Shown here: positions 1-64,000 of the stretch, piece after piece
How the letters are laid out: each line of letters starts with the position of its first letter
How positions within the stretch are numbered: position 1 is the first letter of the stretch
Source of the DNA: Phlyctochytrium arcticum
Lineage: Eukaryota > Chytridiomycota > Chytridiomycetes > Chytridiales > Chytridiaceae
DNA: 64,000 nucleotides
Reading direction: 5' to 3'
NCBI GenBank assembly: GCA_025602905.1
Contig: JAHLKI010000018.1
Location: forward strand, 62,001-126,000
Notes under the pieces: model-generated
The model's database searches: none
The model's input: the letters and a program-made list of their open reading frames with translations, nothing else
What the model was told of the DNA's origin: nothing
Program-made: the position numbers and the translations under genes

Positions 1-329
1 AGTGCATCACATCCCTACTTTCATGGCCTGCACGTTAAACGATTGCCTCTCATCTCCTCTTTGTACATGTACTACCTATCGTAATTTATGCCTCAATCTA
101 AACTTGACTGATGGGTAATTAGTGGGCGAATCAAACAGGCACATTGAGTGTGGCAGAAACAAAAAGAGATAGTCTATAAATGTCATGCATGTACAAAGAA
201 AGAAGGGATGCCAGTGGAATTCCCAACTCTTGCTCTCGCCTACCGGCTATGCACAAATAACGCCCAAGTCTATATAAGGGAAGGGGCAAAACTACGATAT
301 AATATAATAAAGTGAAAAAATGGGGGGAA

Positions 330-1817
330 CTAACGAGGACTGATTTTGGAATCGTTGGGGTAAGCTGCGGAATAGGCTCCTTGGGGTTGAGGGGGTGGTG
401 AGATGGGTGTCGCGTCGGGGATATCTTGGGCATAAGAGGGTTGACCGTAGTGGTACCCACTAGACGCTGCTCCTCCAATGGCCGCGCCGTACTGATCGTA
501 CTGCTGCGAATCATGTCCGTAATCGTAAGAAGAGGATGGGGAATGCGCGGACGACGCATTGTGATTGTAGGTTGCGTAGGCGGGTGGAGCGGCGAGGGTT
601 GCCGCCGAGGGTGCGATGGAAGTCGATGAGGAAGGGTAGGGGCCGGCGGGGTATGGGTTCATGTGGGAGTAGGAGGGATAAGAGCTGAGCTGTGAATGAG
701 TAGCAGCAGGGGTGGTGGAAGGGAGTGGAGAGGTTGAGGGATGGTAATCCACGTCTTCATAGAAGCGTTTGTCGATGGGGGATGCTGCGTACATGGGGCC
801 AGCACCGCTACCCATGGCGCTGCCCATGGACGGATGAGGGGAGGGAGCAAGAAGCGAGTGACGGTTATGAGCAGCAGCCGCAGCTCCGATTCCGGCTCCA
901 GCCAACGGATACATGTGGGCCGCATTAGACGGCAATGGACTAGGGGATGAAGCGTGGCCCAACGAACTCTGCGACATGGGCGATGCCAGCGAATTGGTGT
1001 GGTAGTCAGTGTTGATGTCACTATGGTTGGATGCACCACCCGATCCTGGACCCGCGGCATCATCCTCTCCGAGTCGGCCACGGAACTTGTTGGATGGGCG
1101 TAATCCAAGTTTCCTAAAAGCGAAAATGCCCAAACCTGACAGGACGATGGCAGCAGCAGCGACCGACAAGCCTATAGTGATTGTTTTTTGCTTTTTTTCC
1201 AGGGCTTCTTTCGTAGCGGGATCGTTATCGACGTTGCCTGCACCATTGGTATTTGTAGCAACAGGAGCAGAGCGGAAGATGGTGCTTGTCACAACGACAT
1301 CTTTGCCGTCAGCGCCTTTGGAAGTAGACAAGACATGCGATGGGGATGGGGCGACTTGGGTGTTTGAAGGAGCGGGAGTCGTTGCGTCGCCTCCATTGGT
1401 TGGAGATGGGCCCCCACCACCAGTTGTCTGACCACTACCACCACCACCCGTGGGATTTGTGGGGGTTCTGGTTGGGGGATCATTGGTAGGAGCTGGAGTG
1501 GGGGATGTGGGGGGGTCAGATGAGCGAGGGGGGTCATTTGTTGGACTGGGGGCCGGTGTTGTGACGGGAGGGGGTGTGCTTGGAGCTCCTCCGCCGCCCC
1601 CCGACGTCTCTTGTCGCCGACCCACTCGAATGGAGGGCAGATCTACCAAGTATTCCAAATTGATGGGCGAAGGATTGGGAAACAGCGTAGTGGTGGTAGG
1701 GATAGTTGGCGTAGGCTCGGCGAGTGCGGTAGTGACGGAAAAAGAAGACGAGGCCAACAAGGCCAACAACGCTGTTAGGCCGATCGTGGCTGAGGTGCTG
1801 CCATTGCCGACCCGCAT
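330..1817 (-). CDS. Single-pass membrane protein, Ser/Thr/Pro-rich ectodomain
   Basis: Uninterrupted 495-codon ORF starting at the ATG at 1815-1817. Residues 1-33 form a signal peptide (charged start, then a Leu/Ala-rich core ending near ALA). Residues ~35-210 are rich in Pro, Thr, Ser and Gly, as in O-glycosylated fungal wall-spanning stalks. One hydrophobic segment (about 217-236, IGLSVAAAAIVLSGLGIFAF) is followed by a basic stop-transfer sequence, then a long Ser/Pro/Tyr/His-rich cytoplasmic tail. This layout matches fungal Mid2/Wsc/Skg6-like sensors in architecture; I see no conserved WSC or cadherin-like domain, so sensor function is inference only. The preceding ~330 bases hold nothing recognisable. 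High-GC composition and lack of introns are compatible with a real gene. Confidence 0.8.
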   Translation of the reverse strand: MRVGNGSTSATIGLTALLALLASSSFSVTTALAEPTPTIPTTTTLFPNPSPINLEYLVDLPSIRVGRRQETSGGGGGAPSTPPPVTTPAPSPTNDPPRSSDPPTSPTPAPTNDPPTRTPTNPTGGGGSGQTTGGGGPSPTNGGDATTPAPSNTQVAPSPSHVLSTSKGADGKDVVVTSTIFRSAPVATNTNGAGNVDNDPATKEALEKKQKTITIGLSVAAAAIVLSGLGIFAFRKLGLRPSNKFRGRLGEDDAAGPGSGGASNHSDINTDYHTNSLASPMSQSSLGHASSPSPLPSNAAHMYPLAGAGIGAAAAAHNRHSLLAPSPHPSMGSAMGSGAGPMYAASPIDKRFYEDVDYHPSTSPLPSTTPAATHSQLSSYPSYSHMNPYPAGPYPSSSTSIAPSAATLAAPPAYATYNHNASSAHSPSSSYDYGHDSQQYDQYGAAIGGAASSGYHYGQPSYAQDIPDATPISPPPQPQGAYSAAYPNDSKISPR

Positions 1818-4800
1818 AATGCAAATCTCTGCTCTTGGGGAATGCGGGATCTATGTGTTCTTGACGGGGATCCACAGCAGATATCTAACGTTGCCAGTTC
1901 AAATCGCCCCGTATGTAATGGAAATGTCTTGGAAAATGCAACCGGCAAAAGACGAGCCGAGAAGATTTGAATTTGACCGCACGGTTGCGCAGCAGGGCGG
2001 GATACGATCGGGTGGCTTTGAAAAACGCAAAATAAGCAGTGAGTCACTGTGACTCAGAAAATTGATGACCGAGTGGCTGAGCCAGCTGAGCCTCTGAGCC
2101 TCTTTCGCGGTGGAATTTTCGACGACGGCGACGGAATCAGCGACGACGACGACAACGACGACGGTAAAGCGGTTTATTGGGCAAAGGGCCGGTGGAATCT
2201 ACAGTCGATCAGATGGTGGTTGTCGTTGGGAAAAAAAAACAGCGATGGAAAACCAAACAAGTGCAAGAAGTTAAAGAATGGCGGCGATGGAATGAGGTCG
2301 TGGTTGTAATAAGCAAAAAGTTGCGGGCCGAGGATCGTTCAAAGGCGGAATCTCGCGGCGGAACAGATTTGATACGAGTATTAAACGCCGTCTCGACCGT
2401 GGCTCGTGGAGAAATGGGCGAGAGAAAAGTTCGGGGGAGAAAACCACAGGAGGAATTTGTGGATCAGGCAACTTTGGTGACGAAGGCCCCTCTTTAACCT
2501 TATTGGGGCAAGATGGAAGGTTACAGTACCGCAGCACACCGTAGGATGGAAAACATTCAGGCCCGATTCGACTATTCTCGCTCTGTTTCGGGTTGCGTGT
2601 CTTCCCTTTTGGGTCAAAATGTTTATCAATAGAGTCTTGTCCCGTCTCCGTCACCCAAACGTCACAATCCATGGAAAATTCTACTCGACGTTGCTGCGCA
2701 CCAGAGCCTCAGTATTATTGCACGTTTTTTCACACGAGAGACTAGATATATAGCATAGCAGAGCGATATCCACAACCATTGATTGTACACTACCTTGAAA
2801 CCACAACTCTTGGCTTAGTTGTTATGCCCCGACGTTCAGTACCCACACATCAATACCTGGCGGGAATCAATAGTGTGAAACTCAACCCAAAGGAAAACAA
2901 AAGAAGAAAATGGGCCATATGTGGTAATTCGGCATGTTGCAATGAAAATTACGGAGAGGTTGATGGGAAAGTCTGAATGGAAAGGCGAGCTTGTTCGGGG
3001 CCTGTCCACAATCACAGTGTGAGGTTGTGACACCTGCGTCCCCGTCGGAACTCTGGTCAGCTACTGTACATGATCTGCATGCTACATTCAAGGAAGGCGG
3101 TCATCCATAAAGTAACTGTCCATCGCTCACACAGGCGATCCATACAGTAGTTGTGTGCGGGACGCTAATGCATTTTGCACGAGGTATAAAAGCGGTAGTG
3201 CGCTGCCGTGCCTCGATGGTATGGTCCGTATGTATATAGATGTCCTAGTAACTGCCCATATTTCTGTGAAAAACGCACCCAGTACCCAGCTCAGTAGTTG
3301 GTTATCGGCTATCGAGATTTGCATCCGTTTGAACCTTGTACATTACATTGTACACATGGTTTCCACATTTAATGTGCTGCGTAATGGTGCGTTGGGATGG
3401 GTGCTGCCCATCGCCTCAATGATCTACTTTCGCAAGCGACAAAACCCATTTTGTCCCTGCTCAAAGTCTCGTTAGACAGAAAGTCATACAGTTCTTGTAC
3501 TGCCCATATATATACGAGGTGCGGTACAGTGCCGTCCGCTGGTTTGTCTTCAAACGTGGAAATCCTGTAGAGCACAGTGAGCGACCGCCGCAAGCGCCAT
3601 AGAGAAATGAGCATCGCTGCCTCGTTCATTCCTTCCAATATCTCATAATCAGTCTCATACAATATCAAATGTCAATAACGCTCAGATAAAGAGCCTCGAG
3701 ACGCCACATAACTCCCACTAAACCCTATAATCTTGAACCAATATCCAGATACCCAGATTCAGCCTTGGTCTCCCCACATCAGTATCAGCTCTTCCTCGTT
3801 TGACGCCCGCTGTGCAATGTCATCCAAAGAATTTCGTCGTCTGCTCTACTTCCGCAAATGTCAGGAAAGAAATGTATTCAAAGGTTTCGGGTCTCAAGCC
3901 ATGCTTTCAGTCTTCATTCGGACCGGCATTTTATGAATGCACTATTGGACGGCCCCGTGGGGGCAATCAGCCAAAGCGGTCAAGCCGTGCCGGCTTCCAC
4001 CGGTTGCTTACGATGTTTATTCATATGCAAATAATATGGCCCCATAAATTTGTATAACTGGATAGGCCGAGATATCAGAGTCTAGAAGAGATCCCATCAA
4101 TAGCCGCATCATAACCCCAGTGCACAAACCTTTGCTATGCTAGTATCTCCTGCCCACTACTCCTTACTCCTTCGTTCGATATTGTCCGAATGTTGTGCTA
4201 TAACTCATGCTTGCCGTTCAGCCCGAGGCAGTTAATTCGTGTTCCGAATATGTTCGGCGACGTCCTCTAAATTATCGTTCTTTATATTCCTTCGTATGCC
4301 CTGTGATTTGATTCATCCTTCAATATCCCTTGACGACATTCTTACCGGAAGTGTCAAACAAACACCGATATGTAGCTACGCCTATGGTTATCTTCAGCGA
4401 TTTCGTCGTTCATTGATGTTCATTTTTGCTGCCAATTCATCGTGCTATAAGTCTGATGGAAACCGTCAAATCCGTCATGCCGTGATATTCAGCCCGCAAG
4501 CCGAAACTTGTCCAGAGTCCGTCCGTCAATTCATCGTTCAAATCTGCAATTTCCACAAAGTTTGACTTTCACATCCACAAGCGGTAATTTAAATTCTCTC
4601 CGTATCAGCTACCTCCAGATTACCCATTTATCGATATCGCCATCGCCCGTTCACCATCTTTATGACCACTCCCCATTCATCCAATCTGTCGCGCTAAAGG
4701 TTGTGCTCCACAGGCCGAAGGTGCTCCATAACTGAAAATGGTCCATCAAAGCTTCTCCACCTATAATTTTCGTAAGTTAATACAGCTCCGTCTCCGCTAC

Positions 4801-7240
4801 GACGGCCCGCTTGTCGATGCAACCGTTGTCATTTAAAATCTCGATGTCTACTCCGCGCTCAAAACCGCAGCCAAAAGCATTCATACGCTCCAATGCACTG
4901 TGCTATATGTTGATTTTCCGACAGCTTATTAGACCATATCGCCTGTTTCTTATCTGCGCATATCAAGTTGATTCCTTTCCGTTCAGACTGTTGGTTCGAT
5001 GTTACAATTTAAATCCGGGATGTCCACTACTGCGCAATATACGCTTCAACGCGTTGTGTTCAATTCGATTTCCACTGTCCAATGGAGCATTCATATTCAA
5101 AACCGTAACTTTATCCCTTTCCTCTCAGAGTGTTCCTTCGTAGAGTCGTCAGATGGTTGGGCATCGCTCGCATCCAAGATTTTGGGCTGTTTAGTATGGC
5201 GATGTCCTTTGGTTTCTGAATATCCGCCTTTCGAGTCACTACCGCTTGACATAATTCTGGGCATATCGCGGAATAGAATCTAAGTTATATATATATTCAT
5301 CGCCGACGGTATTGCTTGTCTGAGCATTGTTTATCTACTGCTTCTTATGGTAATAATCGTCCTGTCATGCAAGCGGTTTGAGTGATTGTGCCAATTACGA
5401 AAGTGCCACTTAACCAAATATTTATCCGCGGAGCTAGCAAGAGGTCCGCGAAATCAAAGATGAGGATGATGTATGAAGCTGTGGGATCTCTTCTCGGTAC
5501 TTGTGGGCCAAAATGCGCTTGCTGATTGCACCTGTTAAGCAAAAAGTGTTTCAGCAATGTCTGAAACTGGAGCACACTAATCCGAGTATGCGAGGCAGCT
5601 TCCCAGAGTTGATCGAATATCGCCTCTCCGTCGTTTACGAAAGTCGCTGGGTCTGGAATTGAAGTAATGATTGCTGGAAAGGTCCAAGCCAAGAACTTGA
5701 CATCCACATTATGATAGGATTGTAGCGTCCGCTCCACGTTCGCAAGCCGTACTTTGAATCATTTCCGTCTCCGCTTCGATTGCCCGCTTGTCGATGCAGC
5801 CGTCGTCCATTTAAAATCTCGATGTCTACTCCGCGCTCATCCAATGCTGATTCCCAAGTTTGAACAACTTGTATAATCTGCTGTGTATCTTCAATCCGTT
5901 CGGCAAACCTTCTCCGTCTAGAATGTCTGTTCTTTAGTAAGGCCTTCCATCCCACGCGCCATACAAAAAGTAGATTCTTCCACAGTTTCATGGATTATAT
6001 CGACTGCTTCATCCCCTCACATCTACTGAAGCTGCATCTTTTCCGTCCAAAGTGTATGTTCATTACCGTCCACCATTCGAAGTCCGCACCATACTATTGA
6101 CTGCGCAATTTTCCACTTTGGACGTGTTGTACTTGAAGTCGATTCTCGCAGTGCAATCGATGGTTCATGTCCAAAACCATAACTTGAGTATTCCTTCGTC
6201 GTATTCGTCAGATGGCCGAGCGCTCCTCGGGTCCGGGATTCGATAAGCTGTTCGGCATGGCGATATCCATTGGTTTCTATTCGGCACATTCATCTTGAGA
6301 TATCCATTTTTCCAAAAGGCCGGGAGTAGCCACTAGTATTGATGGCTGGACGTGCTCATCGGGCCGCTTTCTTAAAGTCGATTGAGCTCCATGGGAGTTT
6401 CGTCATCTCCAAAGTTACCGATCGTCCGAGTGCCAGCATAAAATCGTCCCCTAGCCCCTCTATCTGTAATGCGAGTGGTGTGAGTGATTGTGCCGACTGT
6501 TAACGTCGAACTTAACCGGAGCTCTATCCGTAACGCTGGCAAGTCATTCTCGAAATCTATGGCATAATGCATGATGTATGTTTTTCCTGCGGTACTTGTG
6601 GGCGAAACTTCGCTGGGTGCTTGGCCAAAGCCGTTCAGGAAAAAGTTTTCTACTGTCTTTGAAAGTGTGAACGACGGAGCACACTAATCCACGATGAGGG
6701 GCAGCGGCACGTGAAGGAACATCGTAAATTTGAGAGGATATCGTGTCCCTTGCTTAACATCGTTCCCCTACTGGTGGGGGACGTGGAATGAAGGTTCGAT
6801 TGCCGAGAAGGTCCAAGGTATATTGAGGACGAAGTCGTTTCCGTCGCAACAAGTGGTGTGATGGTTGCAAGTTGAGCTTGGTTCTCTGAGGATGACAGGC
6901 CCTCGAAGTCTCATATTTCATAGTAATTTGTACCCGGCATACTGCCTAATGGTCTGGTGCTTGTCTGTTTCGAGATAGACCTGGCGCGTCTTTAGTAGGG
7001 CGAGGGGTTCGCTTTGATCGTTGGGGAGAGTGGCGGGGTGCGGATTCTGCGCGAGGACTGACCGATGCCTCTCGTAGTGCACCAACGGTTAAGTCATAGG
7101 GGTTGTGCAATGGGGTCAGGGGGATCGGTCTGATGAAAGAAAGGGGCTCAAAGAAAAGTAAAATGGACGCTATATGCAACTTCCCAGGTTGCGAGAGTTC
7201 GGGTAGTGTAATGGTCGAAAAACACTTAAAGTTATGTCTA
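1818..7240. other. Gene-poor stretch with decayed sequence
   Basis: About 5.4 kb with only short, overlapping ORFs on both strands and no intron-linked gene model I can defend. The upstream region of the membrane-protein gene (1818-2700) includes GAC/GACGAC-rich simple sequence near 2120-2165. From about 4.2 to 6.7 kb the sequence consists of diverged copies of one another (separate entry). 6900-7240 is featureless flank of the CACTA-like element. Confidence 0.6.
4230..6720 (-). pseudogene. Diverged tandem copies of an unidentified coding segment
   Basis: Several blocks recur at an offset of roughly 1.0-1.1 kb. Bases around 4805-4860 match 5780-5850, 5050-5230 match 6120-6290, and 5370-5540 match 6470-6640. 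In minus-strand translation the copies near 4.85 and 5.85 kb share the peptide GVDIEILN followed by a related Asp/Gly/Cys-Ile-Asp-Lys-Arg stretch, but the second copy reads on in a different frame. The arrangement therefore looks like tandem duplication of a gene or gene fragment that has since decayed. No family could be recognised; the best remaining ORFs are 5345-5737 and 5635-5991 on the minus strand, both interrupted. Confidence 0.45.
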
Positions 7241-7576
7241 CACTCCTAAACTTGCAAATGTTGAGGAGATATTTGCGCCAACATTGTGGCAATACGAATA
7301 GTCATTAATCATCGTCAATGTTGATGCAATCTTCGGGCATTTAAATATCTCCTAGTTGTTGACCGTTACATGTTGCATGAAGCTGGAGACCAACATTCAG
7401 GCAGTATGAGTGGATACTGATCTTGAGACAATACTGGTTTTGACCATGCCTCAGGCCAGAAGTAAAGATTGTGTCGAGCTTGTTTCAACCATGCCTCAGG
7501 CCAAAAGTAAAGATTGTCTCGAGATTGATCTAATATTGTATTATGATGGAGAAGCACTACATATCACTACGCTACT

Positions 7577-8829
7577 CTATTCACTATCAGAGGCATTCCC
7601 CCCCTCAGTCTCGCCTTGATTGCCACCCTCAGTACCGCCGTTGTTTACGCCGTCGCTTTCACCTGAGTAATGAACCATATCGTCCGTCACAATGTCATCA
7701 GTCTCGCTATAAGATAGATGGAAAGTTAAGATCAACACATCCAATCAATGAACATTTCAATATACACATACCGTGCAAGGGCCTCAGGTTCCTGGCCATC
7801 GAACTGCTTCAACACATTTGAGACGCTTTCCCAGAAATTGGAGGAAGATCTCTCCTTAGCAGTTAGCAAGTTGATAGCTCAGCGCTAGAAAGTGTTCTTA
7901 GCGTGACATCGCGTAAGAGAAAAACCACGATGCAGTCTTACCAAAATCGCTGTCCGGGTCCTTTGTTCTGGGGTGTACTCCTTCCCATACACTTTGACCA
8001 CCAGGTCGTCCAGGAACAAGTTGCTAACCTTCGTGCCTTTGGGAACCAATGCGGACTTCATCTTGTTCTTGGCTTGCGTTAGTTGGACCCCAACCGCGGT
8101 TTGAACCGTTTGATACACCGAGGTGACGGACTTGAGTTGGGGCGACACTCCCAATCCATCGTCAAAGATCAAGTCGGTGATCGGCTTGGAATCCTTGGTA
8201 AAGCTCTTTTTGAAGGCATTCATGCAGCTTTTCTTCGCTTCTCCTTTGATGTTGGCCTGTCTGATGGTGAGTATCTAGGTATGAGGTATGGGGTCGGAAA
8301 AGTATATGAGACTTACTTTAAGATTGGGACTAATCTCCCAGTTCTCATACTCGGAGGCTTCAGCGCGCCTGCTCCTTCTATCCATTTCCTGGATGTCCAG
8401 AAAGAGGGTCAAGAGCTGCTCTCCCAAGCTCTTGGTAGCAAAATGGTGGCCGGCCTCTGTAAGGCTACGATCCGCGTCGCGGCGCGTGAGAATATTCGTA
8501 ACCTGGTCGCGAGACAAAAGGATGCCATTCGGGGGATTGGTGGTAAATGGATTTTGGCTGCCGGTTCCGTTGAGACCAGCGGCAGGGGTATCGCCACGGG
8601 TACGAACGGGACTCTCCAAATCCTAAGAGGAACAGATATTAGCATGTGAAAAAAATAAAAATACCATTGTATATAGCACACTTACATCGGACTGGGATTC
8701 GGTTCGCCTTCTCTTCTGGGCACTGGCGGCTTGGGCAGCCATCATTCGTTCCAAGAAGCTTGAACCCTGTCGAGTGTTAGAACTGCCAGAACTGCCGGAA
8801 TTGGCGTCGTTTCCTTGACCAGAGAGCAT
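7577..8829 (-). CDS. Second gene of the CACTA-like element, unknown function
   Basis: Model: complement(7577..7706, 7772..7854, 7942..8256, 8317..8622, 8686..8829), 325 aa, with every junction GT-AG and in phase. Donors are GTAAGT, GTAAGT, GTAAGA and GTATGT. The N-terminus is Ser/Gly/Asn-rich and has a basic cluster (KRRR at about residue 40) that could be a nuclear localisation signal. The middle is mixed-charge and probably helical; the last 45 residues are acidic and Gly-rich, ending in DSDSE. No known domain is recognised. It lies downstream of the transposase on the same strand, inside the terminal repeats. Plant CACTA elements encode a second DNA-binding protein (TnpA/TNP1) that binds subterminal repeats; a comparable accessory role is inference from position only. 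Confidence 0.7.
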
Positions 8830-8900
8830 CTTGTATTGAAGAGTAAAGTAACAAGTTGAAGTTGTACAGAGAAGGTGATGGGTGATAGGATGCAGAAGAA

Positions 8901-8916
8901 GGGGGGGGGGGGGGGG
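8901..8916 (+). repeat. Poly-G tract of 16 bases
   Basis: Homopolymer run immediately upstream of the start of the 325-aa gene, between it and the 3' end of the transposase gene. It is likely length-variable. Confidence 0.9.
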
Positions 8917-9084
8917 TATATGTGCAACTCTACCAGCTTTTATACCCGCAAAGCTTGTCGTCCCAGTCTATCCCAGAGCCGATCTTGTGAATGACTGAAT
9001 GGACAAAAGTTTCATTGCGTCATTATTGTTGTCCAAGTTGAGAATGATCATTGATCAATGATGTAATTCTTACCGCGAAGTCCA

Positions 9085-12000
9085 TCATCTCTGCCCCGCT
9101 CGTGAACGAGCTCCGCCTCCTGGTCGTCCTCGCCCTCGTCCACGCCCATGTCCTGGTACGGGTGCTCGTGCAGATCCTCGGGAAGGAGGCTGTGATGAGG
9201 TACCGATGACGACACTGCAGCCGGTGGCAGTGGTTTGGGTGGTGGTTGTACTGAGTGTGTCATCATTGTCGTCGTTTGCAAGGATCCCTGCATGAAGATG
9301 GATTAGAAACCAGACGTGGAATGAGCTTATTCATGGCATAGTCGACACACCTTGCATCATCAATTGTTCAAGCTGATGACATTCTCGTTCCCGTTGTCGC
9401 GTGAAGGCATCTTGGCAGTGTTGAGCCAGATTGGTGGTTTCGATGGTTGGGTACTGACGAGGAAACTGACTGCGCACCCAAGGCAGTTGCGCACAAAAAA
9501 CATTAATCAGGTATATTTGTTCATCTGAGTGAACCCACGCATCGTGCGAGATGTTCCTAGTCTGCCGTTCGATCATCTGCTGATGCACTGTCTTGATTCC
9601 GCACTCTGAACTGCAGAGATGTTGAACATTGAGGGTGCCTTGGATGTCTTTATCCTCCAGAACTTCATACAGTCCAAAGAGCGTGATGATGGGACATTCG
9701 TTGTGAAACTCTCCATCATGTTCAAAGAACTCGACAAGGAACTTTGTCTTTCCGGTTGCGGGTGCGGTTTCTTGGAGAATCTCAAGAACTCTGCCAAATA
9801 AACCATGTTCCGTACCCATGAAATCTCCAACGCGAATGCGTGTTTCCATTCTTCGCACAGTAGCACTTGTCCATCTTTGATATACTTGAGCCTTTTTCAC
9901 ATACAGAGGCACGGTTAAACTGCAGGATAGAGTGTCGACAAACAAAAATATGGGCTCATACCTGGGAAGGGGGGATATACATGCTCAGTTCGCATGTCAA
10001 AATATCTTCAAAAGAGACTGGCGTTCCAATCTTCAATGTGTATGGCGCAATTGGTAGACGTTCTTCTTTGGATGCTGAAAGGCCTATCAAGAAATTGAAG
10101 CCCACGTTAAAAAACTGAACGACCTCCGTAATTAGGTCGAATTAAGACTCACCTAATGCGCTTTGCACTGTTTCATCCTTGAAAAGATCGACCAACTTCG
10201 GACCGCCATTGACATACCGAGATCCTTCTTGCCAATATCCGCCACTGATGAGATGACGAACTGTTCGGGCACGCGCAAAGCGAGAGGAAACATCCTTGGA
10301 TGGAGCGTGGCGGTTTGTGTGGGCTAACTGAACACGTACAATGGGGTTGAAACTTTCGAACTTCTCAGTGGCAAAAAGTACAGCCGGCCCAAATCGGCGA
10401 ACATCCTCAGTGAGATGAACAAGCGCATGATATTTGCGCCGTGAGAAAATTTTGTGGTCGATGTCACATACAGCCGCGAACAAAGCTGTAATAGCACGTT
10501 GCAGGTCGACGACATAAGCCTCTAAGTTGGGAATACGGCGCAAGTAAACCAATAGAAACACGTCCGCCATACAGCACCATGCCTTTATCCAGGATTGCGG
10601 CAGGATCCCATCATACATGAATGGTCCAATTTGAATTATTCGTCGAAAATCCTTTCCCAGAAGCGAACCCCCATTTATGACGATCTCTTTGCCTCGGAAA
10701 GGGCGCGTAAATCCTTGCCAATTGAGCGCATCCACTCGAAGACATAGTTCCTGTTTTTGATCTTTCGAAAGCAGGGCAAGAGATGCGCGTGACAACCACT
10801 TGATGACACCCAAAAGAACAGTATGCAGAGCCTCCAGAGGACAATCTCTGTGACCGTCAAACGAGGTCAATCGGAAAAGCGGATTTACCAAAGCTTTGGC
10901 TGGTCCGAGAGTCTCGCGAAAGGCTCTGGTTGCATCAACAGAGTGGTTTTTTGCGTACTTCGTCAATTTCTCCATGGTACGAGCGGACAGCTGACACTTG
11001 ACACCAGTCATCGTTTGCTGCTTTTTGAGTTTGGTCTTGTTTCCAAATGAGCAAGCCAAATCAAGTTGATCAAAGACCTCAGCTTGTGTTTCCGCCCAGT
11101 TCCGTGGTTCACCAGGAGCAAGGAATTGTCCTAATTCTTCTGCTGTTTCGAACTTGCCCTTCACTTTACAAGCTCGGCAGAACCGGTTGGCTTTTCCGAA
11201 ATCCATAGTAGAACAAAGCTCCGAATGCATTGGGCTATCGCCCAACATGCAGACGACCGCACCTGTGACCAGCACAGGCTCCAAAGCGGCAGAATCCCAA
11301 GACCACACGCCTTGCACCAATTTGTTGTTCATGCAATTCACCAATGCATCGGCCATTTCCAATGCAGACGCTTTATTGCTAGTAGCGAGGAAGTGTGTGT
11401 GAAAGTCGCGCTGACTCAATTCAAAGGGTAAACCTCCAAGCTGGATATACCAATTGTAAAAAGGGTTCCACTTCTTTGAGCTTGTACCCGCCGAATCATC
11501 GCAGAAAAGTATGATAGGAACCATAATGACGCGATGCCCGCCGGCACGCGCTTTGAGTGGGTGAGGTGCAAGGACCTCTTTCAACTCCTCTGCCGTGAAT
11601 GTGGTATATATATTGGTGGGGCTGCAACGACCAATAATGCTTATTTGGGGAGGTGGCGGCATGTCAATAATTTGTTGGAATGTCTTGATGTTGACAGTGA
11701 TATTGGTAGACAAGTAGAGGCCATCGGGGGTGTCTTTGAGTTGAGTGCCGCATGCGAATAGCTCCCCGTCCTTCACAGTGAACCGTTCAACTTGGAGACA
11801 CACATTGTCCACAGTCCATACGAAATCTTTCAAGAATATGTCCATTGAGTGGATGCGCACCATCGGCGCCTGCAGCGCAGGGTCCGAATGCCACTTTTCG
11901 GCGTGGTACATCTCCGAAAGAACGTCGCTTGTTTCACTAAACGTTTTGAGGTGCCGCATGACTTCTGGATTAGCAACCTCTTGCGCAACAATGCTGGCTA

Positions 12001-12861
12001 CGTCGATCATATGAAAAGGCGTCTTGAGAGGTGACTCGTGCTCCTCAACTTGACCACCAGTCTGAAGTATAGGATGAGCATATGATAAGCGCTGTTGCTC
12101 CTACTCAAACGTACCATAGTATGGAGTTTTGCTAGCAAACCCTGAACTGATTGTATGGAAGGTAAAGTCAGACCCAATTGTCCAGCCCACCACCATATCA
12201 TCTTCAACGTGGCATTTGAAAGCGGATGCCGCGACATTGTCATGAGAATTGCACATAGTGCTGAGGTACGATCGGGGAAAGGGGCCCACTCGGGATCGTT
12301 TTGATTCGAACGCGGTCTTCTGGTCTCATCTCCAACCGGAGGATCGACGGTCGTTTCAGTAACGTATTCTTCACCCATACGTTCCTCTTCCAGGTAAGCA
12401 GCCTCCGCCTGCAGACGAGCCCTTTCCGCCTGCTGTCGTAAATAATCATAAAGTGATGAAGTGCATCTTGGAGGTGTTGTCGTGTGGAAATTGTGGGTGA
12501 GAAGGGTGTCATGATCTAGTTCCATTGCGTTTGTAATGTGGGAGGAGCCTTCGTTATTGATAGTGTGGATAGCGGCCGGTAAGTTCGGTTCTGGAATTGC
12601 CGGCTCTGCATCACAATGCATGGCATGACCACGGGATCGCAAGTGTTTCTTTTTTGCCGGAATATTGTCCTTGATCTTGACGATGCAGGTTTTGCAGATA
12701 ACTGAAGATGGATCTCCATTGGCTTTTGTAAAATGCTCATCGAGTTGTGCGTTAATCTGCTTCTGAGCTGAAAGGTTGCGTTCGATTTGGTCTTCAACTT
12801 GCTGCATTCGTCGTATGTCATCGTCGCACACTTGATACAGGCCGTCCAGTCTTCGAGGCAT
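9085..12861 (-). CDS. CACTA-like transposase (basidiomycete-type)
   Basis: Model: complement(9085..9287, 9351..9919, 9981..10083, 10153..12061, 12115..12861), 1,176 aa, all phases consistent. The junction between exons 3 and 4 uses a GTATAT donor to keep frame and is the least certain. The N-terminus has a Cys/His cluster (C-x2-C near residue 55, H and C near 75-80) suggesting a zinc-binding DNA-recognition region, then a Gln/Glu/Arg-rich coiled coil. The large exon carries the family signature I recognise from many fungal (especially agaricomycete) transposase-like proteins: a DCPLEALHTVLLG block, later KYHALVHL, FGPAVLFATEKFESFN and HTNRHAPSKDV. The C-terminal ~190 aa is the variable tail domain, ending in Gly-Arg repeats. 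The start ATG at 12859-12861 is the first in frame. Confidence 0.8.
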
Positions 12862-12959
12862 AGCTGGAATGAGTTCTGTTCAAAGAAAAGTAAGACTTTG
12901 CGCTGAAGTTGATCACCACCAAACTGCAACAGAAAAAATGTCATCCCCTTTGCGCCTCC

Positions 12960-13284
12960 CATTTACGCTTTTGGAAGAAGTATTGAACGTTGAATCAATG
13001 TTAAGTTGGTCCATCATTGGCGCACTATCGATCGGTAATATTGAACAAACATGAAACAGCATATGCTGGCAAGATCGAAAAACAACACTGGCACAATATC
13101 GGGTCAACATTAATACGATAAACAAGCGCTAAATGTTGAGACGATGTTGGAACCCATATTGGAATAATCTTGTACCTCTAATGCTGTCCTCATGTTGAAA
13201 TGATATGTGGACAACCTTGAAAACAACATTCGCTCAACAGTCGGAGTTCATGTTGCCTGATTACGTAAATCAATACTGCGGCAA
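12960..13284 (+). promoter_or_regulatory. Subterminal repeat zone and promoter side of CACTA-like element
   Basis: Non-coding stretch upstream of the transposase start. It contains many scattered copies, in both orientations, of GTTGA/TCAACA-type words, such as ATGTTGAGAC, GTCAACATT and CATGTTGAAA. The same words occur in the opposite subterminal zone at about 7256-7330. This is the usual layout of transposase or accessory-protein binding sites in CACTA elements. Confidence 0.5.
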
Positions 13285-16100
13285 GGACGTGACTAGGAAT
13301 CGTACAGTCGGGCTAGGAATCGTACAGTCGCACAGCCACCTGAAATATGGACCGCGCGCTATCTTGAATCTCCGCTCAGATTGACAAAGGTCATTCCCTG
13401 CTGTGAGATCTGTACCAAGATCTGTACAATATCCAACGTGAGAGCTGTGTACGCACTACCCAACGTCACCTTTGAGTAAGAAGAGCCGCATACTGCTTTC
13501 TTGACGAGCAGAATATAACCTATCCTTTCTATATTTCTTTTTGCCGCAGACCGTCATGATTGCTGGACCGTACAGTGATCTTATTAAAGACAGAGAAGCT
13601 TCATCAGCGATTCAAAGCCTGCAACATACCGGGCACATTACTCAAGATGGAAATAGTAGTAGTACTCAAGGTGGAAATAGTAGTACTACTATTGGGACCG
13701 CCCGGAGTGCCGATGCAGACGAACTGAAAGCGACAGCTTTTGACACCCTGGAGGAGCTCCTTACTCATGCAAAGGCGAATGCGGAAGCAAACGGTTTTGC
13801 TCTGACCAGAAGGAGTAACAATGAAAGGTTCTATCTTCAATGCGGTCGTTGGGGAACGCTCCGCGAGAAAAAGGAGGCAACCATGGAGTCTGATTCAAAG
13901 ACGCGCAATCGTTCAAGCTTACGATGCGGATGCCAATTTCAGCAATACGTTGCCCAAGACAAAAGAGGGTTAAAGGGCCCCAAAAATCTATGGTACTTGC
14001 ACGAATCCTCCATTGAACACAACCACAACAATTCCGCACCTGTAGCCTATGCTGCTTATCGACAGTTCAGCAATGTACATAAGGAGTACCTAAGGCAGCA
14101 CGCAAGAACAACGGTGAAAGAGCTGGTTTTGTCATTTCGTAAAACCTTTCCGGGTCATCCGGTAATCGATAAGGATATTCGCAACTTCCGGACGCTTGAG
14201 CAAATGGAAGCTGCGAAGGGCAGATCTGCTATAGAGTGCCTCTTGGACGGACTTCACCAACCCGAATCTAGCTATATGGTTAGCTACCAAACCAGTGATG
14301 ATGGTGCTCTTACCCACTTGTTTTTCGCTCATGAGAAGAGCGTTGAGAAACTAAGGCAATTTCCGGACGTACTAATATTGGATTGTACTTATAAAACGAA
14401 TAAGTGGCAAATGCCGCTTTTCAATATCCTCGGCATAGACAGCACTGGAATGTCCTTTACCGTAGGTTACGCGTTCTTACGGGGTGAGACTGAGGAAGAC
14501 TACACTTGGGCCTTACAGAACCTAGCTGGCCTTCTGGTAGGCAGCCGCGGGATTAAGACAGTGTTCGTGGACTGCAGCCGTGCTTTGATGAATTCCTTGG
14601 AGGCGGTCTTCCCAGGTATATTCCCAGCCGTTAATGAAAATGATTTGCGGTCTTTTAATTACTTTGCTCTAAGGTCTTAATGTTCTACTATGTATTTTTC
14701 ATATCGTGGAAAACGTGGGAGCTCAACTGCAGCGTAAATATCCTCACATATCGGACGAAGACAAGCAAAACATTCTTACTCTATGGAACGCTGTCGCCTA
14801 CGCTGCATCCTTGGAAGATTATGCTGCAGCTGTTGGAGCCATCCGCAATGTACTCGATGACTACTACCCAGCGATGCGAATGTACCTAGAGGATACATGG
14901 CTTGTGCATCATAAACGGTTTGTAAAATTTTGGACAAGCCAGGTATTAACGCTAGGCATTAGAGCCACATCGCGAGTCGAAGGCTCGCATCGCTGCCTCA
15001 AAGATTGGCTTCACAATGGGGTGGGAGACTTTTTGACCGTATTTTCCGCCATGGATACGTTCATCAACAAGCAACTCATTGACGTAGAGAACCAATACTT
15101 AAGAGAAAAAGACAGATTGTCCTCAAAGATGCGCGAAATCTTAGACGAGACACACCAAATTCGGGAGCATGTTTCCAATGTGACCTTCAACGATCACCTC
15201 CACGCCAATATCGAGGAGGCTCGCAAGCAGGGTCCTCTGCAGCAATGCAATCACCAATACGCTGTCACAATGGGCTTACCTTGTCCCGATCAAATTCGCT
15301 ATGATTACAACCTTACGATTCCGCTGTCGGCTATTCATCCCGCATGGAGATATGATCCTTGCAATGCCAGTATTGATTCCTACTTTCTCCCCGACGCGAC
15401 AACAGATTACCGTGCGCGTCTTGTCGCTGAGCTGGCAGCTGTTCAAAAGCGTTTCGATGCCCTACAAACAACATCTCAGCGACAGCGTGCGGTGCAACAG
15501 CTTAGCCAGGTGGGAGTGATCAGCGGTTCTGTCCTGAACCCGGTACGCACCAGGCGCGTCGATGTATTGGCGGAGCATCGGGCAGCATCCAAACGTCAAC
15601 GGATCGACACATCCACCCGTGCGGATCCTACTTTATCGGCGCATGTTGCGAGGGAGCAGCAGGAGCGTGCCGCCTCGTCCTCCGCCGCTAACAGGCAGAA
15701 GCCAAAGTGTAGCGTATGTCGGTCTGAAGACCACAAGGCAAACCGGTGCCCTGAAGCTCGCAGGAGAGAGGCCGCGCGTATTAATGCTGCCTGCGGAGTG
15801 AATGAACCGATTGAAGAGAAGATTGAAGAAGATATTAGTATCCTTATTGACATGTCACTTAGCTAACTCAGATATTTCAGTTTCCTTCTAGATAGCATAT
15901 GCGTATAGGGTTTCTCCTAATTTTAGTGCCAGCTCTCATGTTTTAGTAATTCACATTGTCTTCATCCGCGTCAGTCAACGACGGCCACAGGGGCCAGTGG
16001 TCAATCTGAGCGGAGATTCAAGATAGCGCGCGGTCCATATTTCAGGTGGCTGTGCGACTGTACGATTCCTAGCCCGACTGTACGATTCCTAGTCACGTCC
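13285..16100 (+). mobile_element. MULE-1, Mutator-like element nested in the CACTA-like element
   Basis: 2,816-bp element bounded by perfect 101-bp terminal inverted repeats (13285-13385 and 16000-16100) that start GGACGTGACTAGG. A 9-bp direct repeat, CTGCGGCAA, flanks it at 13276-13284 and 16101-16109; this is the target duplication size expected for Mutator transposases. The terminal repeats themselves contain a short internal duplication (CTAGGAATCGTACAGTCG twice). Perfect repeats, a clean duplication and an intact transposase gene argue for recent insertion. Confidence 0.93.
13556..15866 (+). CDS. MULE transposase with zinc knuckle (MULE-1)
   Basis: Model: join(13556..14615, 14674..15866), 750 aa, with one 58-bp GT-AG intron. 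Splicing restores the conserved block VLLCIFHI across the junction. Domains in order: an N-terminal FAR1/FLYWCH-like zinc region (about 75-165, with Cys at FYLQC and CGC and His in EHNHNN); the MULE DDE domain with Asp276 (LILDCTYKTN), Asp339 (VFVDCSRALMN) and Glu456 (RVEGSHRCLKDWL); a degenerate SWIM-like C/H cluster (QQCNHQYAV...GLPCPDQIR); and a C-terminal CCHC knuckle (CSVCRSEDHKANRC). All catalytic residues are present. It acts in the nucleus on the terminal repeats that flank it. An upstream in-frame TTG was ignored in favour of the first ATG. Confidence 0.93.
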
Positions 16101-16157
16101 CTGCGGCAATGTTACGGCCGGACAATATCGCATCAATATTCGGGGGGTTTAGGAGTG

Positions 16158-18734
16158 TAATGCTATCAGAGTACTTTATGATGGAAGAAAACCTGTCACG
16201 AGTGTGGCGCATGCCAGCTCGCGCAGTAATGATTACCGCTCTCAGGGACCAATGACACATGTCATTCGGCCGCCTGCCGCTAGTATAAAAGAACCGGAAC
16301 CCGTCACAGGTTGGAGCCGGCGGGGAAATGATCCTATAGTATTGCAGGTAAAGTTAGTAATTATCAAACAGCGGACTGGCGAAAACTTACCGCGAGCATC
16401 GTCCAGGAAAGCTTGTGCCGGTATGTATTCCTGAAAGAAATACAACTTGCTGGCAGAGGATAATATATGGATGGCTACACATAGCTTGTGGTCGGGCGGC
16501 CGCCCTCGATAGAACAGACCAATGTACGAAGCGAATGAATTGGGTGGGCGTTGACTGAGACAAGTGATAGAGTGACCAGGTCGATTTCCGAAGTGTCGCG
16601 TGACAATAGCGGTGTAATGGGAACTCAGCCTCGCTTGAACAGTCGACTTTCAACCTCTCGGAGGCGAAGTTGTCGCACGTTGATCTCGTGTGAGGGTTTC
16701 TGAAGGCCGATTTGTCGTGGGGCTAGGTTATTGATCCGGAGTTCCTCGCTATGGCTCAAGTTCCGTAAAACGGCGACCAGGCAGCGCCAAAAGGAAGGGT
16801 TTCCAGCACGATAGCAAGTCATGGTGGTGAGCACTGGCCCTTAGCGGTGATATGTCGATGTGGGGGTTGTTGTTTGGCTGACCAATTTGTCAGGAATATC
16901 TGGGGGTAAGGTAAGAAAATCAGAGCGGGGGGAGGGAGGACAGGGTGCCTTTTTATGAGGATTAAGGCCCGCTCCGCACCCGCTCATCGGGGAAGATCTA
17001 ACCCTCAAAAGGTGCCGTAATGGTTTGTTTGCGCAGGGTATTCAGACCAGCACGCGTCGCGTCAGCAACAGCTTCTAGACGAAACGCGACTGCAGGAGCA
17101 CATAGTACTGGCGTCGGAGAATAATGAGGGTCAGAATGGATTGTTGCAAGAATTAATGCTGGCGCACACCGCCTTGTTGAAGTCGAAATAATATGCTGGT
17201 CCCGAAGGGAAAAAACGTTTTGATTCCACGTTTTCCCCCTGGCGCAGACAGACGGCTTGGCGATGGAGTAAGCAGAATCGAGACTAGCCGACCAATTCAT
17301 GCCAGAACCAAATGGCGCTCGTACCGGTTTGGGTTCCCAACGGCTTTGGAGAGGTTTGATCTGCTCAGGAAATTGCAGTATATAGGACGGGTGATACTGA
17401 AATACTCCAAAACTCATCGGCTACAAAAATTGAGAAATGACACGGTTCTCAGCTTTTCCGGGCTCATGAAAGTAAAGCCCCCGTTTTGGTAGTCATGGCG
17501 GTTGATGGTTTTCACTGCACACATTCCGACCCACTCACATCTCCCAAATTTTCCCACTAAATCCAGATTGTACAACGGGCGGACCTCGCGGCTGCTCTAT
17601 AACTGACCTAACTACACGTACTATCACGTTTCAAAGGAAGATATGCTTGACCGACGGCTACCTGTCAGTACTTTGCATTGAAAGTCTGGAATACTGGTCA
17701 GCATAGCTCACCTGGAAGCGGTATCTACCAGCTCTCACGTCGATCGATAAGTTCCGCTGCGATTGGGCCACTTATTTCTACCTATTCATAGGCACACTTC
17801 ATCTCGGAGACTCTGCGGAAATTGCTCGAGCATAGAAAACTTGGGCATTGCAAGTCATTCAGTCAGAGGAGTATTTGCAAGCCCTACTCGATCAGGAACA
17901 CATCAGATCAAGGACATTTAACCCTTCTACCCCAATACAAACGGACTCGGCGATAGAAACACAGAATCCTTCATTTGTCGCAGTTCACCCTGGCCCAGCA
18001 AAACCCCGGAGAGGCCATCATTGGTGAAATCTGCACGCAAAACGCAACAACTCAAGTAGCGGGATGTGCCCCTCCATAATTTACTTGTCTTTTCACGTTC
18101 AAGATGCACAATGAATCTCAGCAGCCTGTTGCTGGAAATTAGAAATATAAATATACATAGCTTCGTAGCGATTCAACACCGCCATTATAGGCTTTTCTTT
18201 GAATACTCTGCTTATTATTACCTTGAATGTAGAGTCTGCTCTGGCGTGGTGCATTACCACACTTTACCCACGCTCATTGATGAGTGCAAAGTAATTCCTG
18301 CGAACATGCAATGAAGTCGCAGAAACAGTACTAATTTCCGATTCTGAAATATGCTCACTGCCGGGTGCATCCAGGCCGTGCCTAGCACATGAAAAGGAAC
18401 GTCGATAAGGACAGCTGTGCACCCTTCATCTTCACCAATAATTTGCATGATATTAAATTCCATTTTGCAAAAAGTTGCTATTTCCAAGTTAACAAGGTAC
18501 AAGCAATTATCTGTACAAGGCCTTTTTCCCACGCCCGCCCCTCCAAAAAATGTGTTTCTTGTCTTGCAGATACGCGCACACAGAGACAAAATAAAAAAAG
18601 TGAACAAATTACGGGTTGTTCCGCCAATGGAAACGTACGGTCTATATAAAACTGCCACCCACGAGGAGTCCGACAAACGAAAAACACAGATAAACACACT
18701 CGCACCCCCACACTCTGACAACCCAGCTGGATGT
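16158..18734. other. Intergenic stretch, no supported gene
   Basis: About 2.6 kb between the CACTA-like element and the SAPS-type gene. The longest ORFs (17000-17417 minus, 139 aa; 18254-18868 minus, 204 aa) have no recognisable family and the second overlaps the 3' end of the SAPS gene, so I do not call them. AT-rich simple sequence and short TATA-like motifs occur, but nothing diagnostic. Confidence 0.5.
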
Positions 18735-21700
18735 TTACAGATCAGCACCGTCCCCCTCAGTTCTCTCAACTTCAAGGGGCTCGTCTTCCTCGGGTATGTC
18801 GTTTGCTGATAGTCTGGATTGACAGTCTGAGACACTATTCTACCGTCATGTACAATGCCTGGACTCACCTTCGCAATGACAGATGGGAATCGGATTCGAC
18901 GGGCTGGATTTGTGGGTCCGTTGTGAAATCATCGTCCACAATCAGACTTTCGTCGGCCTAGTAATGAAAGAGTGGGTTGATTAGATTTCATACTCCAAAC
19001 GGCCGTCAAAACTTTTTCACTTTATGTACCTCAGAAATGAAGGTAGGCAGGTGATTACCGCTGCTATCAAGAGAGTCCTCGACAAGAGTAGGGGGCAGAG
19101 ATGACTCTTTCCGGTCAAAAGGGTTGTTGTCCTAAGTGGAAAAGATGAGCTTAGGAAACCGTACTGCGACCAAGGAGATCTCAACGAACCGAGTCCAGCG
19201 CCTCCCGAACATCGAAATCCTTGCTATCAAAGTTGCTACGAAAAAAAAGACAAGACGTGGTCAGAAAAAGCTCTTGGGAGGTTCGTGGGGTCAACATTTA
19301 TGTTTAACTCACCCAAGGTAATCAGCGCCAACCTCCTCCTCGTCGTCTGATCCATCAGCTCCAATAAACCGGTCAGGCAAATCCGCAACCACTTGGTGAC
19401 AAAGGTATCGCGCAAACTACAACCATGGGCAAGAAGAATATTTATTAATCATAATGGCAAAAAATAGACGGGGTTTTTCGAAAAGAGAGTGAATTCTAAA
19501 ACTGAGGGGCCCATTGGCTGCTGTTGCCCCCCTCCTCATCCACCTCCATCGGGATAAACGAGGAAAATGTTCTACAGGGCCCTCTGCGAGAAAGATGCCC
19601 ACATTTTCAATCTATTAACATTTGTTCTACCCTGAACCGACTAGCGGTACGGGGTATGGTGGTGGGTGGGGTCCAATTGCCCCGGCACAGGTCCGTCGCT
19701 TCTGCTAATCATAGTTCCCTTCCCCTGACCAGGATTTATCCGAGTTTTCCCACCAGGAGGTATCCGTCTCGTCACTGGCTCTCACCTGGTCGCCGGCTAC
19801 GTCGCCCTCAACATAGGCAGACGAATATGTTGGCCCTCCGCCGTCCAGATCATTGTCTTCTTCGTCACTATCCCGTTTGCCTGACTCGATCCGAGACTGG
19901 ACTGTATCATCGTCAGCAGCGCCAAATCCACTATTAAATCCGGTAAGAGGCATGTGATGTTGAGGTGCAGTATTGGGCCGTTGGCCACCCAGGGGTTGTT
20001 TGTCGCGCTCTTTCGTCTCCCGGAGCACACCCGCCACATACTCTTGCCAATCCTCCGCTGTCAAAGCATCTGCAGTTTACCGTGAGCATGACTGCTGCGT
20101 TTTGCATGAAGTATACGGGGTAAGAGTTACCTCCAATTTCCCCCAAAAGGTCTTCACTGCACTTCTCCAACAACTTGCACACCTCATCCGATATGTATGT
20201 CAAATGTCCCATAAAACCCAACCGCACCCCATGCGTTTGTGATCTTTATTGAACGAGCTTTAGATCGTGCGTAAAATCAGTCATGATAATGAATACATAC
20301 TCTTGGAAGTCATTATCACGCTGGGCAGCAGTGATTCGTTTCGTAAGAACGCCGTCTTTGAATATCTTGAAGGAGGAAAAAAATGTTAAACCACCGTCGT
20401 CAATAAGCTCAGCAAAGACCTTACCGAAAGAACCAGCTTTCTAACGACAGACTTGACTGCAACCATCTGTTCTTCTACAGGCGTGGCCGGACTTGCTACT
20501 TCAGGACTTGGTGGGGCATCGTCCTTGTCCTCCGAACTGTCATCATCGGTCTTTGTTATGCTAGGCGGCTTTCCAATAACGGCAGTGCTTGTGTACGAGT
20601 ATGTGTTGAAGACTTTGGCAATCATGTCGTAGACTACGGAATGAAGGAAATTGTTCCAGGGGAATTTGAAGAATAAGTCCTATGTTTCAAAGTATTAGTT
20701 ATCCACGAGTATTTGAAAAGGAAGGGATAGATGTCGTACCAAGCACACGGGGAGAATTTTGGCATCGATAAATTTGTCGGTAATGACAACCAATTCATCA
20801 GCGACGGATGTGGAGGCGATGGGTCTTGGCGGCTTTACTTCATGCTCTCCTTCAGAATCACTGCTGGCAGCTTGTACGGTATCGGTATATCGAACAGTGA
20901 TTAAACGTTCAAACAGGGGACTTGAAGTATATAGGTATTGCAGGTGGAGGATTTCGGCAAACAGCTCACACGTCTTGAGTCGTTCTGATCCCAGTGGTAA
21001 TTGAGTGCCGATTGTTGTTTCCACTGATCGCTAGGGACAAAAGTGTAAATTGCACACGTCTTTGTGTAAACCGCCATTCCCCTTACGTTGTTACGGGGAG
21101 CGTGAAGAAGTTCGGCAAACTGCGTCAATCGTTGACCAATCACCCGTAGTAAATCGTTAAGATCTGTAGCGAGTGCTCGGAGCTTGTCATCAGATGGTGG
21201 AAAGCCGCCTGATCGCTGTTGCTGCAAGGACTGAAACTGGTGCTGCTGGTATTCAGCCTGCTCAATCTCACTATAGAGAATGTGTTACTTAACCTGTACA
21301 TGGGCTGCCGCGCATGTGTCCTTTACATACCTGCAATACCGGCGGATCAACTCGATAATGATATTGATTCCATTTGTCAACGTACTTCCGGCGTAGGGGG
21401 CGTCTTTCTGGAGCATTTGACGTACGAGCTGCTGCATAATGGCCTCACTTTCGAGTATACATTAAAAACTCATTTCATTCCGTGGCGCAAGCTGCCAGAT
21501 TTACCTTTTTAACTCCTCCACAAGCGCATTACCGCCGAGTCCTAGCGGTGAGGGTTGTTCTCCAGCACCAATCATTTGTTCTTGGGGGCCTATTGCAGAG
21601 TAACTCACAGCAATAACGTCCAAAAGCGTCTGAGCTGCCGTATTATGGATCTGAAAAACAGGAAATCTGAGTTTTCAATTCCTTCGGAATACAAGCACGT

Positions 21701-22638
21701 CAACAAACCTCTGATTCCAAGTTTGGATCCAGTCTGGTAATCAGGGTCGGTACAAGGCCTTCTTTACTCAACCACTATACAGAGGTTAGACATAGGGCCT
21801 CAATGGTTCATAAATTGGATAGCTTACCTCAACAATACCATTGCCCTCGGGGACCTCTTCTACACTAATGAGTTTGAGCAAAAAATCTGCGATGGCAGAA
21901 CTGCTAATTTGATTGAGAAGCCGGGAAACAACATTTGGCTGTGCGCGCACAAATGCAATCATCTAATAACGACAAGATCAGGTTGGGAATAGAAGTGACT
22001 TTGAGAGTGATCCGATCCGTACCTCCGGCATCTTCTTTTGTAAGAGCACACTGTTGACTTTGGAGAAGTAGCTTGAAGTCAGAGGGTTCAGTGGTGCTGG
22101 TCGATCAAGCAATTTCCAAAAATCGTCCAGCATGGAAACATTCGCCATGATCGCATCGCATATGGAGAAAACCTCGCAACTCAAAATCTCACTAGCAAGG
22201 TATGGGAATCTGAAAACCAAGGGTTAGCGGGATGGTCATGAGGAGACAATCGTGCAGATAACTCACTTGAATTGCTTATTTTCGTCCAAGTTCTCAGCCG
22301 TTATATAGCCTAAAAGTTGTTGCAGGTTTTCCGGTTTGCACAAGCTGTAAAGGAAAATTGAATTGAGATCGGGCTTCATACAACATCAGCATATCTAACA
22401 AAACGTCTCCGAGATCGCAATCGTACGTCCATATCGCAGGATAACCCCCCTCCCAGTTCTTTCCTGAATCGCGCCAGAACGTCAAATCGCTTACTTACAA
22501 TTCCAATAACTTTGAATTGTGCGCCTTGCATTCTTGCAGCAACTCCTCTTCCTCCAGAAGCTCCTCCAACGTAACTCCCTCCTTGTCCAGCAAGCCGTCA
22601 ATGGCCGAAGCACTATGGAATCCGAATCTCCAAAACAT
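18735..22638 (-). CDS. SAPS-domain regulatory subunit of PP6/Sit4 phosphatase
   Basis: Multi-exon gene with a dozen or more short introns. It starts [20 protein letters not shown], the hallmark N-terminus of SAPS proteins (human PPP6R1-3, yeast Sap155/185/190), continuing into [17 protein letters not shown]. Exon 1 (22499-22638) ends at GTAAGT and joins [14 protein letters not shown]. Later exons encode [33 protein letters not shown], the [12 protein letters not shown]...IADFLLKLI block, and [19 protein letters not shown] near 21.35 kb. All of these are alpha-helical repeat positions of the SAPS domain. The tail (about 20.1-18.74 kb) is acidic and Ser/Asp-rich and ends at the TAA at 18735-18737. 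The protein should hold the PP6/Sit4 catalytic subunit in TOR- and cell-cycle-linked dephosphorylation. The exon count is approximate; identity is firm. Confidence 0.9.
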
Positions 22639-22979
22639 CGCGTGTACGGGAGGGAAGAGATTGGCGCGGAGAGAAGAAGGGACCAAACGGTCAAACACAC
22701 AAACGTCAAAAGTCGCTGTGCTTCAAGTCCTTATTCCAGTCTTGTTGGTAGGGGGAGATGGCGGCTGATCAAGAGTTTTGGTGGTGGTTGTTTTGCAATC
22801 CGTTTCTGCCCGGTCGCACGGCACGTCGCTCCAGTTCTCCCTCTCAAAGACCGGCAGCTAGGGTTGGCTGCGCGACCGCCAGAAAAGGGTACATTGCCAG
22901 AATTCGGAATTTGAAAGTTCTTGATTTGCAACCTGATTTGCGACAACAGGGTTCTAACTCACAGATCGACATTGTCAAG
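22639..22979. promoter_or_regulatory. Divergent promoter region, SAPS gene / mitoribosomal gene
   Basis: 341 bp separate the two opposed start codons, so both genes must draw their promoters from here. No clear TATA box is seen; the segment is mixed GC with CT-rich parts typical of compact fungal promoters. Confidence 0.5.
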
Positions 22980-23465
22980 ATGCTACCAAAGACATTTTCG
23001 GTACGGTCACTGCAGAGGAACTTGAACTTTGGGCTAGGCGCCGGGGTCAAGCTGCCAGGCGTCAAGCGGATCGATGTGACCTTTGGCAAAGATACGTGTC
23101 CCGCCAAAGCAGCATTGAGGTATGGCGACCTTCCCTACACAGAGATGTTCTTACTTACCAACTCATGTTATTACAGCTCGCTCTATGTCAATGAGCTTCC
23201 TAGACTCCATGTTGCGAATCCCACCATCTCTTTCCGTACACTTGCCGAAGAACCTACTTCCCACCTATCCATCCTGCTCGGTAAGACCTAGCCACACCAT
23301 TCGATTTTATTGGTAGCTTACCAGACACGATTTGATGCAGAAAACGAGAAACAAATTACTATCAATCTGCACGAGCTGCGATCATCAAAAGAAATGTATC
23401 GACGGCTAATTGACATATCACAACCGCCTTCTGATGCTGGAACTGCCGCCCCTATTGTAGAGTGA
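22980..23465 (+). CDS. Mitochondrial ribosomal protein, L51/S25/CI-B8 fold
   Basis: Model: join(22980..23119, 23177..23280, 23341..23465), 122 aa, three exons with in-phase GT-AG introns of 57 and 60 bp. The protein is basic at the N-terminus (MLPKTFSVRSLQRNLNFG), then has a beta strand (VKRIDVTFG), the helix containing AALRLYVNELPRLHVANP and a second strand pair (ISFRTLAEE, ITINLHELRS). This is the thioredoxin-like order of the L51/S25/CI-B8 family, which includes mL43, mS25/mL61-type mitoribosomal proteins and complex I NDUFA2. Length and the lack of the CI-B8 cysteines favour a mitoribosomal member; which one is not certain. The gene ends 342 bp before the convergent Bin3-type gene. Confidence 0.65.
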
Positions 23466-23807
23466 AGCTTTACTACCATACCAATCTCCTTCCTGCCACT
23501 CGATCATCTTTATTTATGCCATGCTCCTGTCTTGACCACCTTTTTTTTTGAAAAACGTAAACCTTCTAAAGACGTCCATCGCGCTAGGGGGGTGGTTTGA
23601 CTTTGTTTACGATCGAGGTGATTGGGTGGACTCTCGTCGAGCTTCCACCTCTTGCAGTTGACGACGGCCTGCTATCGTTTTCGACCCCATGTGCGATCTT
23701 CGGAAGCTGCACCGAGAATGATGAACATTCCTGCAATTCCCAAACTCTTCGCGGGGTTCATGAAGGGAGATCCAAATTCATATCAAAAGTAAAGAAACTA
23801 CCTGCCT

Positions 23808-24938
23808 CTACTTTCGACAAAACAGTACGGACCGAGCAAACCCACCGAGGGCCTGCCCCTCAGCTGGACCCCCCGTCAAATAACGAACCTCCGAGAACTT
23901 TCCCTCCGTTTCCAAATACACCTTAAACCCCTCTGGCTTCAACTTAATCTGCCTATAATGGTTTGACATCTCCTCCGTCAAATTCAGTCCGCGCTTCCGG
24001 TAGCTCGTAAAGGGCTGTACTTCCAAAATGAAGATCCCACCCTTTTTGAGGGAGTTGAGAGACTTGCGGAAAAAGAGTTTAAGGCCCGCGTCGCCGTGGT
24101 TGAGGTGAATCCATTTATTGACGGAGAGGGCGAGGAGGGTATCGTAAATTTGGTCGCTTGAAGAGGGGTTGGGTTCATGGAGCCAGTCGCCACAGCGAAA
24201 GGTTACGTTGGAGGGAAAGCTTGGCGATGGTTGGGTGTCAGGTGTAGCGCTTGCAGTTGGATGATGTATAAGTGGGATTTCACTATACGAGTAAATAGCA
24301 CTTTCCGGAAAATAATCGTACGAATCCAAATCCGGTCCTTGCGTCTCCGCAACAACATCCATGGCATCCCCACCCCCTTCCACCTCGTCCAGATCAGCGC
24401 CCTCCTCCCTCGCAATGGATCCTCGATGTACCAATTGTCCTCTAGCCTTCCTCACCAATCCAATATCAATATCCACCCCTTCGATGATCCTTGGCCCCAT
24501 AAACTGCCCAACGCAAATTGTCAAAAACCCAGCATTACATCCGACATCAAGCACCTTTTTCTCTCTGAACCAGGCCGGATCAAAAAGTGCCAGTCGAGGG
24601 TCAACCCGGGCGTGCGGGCCGACTCGTTTTGAGTAGTAGTGTTGGTAATTTCCGAGGCCTTCGTGGGGGCGAAGGGGGGGTTTGGATGTGCTGCTGCTTG
24701 TTGGGGTAGGGGTTGAGGGTATACATGTCTTTTGATTTGATGCTGAGCGACGGGAGAATCGGTTTTGAGGGGGTGGGGAAGGGTGTGCTTTCGAGACTGT
24801 GGGAGGAACTCCAAGAGCAACTTTTCCCCAAGCTTTTGTGGGTCGTTTACGTGATGGGACTGGTCGTTGGTAGGGAGTTTTAAGGTGCGCCAGGTATGGA
24901 TTGGGTGGTGGAATGCCCGCCGTTTCTTGGTCAGTCAT
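23808..24938 (-). CDS. Bin3/MEPCE-type RNA gamma-phosphate methyltransferase
   Basis: Single-exon ORF of 376 aa. After a Pro/Ser-rich basic N-terminus comes the family-specific entry motif GLGNYQHYYSKR, then the SAM-binding motif VLDVGCNAGFLTICVGQFMG and IIEGVDID (acidic residue for the ribose). A low-complexity insert is followed by LLALSVNKWIHLNHGDAGL, the Bin3 signature, and GGIFILEVQPFTSYRKR. These are the defining blocks of the Bin3 domain (human MEPCE, fission yeast Bmc1), which methylates the 5' gamma-phosphate of small nuclear RNAs (7SK in animals; U6 and telomerase RNA association in yeast). The acidic insert around residues 175-235 is longer than in animal enzymes. Start chosen at the first ATG. 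Confidence 0.9.
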   Translation of the reverse strand: MTDQETAGIPPPNPYLAHLKTPYQRPVPSRKRPTKAWGKVALGVPPTVSKAHPSPPPQNRFSRRSASNQKTCIPSTPTPTSSSTSKPPLRPHEGLGNYQHYYSKRVGPHARVDPRLALFDPAWFREKKVLDVGCNAGFLTICVGQFMGPRIIEGVDIDIGLVRKARGQLVHRGSIAREEGADLDEVEGGGDAMDVVAETQGPDLDSYDYFPESAIYSYSEIPLIHHPTASATPDTQPSPSFPSNVTFRCGDWLHEPNPSSSDQIYDTLLALSVNKWIHLNHGDAGLKLFFRKSLNSLKKGGIFILEVQPFTSYRKRGLNLTEEMSNHYRQIKLKPEGFKVYLETEGKFSEVRYLTGGPAEGQALGGFARSVLFCRK

Positions 24939-25059
24939 TTTCGGTGTTTTATGTTGGTTTACGTTCTTCGATCTTGTTTGGATCTTGGATCGTTCAACCG
25001 GAAACCTGAGATGCCTGTCCTGGTGGGGGAGACGATGGGCACTAAATCCTGAGCTCCGC

Positions 25060-26110
25060 CGAGAACTCTTTCATCCAGACATCAAATATCCCAAACAGGC
25101 TCTAATTACCATCACGGTAGAGTCAGGATTTTGTGAGTATGGACAGGACATCTCCAGCAGGACATGCCATGCCGTCTGTACCTGCTTCAAACGTATTAGC
25201 TGTACGCGCCTGACAGGCTTGTAAACAGTGCTGAGGGTTTTAACCCAACGATAAAGTATATAGATAAATGTATTGTTTTGAAAGTATTAAAGTATTAATG
25301 CTTGGATGATCCGGTAACAGCGTTTTGAGGCAGTTTTGAGGATCTATCCCTGATCTATCCCCGCCGATGCAGGCGCGCGTGACCTCCACTTTGGCCTCTT
25401 CAGGCCTAATGACACCCCGCGCTGCGCCGACTGCGCAAGCGCCAGAAGAACTATCCAGAAAAGAAAGAGTCATAAAATAAAATGAGTCACAAATATGACT
25501 CAAAATTTTTCGATTAGTGGTGCATGCGTACTACACTTCGGGTTAAAACCCTCAGCACTGAACCTCCCCCCTCCTGTGTCCTTTTACGGTCAGAAAGCTG
25601 TCCAATCCGGGCATCGAACATCCCAAATAGGCTCTGATTACCATCACAGAAGAGTCAGGATTTTGTTGAGCATGCTGTACCTGCTTCAAACATACTGAAC
25701 CTCCTTCTGTGTCAGAAAGCTCTCCAATCTAGGCATCCAACAGCCCAAACGAGCTCTAATTACCATCACAGAAGAGTCAGGATTTTGTGAGTATGGACAG
25801 GACCATGCCTGCCTGTACTGTACCTACCTGTACCTGCTTCAAACAAACTGAACCTCCTCCTGTGTCCTTTCACGGTCAGAAAGCTGTCCAATCCGGGCAT
25901 CAAACATCCCAAATAGGCTCTAATTACCACCACGGAATCAGGATTTCGTGAGTATGGTGGGAACAGGACCATGCCGTCTGTACCTGCTCAAAACATACTC
26001 AGCCCTCCGCCCAACCCCTTTACGGTCCAGAAACTCTTTAATCCGGTCCTGATACATCCGAAGCAGGCATTGATTGTGACGGTAAAGGGGTCCAGGATTT
26101 CGTGAGTAGC
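25060..26110 (+). repeat. Five imperfect copies of a ~130-150-bp unit
   Basis: A core of the type GGCTCTAATTACCATCAC, AGAGTCAGGATTTTGTGAGT occurs near 25097-25141, 25630-25680, 25750-25798, 25914-25958 and 26066-26106. It is preceded by hallmarks such as CAGAAAGCTGTCCAATC and followed by a CTGTACCTGCTTCAAAC segment. The copies are in direct orientation and diverged by point changes; a small inverted-repeat element interrupts the array after the first copy. No coding sequence is present. Confidence 0.75.
25226..25560. mobile_element. MITE-like element with 21-bp terminal inverted repeats
   Basis: CAGTGCTGAGGGTTTTAACC at 25226 is repeated inverted up to 25560, enclosing 335 bp without coding capacity. 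A CAGTG start suggests a mariner/Fot-like family, but the flanks show only AA in common and no clear TA duplication, so the superfamily is uncertain. It sits between copies of the 130-150-bp repeat unit. Confidence 0.65.
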
Positions 26111-26502
26111 ATGGGACGCGAACCAACACTGCGTCTGAGCCGTAAACAATATGGCACGGTTTACCAAGGGAAGCGAAAAAACAAGCTTTTAAAGTTGAGC
26201 ATAGTTGACGTTTCGCATGGTGTATGGATCGGAAGCCCAGCAGGGGAGGGGATCCATTTTCCATGTTTGATCGCCGCCACGGAATTTGGAGCAGAGCCTT
26301 GCGAAAGTCAGAAGCTTCATTGTTCCTCTGGGTTCGGAGGAAATCCCAGCAAAACGATAGATGGGAAACCATATACGTAAAATATTATGTACGATGAAAA
26401 GAAGGAGAAAGGTAGGTGTATATCCGATAATGGATGCGAAACAATAACAAAAAGAAAGATCCTGTCGGGGGAATCAACAGAAAACAGATCGGAAGAGGAA
26501 TC

Positions 26503-28969
26503 CTACAAGTGATGAGCAGCTTGTAGGCTGGGGTATTCAGGCGACCAGGCATGGGATTTGACATAGGCAAGGAGCCGCTCTTGGGTTTTCGGAGAGGAGG
26601 GATCTGTTCCTAGGATTTCCAGTACTTTGGGTTCTTGTACGTTATTCTGGAAGGAGCGAGGAATTGGTAACAAGGAAAGGTTAACAAAAGAGGGGGGGGA
26701 ATAGGTAAGTTAAAAGTGGAAACGCAAAACGCGATAATGCACCTTGGTGAACAAAATGGTTTGCTCCGCGGTTTTGGATCCTTTGCACCCCCAACCCCGT
26801 ACCCGCCCAGCTCTCTCAAAAAGATGAGATCGTTCCCTTCCGCTTTTCCCGCTAGCTTTCGCACAGATCGGTGTCTTACCTCTTTAAATGCAGCCAGAAT
26901 CACATCTCGAGCCACCAAATTGGAAATATCGCGGATCCTGGTCAAGCAAGGATAAAGGCGACCCTCAGCTCGCTCTTCAGCATCCAAGGATCCCGCCAGG
27001 GTCACAGCGCTTTGATATATCATACTGTCTGAAATGATTCGAGATTGGGCAAGACCGGCTCCCCGACCCAAACCGGGGAAAATGTACATGTTGTTGCCCT
27101 GGCCGGGCTCGATAGATTTACCAGTTTTTGGGTTGACGTAGTGGGGGAAGGCAGTACCGGAGGCAAAGAGAACACGGCTTTGAGTGTGTTCCATGGCTTC
27201 CGCAAAGGTGCATTCCGTGCTGGTCAAGGGGTTGGAGAGGGGGAAGATGATGGGCCGTTGGTTTAAGGTGGCCATCCGCTCGATAATGTTCTTGGTGAAT
27301 GAACCGTGTTGGCTGGCAAGACCAATCAGGGCAGTGGGACGGACATACTCAATGACCTCTTCCAGCGTTCGGAACTGTTGTCCTTGGTTATCTGAACGGG
27401 CAAACAGCGTTTTGTGATCGGCCAGCTTGTCGCCACGGTCAAAAGTGACGAGACCTTTGGAGTCGACGAGCCAAAACTTGTCCCGGGCAGCCTCTTCCGA
27501 CATGTTTCCGGCGCGGACAAAATGAGATTGGAGCGAACTGGCTACACCAACACCTGCAGATCCAGCGCCAAAGAACAAGACGCGGTGTTCTTGGATAGGA
27601 ATTTCGGACAAGCGAATGGCATTGATGAAACCAGAGAGAATGACGGCCCCGGTTCCTTGAATGTCATCGTTAAATGAAAGGTACTTTTCACGATATCGTG
27701 CCAGAGACTGAAAGGCGTGTTCTGAGCTGAAATCCTCAAACTGGATGAGCATCTATAGTAAATTATGCGTGAGTACGTTGTTGCACCAGAGACAGTGAGT
27801 GTATTGGAGACATACCTTGGGCCATTTGCGGTGGAGACTCTCCATGACTTCGTCAAAAAAGGAGAAAAAGTCCTCATCCGTTGGTCGCTTCTGTCGCAAT
27901 CCAAGGTACAATGGATCATTCAGATATGTCTGGTTGTTGGTGCCCAGATCCAGGGTGATGGGTAGAGTGGTGGCAGGGTTGAATCCGCCGGCCGCAACAT
28001 ACAGGGAAAGTTTCCCGATGGGAATTCCCATGCCATTCATGCCTGGGCACCAAAAAGTTTGTTAGATGAAACTGTTTATGCTGAGGTGTGAACAAGAGCA
28101 AAAGTTTGTACCTAGATCACCTAGACCCAAGATGCGACTTCCGTCGGTGATGACGCAGATTTCGGGTTGGGTGTTATGCCAATTGTCCAGCACTTCATAG
28201 ACGCGGCCCTTGTCCCGCAGGCTGAGGTAGAGGCCTTCATTGCTGCCAGGAGTGTGCAGGACCGAGAATTGTTGGCACGCCTCTCCAACGACCGGGGTAT
28301 AGATCAATGGGGTAATTTGCTGTGGAAGGGAGAAAAAATAAGTATGAGGGGGAGAAAACCGATTTAGATCGGGAATACGTTACAGTGAGGTGGCTGGCGA
28401 CGACTTTGTAAAAGAGAATCGTGTTTTCCTGGCGAAGGCGGGACAGATAGTAGTGTTGGGCAATGGGTTGGTCCAGGAGACTCAGAAACTTGAGGACTCT
28501 GTCGACTTGCTGGTCCAAGTTTTCAAACGCGGGAGGAATGAGGCCTTGGACCTTGAGATTGTGCCGGTGTTTGAGCGGGACTGACGTGCCTGACAATATA
28601 AACAAACGAAACGGTCAGCGACATGTACATGTTCCGGGCGTTTGCGACCCACTTACCTTGGTTGAGAGCGACGGCAGACGAGGTGAATGCGCAAGTGTCG
28701 GCGAGCATCGCTGGGTTTGTTTTAGGGGAAAGTGCTGGGAAGGAATGTTGGGGCCAAGACGGGGATCGGTGGGATTTCAGTGGGAGATTTTTGTGGTGGT
28801 GCTGCTGATGCTTGAGAGGGAGGGCGGCGAGAGGGAAGCTGCCGGTAGGACTAGTAGTTGTATTGGTGGTGGCGGTAGAAGTTGAAGCGACGGCGGAAGC
28901 TAGGGAAAAGTCGCGGGAAGAGGCTGTCGGGCGAAGGAGCGTTCTTGGCGCGGCCAGCAAGCAAGACAT
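26503..28969 (-). CDS. Malic enzyme (NAD(P)-dependent), probably mitochondrial
   Basis: Model: complement(26503..26646, 26880..27752, 27816..28042, 28112..28319, 28384..28589, 28657..28969), 656 aa, all junctions GT-AG and in phase. The first ~95 residues are Ser/Thr/Arg/His-rich without acidic residues early on, as expected for a mitochondrial presequence. Family blocks: RLRQENTILFYKVV; ITPLIYTPVVGEACQQFS with the malate-site Tyr; GSRILGLGDLG; GMGIPIGKLSLYVAAGGFNP; LPITLDLGTNN; the metal-binding QFEDF and FNDDIQGT; the dinucleotide motif FFGAGSAGVGVA; and IFPLSNPLTSTECTFAEA. Oxidative decarboxylation of malate to pyruvate is the expected reaction. The last intron is long (233 bp), so the C-terminal exon is slightly less certain. 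Confidence 0.9.
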
Positions 28970-31042
28970 GTGCTTTATTGGACAGACAAAGGGGATTTTT
29001 TTTTCTGACAACTGGAACCTTGATTCTTTTTCTTTGCTCTCTGCTGAATTATTTCCTGGGATCCTGGAAATAGCCGGAAATAATACGCGGGGTGCGGGTT
29101 TCGTGCGAGAGCAGCGAGCGACAGCGCTGGAGGACGACCGTATTACGAGTTGTACCAAGTTACTATTGGAGTCTTTTGTTGATGAGAAAAGTCTTCAGTT
29201 GGCCTTGGAGTCTTGGCTTTTGAACGTTTGGTTGTGATGTGTTGTGGATGTGTCAAAGAATGTGACAGGCGTCCAAAGAGTCTGCTTGAGGGCAGTAAAT
29301 TCGTCTTGAATTTCCAGAGGGAAAACCCCGACCAGCCTTTGTATCATATATTTATTCGATGCTTCTGACGCCGGGAATGACAGGATCTACGCCAGCAGAC
29401 GGGATTGGCGGAAGCCTTGCCGCTCTCGCAAATATGTGACTGGTCAATTTCCATTGACATTTACATTGACATGATTTCGCTGAAACTCCCTCTCCCTAGA
29501 TTTTATCAACTGGCAGCCCCATATTCTGCTGTGCTGGAGGTCTTTTTCCATCCCGCTGCCAGCACATCGACTGCCTACATCTACATATCCAGCCATTAAA
29601 TTAGCACGAACGACCGCCCCGAAATCCCTCGAATCTTTCCCGCCAGGAAAAGAACGGCCCGTATCATATCAGCAAACTGATCATCTCTACCATGGCTGCG
29701 CACCGAGATGATCTGACGCACGCGACGTCCTCCCGGTTCCTCCCGCGTTTCCCTCGTGTCTCCGGATGCGGGTGAATTGTTTCTTGAAATTCTTATGGTG
29801 TCTTTTTTTTCCTTGACAAAACGTTACAAAGGGAAATGGTAAAACTATACGGTACCGGTAGTTATTTTGCGTAGTAGGTGGGTGTCAAGAGCATCACAGG
29901 TAGAAGCGGCATAATCAACGGTTCACGGCAAAATGCAAACTCAGCTCAACTTGCTTGGATCAGAGCAACTAACTTTACCCAGCAACTAACAAAAGAATAT
30001 CCGCTCGAAGCATCAGAGAATGGAATGGCCAAAAAAAAACTATATAGGGCCGAAGGCATCTTCAAAGGAACCGAATCCGGGATAAATCCCAGATAACGAG
30101 CGGCTAAAATCAAAATGCCCAAACCTCTACTCAGCACGACTTTTGGCTGTTAGTTCAAACCCATTACCCAGCAAGTATGATATTGTAATAAATGAAAAAC
30201 ACCGTGCGAGGCATCAGAAGCATGATCCAGCACCCATTAAAAGAACAGCAGCACAGTGATCAATAGAGACAGTCTTTCAGTAGAGTCACTTCCACGCTTG
30301 AGCAGTTTTATATTGATGTGCGTCTCGAGAATGGGAAAGCCAGTCTTGGTACTCGAGTATCCAGGACTTTAATGATGATACAAAGTCATTGAAATCAATC
30401 ATTATCTGCTTGTTTTTATTTTCTATTTTGTGGAATGTTACCAGGAAAAATACTTATCATAAGTATATGTGTCAAGGTTTTATTCCCAAAACCAGAAGAA
30501 ATACTTGTCGTTTTTACCCTTTGTTTTGGTCAGCGCCGCCTCAAAAATGCATCAGGATCGACCCCTGGTACAAATCGACAACAAAGAAAACAAACTACAG
30601 TCCATATTACTAAGGAGCCAGTCGCCGGTCTTGCCGAGCCGTTTGTTGACCCGGAATGGCAGTTTTTGCCATCCTTTTCCAAAATGAAAAATGGTAACAC
30701 GCTAATTATAGCTCCCCTCCTTCCCAAGAATCACATCAGATTGTTTCCATCACAGGAATTATCCACCCAAAGACCCACTCTGATCAATGCGTTCCGCTGA
30801 CCCAAAATAATCTCCCAGATCACAGGCAATGTTAATTATTTGCGTACATGTGTATGTGTGTGTGTGCTCAGGAAACGAGAGTTTTCCAGCAGGCGGAGGA
30901 AGAGGGGGGGGGGACTATTGTTTGGGCCCCCAATTGACCGAATAAGACCATAGGAAAGAAACCTTTTCAGATATATGTCCAGCGTGCGCCGCGGCACCTT
31001 TCTCACGCTCGCACTTTTACCTTATTTTCCTTATACGAAAAA
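28970..31042. other. Intergenic region, nothing recognised
   Basis: About 2.1 kb between the malic enzyme start and the start of the Thr-rich surface protein; the two genes are divergent, so promoters for both lie here. It contains AT-rich stretches and a short TG run near 30850-30865, but no ORF with family resemblance and no inverted repeats that I could see. Confidence 0.5.
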
Positions 31043-33504
31043 ATGCTCCACCAGTGCGGCCATACGCGCATTGTCCTAGGAGCCCTCTTCTCGCTGCTAA
31101 TTGCCACGCTTATACACTCGGCTGCTGCATTTGATTACTGCACAACCCAATACCCCATCGCCGGATACCCAGTCTGGGATTTTGATGCCGTGAGTTCTAG
31201 ACGTTTTTGGTGAAGGGAATGGGAGGAGCTGTGATGCTTTGAAGGATTTGCAGGGTGGAGCATGGATTTTAAGGACAAAAAGAAATGAAACAAGTCGAAT
31301 AAAACCGAGACAAACAAACTTTTCTAATCCCATGCGTTCAATTAATTATATAGAATTGCAACTGGGCAAGCAACGTCTGGACATCCAAGATTAGCTCTGG
31401 ACACACTTCCTCAACCGCCAGCTTTACCCCAGCCCGCCGTGTCTATGATGAAACTCGCGACAACTACCGTTTGTCCTTTGTAACCGGTGGTGACAAGCTG
31501 GAATTGCCAGCTATTCCCCAAACTACATACCCTTCGGTATGTAATAGCCCAGTGTTTTATTTTAACAAACCAACAGCTAAAAAAAAAATTCCCACGTAGA
31601 TTGCTGCCGAGTTCTTGGTCTCTATCTACTCTCTGGAAAACACAGGCAGCTGGCGATCCCTCTGGAGTACCGCTCCCAGCGCCTATTCGGGAGTGAATGC
31701 CACCTACCGCTCGTTTCTCACCTATCACCCCGCCTTGTCCGGAAACAACTATTTGATGGGAGGTAAAGTGTCCATACTGGTTTTTAATATGCTTTCAAAA
31801 AGAAGATCCAACATTAAATTCTTTCTTTAAATCACATCAGGAACGAGTGGTGCTCCTCCTAGTCCAATCACTACCGAAAAAGTCCTAGGGCAGTTTATCC
31901 ACATTGTTGTCAACTACGATTTTGCTTCGCGAACAGTCCAGTGGTTTGTAAACGGCCTCTACGATCAGAGTTTGACAACCAGTGTCACCGATTCATTGAC
32001 CAACAAACTTGTCTTGAACGGTGTGCTGGGAACTGTAACGCATGATCCTGGAAGTTGGTCGCTGGCCTATTTCCGTATGTGGTATGTAACAGCCATGAGA
32101 GACTTGGATGTCACAATTACAGACACACTAACGACGCAAATCTCCTTTTTCCCAGGCCGCGAAAGGTGACAAAGTCAGAGGCGTGGACGCTGTTTTACGC
32201 ATCAGGCGCACCCGAACAATACATGAAACCCATCATCACTATACCCTACCCTGCATCCGCGCTCAACCAGACTGTAGGAGGCAAGTCCGCCATCTACTCT
32301 AGCGCCGATGGTCCTCGAGCCAATTTCGAGTTGTTCAATATCAACTCGACCTCGGTGGTTGACTGCAACACGGGGAACAATGCCAACCATCAAGTTTCCG
32401 GGAATGCTACCTACGAATTGTCCTGGACTCATAATGCGCGAATCACCCAAACGTTGTATAACAACAATTATCCGAACGTGACCGATATTCGAATCTGGCC
32501 GGCCACGACGCAGATTGATGTGTGGGTAGGAACAGATTACCTCGCCATCAGCGCGGTAGCCAACTCTCAGTATGTCATGGCACCCATAGAAGGTGGACCG
32601 GCCCGGGTCGGTTGGATGGTGGAAGTCAATCGATGGAACATCCCGGCCGTGGGAGATTTGGGAGTGAACCTCGACACCGATGTGACGCCGTGGTATCCTC
32701 AGACCACCTTTTATTTGGGACCGGCTGTCTCGGCTGACCCTGATGTTTGCTGGCAACGTATTTATGATGGGTACTACAACTTGACCTACAATGTGACGGC
32801 TGCGTACCCTCCTGTCTTGGTTGACCCCGTCTTTCCTGGCGCTCCAATCAACCCGCTACAGTCTTGGGATGGCGTAAGTACCTCCTGCCCTCCTCAATCC
32901 TTTGGGTTCATCCAACTCATGTTATTTTTCACCGACATCTAGGTTCCTTTTGCCGCTGGACCATGGTACATGCCCCCCGTATACGCGTACCTTCCCATGT
33001 TGGTAACTTGGACGGCTCCCTCGTCCCCAGTTAGTACACCGCAATTGACCTACGTTCTGGATTTCAACTACGAGCCATCTGCCGCTTTCGACGCGACGGC
33101 CGACATGAATTGCACCAATTGTGCCAGTTTCGTTCCCACCAAAGTCAACACCAAACGGTGGTCTTTCTACGTCACGCCAAACACTGTGGGCAATGTCTCG
33201 TTGCAGATCAAGAGTAACCGAGCTCCCATTGACAAGTCATACGCCTACATTGGTCTCGCCAATGTACAGAGTTCGGCCCAAGTCTCCTGGATCTACAGTA
33301 AGTTTTCTTTCGAATTTCAATGAGATATTTGATGGACTGATCTTGACATTTCTCTCACCTGCAGCCACGACAACCACCACCACTACAACGACTACTACCA
33401 CCACCACCACAAAGAGTACCACAGTGGCTACCACTACTACTGCACCGGTTGTTGTCACCACTACTGTTGCTCCAACGACAACGACCACTACTGTTCCAAC
33501 GACA

Positions 33505-33554
<50 letters not shown>

Positions 33555-35877
33555 TACTGTTCCAACGACAACGACCACTGTTGCTCCAACGACCACCACC
33601 ACCACAACAACTACCACTACTACGACAACGGTTGACCCAACTACCACGGTTGATCCCACAACTACTGTTGCCCCAACGACCACAGTTGATCCAACTACTA
33701 CAGTTGACCCTACGACGACCACTGTAGATCCCACGACCACGGTTGATCCTACCACTACAGTTGACCCTACTACGACCACTGTAGACCCAACGACCACAGT
33801 TGATCCTACCACTACAGTTGACCCTACGACGACCACTGTAGATCCTACGACGACTGTTGATCCAACGACCACAGTTGATCCTACGACTACAGTTGACCCT
33901 ACTACGACCACTGTAGATCCTTCGACGACTGTTGACCCAACGACCACGGTTGATCCTACCACTACAGTTGACCCTACTACGACCACTGTAGATCCTACTA
34001 CCACTGTTGACCCAACGACCACCGTTGATCCTACCACTACAGTTGACCCTACTACGACCACTGCAGACCCAACGACCACAGTTGATCCTACCACTACAGT
34101 TGACCCTACCACTACAGTTGACCCTACCACTACAGTTGACCCTACCACTACAGTTGACCCTACCACTACAGTTGACCCTACTACGACCACTGTAGATCCT
34201 ACTACCACTGTTGACCCAACTACCACCGTTGATCCTACAACGACCGTTGACCCAATGACTACTGTTGATCCTACAACCACCGTTGACCCAACTACCACCG
34301 TTGATCCTACAACGACCGTTGACCCAACGACAACTGTTGATCCTACAACCACAGTTGACCCTACGACCACGGTTGACCCCACCACCACCGTTGACCCTTC
34401 GACCACGGTTGACCCCACCACCACCGTTGAACCTACAACCACCACCGTTGATCCAACTACCACGACCGTTGGCCCAACAACCACCGTTGACCCTACGACC
34501 ACCGTTGACCCAACTACTACGACGGCTGACCCAACGACTACGACCATTGATCCAACGACCACTATTGATCCAACGACCACTGTCGATCCCACAACAACCG
34601 TTGACCCAACTACCACGACCGTTGACCTAACCACCACCGTTGATCCAACTACCACGACCGTTGACCCAATGACTACTGTTGATCCAACAACCACCGTTGA
34701 CCCTACGACTACGATTGACCCAACCACTACTGTTGAACCTACGACCGCCGCTGATCCTACAACGACCGTTGACCCAACCACCACCGTCGACCCTACGACC
34801 ACAGTTGACCCAACCACCACTGTTGATCCAACGACGACAACCGAGCCAACCACCACTGTTGATGCGACGACAACCACTGATCCCGCGACGACTACCGCTG
34901 ACCCGACCACTACCATCGACTCGACAACAACGACGGAGCCAACCACCACCGTTGACACAACCACGACCACTGCTCAAACTACAACGACAGTGCCAAATAC
35001 TACCGTCGACCCCACCACTACTGTTGACTCGACCACTACAGTGGACCCAACAACAACTACGGATGCTACAACAACCACTGTCGATGCCACCACGACCACT
35101 GATTCTACCACCACTGTTGTTCCCACGACCACAGACGCCACTACCACCACTGTTGTTCCCACGACCACCACCGACTCTACTACTACCACTGTAGAACCAA
35201 CGACAACAACGAATGTGGTATCCACAACCACTGATGCCACATCGACCACAATTTCCACGACAACAACTGATGCTACAACGACCACCGAAGCCGTTACCAC
35301 CACAACTGATGCCGCTCTTTTGCCTACCGCCTCTACTGCAAACAGTGTTACCACTTCATCAAACGTGCCCACGACTGTCGCTCAGGCTGGTTCATCTACC
35401 GGTAAGCAGCAGTAAATATATGAGATTATAGTGCATAAACTAATTTCGCATCATTTTTCCGCAGTCGTCTCTCCAGCAACCAGTGCAACTCCAATGGTAA
35501 CTGGGGCCGACATCGCGTCATCTGTCAATTCTGAGAGTCCGTCGGCCACCCCGTCTCCGACATCTTCAAGCGGAGGCACCACAGCGGTCGCATCCAGCAC
35601 TGCCCGTATCCAGGCAGGCGCTCCTTCCGTTATTGCAGCACCCACTCTGGAGACTGGAAGCGGCTTCAAGATGACCAAGCCTGCCTTGATTGCTCTCGTC
35701 GTTTTGGTGCCCGGAGGAGTGATTGGGGCTGGTACTGCGTTTTTCCTATTCAAACCACAGGGAACTCGCGCTGGAGGCGCCGCCCGTTACATGTTGGGAC
35801 GATTGACTGGCACCAACTCTCGTAACTCGGGTAGCGCGGGTAACTCTCGCCGCAGCTCGCGTACCTCGCTTTGGTAG
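31043..35877 (+). CDS. Secreted or anchored Thr-rich surface protein with lectin-like domain
   Basis: Model: join(31043..31189, 31354..31536, 31600..31762, 31841..32081, 32156..32873, 32943..33297, 33365..35401, 35465..35877), 1,418 aa, all introns GT-AG and in phase. The signal peptide core is ALFSLLIATLIHSAAA. Residues ~50-250 resemble a concanavalin A/LamG-type beta sandwich: a FIHIVVNYD strand, VQWFVNGLYDQ, then GVLGTVTHDPGSW. A second globular region rich in Asn-x-Thr/Ser sites and Cys follows (to ~602). Then come ~680 residues of Thr-rich repeats with the unit TTTVDP, a Ser/Thr linker, one hydrophobic segment (ALIALVVLVPGGVIGAGTAFF) and a short basic tail. The design is that of a mucin-like adhesin presented on a stalk. 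Substrate or partner is unknown. Confidence 0.85.
33640..34860 (+). repeat. 18-bp coding minisatellite (TTTVDP repeats)
   Basis: Tandem array of about 60 imperfect units, each coding Thr-Thr-Thr-Val-Asp-Pro, with occasional 21-bp units that add a Thr. Blocks of identical higher-order units (for example 34070-34170, where ACTACAGTTGACCCTACC recurs without change) indicate recent unequal exchange. Flanking parts (33365-33640 and 34860-35330) are less regular ACN-rich codons. Confidence 0.9.
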
Positions 35878-36619
35878 TTTTGCGCTTATTTAGCCCACTA
35901 GACATTATAATTCTTTAGTCAACTTGTCATGATTTGAATCATATATATAGCTTTCATCATGATACGTGTGCCATCTGGCTATGGAACCATTTTTTTACCC
36001 TGCAGGCCGTCTTTCTCCATCAGGACTTTCCGCGGGTCAAGGATGCCATGGGTGAGTATAATTTCCCCTGAGCCGGCTCCCACTAATTTAATCTGTTGGA
36101 TTCTGCCTCACTACACCGTACTCAGTAATTAGTCTAGGTCGAGAATTAGTCTAGGACCAATTCTGAACAATCTGGTTTACTAAGTGGTTTGCAGGAAATC
36201 AAGTCAGACTGACCTAGACTAATTCCTAATTCTTGAAGTTGGGTCAGGATTTCGGGTTCAGAATTAGTTTAGTGAGACTAATTACTGAATACGGTGTCAA
36301 GCTTGCGGCTGCGCGTCTGCCGACTGTCGGTAACACATTGTAAGCTAGTGGATCGTATATGCACGTCGGGAAAATGGTTGACGCTGTTCACAATATCCTA
36401 GTGAAGTATAGTATTTTAAGCGGAACATGGACGGCACTATGGGAGTGGGTTTCGACAGAGTATTTTAGTAGTCGCGTGGGAACTCTTGCAAAAGCACCAG
36501 AGAAAGATCGTTAACGCGCACGGCCGTTCGAAGAAAACAAAATATGGACGGCGAAAACGCCGTTGAGAATAGGTCAAACGATAAATACATATTATTTTTT
36601 CGAGAAAGTGAATGTATGT
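35878..36619. other. Intergenic region between convergent genes
   Basis: 742 bp between the stop of the surface protein gene (plus) and the stop of the ketol-acid reductoisomerase gene (minus). Its only recognisable content is the inverted-repeat element at 36114-36296. Confidence 0.6.
36114..36296. mobile_element. Small inverted-repeat (MITE-like) element
   Basis: CACCGTACTCAGTAATTAGT at the left end is repeated inverted at the right with one mismatch in the first 22 bases (the right copy has GTATTC). Homology continues inward through AGTCTAGG-type words. The element is 183 bp and non-coding. No convincing target duplication is visible. Confidence 0.6.
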
Positions 36620-37992
36620 TTACAGGTTTTCTGGGCGCAAGCTACGGACTGTTTTGCCTGCTCGCCACATCTCAGATTCGCGGATTACGCGAAGTTCCTC
36701 CTCCAATCGCTCACGGTAGTCTGGCCGGCTGTTCTCCTCCAAACTTCGCTTGGTTTCAGAGCCATCCTCAACGGCGGCGTACAGCTTTTCAAAGACTGGC
36801 TTGGTGGCATCGTAAAATTGGGGAGCCCAGTCGAGGGCACCACGTCGCGCTGTGGTACTGCAGTTGGCATACATCCAATCCATGCCCTGTGAAAAGCGAT
36901 AGATTAGGAATTTTGTGCATTTGGAAAATAAGATGAAAAAGGCATCACTTACGTGTTTAGCGATGAGGGGGTACAAGGACTGTGTTGCTTCCTCCACAGT
37001 CTCGTTGAAGGCTTCTGAGGGGCTGTGACCTTTTGATCGAAGGACATCGTACTGGGCAGCAAAAGCTCCCTGAATGGCTCCCATGAGGATACCGCGCTCT
37101 CCCGTCAAGTCAGAGTATACTTCCTTCTTACTGGAAAACACAAACTTAGCACAAGACCAAGAGAAGAAAATCACCAGAAAAAAACTTACAATGTGGTTTC
37201 GTACAGGTATCCAGATCCGATGGCGACTCCCATGGCAAAAGCGCGGTCTCGTGCTTTACCGGAAACATCTTGCCAGATGGCAACGGAGGAGTTGATACCG
37301 CGGCCCTCAAGGAAAAGAGATCGGACGGTAGCTCCGGATCCTTTTGGTGCGGCAAGAATCACGTCAACATCCTTGGGAGGAACGACACCCGTCTGCTCCG
37401 GGTATATGACACTGAATCCATGGGAAAAGTACAAAGTCTTTCCCTTGGTGACGTAAGGCTTCAATGCGGGCCATCCATCCCTCTGTCCTGCATCAGACAA
37501 AAGGTACATCAAAATGGACCCCTTTTGCGCCGCCTCCTCAATGGTGAAGAGAGTTTTTCCTTCCACCCAGCCGTCCTTCTTGGCTGCCTCCCAAGAATGA
37601 CCGCCTTTGCGAACTCCGACAATGACCTTCATGCCGTTATCACGCAAGTTGAGAGATTGTGCGTAGCCTTGGGTTCCGTAACCTAAGACGGCAAATGTGT
37701 CGTTGGCGAAAATTTCCTGAAGCTTTTCCTTGGGAAAGTCTGAACGTTCCCATACGGTCTCGGTTGAGCCGCCAAAGTCCAGAGTTTTGACGCCGCGCGT
37801 TTGCAGGAGCTACACACATTAGACCTGGTCAGTTACTGTTTGCGCGCAGTTACCAGAAACGAGCGAGCTTACCATTGGGGACGATCTTGTGGTAGTGGCG
37901 ACAGAGATGGGGACTCGCATTGCGGGCGTTCCGGCCAGGCGGAGCGCGCAGCGACTCAGTTGTCGGGTGGCAGAGTGTCGTAGGGTGTTCAT
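36620..37992 (-). CDS. ILV5: Ketol-acid reductoisomerase, mitochondrial
   Basis: Model: complement(36620..36886, 36953..37130, 37190..37809, 37873..37992), 394 aa, in-phase GT-AG introns of 66, 59 and 63 bp. Residues 1-40 are an Arg/Ser/Thr-rich mitochondrial presequence. The Rossmann part has VLGYGTQGYAQSLNLRDNG (NADPH loop) and MKVIVGVRKGG; then come DVILAAPKGSG, SVAIWQDVSGKARDRAFAMG, and the metal and substrate site DLTGERGILMGAIQGAF, followed by E-x-YPLIAKH. The C-terminal exon begins GMDWMYANCSTTARRGALDW and stops shortly after. This is the second step of valine/isoleucine synthesis; length matches yeast Ilv5. It is divergent from the Ubp3-type gene across 729 bp. Confidence 0.95.
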
Positions 37993-38721
37993 GATTGAGA
38001 CAGTAGTGTAGTGCGGGTGGAGGCTGGCAAGTGGTGGTAGGGAGGGGGATGGCGGAGGAGGGTTCTCTTTTATAGGCAGCGGACGCGGGGCGGGAGGGGG
38101 CCGCGGCGTAACCCGGGGGGGCATAAAAGATGCGAATCACGTGGAGATGAGATTGGGGAGTAATCAGATTTGGATCTAACGGCCACACCTGGCGCTGTGC
38201 CAGCATTTTCCCACCCGTGCGCTGCCTTTTGTCTTCCCTTGTCTTCCCACGGCGGCGGGTTATCATCTGTAAGGCCTGGGACGGCGCCGCGCAGTGAATT
38301 GAAGTGACTTGGGAAGGAAGGGATTTTATATCTACGGCTGGGGGAGGATTGCTCGAGTATCCCTTTATAGCACGGAAACACTTTACAGCACGGAAACAAA
38401 AATAGACAGTGTAGCTCCTCTGGCTGTTATTACTGTGCAGCATTATGGCCGCGGGCTCTCTCCCTGCGATACTCGGCATGCTGGGGCATGCCGGCAATCC
38501 ATTGCGGTGGCAAAAGAATTTTGGGCAACTCCCAAAACCGGAAAAGCGGCCTCATTTGAACGTGTAAGGATGAAATGGACACACATAGCCACTTGCTTTG
38601 TTTTGGAATTTGGACATTGAACTTTGCAAGTGTGCGGCGGATATACCGTAATTGGCGAACCAGATATCTCCCCACTGTTGCGGATCCAGCGGGATGCAAG
38701 CTGAGGGCTCCTTGGAATAGA
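37993..38721. promoter_or_regulatory. Divergent promoter region, ILV5 / Ubp3-type gene
   Basis: 729 bp between opposed start codons. It contains a TATA-like TTTTATAGG just upstream of ILV5 on the minus strand (near 38068-38076) and a GC-rich stretch. No specific regulator site can be assigned with confidence. Confidence 0.45.
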
Positions 38722-40790
38722 ATGCAGCTCAGGAACAGTGAGGTTGGGCCGGCTTCCCCACCGACCGAAAACCTAAAGTCTCTCTTGTCGTTCGGGTCGT
38801 TGACTCCCGAGGATCTCGCAAACATTGGAGAAGCAACCTGTATTTTTGCAAAGGCAAGTTTCGTCTGTCTCCCTTGTGGCATGAGCACAAGATAGCTGAC
38901 TAGATTCACTGCAGTCATTGGGCGTCGCAAGGAAAAAAAGTCCTACCAGTACTTTTCACAAATCCCCGGCTGTCAATGGACTGGATGCGGCGGTCAAACC
39001 AGATCAGTCCATAGTTTTGCCCCCGCCCGACAGTTCCGGTGATGTCGAGGCGCTCAAGAGTTTAGCCCACCGATATCAGTCAAGTGTCCCTGTACTGAAT
39101 GGGGACGTCCACCCCGCCAACATCGGGCCTACCCAGCTCGACGATGACAACGACGACGACGGCGGCGCACGCAAAGTCAGCGAACCACCAAAGGCTCCTC
39201 AGTCTTGGGCTGACCTGGTGCGCTCTCCAGGATCAGCTTCTTCAATATTTGCCCCCGCGCCGACGTTCGCAAACATCTCCAAGCGCAAAGTGGATGGTAA
39301 GAGTCCATGTTTTAGTGAAATCTGTCCTATTGATAACCGTTTGGTGCTCCAAGAACCCAAATCATCTTTGCGCAAGCTAGCCCGTGGAGCTCGTCGGAAG
39401 GGTCTTATCAACAATGGAAATATGTGCTTCATGAACGTGGTGTTGCAAGCCCTCGCCCAATTCCAGCAGTTATACGACACTTTGCATACACTTTCCAAGA
39501 GGAAATTGTTGGGCACAACGGAAACCCCACTACTTACCGCCATGTTCGTAATCTCATTGCCGAGAGTGGAAACTTGGTTGCAACAACTCATCCCATTCAT
39601 TACCTAGGTTCCAGTTTTTGCAGGATTTTACATCTGCTCCTCCGGAATCACCGGATACAGATGACAAAAGCTCACCCGAGAATACCGCGATTGAACCAGA
39701 CTATGTATTCCAAGCTATCCAGTCAAAAACTGGTTCTCATTTCTCCAAGGTCTGATGCAATATTTTCTGTCGTGCAACATTTGCTGACTAGCAGTATCGA
39801 CAGGGTCGCCAAGAAGACGCAGAAGAATTTCTCGGGTATCTCGTGAATGGTTTACATGACGAGCTCAGCGTGGTAGAACAAAGTGCGGCTGCGCAAGATG
39901 AAGATTGGAAAGAGGTCGCTGGCCGCGGAAAAGTACTTCAAACACAAGCTGTAGGTTTCTAAAACACAAGATCTATTCCACCCCATCTGAAAGAAGTCAT
40001 GTAGGTTGTAGTGCACGATAGTACAATATCTCGATCGATCGGAGGCAAAATACGATCCATCATACGGCCTCCGTGGGGAAAGAGTTCCGTAACAACTCAA
40101 CCATTTTTCTCCCTTCAACTCGATATTTCAGTGAGTAATCATCCAAATTTCCTTGATTTGGATACTGAACGCCTTTCGTAGTCTTCAAAAATTCAGTCAA
40201 TAGGAGACGCCCTCATTAGTATGTGTGAACCAGAAAGCATTGAATTTTCACACAGCACGACTACAGGTGGTGCAAGCAAGGTATCCATTATGCGGGTCAT
40301 CGCTGAGAAAAACATCTAAGCGATTTTCTTGGTATAGATCTTGAGCACCAAAAAAACCTTCATCGAGAAATTGCCTCCTATTTTGATACTACACCTGAAA
40401 CGATTTACTTTTGATCGAACTCACGGCGTCCTCAAGAATAAGCGCTATGTTGAATTTTCAAAAAGCTTATCCATACCACCTGGTGCGTACAAATCACGTT
40501 GATGGTAAAATCACTCCCTAATTCTGTTTACAGCGCTGTTTGCGTCCCCATCAATACCATCGCATCAGCTACAGTACACTTTATTTGCGGCTGTCCACCA
40601 CCACGGAGACGGTGCAGATGGAGGTCATTACACTTGCGATGTTGAGCATTCGCCGGGAATGTGGCTTCATATTGATGATGCAGACATCAAGCGGTGTACT
40701 GTTGCAAACGTCACTGAGGCAAACTCTGACCGCCATGCGTATATGCTATTTTACGTTCGGCAGAATCTCGCCAGTGAATGTCTGTGGTAG
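38722..40790 (+). CDS. UBP3: Ubiquitin-specific protease, Ubp3/USP10 type
   Basis: Model: join(38722..38853, 38915..39543, 39608..39749, 39804..39950, 40005..40130, 40182..40280, 40338..40482, 40534..40790), 558 aa. Intron 1 uses GC-AG (GCAAGT donor); the rest are GT-AG. All phases agree. The N-terminus (MQLRNSEVG...LLSFGSLTPEDL) is followed by a disordered Pro/Asp-rich region. The catalytic domain starts KGLINNGNMCFMNVVLQAL with Cys215, has GRQEDAEEFLGYL, LPPILILHLKRF and the histidine box DGGHYTCDVEHS with His505, then WLHIDDADI and AYMLFYVRQ near the end. Ubp3/USP10 enzymes deubiquitinate coat, stress-granule and ribosome-quality-control substrates with a Bre5/G3BP partner. The stop lies 66 bp from the stop of the convergent Byr4-type gene. 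Confidence 0.9.
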
Positions 40791-40856
40791 TACCATCGCA
40801 ATCACCCACCATATCACGCATTTCTTTATCCTCGAGCAAATGTTGCTCAGCACTAT

Positions 40857-42375
40857 TTATCCAACTGTACGAATTTCGTAGAGGTAGCCCTTTGAAAAGA
40901 CTTGTGCGGGGGTCCCTCCTCGTGAAAAGATTGTAGGGTACCATTTCCCAATAAATAATTTATGGGCGGTCTCCATAAGACAAAGATCTTCTCTTGTGCC
41001 GCGCGGGAGCTCGAACTCGGAAGAGGCCGTTACTGGGTCAATGTACAACATAAGGTTCATCGTATAGGATAGCCAGGAAGGTTTTTTGAGTACTTACCTG
41101 ATGCGTGTTCTGACACCACAGACATATTGTCAGGAATGTCTGCAAACACATCATCATCTTCGTTGCCAACCCATCGCATGGCGACAGGATCAAAAGTCAT
41201 TTCTCCCACCCGAGTCGGCAGAGGATTTGACTGATCGTTCTTGATAAGTGATGGGCGAAAGCTGTCTACTTTGTCAAATTCATGCAGCGCACTCTCGTTT
41301 CCTTCCCAAACTTGGCTTTTGGGATTGTAGACCATATTTCCTACGACTGAATGGGGAGTTATGTTTTGCGCAAACAAAATGCATTTTTTTCAGAAAAACC
41401 TTTAACTTCATCTCCATGATTCAGGTGCCGTATTAACACTGGCTTGCGGCTTTTGTTAGTCTTTTGAAAATGGTCATTCCGTAGTCCACTCGACCCGGAT
41501 CGCTCTATATTCATGGGAGAGAAGGATGAGAACCAGCTCCAGGCATCCAATTGTCATCCCTTACCATTCTGCATTTCGCTGCCTCTCCTTTTCAAAGATT
41601 GTCTTGCAGTTGGTAACGGGGTTAAGTCATCGATGGTGTCAAGCTCGAAACCATCACTTTTGTAGTTTGCTTTTGGCAATCGAAGTAGCGTCCTGGAAGA
41701 CTGCTGCCGTATGGATGGCGATTGGGGAAGATTGTGTGCAACGTCCGGCGCTGATTCATGTCTGCTGCCAGTCTCACCCCATGAAGGGCTGTAACGAGTG
41801 CTCAAGAGTCGAGGGATTTTGGAGGGAATAGGTGTGCGAGACTCTGGGGCTAATGTTGATTTGGATTGTCCTCCTGATCTACTCTCAGAAGTGGGATTTT
41901 TGAGACGATCAAGTAATCCTGTTTCCGGAAACTCTAGATCCTCCATGTCATCATCTTGCTCATCCACCGCTTGTGTTAGCTCAGTTGCGGCCGCATTCAT
42001 ATACGCTGGTGTTAGGCGACATAGGGTCATTGATTGCGGAAAATGAATATCTCGACAGAAATCTTCCTCGAATAACTCCTCATCCAGGGCAGCTTGAGAC
42101 ATATCATCAGCTTGGCGAGAACGACAGCGAGAACGACAGAGTAGATCTTCCGTATTCTTTTCCGAGCCGTCGGCTAAGTCCAAGTCGTCGTCGAAACAGT
42201 CGGAGGTCCAACCTTGTTGCTTTACATGCAGAGGACTTTCTTCCCAGCGACCGCCCGCACGAGGCTCGGGTTCGGGCACAGACTTGAGCCAACTCTGGAA
42301 GAGACCATCCCCAGGGAAGTCAATGTCGTCCCAAACATCCAAAGCATTTTCAGAATTGGTTGAGGAACTAAACAT
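40857..42375 (-). CDS. Byr4/Bfa1-type subunit of mitotic-exit GAP
   Basis: Model: complement(40857..41032, 41098..41340, 41400..41504, 41565..42375), 444 aa, all GT-AG and in phase. An acidic N-terminal half (NALDVWDDIDFPGDGL, DDDMEDLEFPETGL) is typical of these proteins. The signature is carried by exons 2-4: KPVLIRHLNHGDEVKGNMVYNP, then WEGNESALHEFD, RPSLI, VGEMTFDPVAMRWVG, DDVFADI, and a C-terminal SSEFELPRGTREDLCLMETAHKLFIGKWY. These match the repeats with which Byr4 (fission yeast) and Bfa1 (budding yeast) bind the GAP subunit and the small GTPase Spg1/Tem1 at spindle poles in the septation-initiation/mitotic-exit network. An upstream ATG at 42482 is in another frame and is not used. Confidence 0.85.
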
Positions 42376-43233
42376 TTTGGGCAATCTCCATCACGCGAAA
42401 TAAATGCCCGACGCGTTTCGCATCGTTCCAAGATTTCGCTCGTGGTCGAGTTCAGTGTTCCACGATGAAATTTGGCGGCCATCCACCTGGCTTTGTAGCA
42501 ATGCTTTTATGACGGACTCTCAGACTGGGTAAGATGCATTGGTGTTGGGGATTTGCTTGAAATGGTCCGTGGGCACTTAAGATTTGGTATACTCTTGGTC
42601 TACCAGTGTAAGGTAAGCCAATCTTAAAGGGCTACCCTTTATGTAAAAAACAGGCGTGCATTTCACAGTTCCATGTAATATAAAACAATCAGGGAGATCT
42701 AAAGAAGAGAGAGGTCTTAAAGAGGAAGGATTTGCGACATCTTCCCAGACCTGGCCTTCTCGGGGGTAAGATGGGGCTGTCTGACGAAATTTGCGGCAAC
42801 GAGGAGAACTTCGATTGCGCCCATATGTCCTCTGCCTCCGTTTCCGGATCAATCTGACCTTTGCTTTTTCAGAGAGCCATTATCAAGGTGATTGAGGGCT
42901 GCCATATCACGCCCATGCTGCGGAACACGACAGCTCCACATGCGAAAGAGACGATGCCTGACACTACTTTAAACTCCATTTTGTATGTGTCGAAAGTGTT
43001 CTTCGTAAGTTGCAGGTCATAGCACTCGACTACTGTTCAGCTTCCGGTTGGTTGAACCGTGCAAGAATTTGGCCAAGTCCTTCACCCCAGACTGAGCGTG
43101 CAAAAGGCAGGTCGTTCCACGTTGTCATCGGCCATCACGCGAAAACGGGACTTTATGCTCGATTTGCGATCATATTGCAGACGGTATGCAAGCCGTCATT
43201 TCCAAAAAATTCCGTGAGGATGTCGTTCAACCA
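42376..43233. other. Intergenic region with small unassigned ORFs
   Basis: 858 bp. A 36-codon minus-strand ORF (42869-42979) with a hydrophobic stretch and a 91-codon Arg-rich minus-strand ORF (42577-42852) are present, but neither has a family resemblance or clear splice context. Not called. Confidence 0.4.
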
Positions 43234-43672
43234 CTAGTAGGCGTCTGTGTCTTTGTGCGTTCTGAGGGCCGGCCCCTGCCTCATGTCCTGACTGCGCATG
43301 TCTAGACACACCGCTGAAAGATGATGAGTAATTTGAGCTTGTGGTTGTGATTGGCTATGTTGGCCATCAATGCTGAGTACGGCCTCCAAAAAACACTGAT
43401 CGATGGCGCCCGAGCGAGTCCGAGCGAGCGCCGCCTTGGAGAACGAGGCACGTAAGTCGACGGACAGCTCCGAGATGTTCTTAGCATCCGTGAGTTTGTC
43501 GTAATGAGCTGCAAGCATGGCTCGCCGCTGATTTTTCTGCGCCTTCCTCTTGCCGAATGTCTTGCTGAAACCTATAAGGGAGGCAGGTCCTCGTGCGAGA
43601 TTAACACAATATCGTACACGGCCTTGGTAATCGAGAATTATTGACTACTCACTCACTATTATAGATAACCAT
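43234..43672 (-). CDS. Small two-exon gene, unknown function
   Basis: Model: complement(43234..43571, 43657..43672), 117 aa. A 16-nt first exon coding MVIYN ends at a GTGAGT donor, and the TTATAG acceptor continues in phase to SFSKTFGKRKAQKNQRRAML. The protein starts with a strongly basic segment (KTFGKRKAQKNQRR), continues with a probable helix (LAAHYDKLTDAKNISELSVDL) and ends in a Gln/Ser/His-rich tail. No domain is recognised. The tiny first exon makes the start uncertain, though the match of donor, acceptor and phase is good. Confidence 0.4.
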
Positions 43673-45763
43673 GCTGTTTTGCGTACAGATACTCGTGTTT
43701 GCATTCAAGAGAGTAAATAATGAACAACTACAGTACCTTTTACGGGCTTTGGCCCCCTCGGGCAGGGTTTTTACAAAGGAAGGCGGAGGTCCTCTGCTTC
43801 CCATTCGAATAGCTCTCTTGTTTTAAACTTTCGCGGGCGTCCGTTGGGACACAGTGGGGCCCGACTTGGAGCTCGCCAGATCTGGCGAGCCTTCCTCCAC
43901 TCACGGGGAAAAATACGGGAATCTTGCTTTTTTTCTGGCGAGGTATCCAGCGATTTCTCAGTAGATTGAAGAGGACAGCAACAGGTCCCTCCAACAGTGT
44001 TGTCCCGCCCGGATCCCGAGACTGACATTGCCTTGAGTGGGACAGAATGGAGTCACCATGCCCTTTGTCACTCAAGTCTCTAGGCTAAGGCTCTAGGCCC
44101 TCTAGGATGCATCTTGCCATGACATTGTCACCCCTGAACAATTGCTGCGCACAATACTTCTCACAGAAAATGCGCAAAGCTTGGGTTTAAAGCTTCAAAT
44201 AGTAAAAAAAATAGGAACTTTTTCAAAGCACCATAACACCACACTTTGGTTATAGGCCAAGATACTGCATAATCTGCACAATTGTTGTTTGCAAGCTGAT
44301 GAAGAGCAATTCTTCAACCTTGCACAAAAGTAATGCCCATGCAAAACAAAACATCCGATAGGCTGACATCATTACTGCAACAGGTAGCGCTGGTAGTCAG
44401 AACTTGCTTGTTTTATAGTTTCTGACATTGTGTTTATAGGCATGAGCAATTGATCTCAAATGTGCCAAAATATTTCTATGGTACCCAGAACACTTTTTGT
44501 GTGGTGTTTTGAACAATGCTCCATGACTCACATCACTGTATGATGCCTTAAGAGCTCCCATATCAAGTTACAAAACTTGTTGTACCAATGAAGACCACAA
44601 TTTCCCCACCAGGGGGCCTATTACTTGCTCAAATTGCACTCGCAGCAGCAATGCACAGTTATGCTACCTGGATATTGCTTGCAAAGCACTGGTAATTGTA
44701 TGCACAGCCAGATCTACAATCTCAAATGGCCCAGCAAATGGCCCACACTCTTGTCCCACAGCAGGACAATAGCTCAAATCTTGTTGGTCGTTTTGCAATG
44801 CTCAATTATAAGAGATATCAGGGAATAGGCCCTGTGTGAGGCATTAATCCTCAATATATATGCATGCCCTTCCTATGAAAAGTAGTGCCACGTGACCTGT
44901 TTTTGAGGATCTCCAGATCTTTGAGGGTCAACTTACCAGACTGTTGGCCTGTCTTTCTTGCTTCATGCAAGCAATAATTGCAGGTACTTTCCTATATGAT
45001 GAAACATTCACAGCGTTCTTAGTTTCTATCCAAGCCAATTGGAGCCCAAGCATGTGATCCGGGACAGTGGCCAACAACTTGGAAGAAAATCCTGGGAGCA
45101 AGGAAATCAGATCTTTGCCTTCTTCTCACCCACCATCCCTTATTGTTTTATTTGGTACTGTACATTTGCATTGAGGTAGACGCATTTGGGGCTGCAAAAA
45201 ACTGAGATTTTATGCGAGAAGCAAGCGTCACTAACCGCTACTCGTATTCACAGTGCGGCAGGAGACATTGGTGCCTGTTCCATGCAAGCATTTTTGCATG
45301 CATGCGCCCTGCATTTATGCATGCAAGCAACTATGCATTCTTTACTTTTCCTGCAAGGCGTTTGCCTGCTTGCATGCCGGTCCACTTAGCCTGTTCTTCC
45401 CCCAAAGCAGGATACCTAATAAAAGCTTGGCTAATTTTTTTGCCTGTCTTCCTGCTTTATTGCTTGGGATGCAATCTGTACCTTTCCTGCTTGATGTTTG
45501 CCTGCTTTTTTTCAATGGCTGCCTTTCCTGCCTGGCTTAATTTCTTTTGCTGTACTTCCACTATGTACTTTTTGGTTACTATGGCATCTATCTTCTCCCT
45601 CTCTCTTACCCTTCTAAAGTTTCAAGCAACACTCACAACATGACATTTGGTATGGACCATATATACATGATCTTACTTTTTCCTGCTAACTTATCTCATT
45701 TTCCTTCTTTCATACCTTGTGGGAAATGCTTACGATATCACATCTGTGTAGGGTTTGCATAAC
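43673..45763. other. Non-coding, AT-rich region with GCATGC-rich words
   Basis: About 2.1 kb with no supported gene. An 85-aa ORF (43771-44028 minus) is isolated and unrecognised. Between 45.2 and 45.5 kb many copies of TGCATGCAAGC-like and TTTGCCTGCTTGC-like words occur, suggesting an old repeat rather than coding sequence. Confidence 0.5.
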
Positions 45764-46347
45764 TTAAGGGTAGTCACCTCACTAGTTAAAAACGCGGTTT
45801 TTTTCTGATGCAGGCTCCAAAAAGTGTGGTTTCTCGGACAAAACTCTTGAGCGTCCATCTTATGTCCTATATGTCCTAACAAGAAAAGGACAACAGATTC
45901 GGATTCCTGGCGTTGAGTAGCATAACTGGGCAGAGGGTTTTTTCTCTATCATTCCTTTTCAAAAATCAAGATGCTGGAGCATTCTGAAGCATTTTCAATT
46001 TTTTTTTTTGGCAGTCTGATCTGAACTTGTGCTCAAATGTACAATGTGAAAAACTAGAAAGATTGGACAATTGAAAGTGTCTTGTCACTGGGCAAACACT
46101 GGCCATTAGTAAAAATACTAAATTGTGCCACAAACAATAGATTTTCGGGATGAGGAAAAAGATTGAACAAAAAATCCTCTGTCCAGCTATGCTCCTCAAC
46201 ACCAGGAATCCGGATCCGTTGCCATTTTTTTGTTAGGACGTAAGATGGATGCTCAAGAGTTTTCTCTGCAAATTTGTCGAATTTCTTGAGGACCCAAGCG
46301 AGAAATGCATCAGAAAAAATCAATTATAAGCCGGTGACTACCCTTAA
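45764..46347. mobile_element. TTAA-flanked foldback (long inverted repeat) element
   Basis: Begins TTAAGGGTAGTCACC (45764-45778) and ends with its reverse complement (46333-46347). The arms stay alignable for roughly 200 bp, for example left ACTCTTGAGCGTCCATCTTA against inverted right ACTCTTGAGCATCCATCTTA, and GATTCGGATTCCTGGCGTTG against GATCCGGATTCCTGGTGTTG. TTAA at both outer edges fits a piggyBac-type target site. It has no coding capacity, so it is a non-autonomous foldback element whose arms differ at about one base in ten. Confidence 0.75.
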
Positions 46348-47242
46348 TGTTTCATCCAGAAGCACAAAGTTAAAAAAAATGTCTTTGAACAAATGTTTTC
46401 TTTACCCTACGGGAAACATGTGTAATTGCCGATGGATGCTGTTTACTTTTTGAAGCTGGCTGTTCATATCATCTTTTTTTCTTACTCTACAAGAAATGCA
46501 GAAGACATGAAATCCATCAATGAATGCATGGATGCTATGCAAAGTTCCAGCTAAATGAATTTGATACTTTACCCATACATTCACAGTTCCTGAGCAGAAA
46601 AGTTACCGCAATGCATGCAATTCAATGCTTTCTGTGCGTGTCTGTGTACTATACTACTTTATTGCTAGCTTGCAATCCTATTCATTCTGTACCTTTCCTG
46701 CTTGATGTTTGCCCGCATTCTTTGCTTTACTTCCCTCCCTGCCTGGCTTTGCACTGCATTTCTCTATTTTGCCATTCCCCTTTCTGTTATTAAGCTCCTT
46801 CGCTTTCCCTTTATTCAATGTACTTCCACTATTCAACATTTTTTAACATGTTTGCTTGCAGCCCCCCCCCCCCCCCTCTCTTACCTCATTACCTCAGGCA
46901 AGATATACAACATGCAATAAAATACCTGCCAAAACTGGCGAGACTGCTTCCTTCTCCACATCATCTTACTTTTGCATGCGTGCTTTTCTCTTTCTTCTTT
47001 CTTACCATCCAGGTCACACTTAGGACATGCAAGGCATGAGAGCTTCAAAAATGCCTACAAATTTTGCGTACTTTTTGATATCATCTTACTTCTGGCTTTT
47101 CTCATCTTGAAACTCTTATGACATGCAATCTATCACAGACCAAGCATGCATTGATGGAAATTCCACTGCCCTGTTCATCTTACACTTTCATGAAGTACTT
47201 ACTCTTATCACTTTTTCATGTTACAATACAAATGAAGGGTGC
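46348..47242. other. Non-coding region with poly-C tract
   Basis: 895 bp without supported genes. It contains a 17-base poly-C run (46862-46878) and a copy near 46679-46715 of CTTTCCTGCTTGATGTTTGC, which also occurs near 45482-45510 on the other side of the foldback element. Confidence 0.55.
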
Positions 47243-47288
47243 TGTTGTAGTGCAGAACCTATAGCACTATAGGTTCTGCACTATAACA
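47243..47288. repeat. 46-bp palindrome, left terminal repeat of the virus-like element
   Basis: Two 22-bp arms (47243-47264 and 47267-47288) are inverted copies with one mismatch, separated by CA. Each arm reads TGTTRTAGTGCAGAACCTAT plus AG. The right half (47265-47288) is repeated exactly and in direct orientation at 53154-53177. Confidence 0.9.
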
Positions 47289-47291
47289 GCC

Positions 47292-47380
47292 CCAATAGTG
47301 GACTGGGCAATATTCGAGACCCAATAGTGGAAGGTCGCTTTTCATTAACCAATAGTGGAAAATTGGAGAACCAATAGTGG
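47292..47380 (+). repeat. Four CCAATAGTGG iterons
   Basis: Exact 10-bp copies at 47292-47301, 47321-47330, 47349-47358 and 47371-47380, in direct orientation and spaced 29, 28 and 22 bp apart, directly inside the terminal palindrome. Regular direct repeats next to a terminus are typical of replication-protein or transposase binding sites. Confidence 0.85.
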
Positions 47381-47583
47381 GCGGCGCAAGCGGGCCCGCA
47401 TTCAAACCACAATACAAGCCTACGGTATTCAAGCTTATGGTATAGTTGCATGGTCATACTACTCAAAAACTATTGATAGGATCGGTATGAACTGCCCTCA
47501 CATTACTGTCGATTCTATTGTCTCGTATTAGCTTCTCCTATGGGTCGTGAGTACGGAAAAGCTCTTTTTTCAATTTTTTGAAT

Positions 47584-47642
47584 TTGGTGGTCAAACCACC
47601 AACAAAATTTGGTCACGTGATACTTGGTGGTCAAACCACCAA
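47584..47642. repeat. Two perfect TTGGTGG-TCAAA-CCACCAA palindromes
   Basis: Identical 19-bp palindromes (7-bp arms, 5-bp loop) at 47584-47602 and 47624-47642, separated by a segment containing the symmetrical CACGTG. Confidence 0.9.
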
Positions 47643-47825
47643 CAACATTTTGACTTGTACTGTGACATTTGAGACTCATGTGTACATAGTACTATGTTCA
47701 TCTCTATCTCTCTACGTCTCTCTACAACTCCAATCGAGTGGGGAAACTCTGCCCCAAACTCTGCCCCAAGGATTCGCTTCCCTGAGAGAATTTTTCAAGT
47801 TGGGGCAGAGTTGAGGTTCAACTTT

Positions 47826-48115
47826 GCCCCAACTTTGCCCCAAGCCATTTCGTGCAGGGAAGCAAATTGCTCTTTTTGAAACGAGTGGGGAAGAGTGTTT
47901 CTTTTCTTTGGGGTCAAGTTTAAGCTATTTTTTAATTAATCTGTTTTTTTTTTTTACTTAGGTGGTCAGCTCGCCACCACCTCAACTACTTGATTTCCTC
48001 ATCACACAAAAATACAGCTCAACTCTGCCCCAAAGATTTGAAACACTGTTCCCCACTCGTTTTAAAAAGAGCAATTTGCTTCCCTGCACGAAATGCCTTG
48101 GGGCAAAGTTGGGGC
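47826..48115. repeat. 76-bp inverted repeat able to form a long hairpin
   Basis: Arms 47826-47901 and 48040-48115 are reverse complements with only about three mismatches and enclose a 138-bp loop that contains a poly-T run. Around the arms, short words of the type AACTCTGCCCCAA and their inverse TTGGGGCAGAG recur many times between 47745 and 48195. Confidence 0.9.
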
Positions 48116-48227
48116 AGAGTTGCTTCACAAATTTTACCATTTCTCTTCCCCACACGAAACCTTGGGGTCGACTTGAAAATGCCAACTCTGCCCCAATACT
48201 GATTCATCACCCATTCTTCTCCGACTC

Positions 48228-49130
48228 TTATATCATTCGTGGGTGATTCTCATTTGATTCTACCCTGCCTCGAAGACACTCTACTATGTCATAGATGGCC
48301 GTGCTCCGTTTGTAGAACAACTTCTGATCTCTGTTTTCCTTGATCTGCCGTGTTATCTCCTCTATGTGATTCGGACTTGTATCTTCTTCAAAGTAGATTG
48401 CAATGGAGGAGTCGTTTGTTGAATATGGGGGTAGATCATTCTTCATAGTCATCTTCAAAGGTCTAAACGATCTCTGTATCACCAACACCTTGTCGGAATA
48501 TTTCGATGCCCATCTGAAATGTTTGATAGCTAGGATTTTCTGGTCTGCTAATCTGGTGTCTAGTTTTACCCTTGGTGGTGAAACTCCTTTTTCAAATATA
48601 GTAAAGAACGCATCGTATTTAAATACCTTCTTAGTGGCGTACTTGTGAAAAGACTTTGACGGGAGCAGTCTCTTGTGAGCAACCTTCATTCCAGGGAAGT
48701 CTCTGACTGTAGCTCGGTGTGGAAGAATCATGCAAATCGTCTCGGGTTCATACTCTTTCACAGCATGTTGAATGAAACGCACAGCAGTCATACATGAACT
48801 GCCGAAGGGTGGGTTAAATCCTACTGCTACTCTCGTCATATCAGCGTCTCTTGTTGCCTTTAGGAAATCCATCTGAATCACGTCTGAATACAAATCTGAT
48901 GCTGGGTATAAGTCATACGATACATAATTGATGTTTGGTAACAGTTGCTTCAATTTGAATACTAGGTAACCGTCCCCTGCACTAGAGTCAATGAAATGAG
49001 TTATATTCTTTTCGGTTAACAGTGGAACAATCTCATTCACCAACTCATCAATGAGACTCTTGTTTGTGTAGAACTGTTCACGCGACTCAAGCGCAACGAG
49101 CTTTCGTTTCTCAAATGACATTCTTTTCAT
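48228..49130 (-). CDS. N6-adenine-type DNA methyltransferase of the virus-like element
   Basis: 300 codons from the ATG at 49128-49130. A SAM-binding motif near residues 46-57 (FIDSSAGDGYLV) with a following acidic strand (VSYDLYPASD) and the catalytic motif FNPPFG near 105-110 define an amino-methyltransferase of the N6-adenine class ([DN]PP[YF]). Blocks further on (ICMILPHRA, KYDAFFTIFEKG) fit the substrate-side strands of such enzymes. Methyltransferases of this kind occur as accessory genes in Polinton-like viruses and giant viruses. It is the last gene of the minus-strand cluster, ahead of the repeat-rich terminal region, and has no introns. Confidence 0.75.
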   Translation of the reverse strand: MKRMSFEKRKLVALESREQFYTNKSLIDELVNEIVPLLTEKNITHFIDSSAGDGYLVFKLKQLLPNINYVSYDLYPASDLYSDVIQMDFLKATRDADMTRVAVGFNPPFGSSCMTAVRFIQHAVKEYEPETICMILPHRATVRDFPGMKVAHKRLLPSKSFHKYATKKVFKYDAFFTIFEKGVSPPRVKLDTRLADQKILAIKHFRWASKYSDKVLVIQRSFRPLKMTMKNDLPPYSTNDSSIAIYFEEDTSPNHIEEITRQIKENRDQKLFYKRSTAIYDIVECLRGRVESNENHPRMI

Positions 49131-49156
49131 CAAGACAATGAAATAATTGCCACAGA

Positions 49157-49432
49157 CTACTCGTCTTCATCGCTATCGGATACGGCAACACGGCGAGTTA
49201 CAGCCTTGGTTTTTTTCTTGAAGTTGCTCTTATACTTCTTGCTCAATTCATCCAGTTTAATTGTCGCCTCAAGACTCTTGATCGTCTCTGTGTTAATAAG
49301 ATCACCCAATTCTTCCAAATCCTTTAGATATGATCTCTTCTGTTCTGGTGATTGAAGTTTGCTGAAATCCTTCACCAATCGATAATGAACATGAGAAAGT
49401 GGGCTCTCGTATTCATTATCTCTTCTAAACAT
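49157..49432 (-). CDS. Small charged protein of the virus-like element
   Basis: 91 codons with an ATG start, between the methyltransferase (24 bp away) and the integrase (61 bp). Predicted mostly helical (LKDLEELGDLINTETIKSLEATIKL), with a Lys-rich segment (KKYKSNFKKKTKAVTRR) and an acidic end (DSDEDE). No family recognised. Spacing suggests it belongs to the same cluster. Confidence 0.55.
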   Translation of the reverse strand: MFRRDNEYESPLSHVHYRLVKDFSKLQSPEQKRSYLKDLEELGDLINTETIKSLEATIKLDELSKKYKSNFKKKTKAVTRRVAVSDSDEDE

Positions 49433-49493
49433 TGAGCTTTTCTTTGTAAACTAGTAAAAAATAGTTTGTATCTCTTTTTTTTTAATTTGAACT

Positions 49494-50780
49494 CTACTCA
49501 ACATTCCGTTCATAATCTTCTACCGATTCTCTTGCATTGATGATGACTTGGCTTCTATTTTCCCAAGTGGCATCTGAGACAGGGTAGCCTGTCCATTCAA
49601 CCAGAACCTGTTTCACTCGACGACCATTGACTCGTTTGATTCTAGAGTCAAGTATTCGCTCCGCCTCAAACACGTCTGAATCGTCATCGTCATCGTTATC
49701 GTTATCGTCATCGTCATTTTCATTTGATGCTTGAGGAGTGGTAGGGGTAGAGGCAGCTTCATCTCTCGTCCCTTCGGGTACCAATCTTAACATGTACGCT
49801 GCAAAGAGTCCTCTAACTTCCTCGTTGTTTTCCAAGTCAAGCAACTTATACCCATCCTGATACTGGGCATATTTGCTTGGTATTCTGTCTATCACTCTGT
49901 AAATCTTTGCACCGAAATACCCTGTCCTCGACCGCTTTAAAAGACCCGTATCCTTGACAGTAATATAACGACGCACCTTGTCTCCAATCTTAAACGTCTT
50001 CAATTTGCCAGAGCTACCCTTGTTTCTATCAGAACGTTGAGCTTCTGATATTTCTTGTGCATTCTCTTTGATGTACTGCGGTGTCCTCGGTTTACGACCG
50101 GCACCAAAAGATATGGTAGTGTTAATAGACTCAATCACATTAGGTAGGATTTGGACCCAGTTCTTGTTGAAATTGGCGCCCATATACAAGGCTCGTTTGA
50201 GCGTCTGATTCATACGCTCCACTATCCCATTGAACCAAGGGGATTGAGGTTTGCTCGTCCGCCAAACGATGCCGTATTCCTCACCAAAATTCTGCGTATC
50301 AGCACCAACGTCTTCAGTTCCATTGTCGCTTTGTATCGACTTGATTTCTACCCCCGAGTCAATCATTGACTGGAGCAATGCAATAACGCCGCGTGTGTTC
50401 ACCCGTTTCAAGGGACGGGCATAGACTTTCTTGGTTAGAATATCAACGGCTACTACTATTGCCATGTAGCCGTTGAATGGCCGCATAAATGTGCAGTCCA
50501 GTTGAAAATGACCCTCCTCCTTCGATAGAATTGGCCTCACCATTCCCCGTTGCGTGTGAGGTCTTGAGAAGCGTTGATACACTGTCTGTTTTTTTAGGAA
50601 ATCTTCAAGTAACGTTCTCTGACTCAGTTTTGAGTTGGGGTATTTTTGCTTGTAGAGGAAATACAGACGATCTCTTCCCATCAATGCTGCTCCATTGGTA
50701 TACATGTCGAGTAGTTGATCATAGTCTTGCTGTCTGATGGGCTTCCAGTAACGAGCTACCTCATCCTCATTGCTGTCCAT
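49494..50780 (-). CDS. Retroviral-type integrase with C-terminal chromodomain
   Basis: 428 aa, single exon. The RNase-H-fold DDE core has Asp95 (HFQLDCTFM), Asp152 (IQSDNGTE) and Glu188 (GIVERMNQTLKR), with the spacing usual for Polinton/Maverick and Ty3-type integrases. Downstream, KIGDKVRRYITVK and YQDGYKLLDL form an SH3-like segment. After an Asp-rich linker (~345-365), the chromodomain (about 368-425) reads ILDSRIKRVNGRRVKQVLVEWTGY, then TWENRSQV. Such chromodomains read methylated histone H3 tails and steer insertion toward heterochromatin in chromoviruses. All catalytic residues are intact. Confidence 0.92.
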   Translation of the reverse strand: MDSNEDEVARYWKPIRQQDYDQLLDMYTNGAALMGRDRLYFLYKQKYPNSKLSQRTLLEDFLKKQTVYQRFSRPHTQRGMVRPILSKEEGHFQLDCTFMRPFNGYMAIVVAVDILTKKVYARPLKRVNTRGVIALLQSMIDSGVEIKSIQSDNGTEDVGADTQNFGEEYGIVWRTSKPQSPWFNGIVERMNQTLKRALYMGANFNKNWVQILPNVIESINTTISFGAGRKPRTPQYIKENAQEISEAQRSDRNKGSSGKLKTFKIGDKVRRYITVKDTGLLKRSRTGYFGAKIYRVIDRIPSKYAQYQDGYKLLDLENNEEVRGLFAAYMLRLVPEGTRDEAASTPTTPQASNENDDDDNDNDDDDDSDVFEAERILDSRIKRVNGRRVKQVLVEWTGYPVSDATWENRSQVIINARESVEDYERNVE

Positions 50781-50791
50781 ATTCTGTCTTA

Positions 50792-51562
50792 TTATAAATC
50801 ATCTTTTTCTTTTTTGCTCGATTGTGTTACTAGAGTTGCGGATTTGCCTCTAACGAATACTTCCTCATTTCGCAAAGCTTTCACATCTATGTAAAGAAAA
50901 GTGTAAGGCTCTTTGGTGTATTCATTCGCCATCTCTACAAACTCTTTGTTCGACAAATGACATCTCAGCTCAGGGGCAATCTTTTCCTGTTGCGCATCGT
51001 TCAGCCGGTATAGAATCGCATGAGTAGCATTGACTCGCTGTAATGGGGTACATTGGAGAGTATCGTGAAATGAGACGCAAATGGACATACCATTGTGACG
51101 GGCTGTTGAATACAGAATGTCTACCATCTGTTTGAATCCACTCGATACTTTCTCTTCATGTTGCAAAGGATTGTCGAGGGGTGTACCAGTTTGACGAGCT
51201 AATATTCCGTAGTCGTCAATGATGAGCAACATGTGGTTCTTGTCTTTGTCTTTTTGGTATATCTTCTTTTGCTTTTCAAAGAGATTGTTGAGAATATGAT
51301 TCGAGATTGTTTGTGAAGTATACACATTATTATATCTCTTAAGCGCCGTCCAACTCACATCGTCAATACTAGGGGAATACACGACGATATTCCGATAAGT
51401 ATGGGCAACCTTCTTGATCAGATTGATGATACATGTTGTCTTGCCGCTCCTAGACGAACCGATACATGAAAGCGTGAAGAATTTGCGTGGATAACCAGGG
51501 GGTGCTGCGTCTACGATCTTTTGCCTGTACTGTTTCGGAATGGAGACCTTCTCTACGTTCAT
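50792..51562 (-). CDS. FtsK/HerA (A32-like) genome-packaging ATPase
   Basis: 256 aa from an ATG at 51560-51562, 11 bp before the integrase. Walker A is GSSRSGKTT (residues ~35-43); Walker B is MLLIIDDYG with Asp115/Asp116; a sensor-like segment STARHNGMSICVSFHD follows. The order and the short length are those of packaging ATPases in Polintons, virophages and Polinton-like viruses rather than cellular FtsK. In virions it pumps DNA into capsids, so its presence marks the element as virus-derived. It is divergent from the capsid-side genes across ~49 bp. Confidence 0.9.
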   Translation of the reverse strand: MNVEKVSIPKQYRQKIVDAAPPGYPRKFFTLSCIGSSRSGKTTCIINLIKKVAHTYRNIVVYSPSIDDVSWTALKRYNNVYTSQTISNHILNNLFEKQKKIYQKDKDKNHMLLIIDDYGILARQTGTPLDNPLQHEEKVSSGFKQMVDILYSTARHNGMSICVSFHDTLQCTPLQRVNATHAILYRLNDAQQEKIAPELRCHLSNKEFVEMANEYTKEPYTFLYIDVKALRNEEVFVRGKSATLVTQSSKKEKDDL

Positions 51563-51611
51563 TACGATAGCTTTTTCTTATTATCTATGGTATAATAAAA
51601 GGCAAGCAAAC

Positions 51612-52353
51612 ATGTATAGACAGTTGGTACTGAATACGGCCATCCTTAGTTCGTTGCAAAACAGTTTCCAAATTTTACCCCTGACGATCCACGCGTTTCG
51701 TATCAAAGCATTCTCTTTCATTCAATCTTGGGACAGCATCTCGATTGAACTGAACAACAACAAGATCGTGATCCAAGAGGCAAACGACACCCCCATCACC
51801 ATAACACTACCCGATGGTGTGTACGACGTGTCTACAATTTGCACGGCCTTGTCGCAACTTTTGACCTCGAATACCACCCAGCCGTATTCAGCAACGTATG
51901 ATCAAGTAACCCGCAGAATCTCACTTAGTACAACTGGACCAAAGAACTTCAAGGTGCTGGGAAGGCAACAAGGGAGTACAGCATACTATCAATTGGGTAA
52001 CATAGATGATACAGTTTCCGCAAAGACTGTTACGTTTGCTAATCCAGTGAATCTCAGTGCCAGTCGGCCAATTCTCCTGACGAGTCGAACATTCTCTTCC
52101 AATGGATCCATTCTCTACCCTGCAGGCATTGAGAGCAATCAGAACATTCTCGCCTGTATTCAGCCTGTTTTCAGATATTGTAACATGGGCCAATCCGTCT
52201 GACAAGTTTGTCATTCTCCCAAACGCAATTACACCAAGTTCAATAGACTACAGTATAGTAGATACAACATCGTTTCGTACAATCAAAATGACCCAACCGA
52301 GTGTACTAACCATCGGAATTCTGGATGATTATAATGACATTTTGAACCTATGA
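51612..52353 (+). pseudogene. Candidate minor capsid (penton-like) gene, frameshifted
   Basis: An ATG at 51612 opens a 196-codon frame to a stop at 52200-52202. The coding character then continues in a second frame (52102-52353) up to a TGA, so the reading frame appears to have shifted around 52140-52190. The first part is beta-rich and carries ITITLPDGVYDVSTICTALS, a segment like those in Polinton/PLV minor capsid proteins (a strand followed by a 'DG.Y....L..L' helix). The end of the second part (LTIGILDDYNDILNL) resembles the C-terminal strand of that fold. Assignment rests on such motifs and position beside the ATPase; it is not proven. Confidence 0.5.
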
Positions 52354-52381
52354 AAAATTTTCTATTATTCAACAAGTAACA

Positions 52382-52902
52382 ATGTCTGAACAACAAACAA
52401 CAAAAGAAACTCCAATTCAAGCCGACGAAGCTGTTGATTCAAGTAGTGAACAAAGTATTGAACAAATAGAAACCAATAGCAGCACAGATCCTTTGACAAA
52501 GTTGTCAATGCAGTCAAGAGCAAAAAGAAAGAACGAACTCCAAAACAGCTGGAGAATATAAAAAAAGCTCAGGCCAAGCGCACCGAGAACTTGCGAGAGA
52601 TGAAGAAGTTAAAAGAACAGCATGACAAGGAGAAAGAGAGTGCTAGGCTATTGAAGCAACAAGAACGTGACGAAGAGATTGCCAGGAAGGCTATTGAGTA
52701 ATATATAGCAGCCAATAAGCCAAAACGAACTACCTCAAAAAAAGTCAATGTCTGCAAACAACAGCAAGGTTACGCCAAAGAGACAGCCAACACCAAAACT
52801 ACCATCACCTTCAACAAAGAAAATGGTTTTTGATTTTGATTCATATGATGAATATTATGAGCCACCAAATGCGGCATTTTCACACATCTTTGGCAGACGT
52901 TA
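52382..52902 (+). pseudogene. Coiled-coil, Lys-rich virion-type gene with two frameshifts
   Basis: An ATG at 52382 starts an acidic Gln/Glu/Ser-rich segment (MSEQQTTKETPIQ). At about 52495 the coding character moves to another frame with a strongly charged helix (LREMKKLKEQHDKEKESARL) ending in a stop near 52698. From about 52740 a third frame codes a basic Pro/Ser-rich tail ending in HIFGRR and a stop at 52900-52902. Both shifts lie in or near A-rich runs. It sits between the two capsid-type genes, a usual place for small DNA-binding virion proteins in such elements; function is inferred only. Confidence 0.4.
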
Positions 52903-52938
52903 GATGCTCATTTTTTTTTGAATACCATAGAATAAGTT

Positions 52939-53175
52939 ATGTCGAATCTCTTAGTAAACCCTCGTTTCCCTGCAAACTGGAGTTATCAGCAGGAGAACTT
53001 TCTTGTTCATGCTGATCCATTAAGTCAAAATTTTCACACATTCCGACCTATGAAGGAAACGTTCGATTCTCGTTCGTCAGGCTCTAACATTGTGATTCCT
53101 ATTGATAGCGTATCTTCGTATTTGCGTCCCCAACAAGGATTCCTCTCTGGTACCACTATAGGTTCTGCACTATAA
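52939..53175 (+). pseudogene. Amputated candidate major capsid protein gene
   Basis: An ATG at 52939 begins a frame coding ~72 virus-like residues (MSNLLVNPRFPANWSYQQEN to SYLRPQQGFLSG). It then runs directly into the terminal repeat at 53154, where the last seven codons and stop are repeat sequence. The N-terminal segment (SGSNIVIPIDSVSSYL) looks like the entry strand of a jelly-roll capsid protein. More than 80% of a usual major capsid protein is missing, so the gene is non-functional. The capsid identity is inferred from position after the minor capsid and small virion genes. Confidence 0.45.
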
Positions 53176-53177
53176 CA
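53154..53177. repeat. Right copy of the terminal repeat
   Basis: 24 bp identical to 47265-47288, starting CACTATAGGTTCTGCAC. It forms the inverted partner of the outermost left arm (47243-47264) and lies at the break in the capsid gene. Confidence 0.9.
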
Positions 53178-53185
53178 CATTCCGA

Positions 53186-54610
53186 CTACACGAACAGATG
53201 ACCGCGTTGGCAAAGTTTATCTTCCACCTCCAGCAATGATCGGAAACTCGCCCTGCATTCCCCGTTCTTCGATCTGCAAAGATGACCGCAAATACCCTCT
53301 GGGTGCAGCGCACAGTCCCAAAACTCCAAGGTCACAATACGATCATCCCAACTGTAGGTTACTTGACCACCATTCCAGCAATCGTCCGTGAGATCGTCTG
53401 TTGCACCGATGATTCCGGGGGTAATAAAGACAAAGTTGAGGAGTAGATGATTCGTATCGTCAAATTATTGCAATTTAATATTCCTGCATATATACGTATT
53501 CAGCAAAAGTTTGTTGTCGAAAGTATCCATCTTCGAGTTTGACCTTACCATGTGGTTGGTTTTTGGGTCTTTGAACAGAAATTTGGTCCAAAGCCTGGGT
53601 TTCCGCCAGTACGTTGTTGTTTCACTGTTCGACAATGATTGATCAGCAACAAACCAATATTACCCGTACTTCTCAGGACAACCTTACCTGCTCATCTTTG
53701 CTTCGGATTGCGAGCGAAGTCTTTAAAGCAGATACCAAGGACGCAAACACTAGAGCGGCTCGACGACTGTTCCACACCGTCGGTTCAGACAATTAACAAG
53801 TCCATCGTCGTGTTCCGTTCCTGCAATGTTGGCCAAATTGTGATACAGTAACCCGGTGCAATAACTGGCACCGTAATTTGACTCTGTGAAAATCTCGATG
53901 AGGACAAGCTTGTGCCTCCGTCCAAACTTGACCCAACCGCATTGAACAGGGGCTTAGCATACGCAAATCGTCGCAATATGGTGTGACATGCCGGCCGAAG
54001 GCAAATATAATGCACTCCTCCTGAGATCGGAAAATGTCCATTAGCAACTTGTTACGAATGGCCCTAGGCGCACTTTGTGCAGAGCAGCCACGCAAAGTAC
54101 GCTGAGTGACCAATCGACAGGCTGCACTGTGCCGGCAACAATGAACATAATACGGTCGCATCAAGGTTGATATCTTCGCTGAGCCAAATTGATGAAGTCC
54201 AGGTAGAAGAGTTTTGTTGCCGGATGTCTCACCGAGCTTGTAATCCCCAATGTCGACCACTCAACTCTCGTAAGTGAAATGCCTTGGAACCAGCCATATT
54301 GGATGTGATTGTTGGCGGATAGTTGGTAGCTTTGCTCCAACCTAGTCATTAGGCAGACTGCAGACTTGATCAGGACGTTGCTCAGTTGTGATTGCAGCAT
54401 GCAACCCATTGGTTGCGGCAACATCATTTTTGTTCCTTCCATCCGTGACATCAATTGCAATATCGACCATCTGAGTAATGATCATTTGCTGAGGAAGCAT
54501 CGACATTGGGAACGGCTGAAGTCTCATGGACGACCGTGTCCACTGTGGAATAGCTAACGGTCTCCGATGCAGCTGAGATCCCCTTCTCCTGGCTGTATCG
54601 GGCGACATTC
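53186..54610 (-). pseudogene. Fragmentary minus-strand coding remnant next to the virus-like element
   Basis: Minus-strand frames with protein-like composition occur in pieces: a Cys/Trp-containing segment ending at a stop at 53186-53188 (including FVFITPGIIGATDDLTDDCW), another around 53800-54015 (SQITVPVIAPGYCITIWP), and others at 53793-54260 and 54342-54608 (MVDIAIDVTDGRNKND). They cannot be joined with clear GT-AG introns in one frame. It may be a decayed host gene in which the virus-like element landed, or just chance. Confidence 0.25.
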
Positions 54611-56560
54611 CTCTTCCTTTTTCCTTTCCTGCATCAAGTAGCAGCAGGGGTGCAAGTAATTCCGGGAGCGATGTGCGGCAAGATGTTCGGGGACTCAGGT
54701 AATTCCTAATATGTTGCAGACAAGAATAGACTCGACGACAAGGCGAGATGACTGAAAGCGATCGCTTTTAGCGTCTACTGACAGTATTCTACCTCTCGTC
54801 AATCCCTTCGTCAATCCTATGCTGGAAGATGGCATGGCACGATGATTTGGCGTGTGGCCGATTGCAAACCTTCCTTCTCCCTCCTACAAGTCCAATTTCT
54901 ATTCCCGAAAGTTACATTTTTCCCTGTATGCAGCGCGTGCAAAACAAGAGGACACAACAGGAAATGTCCAAAGAACGCATGACTTCAGTTAGATGTCCGG
55001 GCTTGACTCATCCCTGAGGAGTCCAACTATATCGGACCCATATGTCAAGCTTTGAATCGTTCTGATTTTCCTGATCGGCCTAATCTCCAGAACAAAGATT
55101 GTTTTTGGTAATTTTATGGGGTTTGATTCTGTTCAACTTTTGGAACTCAGTTTGGAACTCTATCAAAGTTTAGTGTCTATGGCAACCAGCCCGTGCGGAG
55201 CGCGACAGGAGCGCGACAAAATCCCAATTCCAATCTCGCTAATTCCTTTCGGATCGGTTTGCAGTGGCAGTGGTTTCTTGCGCAACTCCCTTGTTATATG
55301 TAGAACGCCTGTTCAGCTGACTGGGAGGGTGTTAGGCATATGGCACCAGCCAGTGCTCAGAGTGCAGGAAACCATGCTGACCTGCCCTTGCAGAACTCCC
55401 TTGTCATATGTAGAACGCCTGTTCAAGCTGACTGGGAGGGTGTCAGGCACATGGCACCAGCCAGTGCTCAGACTGTGAGGGATAACAGGTCGGCAACGAA
55501 ACCTTCATGAGCTCTTAGAAACGGTGGGCCTGATTCCAGCTCACATATTCTTATCTATATACTAACACGAACTCCAGTGGAACCGACTGCTGTCCCCTTT
55601 TCTTTACTAAAGGACTGGACCATTTACTGGCATCTTTCTACATTTCGAGAATTCATAGGTTCACTTATCTTTTGTTAGGTTATTATTCACGTGGCAGCAG
55701 ACTGCTGGATCGTTTTTGGTAAGCGGCTAACTTTATTGTGTTTGTCAACTCGATCTAAACTTGTTTGCAGGGATGCGCGGCGTTTGTCTTCGGTTTCGGC
55801 TGGCATCTATTTGGTTCCTTCACAACTCCCTTGTTATGTATAGAACGCCTGTTCAGCTGACTGGGAGGGTATCAGACCAGCCAGCCCCTAGCCTATGAGG
55901 AGCACAGGTTGGCGAAGGAGATTCTGAAGCTGGTTTACGTGTGAGTACACATTCGTCCTAGCTTTCATTTTCGCTCTGAAACTAATATTCTGGTTTGATA
56001 TATTTTGATGCGCTTGCGTGGCCATATGTAGTATTGAATATGTTTACACAGTACCGCAAATTCTTCGATTTTACCATTGTGCCTTGTAGACAAATAGCTC
56101 ATTGACCTAAGTCCTTTCTGTCTTGTATTCGAACAATGCACTGTCCCGTATTTTGGCTTCCGAGCAGTGCGTCCTTGTATCGTTTTTATAGTGATCAGGA
56201 GGAGGAAATAATCTGTTGGAACTCATACAGAACGTGGGACACACGACATGGTGATGAACGGTTATGATGAACCACAGTACGCAATGAAAAATGTGACGAA
56301 AAACAGAATCATACATCGAAAATGACGATGAATCATAACAGAATACTCAGAACAGAAAAGGTGCTGCTTAAATCTACATGATAGAGTTCATCTGCAACTT
56401 GCTTCAGATCCACTCGAGGTCAACATCGCGGCGCGAACGTCATCGACTGGTTTTGAAATTGGAACACTTCCCACCAGCACGGCGCTTCGTCTAACAAGAC
56501 GTGAAAGTCAATAGACTGCTAAGCTTGCAAAACGGCGCTTGAAGCTGAAGCTCTCCACCG
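54611..56560. other. Non-coding region with repeated ~90-bp unit
   Basis: No supported gene over nearly 2 kb. The recognisable content is three copies of one unit at 55282-55890 (separate entry). Confidence 0.5.
55282..55890 (+). repeat. Three copies of a ~75-90-bp repeat
   Basis: The words AACTCCCTTGT, ATGTAGAACGCCTGTTCA, GCTGACTGGGAGGGTGT and CACCAGCCAGTGCTCAGA recur at 55282-55373, 55393-55483 and, shortened, 55818-55890, in direct orientation. The first two are spaced 111 bp apart. No coding sequence is present. Confidence 0.75.
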
Positions 56561-56652
56561 GTCGAGTTTCGTAGATCATTGCGTGATAGCGGTGGCAGTT
56601 TTGACAATGGTAAAAGGTTGCTTGTAGGGTCGGTGGTGCTGATAACAATTGG

Positions 56653-57102
56653 TCAACGACAAAGACGAGTTGCTGATAAAAAGTCAACAGTTGCGGGAAG
56701 GGTTAATGCAAAGCTAATAACATCTCCCATATTCACAGCATCATACCCTTGTTTCAGTAGTTCAGGCTCCTTTATCGACTTCGTCAACCGCACAGGCAGC
56801 TTGTTGACCGATTCATCCTTCGATACTACGAAGGGGCTTTGATGCATGGCACACAACTTCTTACTCCGAGCGGCTTTGTGCATTTCGATAGCGTCTTCGG
56901 GCACTTCGGACGTGAAGCAGTGGGTAGAGTAGCCACCGGTGGGATCACGGAGAGGTTGAGCGGAGTCAGAGGACCATGTTTCTGGCCAATCGCGGAAAGC
57001 TGGGCAGACCAAAGGCCAAGGGGTGCGTTTGGAGACTAGAAAAAAGGTTATCACAGGCAGAAACTTCCTCCGTAATTGAGGCGATACCTTCTCATCCAGC
57101 AA
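56653..57102 (-). CDS. Possible coding segment reaching into the left inverted arm
   Basis: 149-codon open frame; residues ~60-149 have ordinary protein composition (for example PEDAIEMHKAARSKKLCAMH and LTKSIKEPELLKQGYDAVN), unlike random sequence. A 52-bp intron-like gap (gtatcg...tttctag) lies within it near 57035-57088. I could not build a consistent gene model. Part of it is duplicated in the right arm. Unrecognised; may be a fragment of a host gene or of the long-repeat element. Confidence 0.25.
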   Translation of the reverse strand: MLDEKVSPQLRRKFLPVITFFLVSKRTPWPLVCPAFRDWPETWSSDSAQPLRDPTGGYSTHCFTSEVPEDAIEMHKAARSKKLCAMHQSPFVVSKDESVNKLPVRLTKSIKEPELLKQGYDAVNMGDVISFALTLPATVDFLSATRLCR

Positions 57103-57816
57103 ATCAATCCTTCTTCCCGTCTTTCTCCAAAACAGCCTAAGTCGCTCAAAGCGGCTACATGGTACATACCACTTCCACCTCCTGGTCCACCTCTCATTAG
57201 CCTGGTCTTAGTCTCCATCTCCCGCATATTCTCTTGTGGGCTCTTGAGGGATGAGTCGTGCGGGCCCCGGAGCTTTCAGAGTTGATATATCCACTAGTAA
57301 GGAGTGTTAAAGTGGAATATGACATGAAAGAGGGATGAACCTTCACTCACTGTAATAATAGTGATCATGGGAGACAATCACAATACCGTCACTATCTCGA
57401 TGGGTGGTGAACTTGCATAGGGTGGAGGTATGGACCGATTTCCGCTGTGATGTTGAACGTATACTACGGCAGTTTGGGATCCAGTGATGGTTGATAAAGC
57501 ATTGGAGACGACATGCTTTACCAGTGAGGCATAGTGATCAGGAAACATTTTGGGCACTCCCGTCCTATGTACATCCGCACATTGCAACAACACATACATG
57601 CAAACCAAGCGGACCAGACTGCAAAATCGCTATGTTGCCTGCATCGTGACCTTCTCCATGCCCCACCCAATGGCTTTCCGATCCATCTAGTCAGTTATTG
57701 GGCGGGAAGTTGCCGATCGCACCGTGCGCGGGTGTGATTGACTGAAAGGGTCTTGACTCTTGAGTGAAGAAGGCCAGGAATTGATGAAGCTGTGCTGTTT
57801 GAAAAGACCGGTCGGC
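56936..57816. repeat. Left arm of a long inverted repeat
   Basis: About 880 bp repeated in inverted orientation, with essentially no differences seen, at 63118-64000. The inner boundary is sharp: homology stops after GACCGGTCGGC (57806-57816). The outer boundary is not determined, because the right arm runs off the window. Three ORFs in this arm are identical to their counterparts in the right arm. Confidence 0.92.
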
Positions 57817-58122
57817 GATATTTACAGTAGTGAATGACTGCGTTGGGGCAGTCTATATGTTGTATAAAAAGTTGAACACGTATGTACTAACATGTAACTC
57901 TTGAAACTAATGCTCAAATCCTATTCTTTTCAGCTCAACTGACGTCCCCTTCCCAAATCGTTGACATATACATTTCAACCCTCTCTCATTTTCTCCGTCT
58001 TCTCTCGATCATGGCAAGGGTGTGATCTGCTGGAGCCAAGAAATTGAAACTGCCGATCAAAACCTCTGTAGTTTGAGCGTCCATTGGTGAGTGTAGCGAC
58101 TATGCCATATTGTCAGGATTAC

Positions 58123-61100
58123 TTATGACTCGCTGGAAGGCTTTGACTTATTTGAAGGAGTGAGAAACTCTGGTTCCATGGCCCATTTGATCCGCGGGCC
58201 GGCTACCACCAACGACGCACTAGCGTGCTTGGCCGCGGCTTCGTATAGCATTACTTGTCTCCGAGCCAAATTCTAAATTAAATGGTGTCAGGAAGAGCGA
58301 AGTAGCAACTCCTGCCAAATTGGGGGAGCGTCTCGGGCGAGGTAATATCCGGTTCCAATCGCTCGCCGGGGGGAGACAACCAAGCCACCTCCGGACCGAC
58401 AGCTCGGTAACAACGTCCAGACCAAGGAATTCGAAATACAAGTTCACAACATATATTGCCAACCAAAAAAGTTTAAACTATCTATTCGCTCTTCTATCTT
58501 CTATTTCTAGTGCCATTTCCAAACTTGGGTTGTAGTCTGACTAGTATAGCCTTCTAATTGAGCTAAGAATCGTTCCATCATCGCTTCAAAAATGGGGTTT
58601 GCTTCAAGGTGGTCCTCGAGCTTGAAATGGAAGCTTTGAAGTTGCTCCACAGCTGCCTTTACGCGGGTTTTGCGGTGGTTCTTCTTGACCTGCGCCGGAG
58701 TCACCACAATTTCCCTGACAGGCGCCGTTCCTCGGCCCCAATAAAGCTCAAATCCCGATTCTTCAAATCTCCAATAAACCTTTCCCACGCGGCGTCGGTG
58801 AAAGTGGTCTCCTCCGCGCACATGTCTTGGTGAAAGAGATGGACACACGGGAGCATATACTGGCGGGAAAACATGCAATTGCAGTCGAGGTTGTCGATTT
58901 GGGGCACTGGCTTACCCTTTTCGATGCGAACGGCGACCATCATAATCTGATCGACCACAAGACGTTGTAATGGATGCGGTAACTTTGCTAGAGCAGGATA
59001 CTGGGCAGTGTGAGTCAAGCGCTTACGGCGGAACGTGTAATCTTGCTGTGCCGCGTTTTTAGCGTAGCGCTCGTTGACATTCACAATAGTTTTGACCGCC
59101 CCACAATGTGTAGCAGTTGGCTTGCCAACATCCTTTAATTGCTTGTGGTAGGACTCGAGAGCGTTGGTCGACGTTATCTGCAGAAGCACTGGCGAATGCT
59201 GCCTTGCACCCATCGACCAACATTCAAGATGATCCATGTTGGTCCAGTTTCTTTTAAGATATGTCGCCATGTGTGCAGGAGCTCCGGCGATTGCTTCGTC
59301 GACCAATTGACGGCAACCGAGGCGGGTCCTCTTATTAAGAGCATGCATCATCTTGGCGTATGTCGCACGGTGACTGGTCAAATGCTTCATAAACGTACGC
59401 ATGACGTGAACCTGGAATAGTGAGCGTCAGTCTCTCTCCTCGTTAGCCTCTTTCCTGAATGCCACATTAAACAAGGAAAAAGCATGCCAAACCTTGCAAT
59501 AATAAATACGGGGTGTTTCTTCACCAGCTGCCATGCCTGGAAAAGCCTTCCGGATGCCAAGGTTCTCAATATGAGATTGGTCAATCATCACATTGTTTGG
59601 AATCCACTTCTTTCCAGTTTCAGCGAGAACAAGATTTCGCAAGGCATTAAGCCCAGAGTACACACCCTCGCCGTTTTCACGCTGAGCAAAAAATTGTCCG
59701 GCTGGAACCCAAGACCCTGTTTTATTCCGCACCATGCACGTAAATAGCCTCCAGTCCCAGCGGTTCGTCTTGTGGGTGGAATCCATCAACACAAGATAAC
59801 TACATTCCTGCAGTACCTTCAATTCTTCTTTTCTGCCAAATGCTAATCCTTCAGTGGCACCAATTTCGTCAGTAGGGGCAACAAGAAAGCGCTGGGTGAC
59901 ATATCCAGCCTTTTGTAGTTCTTGTTCTGCCTCAACTACATCTGGATCCTGAATTTGCGATTCGGGGTTTGTTTTGAATTCAGGGTCTCTTCTTTTGGCA
60001 TTCCAGACAGTTTTAGCTGTCAAAAGATCGACACCCAGTGTCGCGAAATATTGTGGGTCAAATTCCTTGGCAACCATTACAGGTAAGACGCCTGCGATTT
60101 CCTTGGACTGGTAGGGCTTGAAAGCCTCGCTATTGATGATCTCCTGTGCAGCAGCGCATATTTTGCGTCGATCGACGTCTTCCAATGTATGGTGTAAGTG
60201 CTTTGTTCCATACTGCGGCTGAAGGTCGACCGAAACCATGGCGGTCTGAGTATCCTCCACAACGCGCAATCTAACGGGACAATCTATAGGAATGTGAGTC
60301 GAAGTTACTCGTCTCTTGATTGAGCCAGTATCATCTTCACGGGGTCCCGAAGAATGAGGCTGTCGCTTCGCTGCCATTCGACAGGTGTATATTGTCGTGA
60401 CTTTAACGGACCTTCTCGTGCCGGCTGATGCTTTCTTGTTGAGTCTAGTCCACATGTTATCCGCCACTTGCCACTGCTCATCAAACTCTTTCTTGGTCAG
60501 TGTAAACTTTGCAGCCGGTTGGTAAAGTCGTTCTCGGACTTCTTTGAGGAGTAAACTGGACTGGGTCATTTTCTGGAAACAATTGGTTAAATAACAGACC
60601 AAAGGCATGTGTTGCTGTAACGTTACCTATGCACAGGACTATTGGCGAATTGTACAATTGCGGTGTATCGTGAGATCTTGGCAATGTGTGTCGGAGTCGC
60701 TTCGCGCACTCTGAAATTCGCGCACTTTGAAATTTTCGTTTGTTTAGATCTGACCGAGAGGTCGGCTTGTCTCCCGGCGATTGGAACCGGATATTACCTC
60801 GCCCGAGACGCTCCCCAAATTGGGTCGGCGCTGACTTACCTTCATCTTAAGCATCAAAGTGGCTATAGACACCACTTTCCCAGCGTCTGACATGGTCTGC
60901 GGAAGTGTTTGCGCAGCCAACGGAAACTCCAAATAGTAGCCGTTGCCGATGTATAGCATGATGACTGGTTCGATTAGATCGGCAGTTGTAAAGAAGCCGA
61001 TGGTTGGCAGAAATCGGATTCCTTCCAGCGTGTCAGCATGGAGACTGCCATTCCCCGCCTTTGCCAAGGATCCGATTAAAGCACTGAGCTGGTCTCTCAA

Positions 61101-62632
61101 TGTTTTGGCTTCCTTCAATTTGGTCGCCACGCACTTTGGCGTATTATCCGTTTCGTGACCTGCACGCTCACTCGAGCCGAACTCTGTACCCCATTTTGTC
61201 GCCTCATTTTTCGCCACCTTGCGGTTCGAGAATATCCAATCCAGATGGTGCCCATCCGTTCTCCCGTTTGCATCAATGGCTGACTTGCGCCTGGTGCGCG
61301 AAGCTCTACTGATACCCTCACCGAAATGTCGGTCGTAGACGCCCTTGAAGACCTTGAACAGAGGGTGCATGAATGCAACCTCCCCGTCGCGCTCAGTGTT
61401 GTCGCGGGCCGAATACTCATCTTCGACAACCTCGCGCCACATCATCAAGACTCCCGAAATGAATGCAACATCTTTATGCAGGTAGTCATCCGCCTGCGGG
61501 GAATATTTGGATTCCCCAACGGACGGCTCTAGCAGCTGGAATTCGGCATCCAACGTTTCCATCTTCGACTTTTTTCCCTTAGTAGCTACACTCTCAATCA
61601 GGCCTTGTGTGCCCTTGAGGACGGCCGTTCTTGCCGCTTCAAAAATATCGTCATCCGACAAACAACCTAGAGCATCGAGAAGCCCCTTTGCCTCGCGAGA
61701 CATGTTCTCAAATCCACTCTTATCCAGCAATTCTCGCACGCGAGCTCGGAGTGCCGCCTCGAGCTCGACAGACAAAGGACCCCGCACTTTGTCCACCGCA
61801 TCGTCCAAATTGACGATACCCCAAGCCAGACGACTGGCCGCAATCGTATCAATTTTGTTATGTGCCGCAGCTCTCCCAGCAGGCTTTGCCGCGACAAATG
61901 CTTTTTTTGCTTCATCAAATGTCTTCAAGACTTGGTCTCGCAGATCATCCAGCTCAACAAGATTCGGAATTCCCAAGAAAGGCCCGTCTACCCCACTTAT
62001 TCGCGGGAGACCGGAAGGAACCTGGGGATCTGGCTCTGCATTGTTCCGCGCTGGGAGATCAATAGGATCAGAGGAAATATCCCACTCCACGCAGTCGCCC
62101 ATCCCATCGTCATGCTCCGGGTTCATCTCACAAGGCGGACCTTGATTAGCGGAGTCTCTTGCGACCTTTTCATAATACGCAACACGCTCTTTGTTCGTAA
62201 AGTAAAACGATCGAAAGCGCTTCCTGTCATTCCAATAGTTCCGTCGAAGCTTTCTCACAACTTTGGCCAACAATACCTCTCCAAGCCCGTCCAGCCATTC
62301 CGACAAAAGCCAAAAGGCGTCATTGATATTCTGGATGTGCTCATCGGCGGACTGAGCGAACAGAAGATCTAAGCTGATCCCGGCCTCTTTTCTAATCAGT
62401 GCAAATAGCGATGCTCCAGCGTCCGTCTTCGGCAACAAGCCAATTTTTACAAACTCGAAAAGCCGTTCCTTCGTCACGAAATGGACCTATCAAAAGTTTG
62501 GATCAACATCGTCTCTCTTGTAGGAGATGACCGAGCTGTTGCACTTACCGGCCAGTTTTGGGGTTTCACCTGCTTTCGTCTCTCGTTCTCAACGACGTCG
62601 GTCCCATCTCGTGATCTTTTCATACTTTGCAT
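58123..62632 (-). CDS. 626-aa protein with possible PD-(D/E)XK nuclease-like domain; intron holds MULE-2
   Basis: Model: complement(58123..58272, 60840..62486, 62549..62632), all exons in phase 0. Donors are GTAAGT and acceptors TTGATAG and TAATTTAG. Intron 2 is 2,567 bp and contains MULE-2; without MULE-2 and one target copy it is 67 bp. The protein starts MQSMKRSRDGTDV with an Arg/Lys-rich segment and has a long helical middle (FDEAKKAFVAAKPAGR, LEAALRARVRELLDKSG). From about residue 439 it reads DGHHLDWIFSNRK, then KWGTEFGSSE: an Asp followed by an E-x-G-type strand, as in restriction-endonuclease-like folds seen in fungal proteins. TLPQTM and LARRQVMLYEAAAKHA follow near the end. Function is not known; nuclease-like character is inference. 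Confidence 0.65.
58324..60815 (-). mobile_element. MULE-2, Mutator-like element in an intron
   Basis: 2,492-bp element with 39-bp perfect terminal repeats (58324-58362 and 60777-60815, starting GGGAGCGTCTCGGGCGAGGT), followed by weaker homology. It is flanked by the 8-bp direct repeat CAAATTGG (58316-58323 and 60816-60823). It carries one transposase gene on the same strand as the host gene. Terminal repeats and target duplication are unlike those of MULE-1, so it is a different family. Confidence 0.9.
58507..60569 (-). pseudogene. MULE transposase with SWIM domain, frameshifted (MULE-2)
   Basis: Exon 1 runs from the ATG at 60567-60569 to 59493 and joins exon 2 (from 59411) through a GT-AG intron, giving YYCKVHVMRTFMKHL across the junction. 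Blocks: a Cys/His/basic DNA-binding region (VTTIYTCRMAAK, HIPIDCPVRLRVV); the DDE core with Asp in LVLMDSTHKTNRWDW and Asp in NNVMIDQSHIENLGIRKAFP, Glu in STNALESYHKQLK; and the SWIM zinc motif CNCMFSRQYMLPCVHLFH. After FTDAAWERF (near 58785) the frame ends at a nearby stop, while the expected continuation (RFEESGFELYWGRG) is in another frame down to 58507. The C-terminal frameshift suggests loss of function. Confidence 0.75.
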
Positions 62633-63117
62633 GATGATCTCAAAACAGTCTACCAAGATAGCGTTGTATTCACAAAACAACGGTAGACAGGACAAGTAGA
62701 CGCTAGAAATGGACGGACGTCGGACGAAATGGACGAAACACGTAGATGGAAGACGTAGACGGAAGAAAATGGAGGAAACAAGTAGATGGGATACGTGGAA
62801 TAAGGACTCGGGGTATTGAGCAGGTATCAATTATTCCGATAGCCTCACTGCAAAGTTACTGAACAGAGAAGGATGCACTATTCTCCTGGAAGGATGCGAG
62901 ACTTAAATGAACGAGGGGCCGAAGAGCAGATGATTTGGGGATGGGATGCAACGTTGTGGGGTGAGTAGCTCAAAGTGTTGATCAAGTGACGATAATGCGT
63001 AACTCTTGAAAGGGTTTATCTACGCGCACTGCAACTATGGCAACCGCGCTGTGGAAATAACACAGCCACCCGAGCGGACTGAAAGTTTGTCAACTTTTGA
63101 CTGCACCAGCTCCGTAG
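62633..63117. promoter_or_regulatory. Upstream region of the 626-aa gene
   Basis: 485 bp between the start of the gene and the right arm. On the gene's strand, 62700-62800 is pyrimidine-rich with repeated TCCATCTACGT and TTCGTCCATTT-type words, compatible with a fungal CT-rich promoter. No other feature seen. Confidence 0.4.
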
Positions 63118-64000
63118 GCCGACCGGTCTTTTCAAACAGCACAGCTTCATCAATTCCTGGCCTTCTTCACTCAAGAGTCAAGACCCTTTCAGTCAATCAC
63201 ACCCGCGCACGGTGCGATCGGCAACTTCCCGCCCAATAACTGACTAGATGGATCGGAAAGCCATTGGGTGGGGCATGGAGAAGGTCACGATGCAGGCAAC
63301 ATAGCGATTTTGCAGTCTGGTCCGCTTGGTTTGCATGTATGTGTTGTTGCAATGTGCGGATGTACATAGGACGGGAGTGCCCAAAATGTTTCCTGATCAC
63401 TATGCCTCACTGGTAAAGCATGTCGTCTCCAATGCTTTATCAACCATCACTGGATCCCAAACTGCCGTAGTATACGTTCAACATCACAGCGGAAATCGGT
63501 CCATACCTCCACCCTATGCAAGTTCACCACCCATCGAGATAGTGACGGTATTGTGATTGTCTCCCATGATCACTATTATTACAGTGAGTGAAGGTTCATC
63601 CCTCTTTCATGTCATATTCCACTTTAACACTCCTTACTAGTGGATATATCAACTCTGAAAGCTCCGGGGCCCGCACGACTCATCCCTCAAGAGCCCACAA
63701 GAGAATATGCGGGAGATGGAGACTAAGACCAGGCTAATGAGAGGTGGACCAGGAGGTGGAAGTGGTATGTACCATGTAGCCGCTTTGAGCGACTTAGGCT
63801 GTTTTGGAGAAAGACGGGAAGAAGGATTGATTTGCTGGATGAGAAGGTATCGCCTCAATTACGGAGGAAGTTTCTGCCTGTGATAACCTTTTTTCTAGTC
63901 TCCAAACGCACCCCTTGGCCTTTGGTCTGCCCAGCTTTCCGCGATTGGCCAGAAACATGGTCCTCTGACTCCGCTCAACCTCTCCGTGATCCCACCGGTG
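63118..64000. repeat. Right arm of the long inverted repeat (runs off the window)
   Basis: Reverse complement of 56936-57816. It starts at GCCGACCGGTC (63118) and stays aligned up to the last base of the window (CACCGGTG corresponds to about 56936-56943 inverted). It contains plus-strand ORFs identical to the minus-strand ORFs of the left arm, among them one coding MFPDHYASLVKHVVSNALST (from about 63383), for which I found no family. Confidence 0.92.

Follow-up and report, generated by a model that had tools for sequence, protein, structure and literature searches.

The question raised by a 64,000-nucleotide stretch of the genome of the chytrid Phlyctochytrium arcticum (the window) is whether the integrase, packaging ATPase and capsid-side genes that lie together within it are the remains of a virus, and of what kind. 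The gene set, the termini and the folds of related proteins indicate, with a probability of roughly 95%, that positions 47243-53177 are an integrated, decayed Polinton-like virus (PLV) in the chytrid chromosome. An earlier note on this DNA had read it as a virus of the Polinton or Polinton-like assemblage that had integrated and lost part of its genome, and both the gene set and the ends agree with this; of its two names, PLV is appropriate and strict Polinton is not, relatives of the element carrying a D5-like helicase and matches to protein-primed DNA polymerase B (pPolB) lying elsewhere in the genome. The two ends that it gave are exactly the outer edges of terminal repeats and thus true element ends, but the copy forms part of a larger inverted duplication, which extends beyond them (Table 1). 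PLV genes were reported in 2021 in the chytrid Spizellomyces punctatus and in Allomyces macrogynus (Bellas and Sommaruga, PMC7805220), so that the window element adds a new member to a known kind, and the remark that such viruses have seldom been described from fungi carries less weight than it might seem to. The hairpin-like terminal palindromes look unusual and are the least expected part of this further PLV.

Coordinates prefixed C18 refer to the contig that holds the window (window 47243 = C18:109243). Three named proteins are intact and not four, as had been thought, since a frameshift interrupts the penton gene, the coiled-coil gene is broken by both a frameshift and a stop, and the capsid gene is truncated near 53150; the window copy is unable to form particles alone. 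The viral part has a GC content of 41-43%, compared to 46-50% on the right flank, but values equally low (40-43%) extend over the 3 kb on the left, so that the left border is not marked by GC alone. Rfam and tRNA scans of the window were empty.

Table 1. Features of the integrated element and its surroundings (window positions unless prefixed).
Feature	Position	Strand	Remarks
GGTGC, left copy of 5-bp target site duplication (TSD)	47238..47242		right copy directly after C18:151503, beyond the window
Left arm of inverted duplication	47243..57816		right arm C18:125118-135719, of which window 63118-64000 is the beginning
Left terminal palindrome	47243..47288		46 bp; family form 52 bp, 6 bp absent at centre
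CCAATAGTGG, four copies	47292..47380	+	adjoin left palindrome; five copies at each of three other ends examined
Palindromic TTGGTGGTCAAACCACCAA, two copies	47584..47642		one near-copy in neighbouring element
Subterminal repeats TTGGGGCAGAGTT, both orientations	47745..48196		include 102-nt inverted repeat 47819-47920 / 48021-48122
DNA-methyltransferase-like gene (NPPF)	48228..49133	-	open, 301 aa
ORF between methyltransferase and integrase	49157..49432	-	91 aa; no assigned function
rve integrase with C-terminal chromodomain	49494..50780	-	open, 428 aa
A32/FtsK-type genome-packaging ATPase	50792..51562	-	open, 256 aa
Penton (minor capsid) gene	51540..52353	+	frameshifted near 52170; pieces 51540-52199 and 52102-52353
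Small coiled-coil gene	52382..52903	+	broken by frameshift and stop codon; end placed by likeness to open copies
Major capsid protein, first ~70 codons	52939..53150	+	cut by right terminal half-palindrome
Right terminus	53152..53177		one exact half of family palindrome
Stretch present only in both arms	53178..57816		two genome matches, both 100%
Spacer between arms	57817..63117		holds MULE-type transposase remnant 59430-60626

Genes of the minus strand

The methyltransferase-like protein has NPPF at residue 107, as expected of the type to which it had been assigned; its Pfam match (0.0078) is below the cut-off, and among PHROG families it matches 5172 (unknown function, 7e-13) and 799 (DNA methyltransferase, 1.3e-4). 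The integrase matches the Pfam families rve (8.8e-12) and Chromo (1.7e-9), and its DDE residues are indeed intact (D95, D152 and E188, with 35 residues between the latter two); in an alignment of 10 sequences including that of the window, D152 and E188 are invariant and D95 is nearly so. The packaging ATPase, which matches Pox_A32 (9.8e-8), has the Walker motifs attributed to it (A at residue 35, B at residue 111) and relatives with 60% identity in the chytrid Gaertneriomyces semiglobifer. IMG/VR scans with the ATPase, the ATPase alignment and the capsid alignment gave no relatives, and a scan with the integrase alignment gave five weak loci (26-29%).

Integrases that combine rve with a chromodomain are also present in LTR retrotransposons, and on that ground the cluster might be read as cellular or retrotransposon genes, with a chromovirus-type integrase, that adjoin by chance. 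The probability of this is negligible: the six ORFs of the viral part include no reverse-transcriptase match, the terminal palindromes lie exactly at the ends of the element, and the gene order methyltransferase-integrase-ATPase-penton-capsid is found again at loci C10 and C4. Searches with the ATPase, integrase, penton and capsid also revealed an exact copy in inverted orientation on the window's own contig, at a distance of 20 kb, as well as diverged copies on other contigs, and so the gene cluster is more than chance.

Capsid proteins and their folds

Capsid-side ORFs had been recognized in the plus-strand block, and the one at 51540 encodes a penton protein according to the fold of its relative in the C9 copy, the model of which (pLDDT 72.5) has mavirus penton as its best six PDB matches (E 2e-9 to 1.5e-8), followed by Sputnik and adenovirus penton base. 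The capsid protein was modelled from the C10 copy (pLDDT 65.8) and is most similar to the double-jelly-roll capsids of mavirus, PBCV-1, iridovirus and PRD1 type; both models are of middling confidence, the TM-scores of these matches being ~0.3-0.6. An intact relative of the capsid gene, of which the window keeps ~70 codons, is thereby predicted to fold as a double-jelly-roll capsid. A complete relative of this gene is located at L063:6100-7341, and the coiled-coil gene is open in L044 (168 aa) and L063 (170 aa). The capsid protein of the C10 copy is a hypothetical protein in NCBI, and a large protein collection contains just two relatives, one being the protein's own record and the other a metagenomic protein (42%).

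Mavirus, which has an rve integrase as the chytrid family does, offers the nearest solved penton and capsid folds but differs in having pPolB (PMC7805220). As the best fold match for both capsid proteins, it might suggest a virophage relative (Maviroviricetes) dependent on a giant virus, but this is very unlikely: folds this distant do not separate virophages, Polintons and PLVs, and the scores of PBCV-1, iridovirus and PRD1 are close to that of mavirus. The capsid and penton profiles of the chytrid family match no PDB sequence, mavirus included. No cysteine protease was found among 26 proteins scanned against Pfam, a set that covers the complete element only in part.

Relatives across the genome

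The window copy is no lone relic but one of ~39 capsid-gene loci on 23 contigs of the 31.5-Mb genome, some of which adjoin a Polinton DNA polymerase. The genome contains 55 ATPase, 69 integrase, 60 penton and 41 capsid stretches, counts that are lower bounds, and the weakest of the integrase matches may represent other rve elements; 25 of the 41 capsid stretches are in frames of at least 400 codons. The number of capsid loci and the length of these frames suggest present or recent activity of such viruses in fungi. A contaminant contig join, which the earlier note had considered, is unlikely given capsid matches on 23 contigs and a 5-bp TSD flanking the insertion complex.

Like Polintons (Mavericks), the window family has an rve integrase, an A32 ATPase, a penton, a double-jelly-roll capsid and terminal inverted repeats (TIRs), and the element could in principle be a strict Polinton, with pPolB and an rve integrase, from which the polymerase was merely deleted. 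A search of the genome for pPolB, which the earlier note had proposed as a search for full-length copies with DNA polymerase B, yielded 14 pPolB stretches; those at loci C7 and C3 accompany ATPases (58 and 56% alike) and capsids (40 and 36% alike) resembling those of the window family. However, none of the 14 is within the loci of the family itself (C18:109-152k, C9:366-381k, C10:387-398k and C4:1370-1432k), and the C7 and C3 integrases are only 25-26% identical to that of the window, compared to ~37-41% for another lineage, a member of which at C18:184457 carries a chromodomain. At the two better-preserved copies, C10 and C4 (95% alike), a D5-like helicase, a DUF5906/VapE-like protein, adjoins the capsid gene; the window copy has neither this helicase nor a complete capsid gene. 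The helicase in these copies and the lack of pPolB matches at the family's loci identify the element as a PLV rather than a strict Polinton, which is improbable. The integrase of the window and its ATPase and capsid have different nearest relatives in the genome, which points to module swapping; the P. arcticum copies constitute a compact set with apparent exchange of capsid, integrase and replication modules.

The PLVs of Spizellomyces and Allomyces are likewise integrated in zoosporic fungi and have a major capsid protein and an ATPase, but in the part of that report concerned a single element is given for S. punctatus (PMC7805220), as opposed to the many capsid loci of one genome here. Tlr1 of Tetrahymena is also a PLV with an rve integrase, and it too has a helicase where Polintons have pPolB; its helicase belongs to superfamily 1 (PMC11071308) and not to the DUF5906/VapE-like type. 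According to a passage of PMC10640383, no dsDNA virus infecting fungi was known as of 2023, and fungi were left out of a broad survey of endogenous PLVs as a passage of PMC10120064 describes it.

Terminal palindromes and repeats

The ends of the window family are 52-bp palindromes running from TG to CA, and the left one in the window folds into a single hairpin (z -9.2). The copies of CCAATAGTGG were counted with at most one mismatch, excluding matches within the palindrome (base shuffles give a mean of 0.04-0.07), and two of the three other ends compared are both TIRs of one element. Matches to TTGGGGCAGAGTT number 9, 6, 6 and 8 at four ends (0.01 in shuffles); when up to three mismatches are allowed, TTGGTGGTCAAACCACCAA is absent from the first kilobase at either C9 end. 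Target duplications of 5 bp were found in both cases that could be read. One is GGTGC, which encloses a 42.3-kb complex (C18:109243-151503), and the other is GAGAG at the C9 element (C9:366464-381117), which has complete ends with 3258-bp TIRs (two mismatches between them); because the flank at C9 is a run rich in GA, the case for GAGAG as a TSD is weaker. The TSD typical of rve integrases is 6 bp (PMC12220804), that of the present family being shorter, and some of the integrated elements of another study had TIRs and TSDs of 5-7 bp (PMC7805220). Among the matches listed in literature searches, there was no paper on palindromic or hairpin ends of PLVs; by term counts, "palindrom" and "hairpin" are absent from PMC12220804 and PMC4642659, and in one further paper "hairpin telomere" appears only inside a cited title.

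The inverted duplication

The window copy sits within one arm of a 10.6-kb inverted duplication, the arms of which differ by a single substitution and two indels (6 and 22 bases). The stretch confined to both arms is probably host DNA, and the transposase remnant of the spacer matches MULE (5.2e-6) just under the cut-off of Pfam. The near-identity of the arms might be taken to mean that the duplication (47243-57816 versus 63118 onward) is an assembly artefact and not a chromosomal rearrangement, which seems rather unlikely: the three differences do tell the arms apart, the order as assembled agrees with the GGTGC duplication on the two outer sides of the complex, and there are further inverted pairs of viral copies (C9 twice, C40, C1, C24 and C30), although the same artefact could yield those too.

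The 26.5-kb mirror structure was considered as a single mobile element with 10.6-kb TIRs and set aside on two grounds: the rest of the genome has no match to 4.6 kb of each arm, and what the TSD encloses is the 42.3-kb complex rather than the mirror structure. A simple integrated head-to-head dimer at C18 is disfavoured by half-palindromes of two variants (TGTTG outside, TGTTA inside), which accord better with an insertion that later entered the palindrome of the element on the right. The junction at C4 is symmetrical and is a candidate head-to-head dimer.

Proposed history and replication

Virus DNA would have entered a zoosporic fungus, where the rve integrase would have processed its TG...CA ends and joined them to the chromosome with a 5-bp stagger, the chromodomain perhaps steering the integrase towards marked chromatin. 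Packaging in intact relatives would be the task of the A32 ATPase, which would fill a double-jelly-roll capsid that has penton vertices, and replication probably proceeds via the D5-like helicase of the better-preserved copies, perhaps together with a host polymerase. Later, the window copy may have lost everything from the last part of its capsid gene onward (the helicase and fibre side included) and acquired frameshifts, after which an inverted-repeat duplication of the copy together with 4.6 kb of probable host DNA would have placed the outer breakpoints at the terminal palindrome.

The termini of the family suggest a testable model of replication. Tentatively, the chytrid PLV family may have dropped protein-primed replication, with a D5-type helicase serving to copy a linear, hairpin-ended genome, head-to-head intermediates being resolved at the 52-bp terminal palindrome and the rve integrase inserting palindrome-bounded DNA; palindrome-joined pairs and the repeated inverted copies would then be frozen traces of that replication. 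Poxviruses have a D5 helicase and an A32 ATPase. Their genome is a linear DNA that carries inverted repeats and ends in hairpins (PMC8956199), but it is far larger, the chytrid virus integrates, and the likeness of the ends is a functional analogy only, the palindromes of the chytrid family being those of integrated copies alone. If this doubtful model were true, a poxvirus-like end strategy would operate in a small integrating virus of ~15 kb or somewhat more. Chromosomal pairs of copies that share one palindrome are found at C4:1407293-1407344 and, in a recombined form, at C18:135668-135719.

Genes and copies of the viral element

The viral gene set that the earlier note had described at window positions 47243-53177 is confirmed, and the element is a Polinton-like virus (PLV) in a chytrid, one of many in the genome. 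Phlyctochytrium arcticum belongs taxonomically to the Chytridiomycota, and its source assembly comprises 31.5 Mb in 91 contigs (C1, C3 and so on), the window spanning C18:62001-126000. The integrase, ATPase and methyltransferase-like genes of the window copy are open; the penton and coiled-coil genes are frameshifted, and the capsid gene is truncated, cut off by the right terminus. The copy on C10 has, beside the NPPF methyltransferase-like gene, a D12-class N6-adenine DNA methyltransferase (1.9e-30; positions 1510-2319 of L063, the stretch holding this copy).

Features of the window copy and of related elements in the genome
Feature	Location	Strand	Content or order
Window copy, terminus	left side of window 47243-53177		terminal palindrome, then subterminal repeats
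Window copy, after the subterminal repeats		minus	NPPF methyltransferase-like gene, 91-aa ORF, rve+chromodomain integrase, A32-type ATPase
Window copy, after the ATPase		plus	penton gene, small coiled-coil gene, start of capsid gene
C9 element	C9:366464-381117		14,654 bp; terminal inverted repeats (TIRs) of 3258 bp, 2 mismatches apart
Candidate strict Polinton	C3:282466-293021		pPolB, integrase, capsid, penton, ATPase matches within 10-12 kb
Candidate strict Polinton	C7:987073-998400		pPolB, integrase, capsid, penton, ATPase matches within 10-12 kb
Candidate strict Polinton	C54:3253-13937		pPolB, integrase, capsid, penton matches within 10-12 kb

A six-frame search of the genome (E <= 0.001) found at least 55 ATPase, 69 integrase, 60 penton, 41 capsid and 12 methyltransferase stretches, which are not genes, broken copies being counted several times. 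The capsid query was the first 186 residues of the C9 protein; its 41 matches, with two split loci rejoined and both window arms counted, collapse to 39 loci distributed over 23 contigs. The weakest three, at E 1.4e-4 to 3.6e-4, could be chance matches. An open frame of at least 400 codons surrounds 25 of the 41, one of these having a stop inside the match. Viral copies of equal or near-equal score occur on different contigs, some of them short (C23/C45/C26, C25/C54, C6/C15 and C10/C12), and could represent recent transposition, haplotigs or unresolved duplication.

The capsid-side ORFs, which had been named without proof, are supported by predicted folds. For the intact C9 penton, a model built from 12 sequences (pLDDT 72.5) gives the mavirus penton in all six top PDB matches (E 2e-9 to 1.5e-8), ahead of Sputnik and the adenovirus penton base. 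The model of the C10 capsid protein, intact at 414 aa (7 sequences, pLDDT 65.8), matches the capsids of mavirus, PBCV-1, iridovirus and PRD1 (E 4e-11 and weaker). Because the TM-scores are modest (about 0.3-0.6), the models support the fold family and not a detailed relationship. The C10 protein is 100% identical over 91% of its length to an NCBI "hypothetical protein" of P. arcticum; the capsid of a second lineage has a Pfam Capsid_N match under the curated cut-off (E 0.00046).

Such viruses had been thought rarely described in fungi, but they were already known in chytrids; in 2021, PMC7805220 reported that Spizellomyces punctatus and Allomyces macrogynus contain PLV genes. Fungi were left out of a 1,352-genome survey, according to PMC10120064, and among the listed papers naming P. 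arcticum none has viruses of fungi as the subject of its title. The points of interest are copy number, apparent module exchange and terminal palindromes.

Replication genes and apparent module exchange

The protein-primed DNA polymerase B (pPolB, PF03175) matches 14 stretches of the genome, 12 of them above the curated cut-off, and has no match in any of the 14 control genomes searched. Several have capsid, penton and integrase matches close by (e.g. at C3:282-293k and C7:987-998k), and the gene content of the pPolB-bearing loci on C3, C7 and C54 suggests that this chytrid also carries strict Polintons. None of the 14 stretches falls within the loci of the window family (C18:109-152k, C9:366-381k, C10:387-398k and C4:1370-1432k). 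The claim of a Polinton or PLV is correct in kind, a decayed virus having integrated into a fungal genome, although this virus is not a strict Polinton; by the usual definitions, as they appear in PMC11071308 and PMC7805220, its genes place the family among PLVs retaining an rve integrase. A protein adjoining the capsid gene in the C10 and C4 copies (95% alike over 581 residues compared, the part of the 818-codon C10 frame within L063) is called a putative D5-like helicase, with matches to DUF5906 (5.9e-15), VapE-like proteins (0.0012) and PHROG families including phage primases.

The window family resembles the pPolB loci on C7 and C3 in its ATPase (58% and 56% identity; 311 and 314 bits), capsid (40% and 36%, with the C9 N-terminal query) and penton (45% and 46%; 158 and 121 bits), whereas the integrase of the window copy is just 25% and 26% identical (42 and 52 bits). 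The lineage at C18:179-186k shares 40% identity with the window family in the integrase (264 bits) but 27% in the ATPase (29 bits) and 23% in the capsid (29 bits). Because these identities are opposed, the nearest relatives of the integrase and of the ATPase and capsid differ within one genome, the pairwise identities and bit scores suggesting module exchange. The penton, 41% identical to the C18:179-186k lineage over a shorter stretch (87 bits), separates the two weakly.

Terminal palindromes and integration

The terminus characteristic of the family, 52 bp long, is palindromic; its right-hand copy in the C9 element reads TGTTATAGTGCAGAACCTATAGTGGTACCACTATAGGTTCTGCACTATAACA. Three of five full copies read are perfect palindromes, though the sequence varies slightly from locus to locus, and the other two each contain a single mismatched pair. 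A search with the 22-nt half-palindrome (<=3 mismatches) found 25 sites, and its reversed control none: 11 two-half palindromes, all 52 bp long except the 46-bp one on the left side of the viral copy in the window, and three lone halves, one on C11 and one in each arm at the window locus. The repeats CCAATAGTGG and TTGGGGCAGAGTT follow the palindrome at all four ends examined, which include both TIRs of a single element. A pattern combining the subterminal motif with the palindrome start gave 12 sites, which include neither the C17 palindrome nor the C11 half. Viral interior flanks the palindromes at C4:1407293 and C18:135668 on both sides, and therefore one palindrome is common to two elements.

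The C9 element, whose TIRs contain an integrase copy, has a 5-bp target-site duplication (GAGAG) in a GA-rich flank. TG...CA ends and a short duplication fit rve-type integration; PMC12220804 gives PLV duplications of about 4-6 bp, with 6 bp typical of rve integrases, and puts TIR length at hundreds to thousands of bases. Among the literature matches listed, nothing concerned palindromic or hairpin PLV ends.

Inverted duplication at the window locus

The 10.6 kb from the left terminus (47243-57816) is repeated inverted at C18:125118-135719; a single substitution and two indels, of 6 and 22 bases, distinguish the arms. Each arm consists of the viral fragment and 4.6 kb without other occurrence in the genome. 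The 5.3-kb spacer between them carries a MULE-type transposase remnant (window 59430-60626; 5.2e-6); it also has a 580-codon open frame (60747-62486) without convincing Pfam match. The right arm terminates in the palindrome common to a second PLV (C18:135668-151503). GGTGC lies on both sides of the whole 42.3-kb complex, and TGTTG marks the outer half-palindromes, TGTTA the inner ones. On one reading, the second PLV would have inserted first, and the segment with the window PLV would have joined later, in the middle of the second PLV's left palindrome.

Inverted pairs of equal score (within 1 bit) no more than 40 kb apart occur at seven loci (C18, C9 twice, C40, C1, C24 and C30) and direct pairs of equal score within 40 kb at one (C36), as counted by eye from the listed rows. 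Possible sources of this pattern are long TIRs, inverted dimers, recurrent rearrangement at palindromes and the assembly itself.

The second PLV encodes a 1895-aa fibre-like ORF (positions 1634-7321 of L044, which is C18:136001-146000), a candidate attachment protein. This ORF has sub-threshold Pfam matches to Laminin_G_3 (1.5e-4) and the avian adenovirus fibre N-terminus (0.033).

Other features of the window

Another MULE-type transposase remnant, with a FAR1 match, lies at 13505-14677 (7.5e-18). A 768-codon open frame at 33109-35412, largely of degenerate 18-nt repeats (ACGACCACTGTTGACCCA) and with strong GC skew (-0.40), perhaps encodes a repetitive, mucin-like surface protein.
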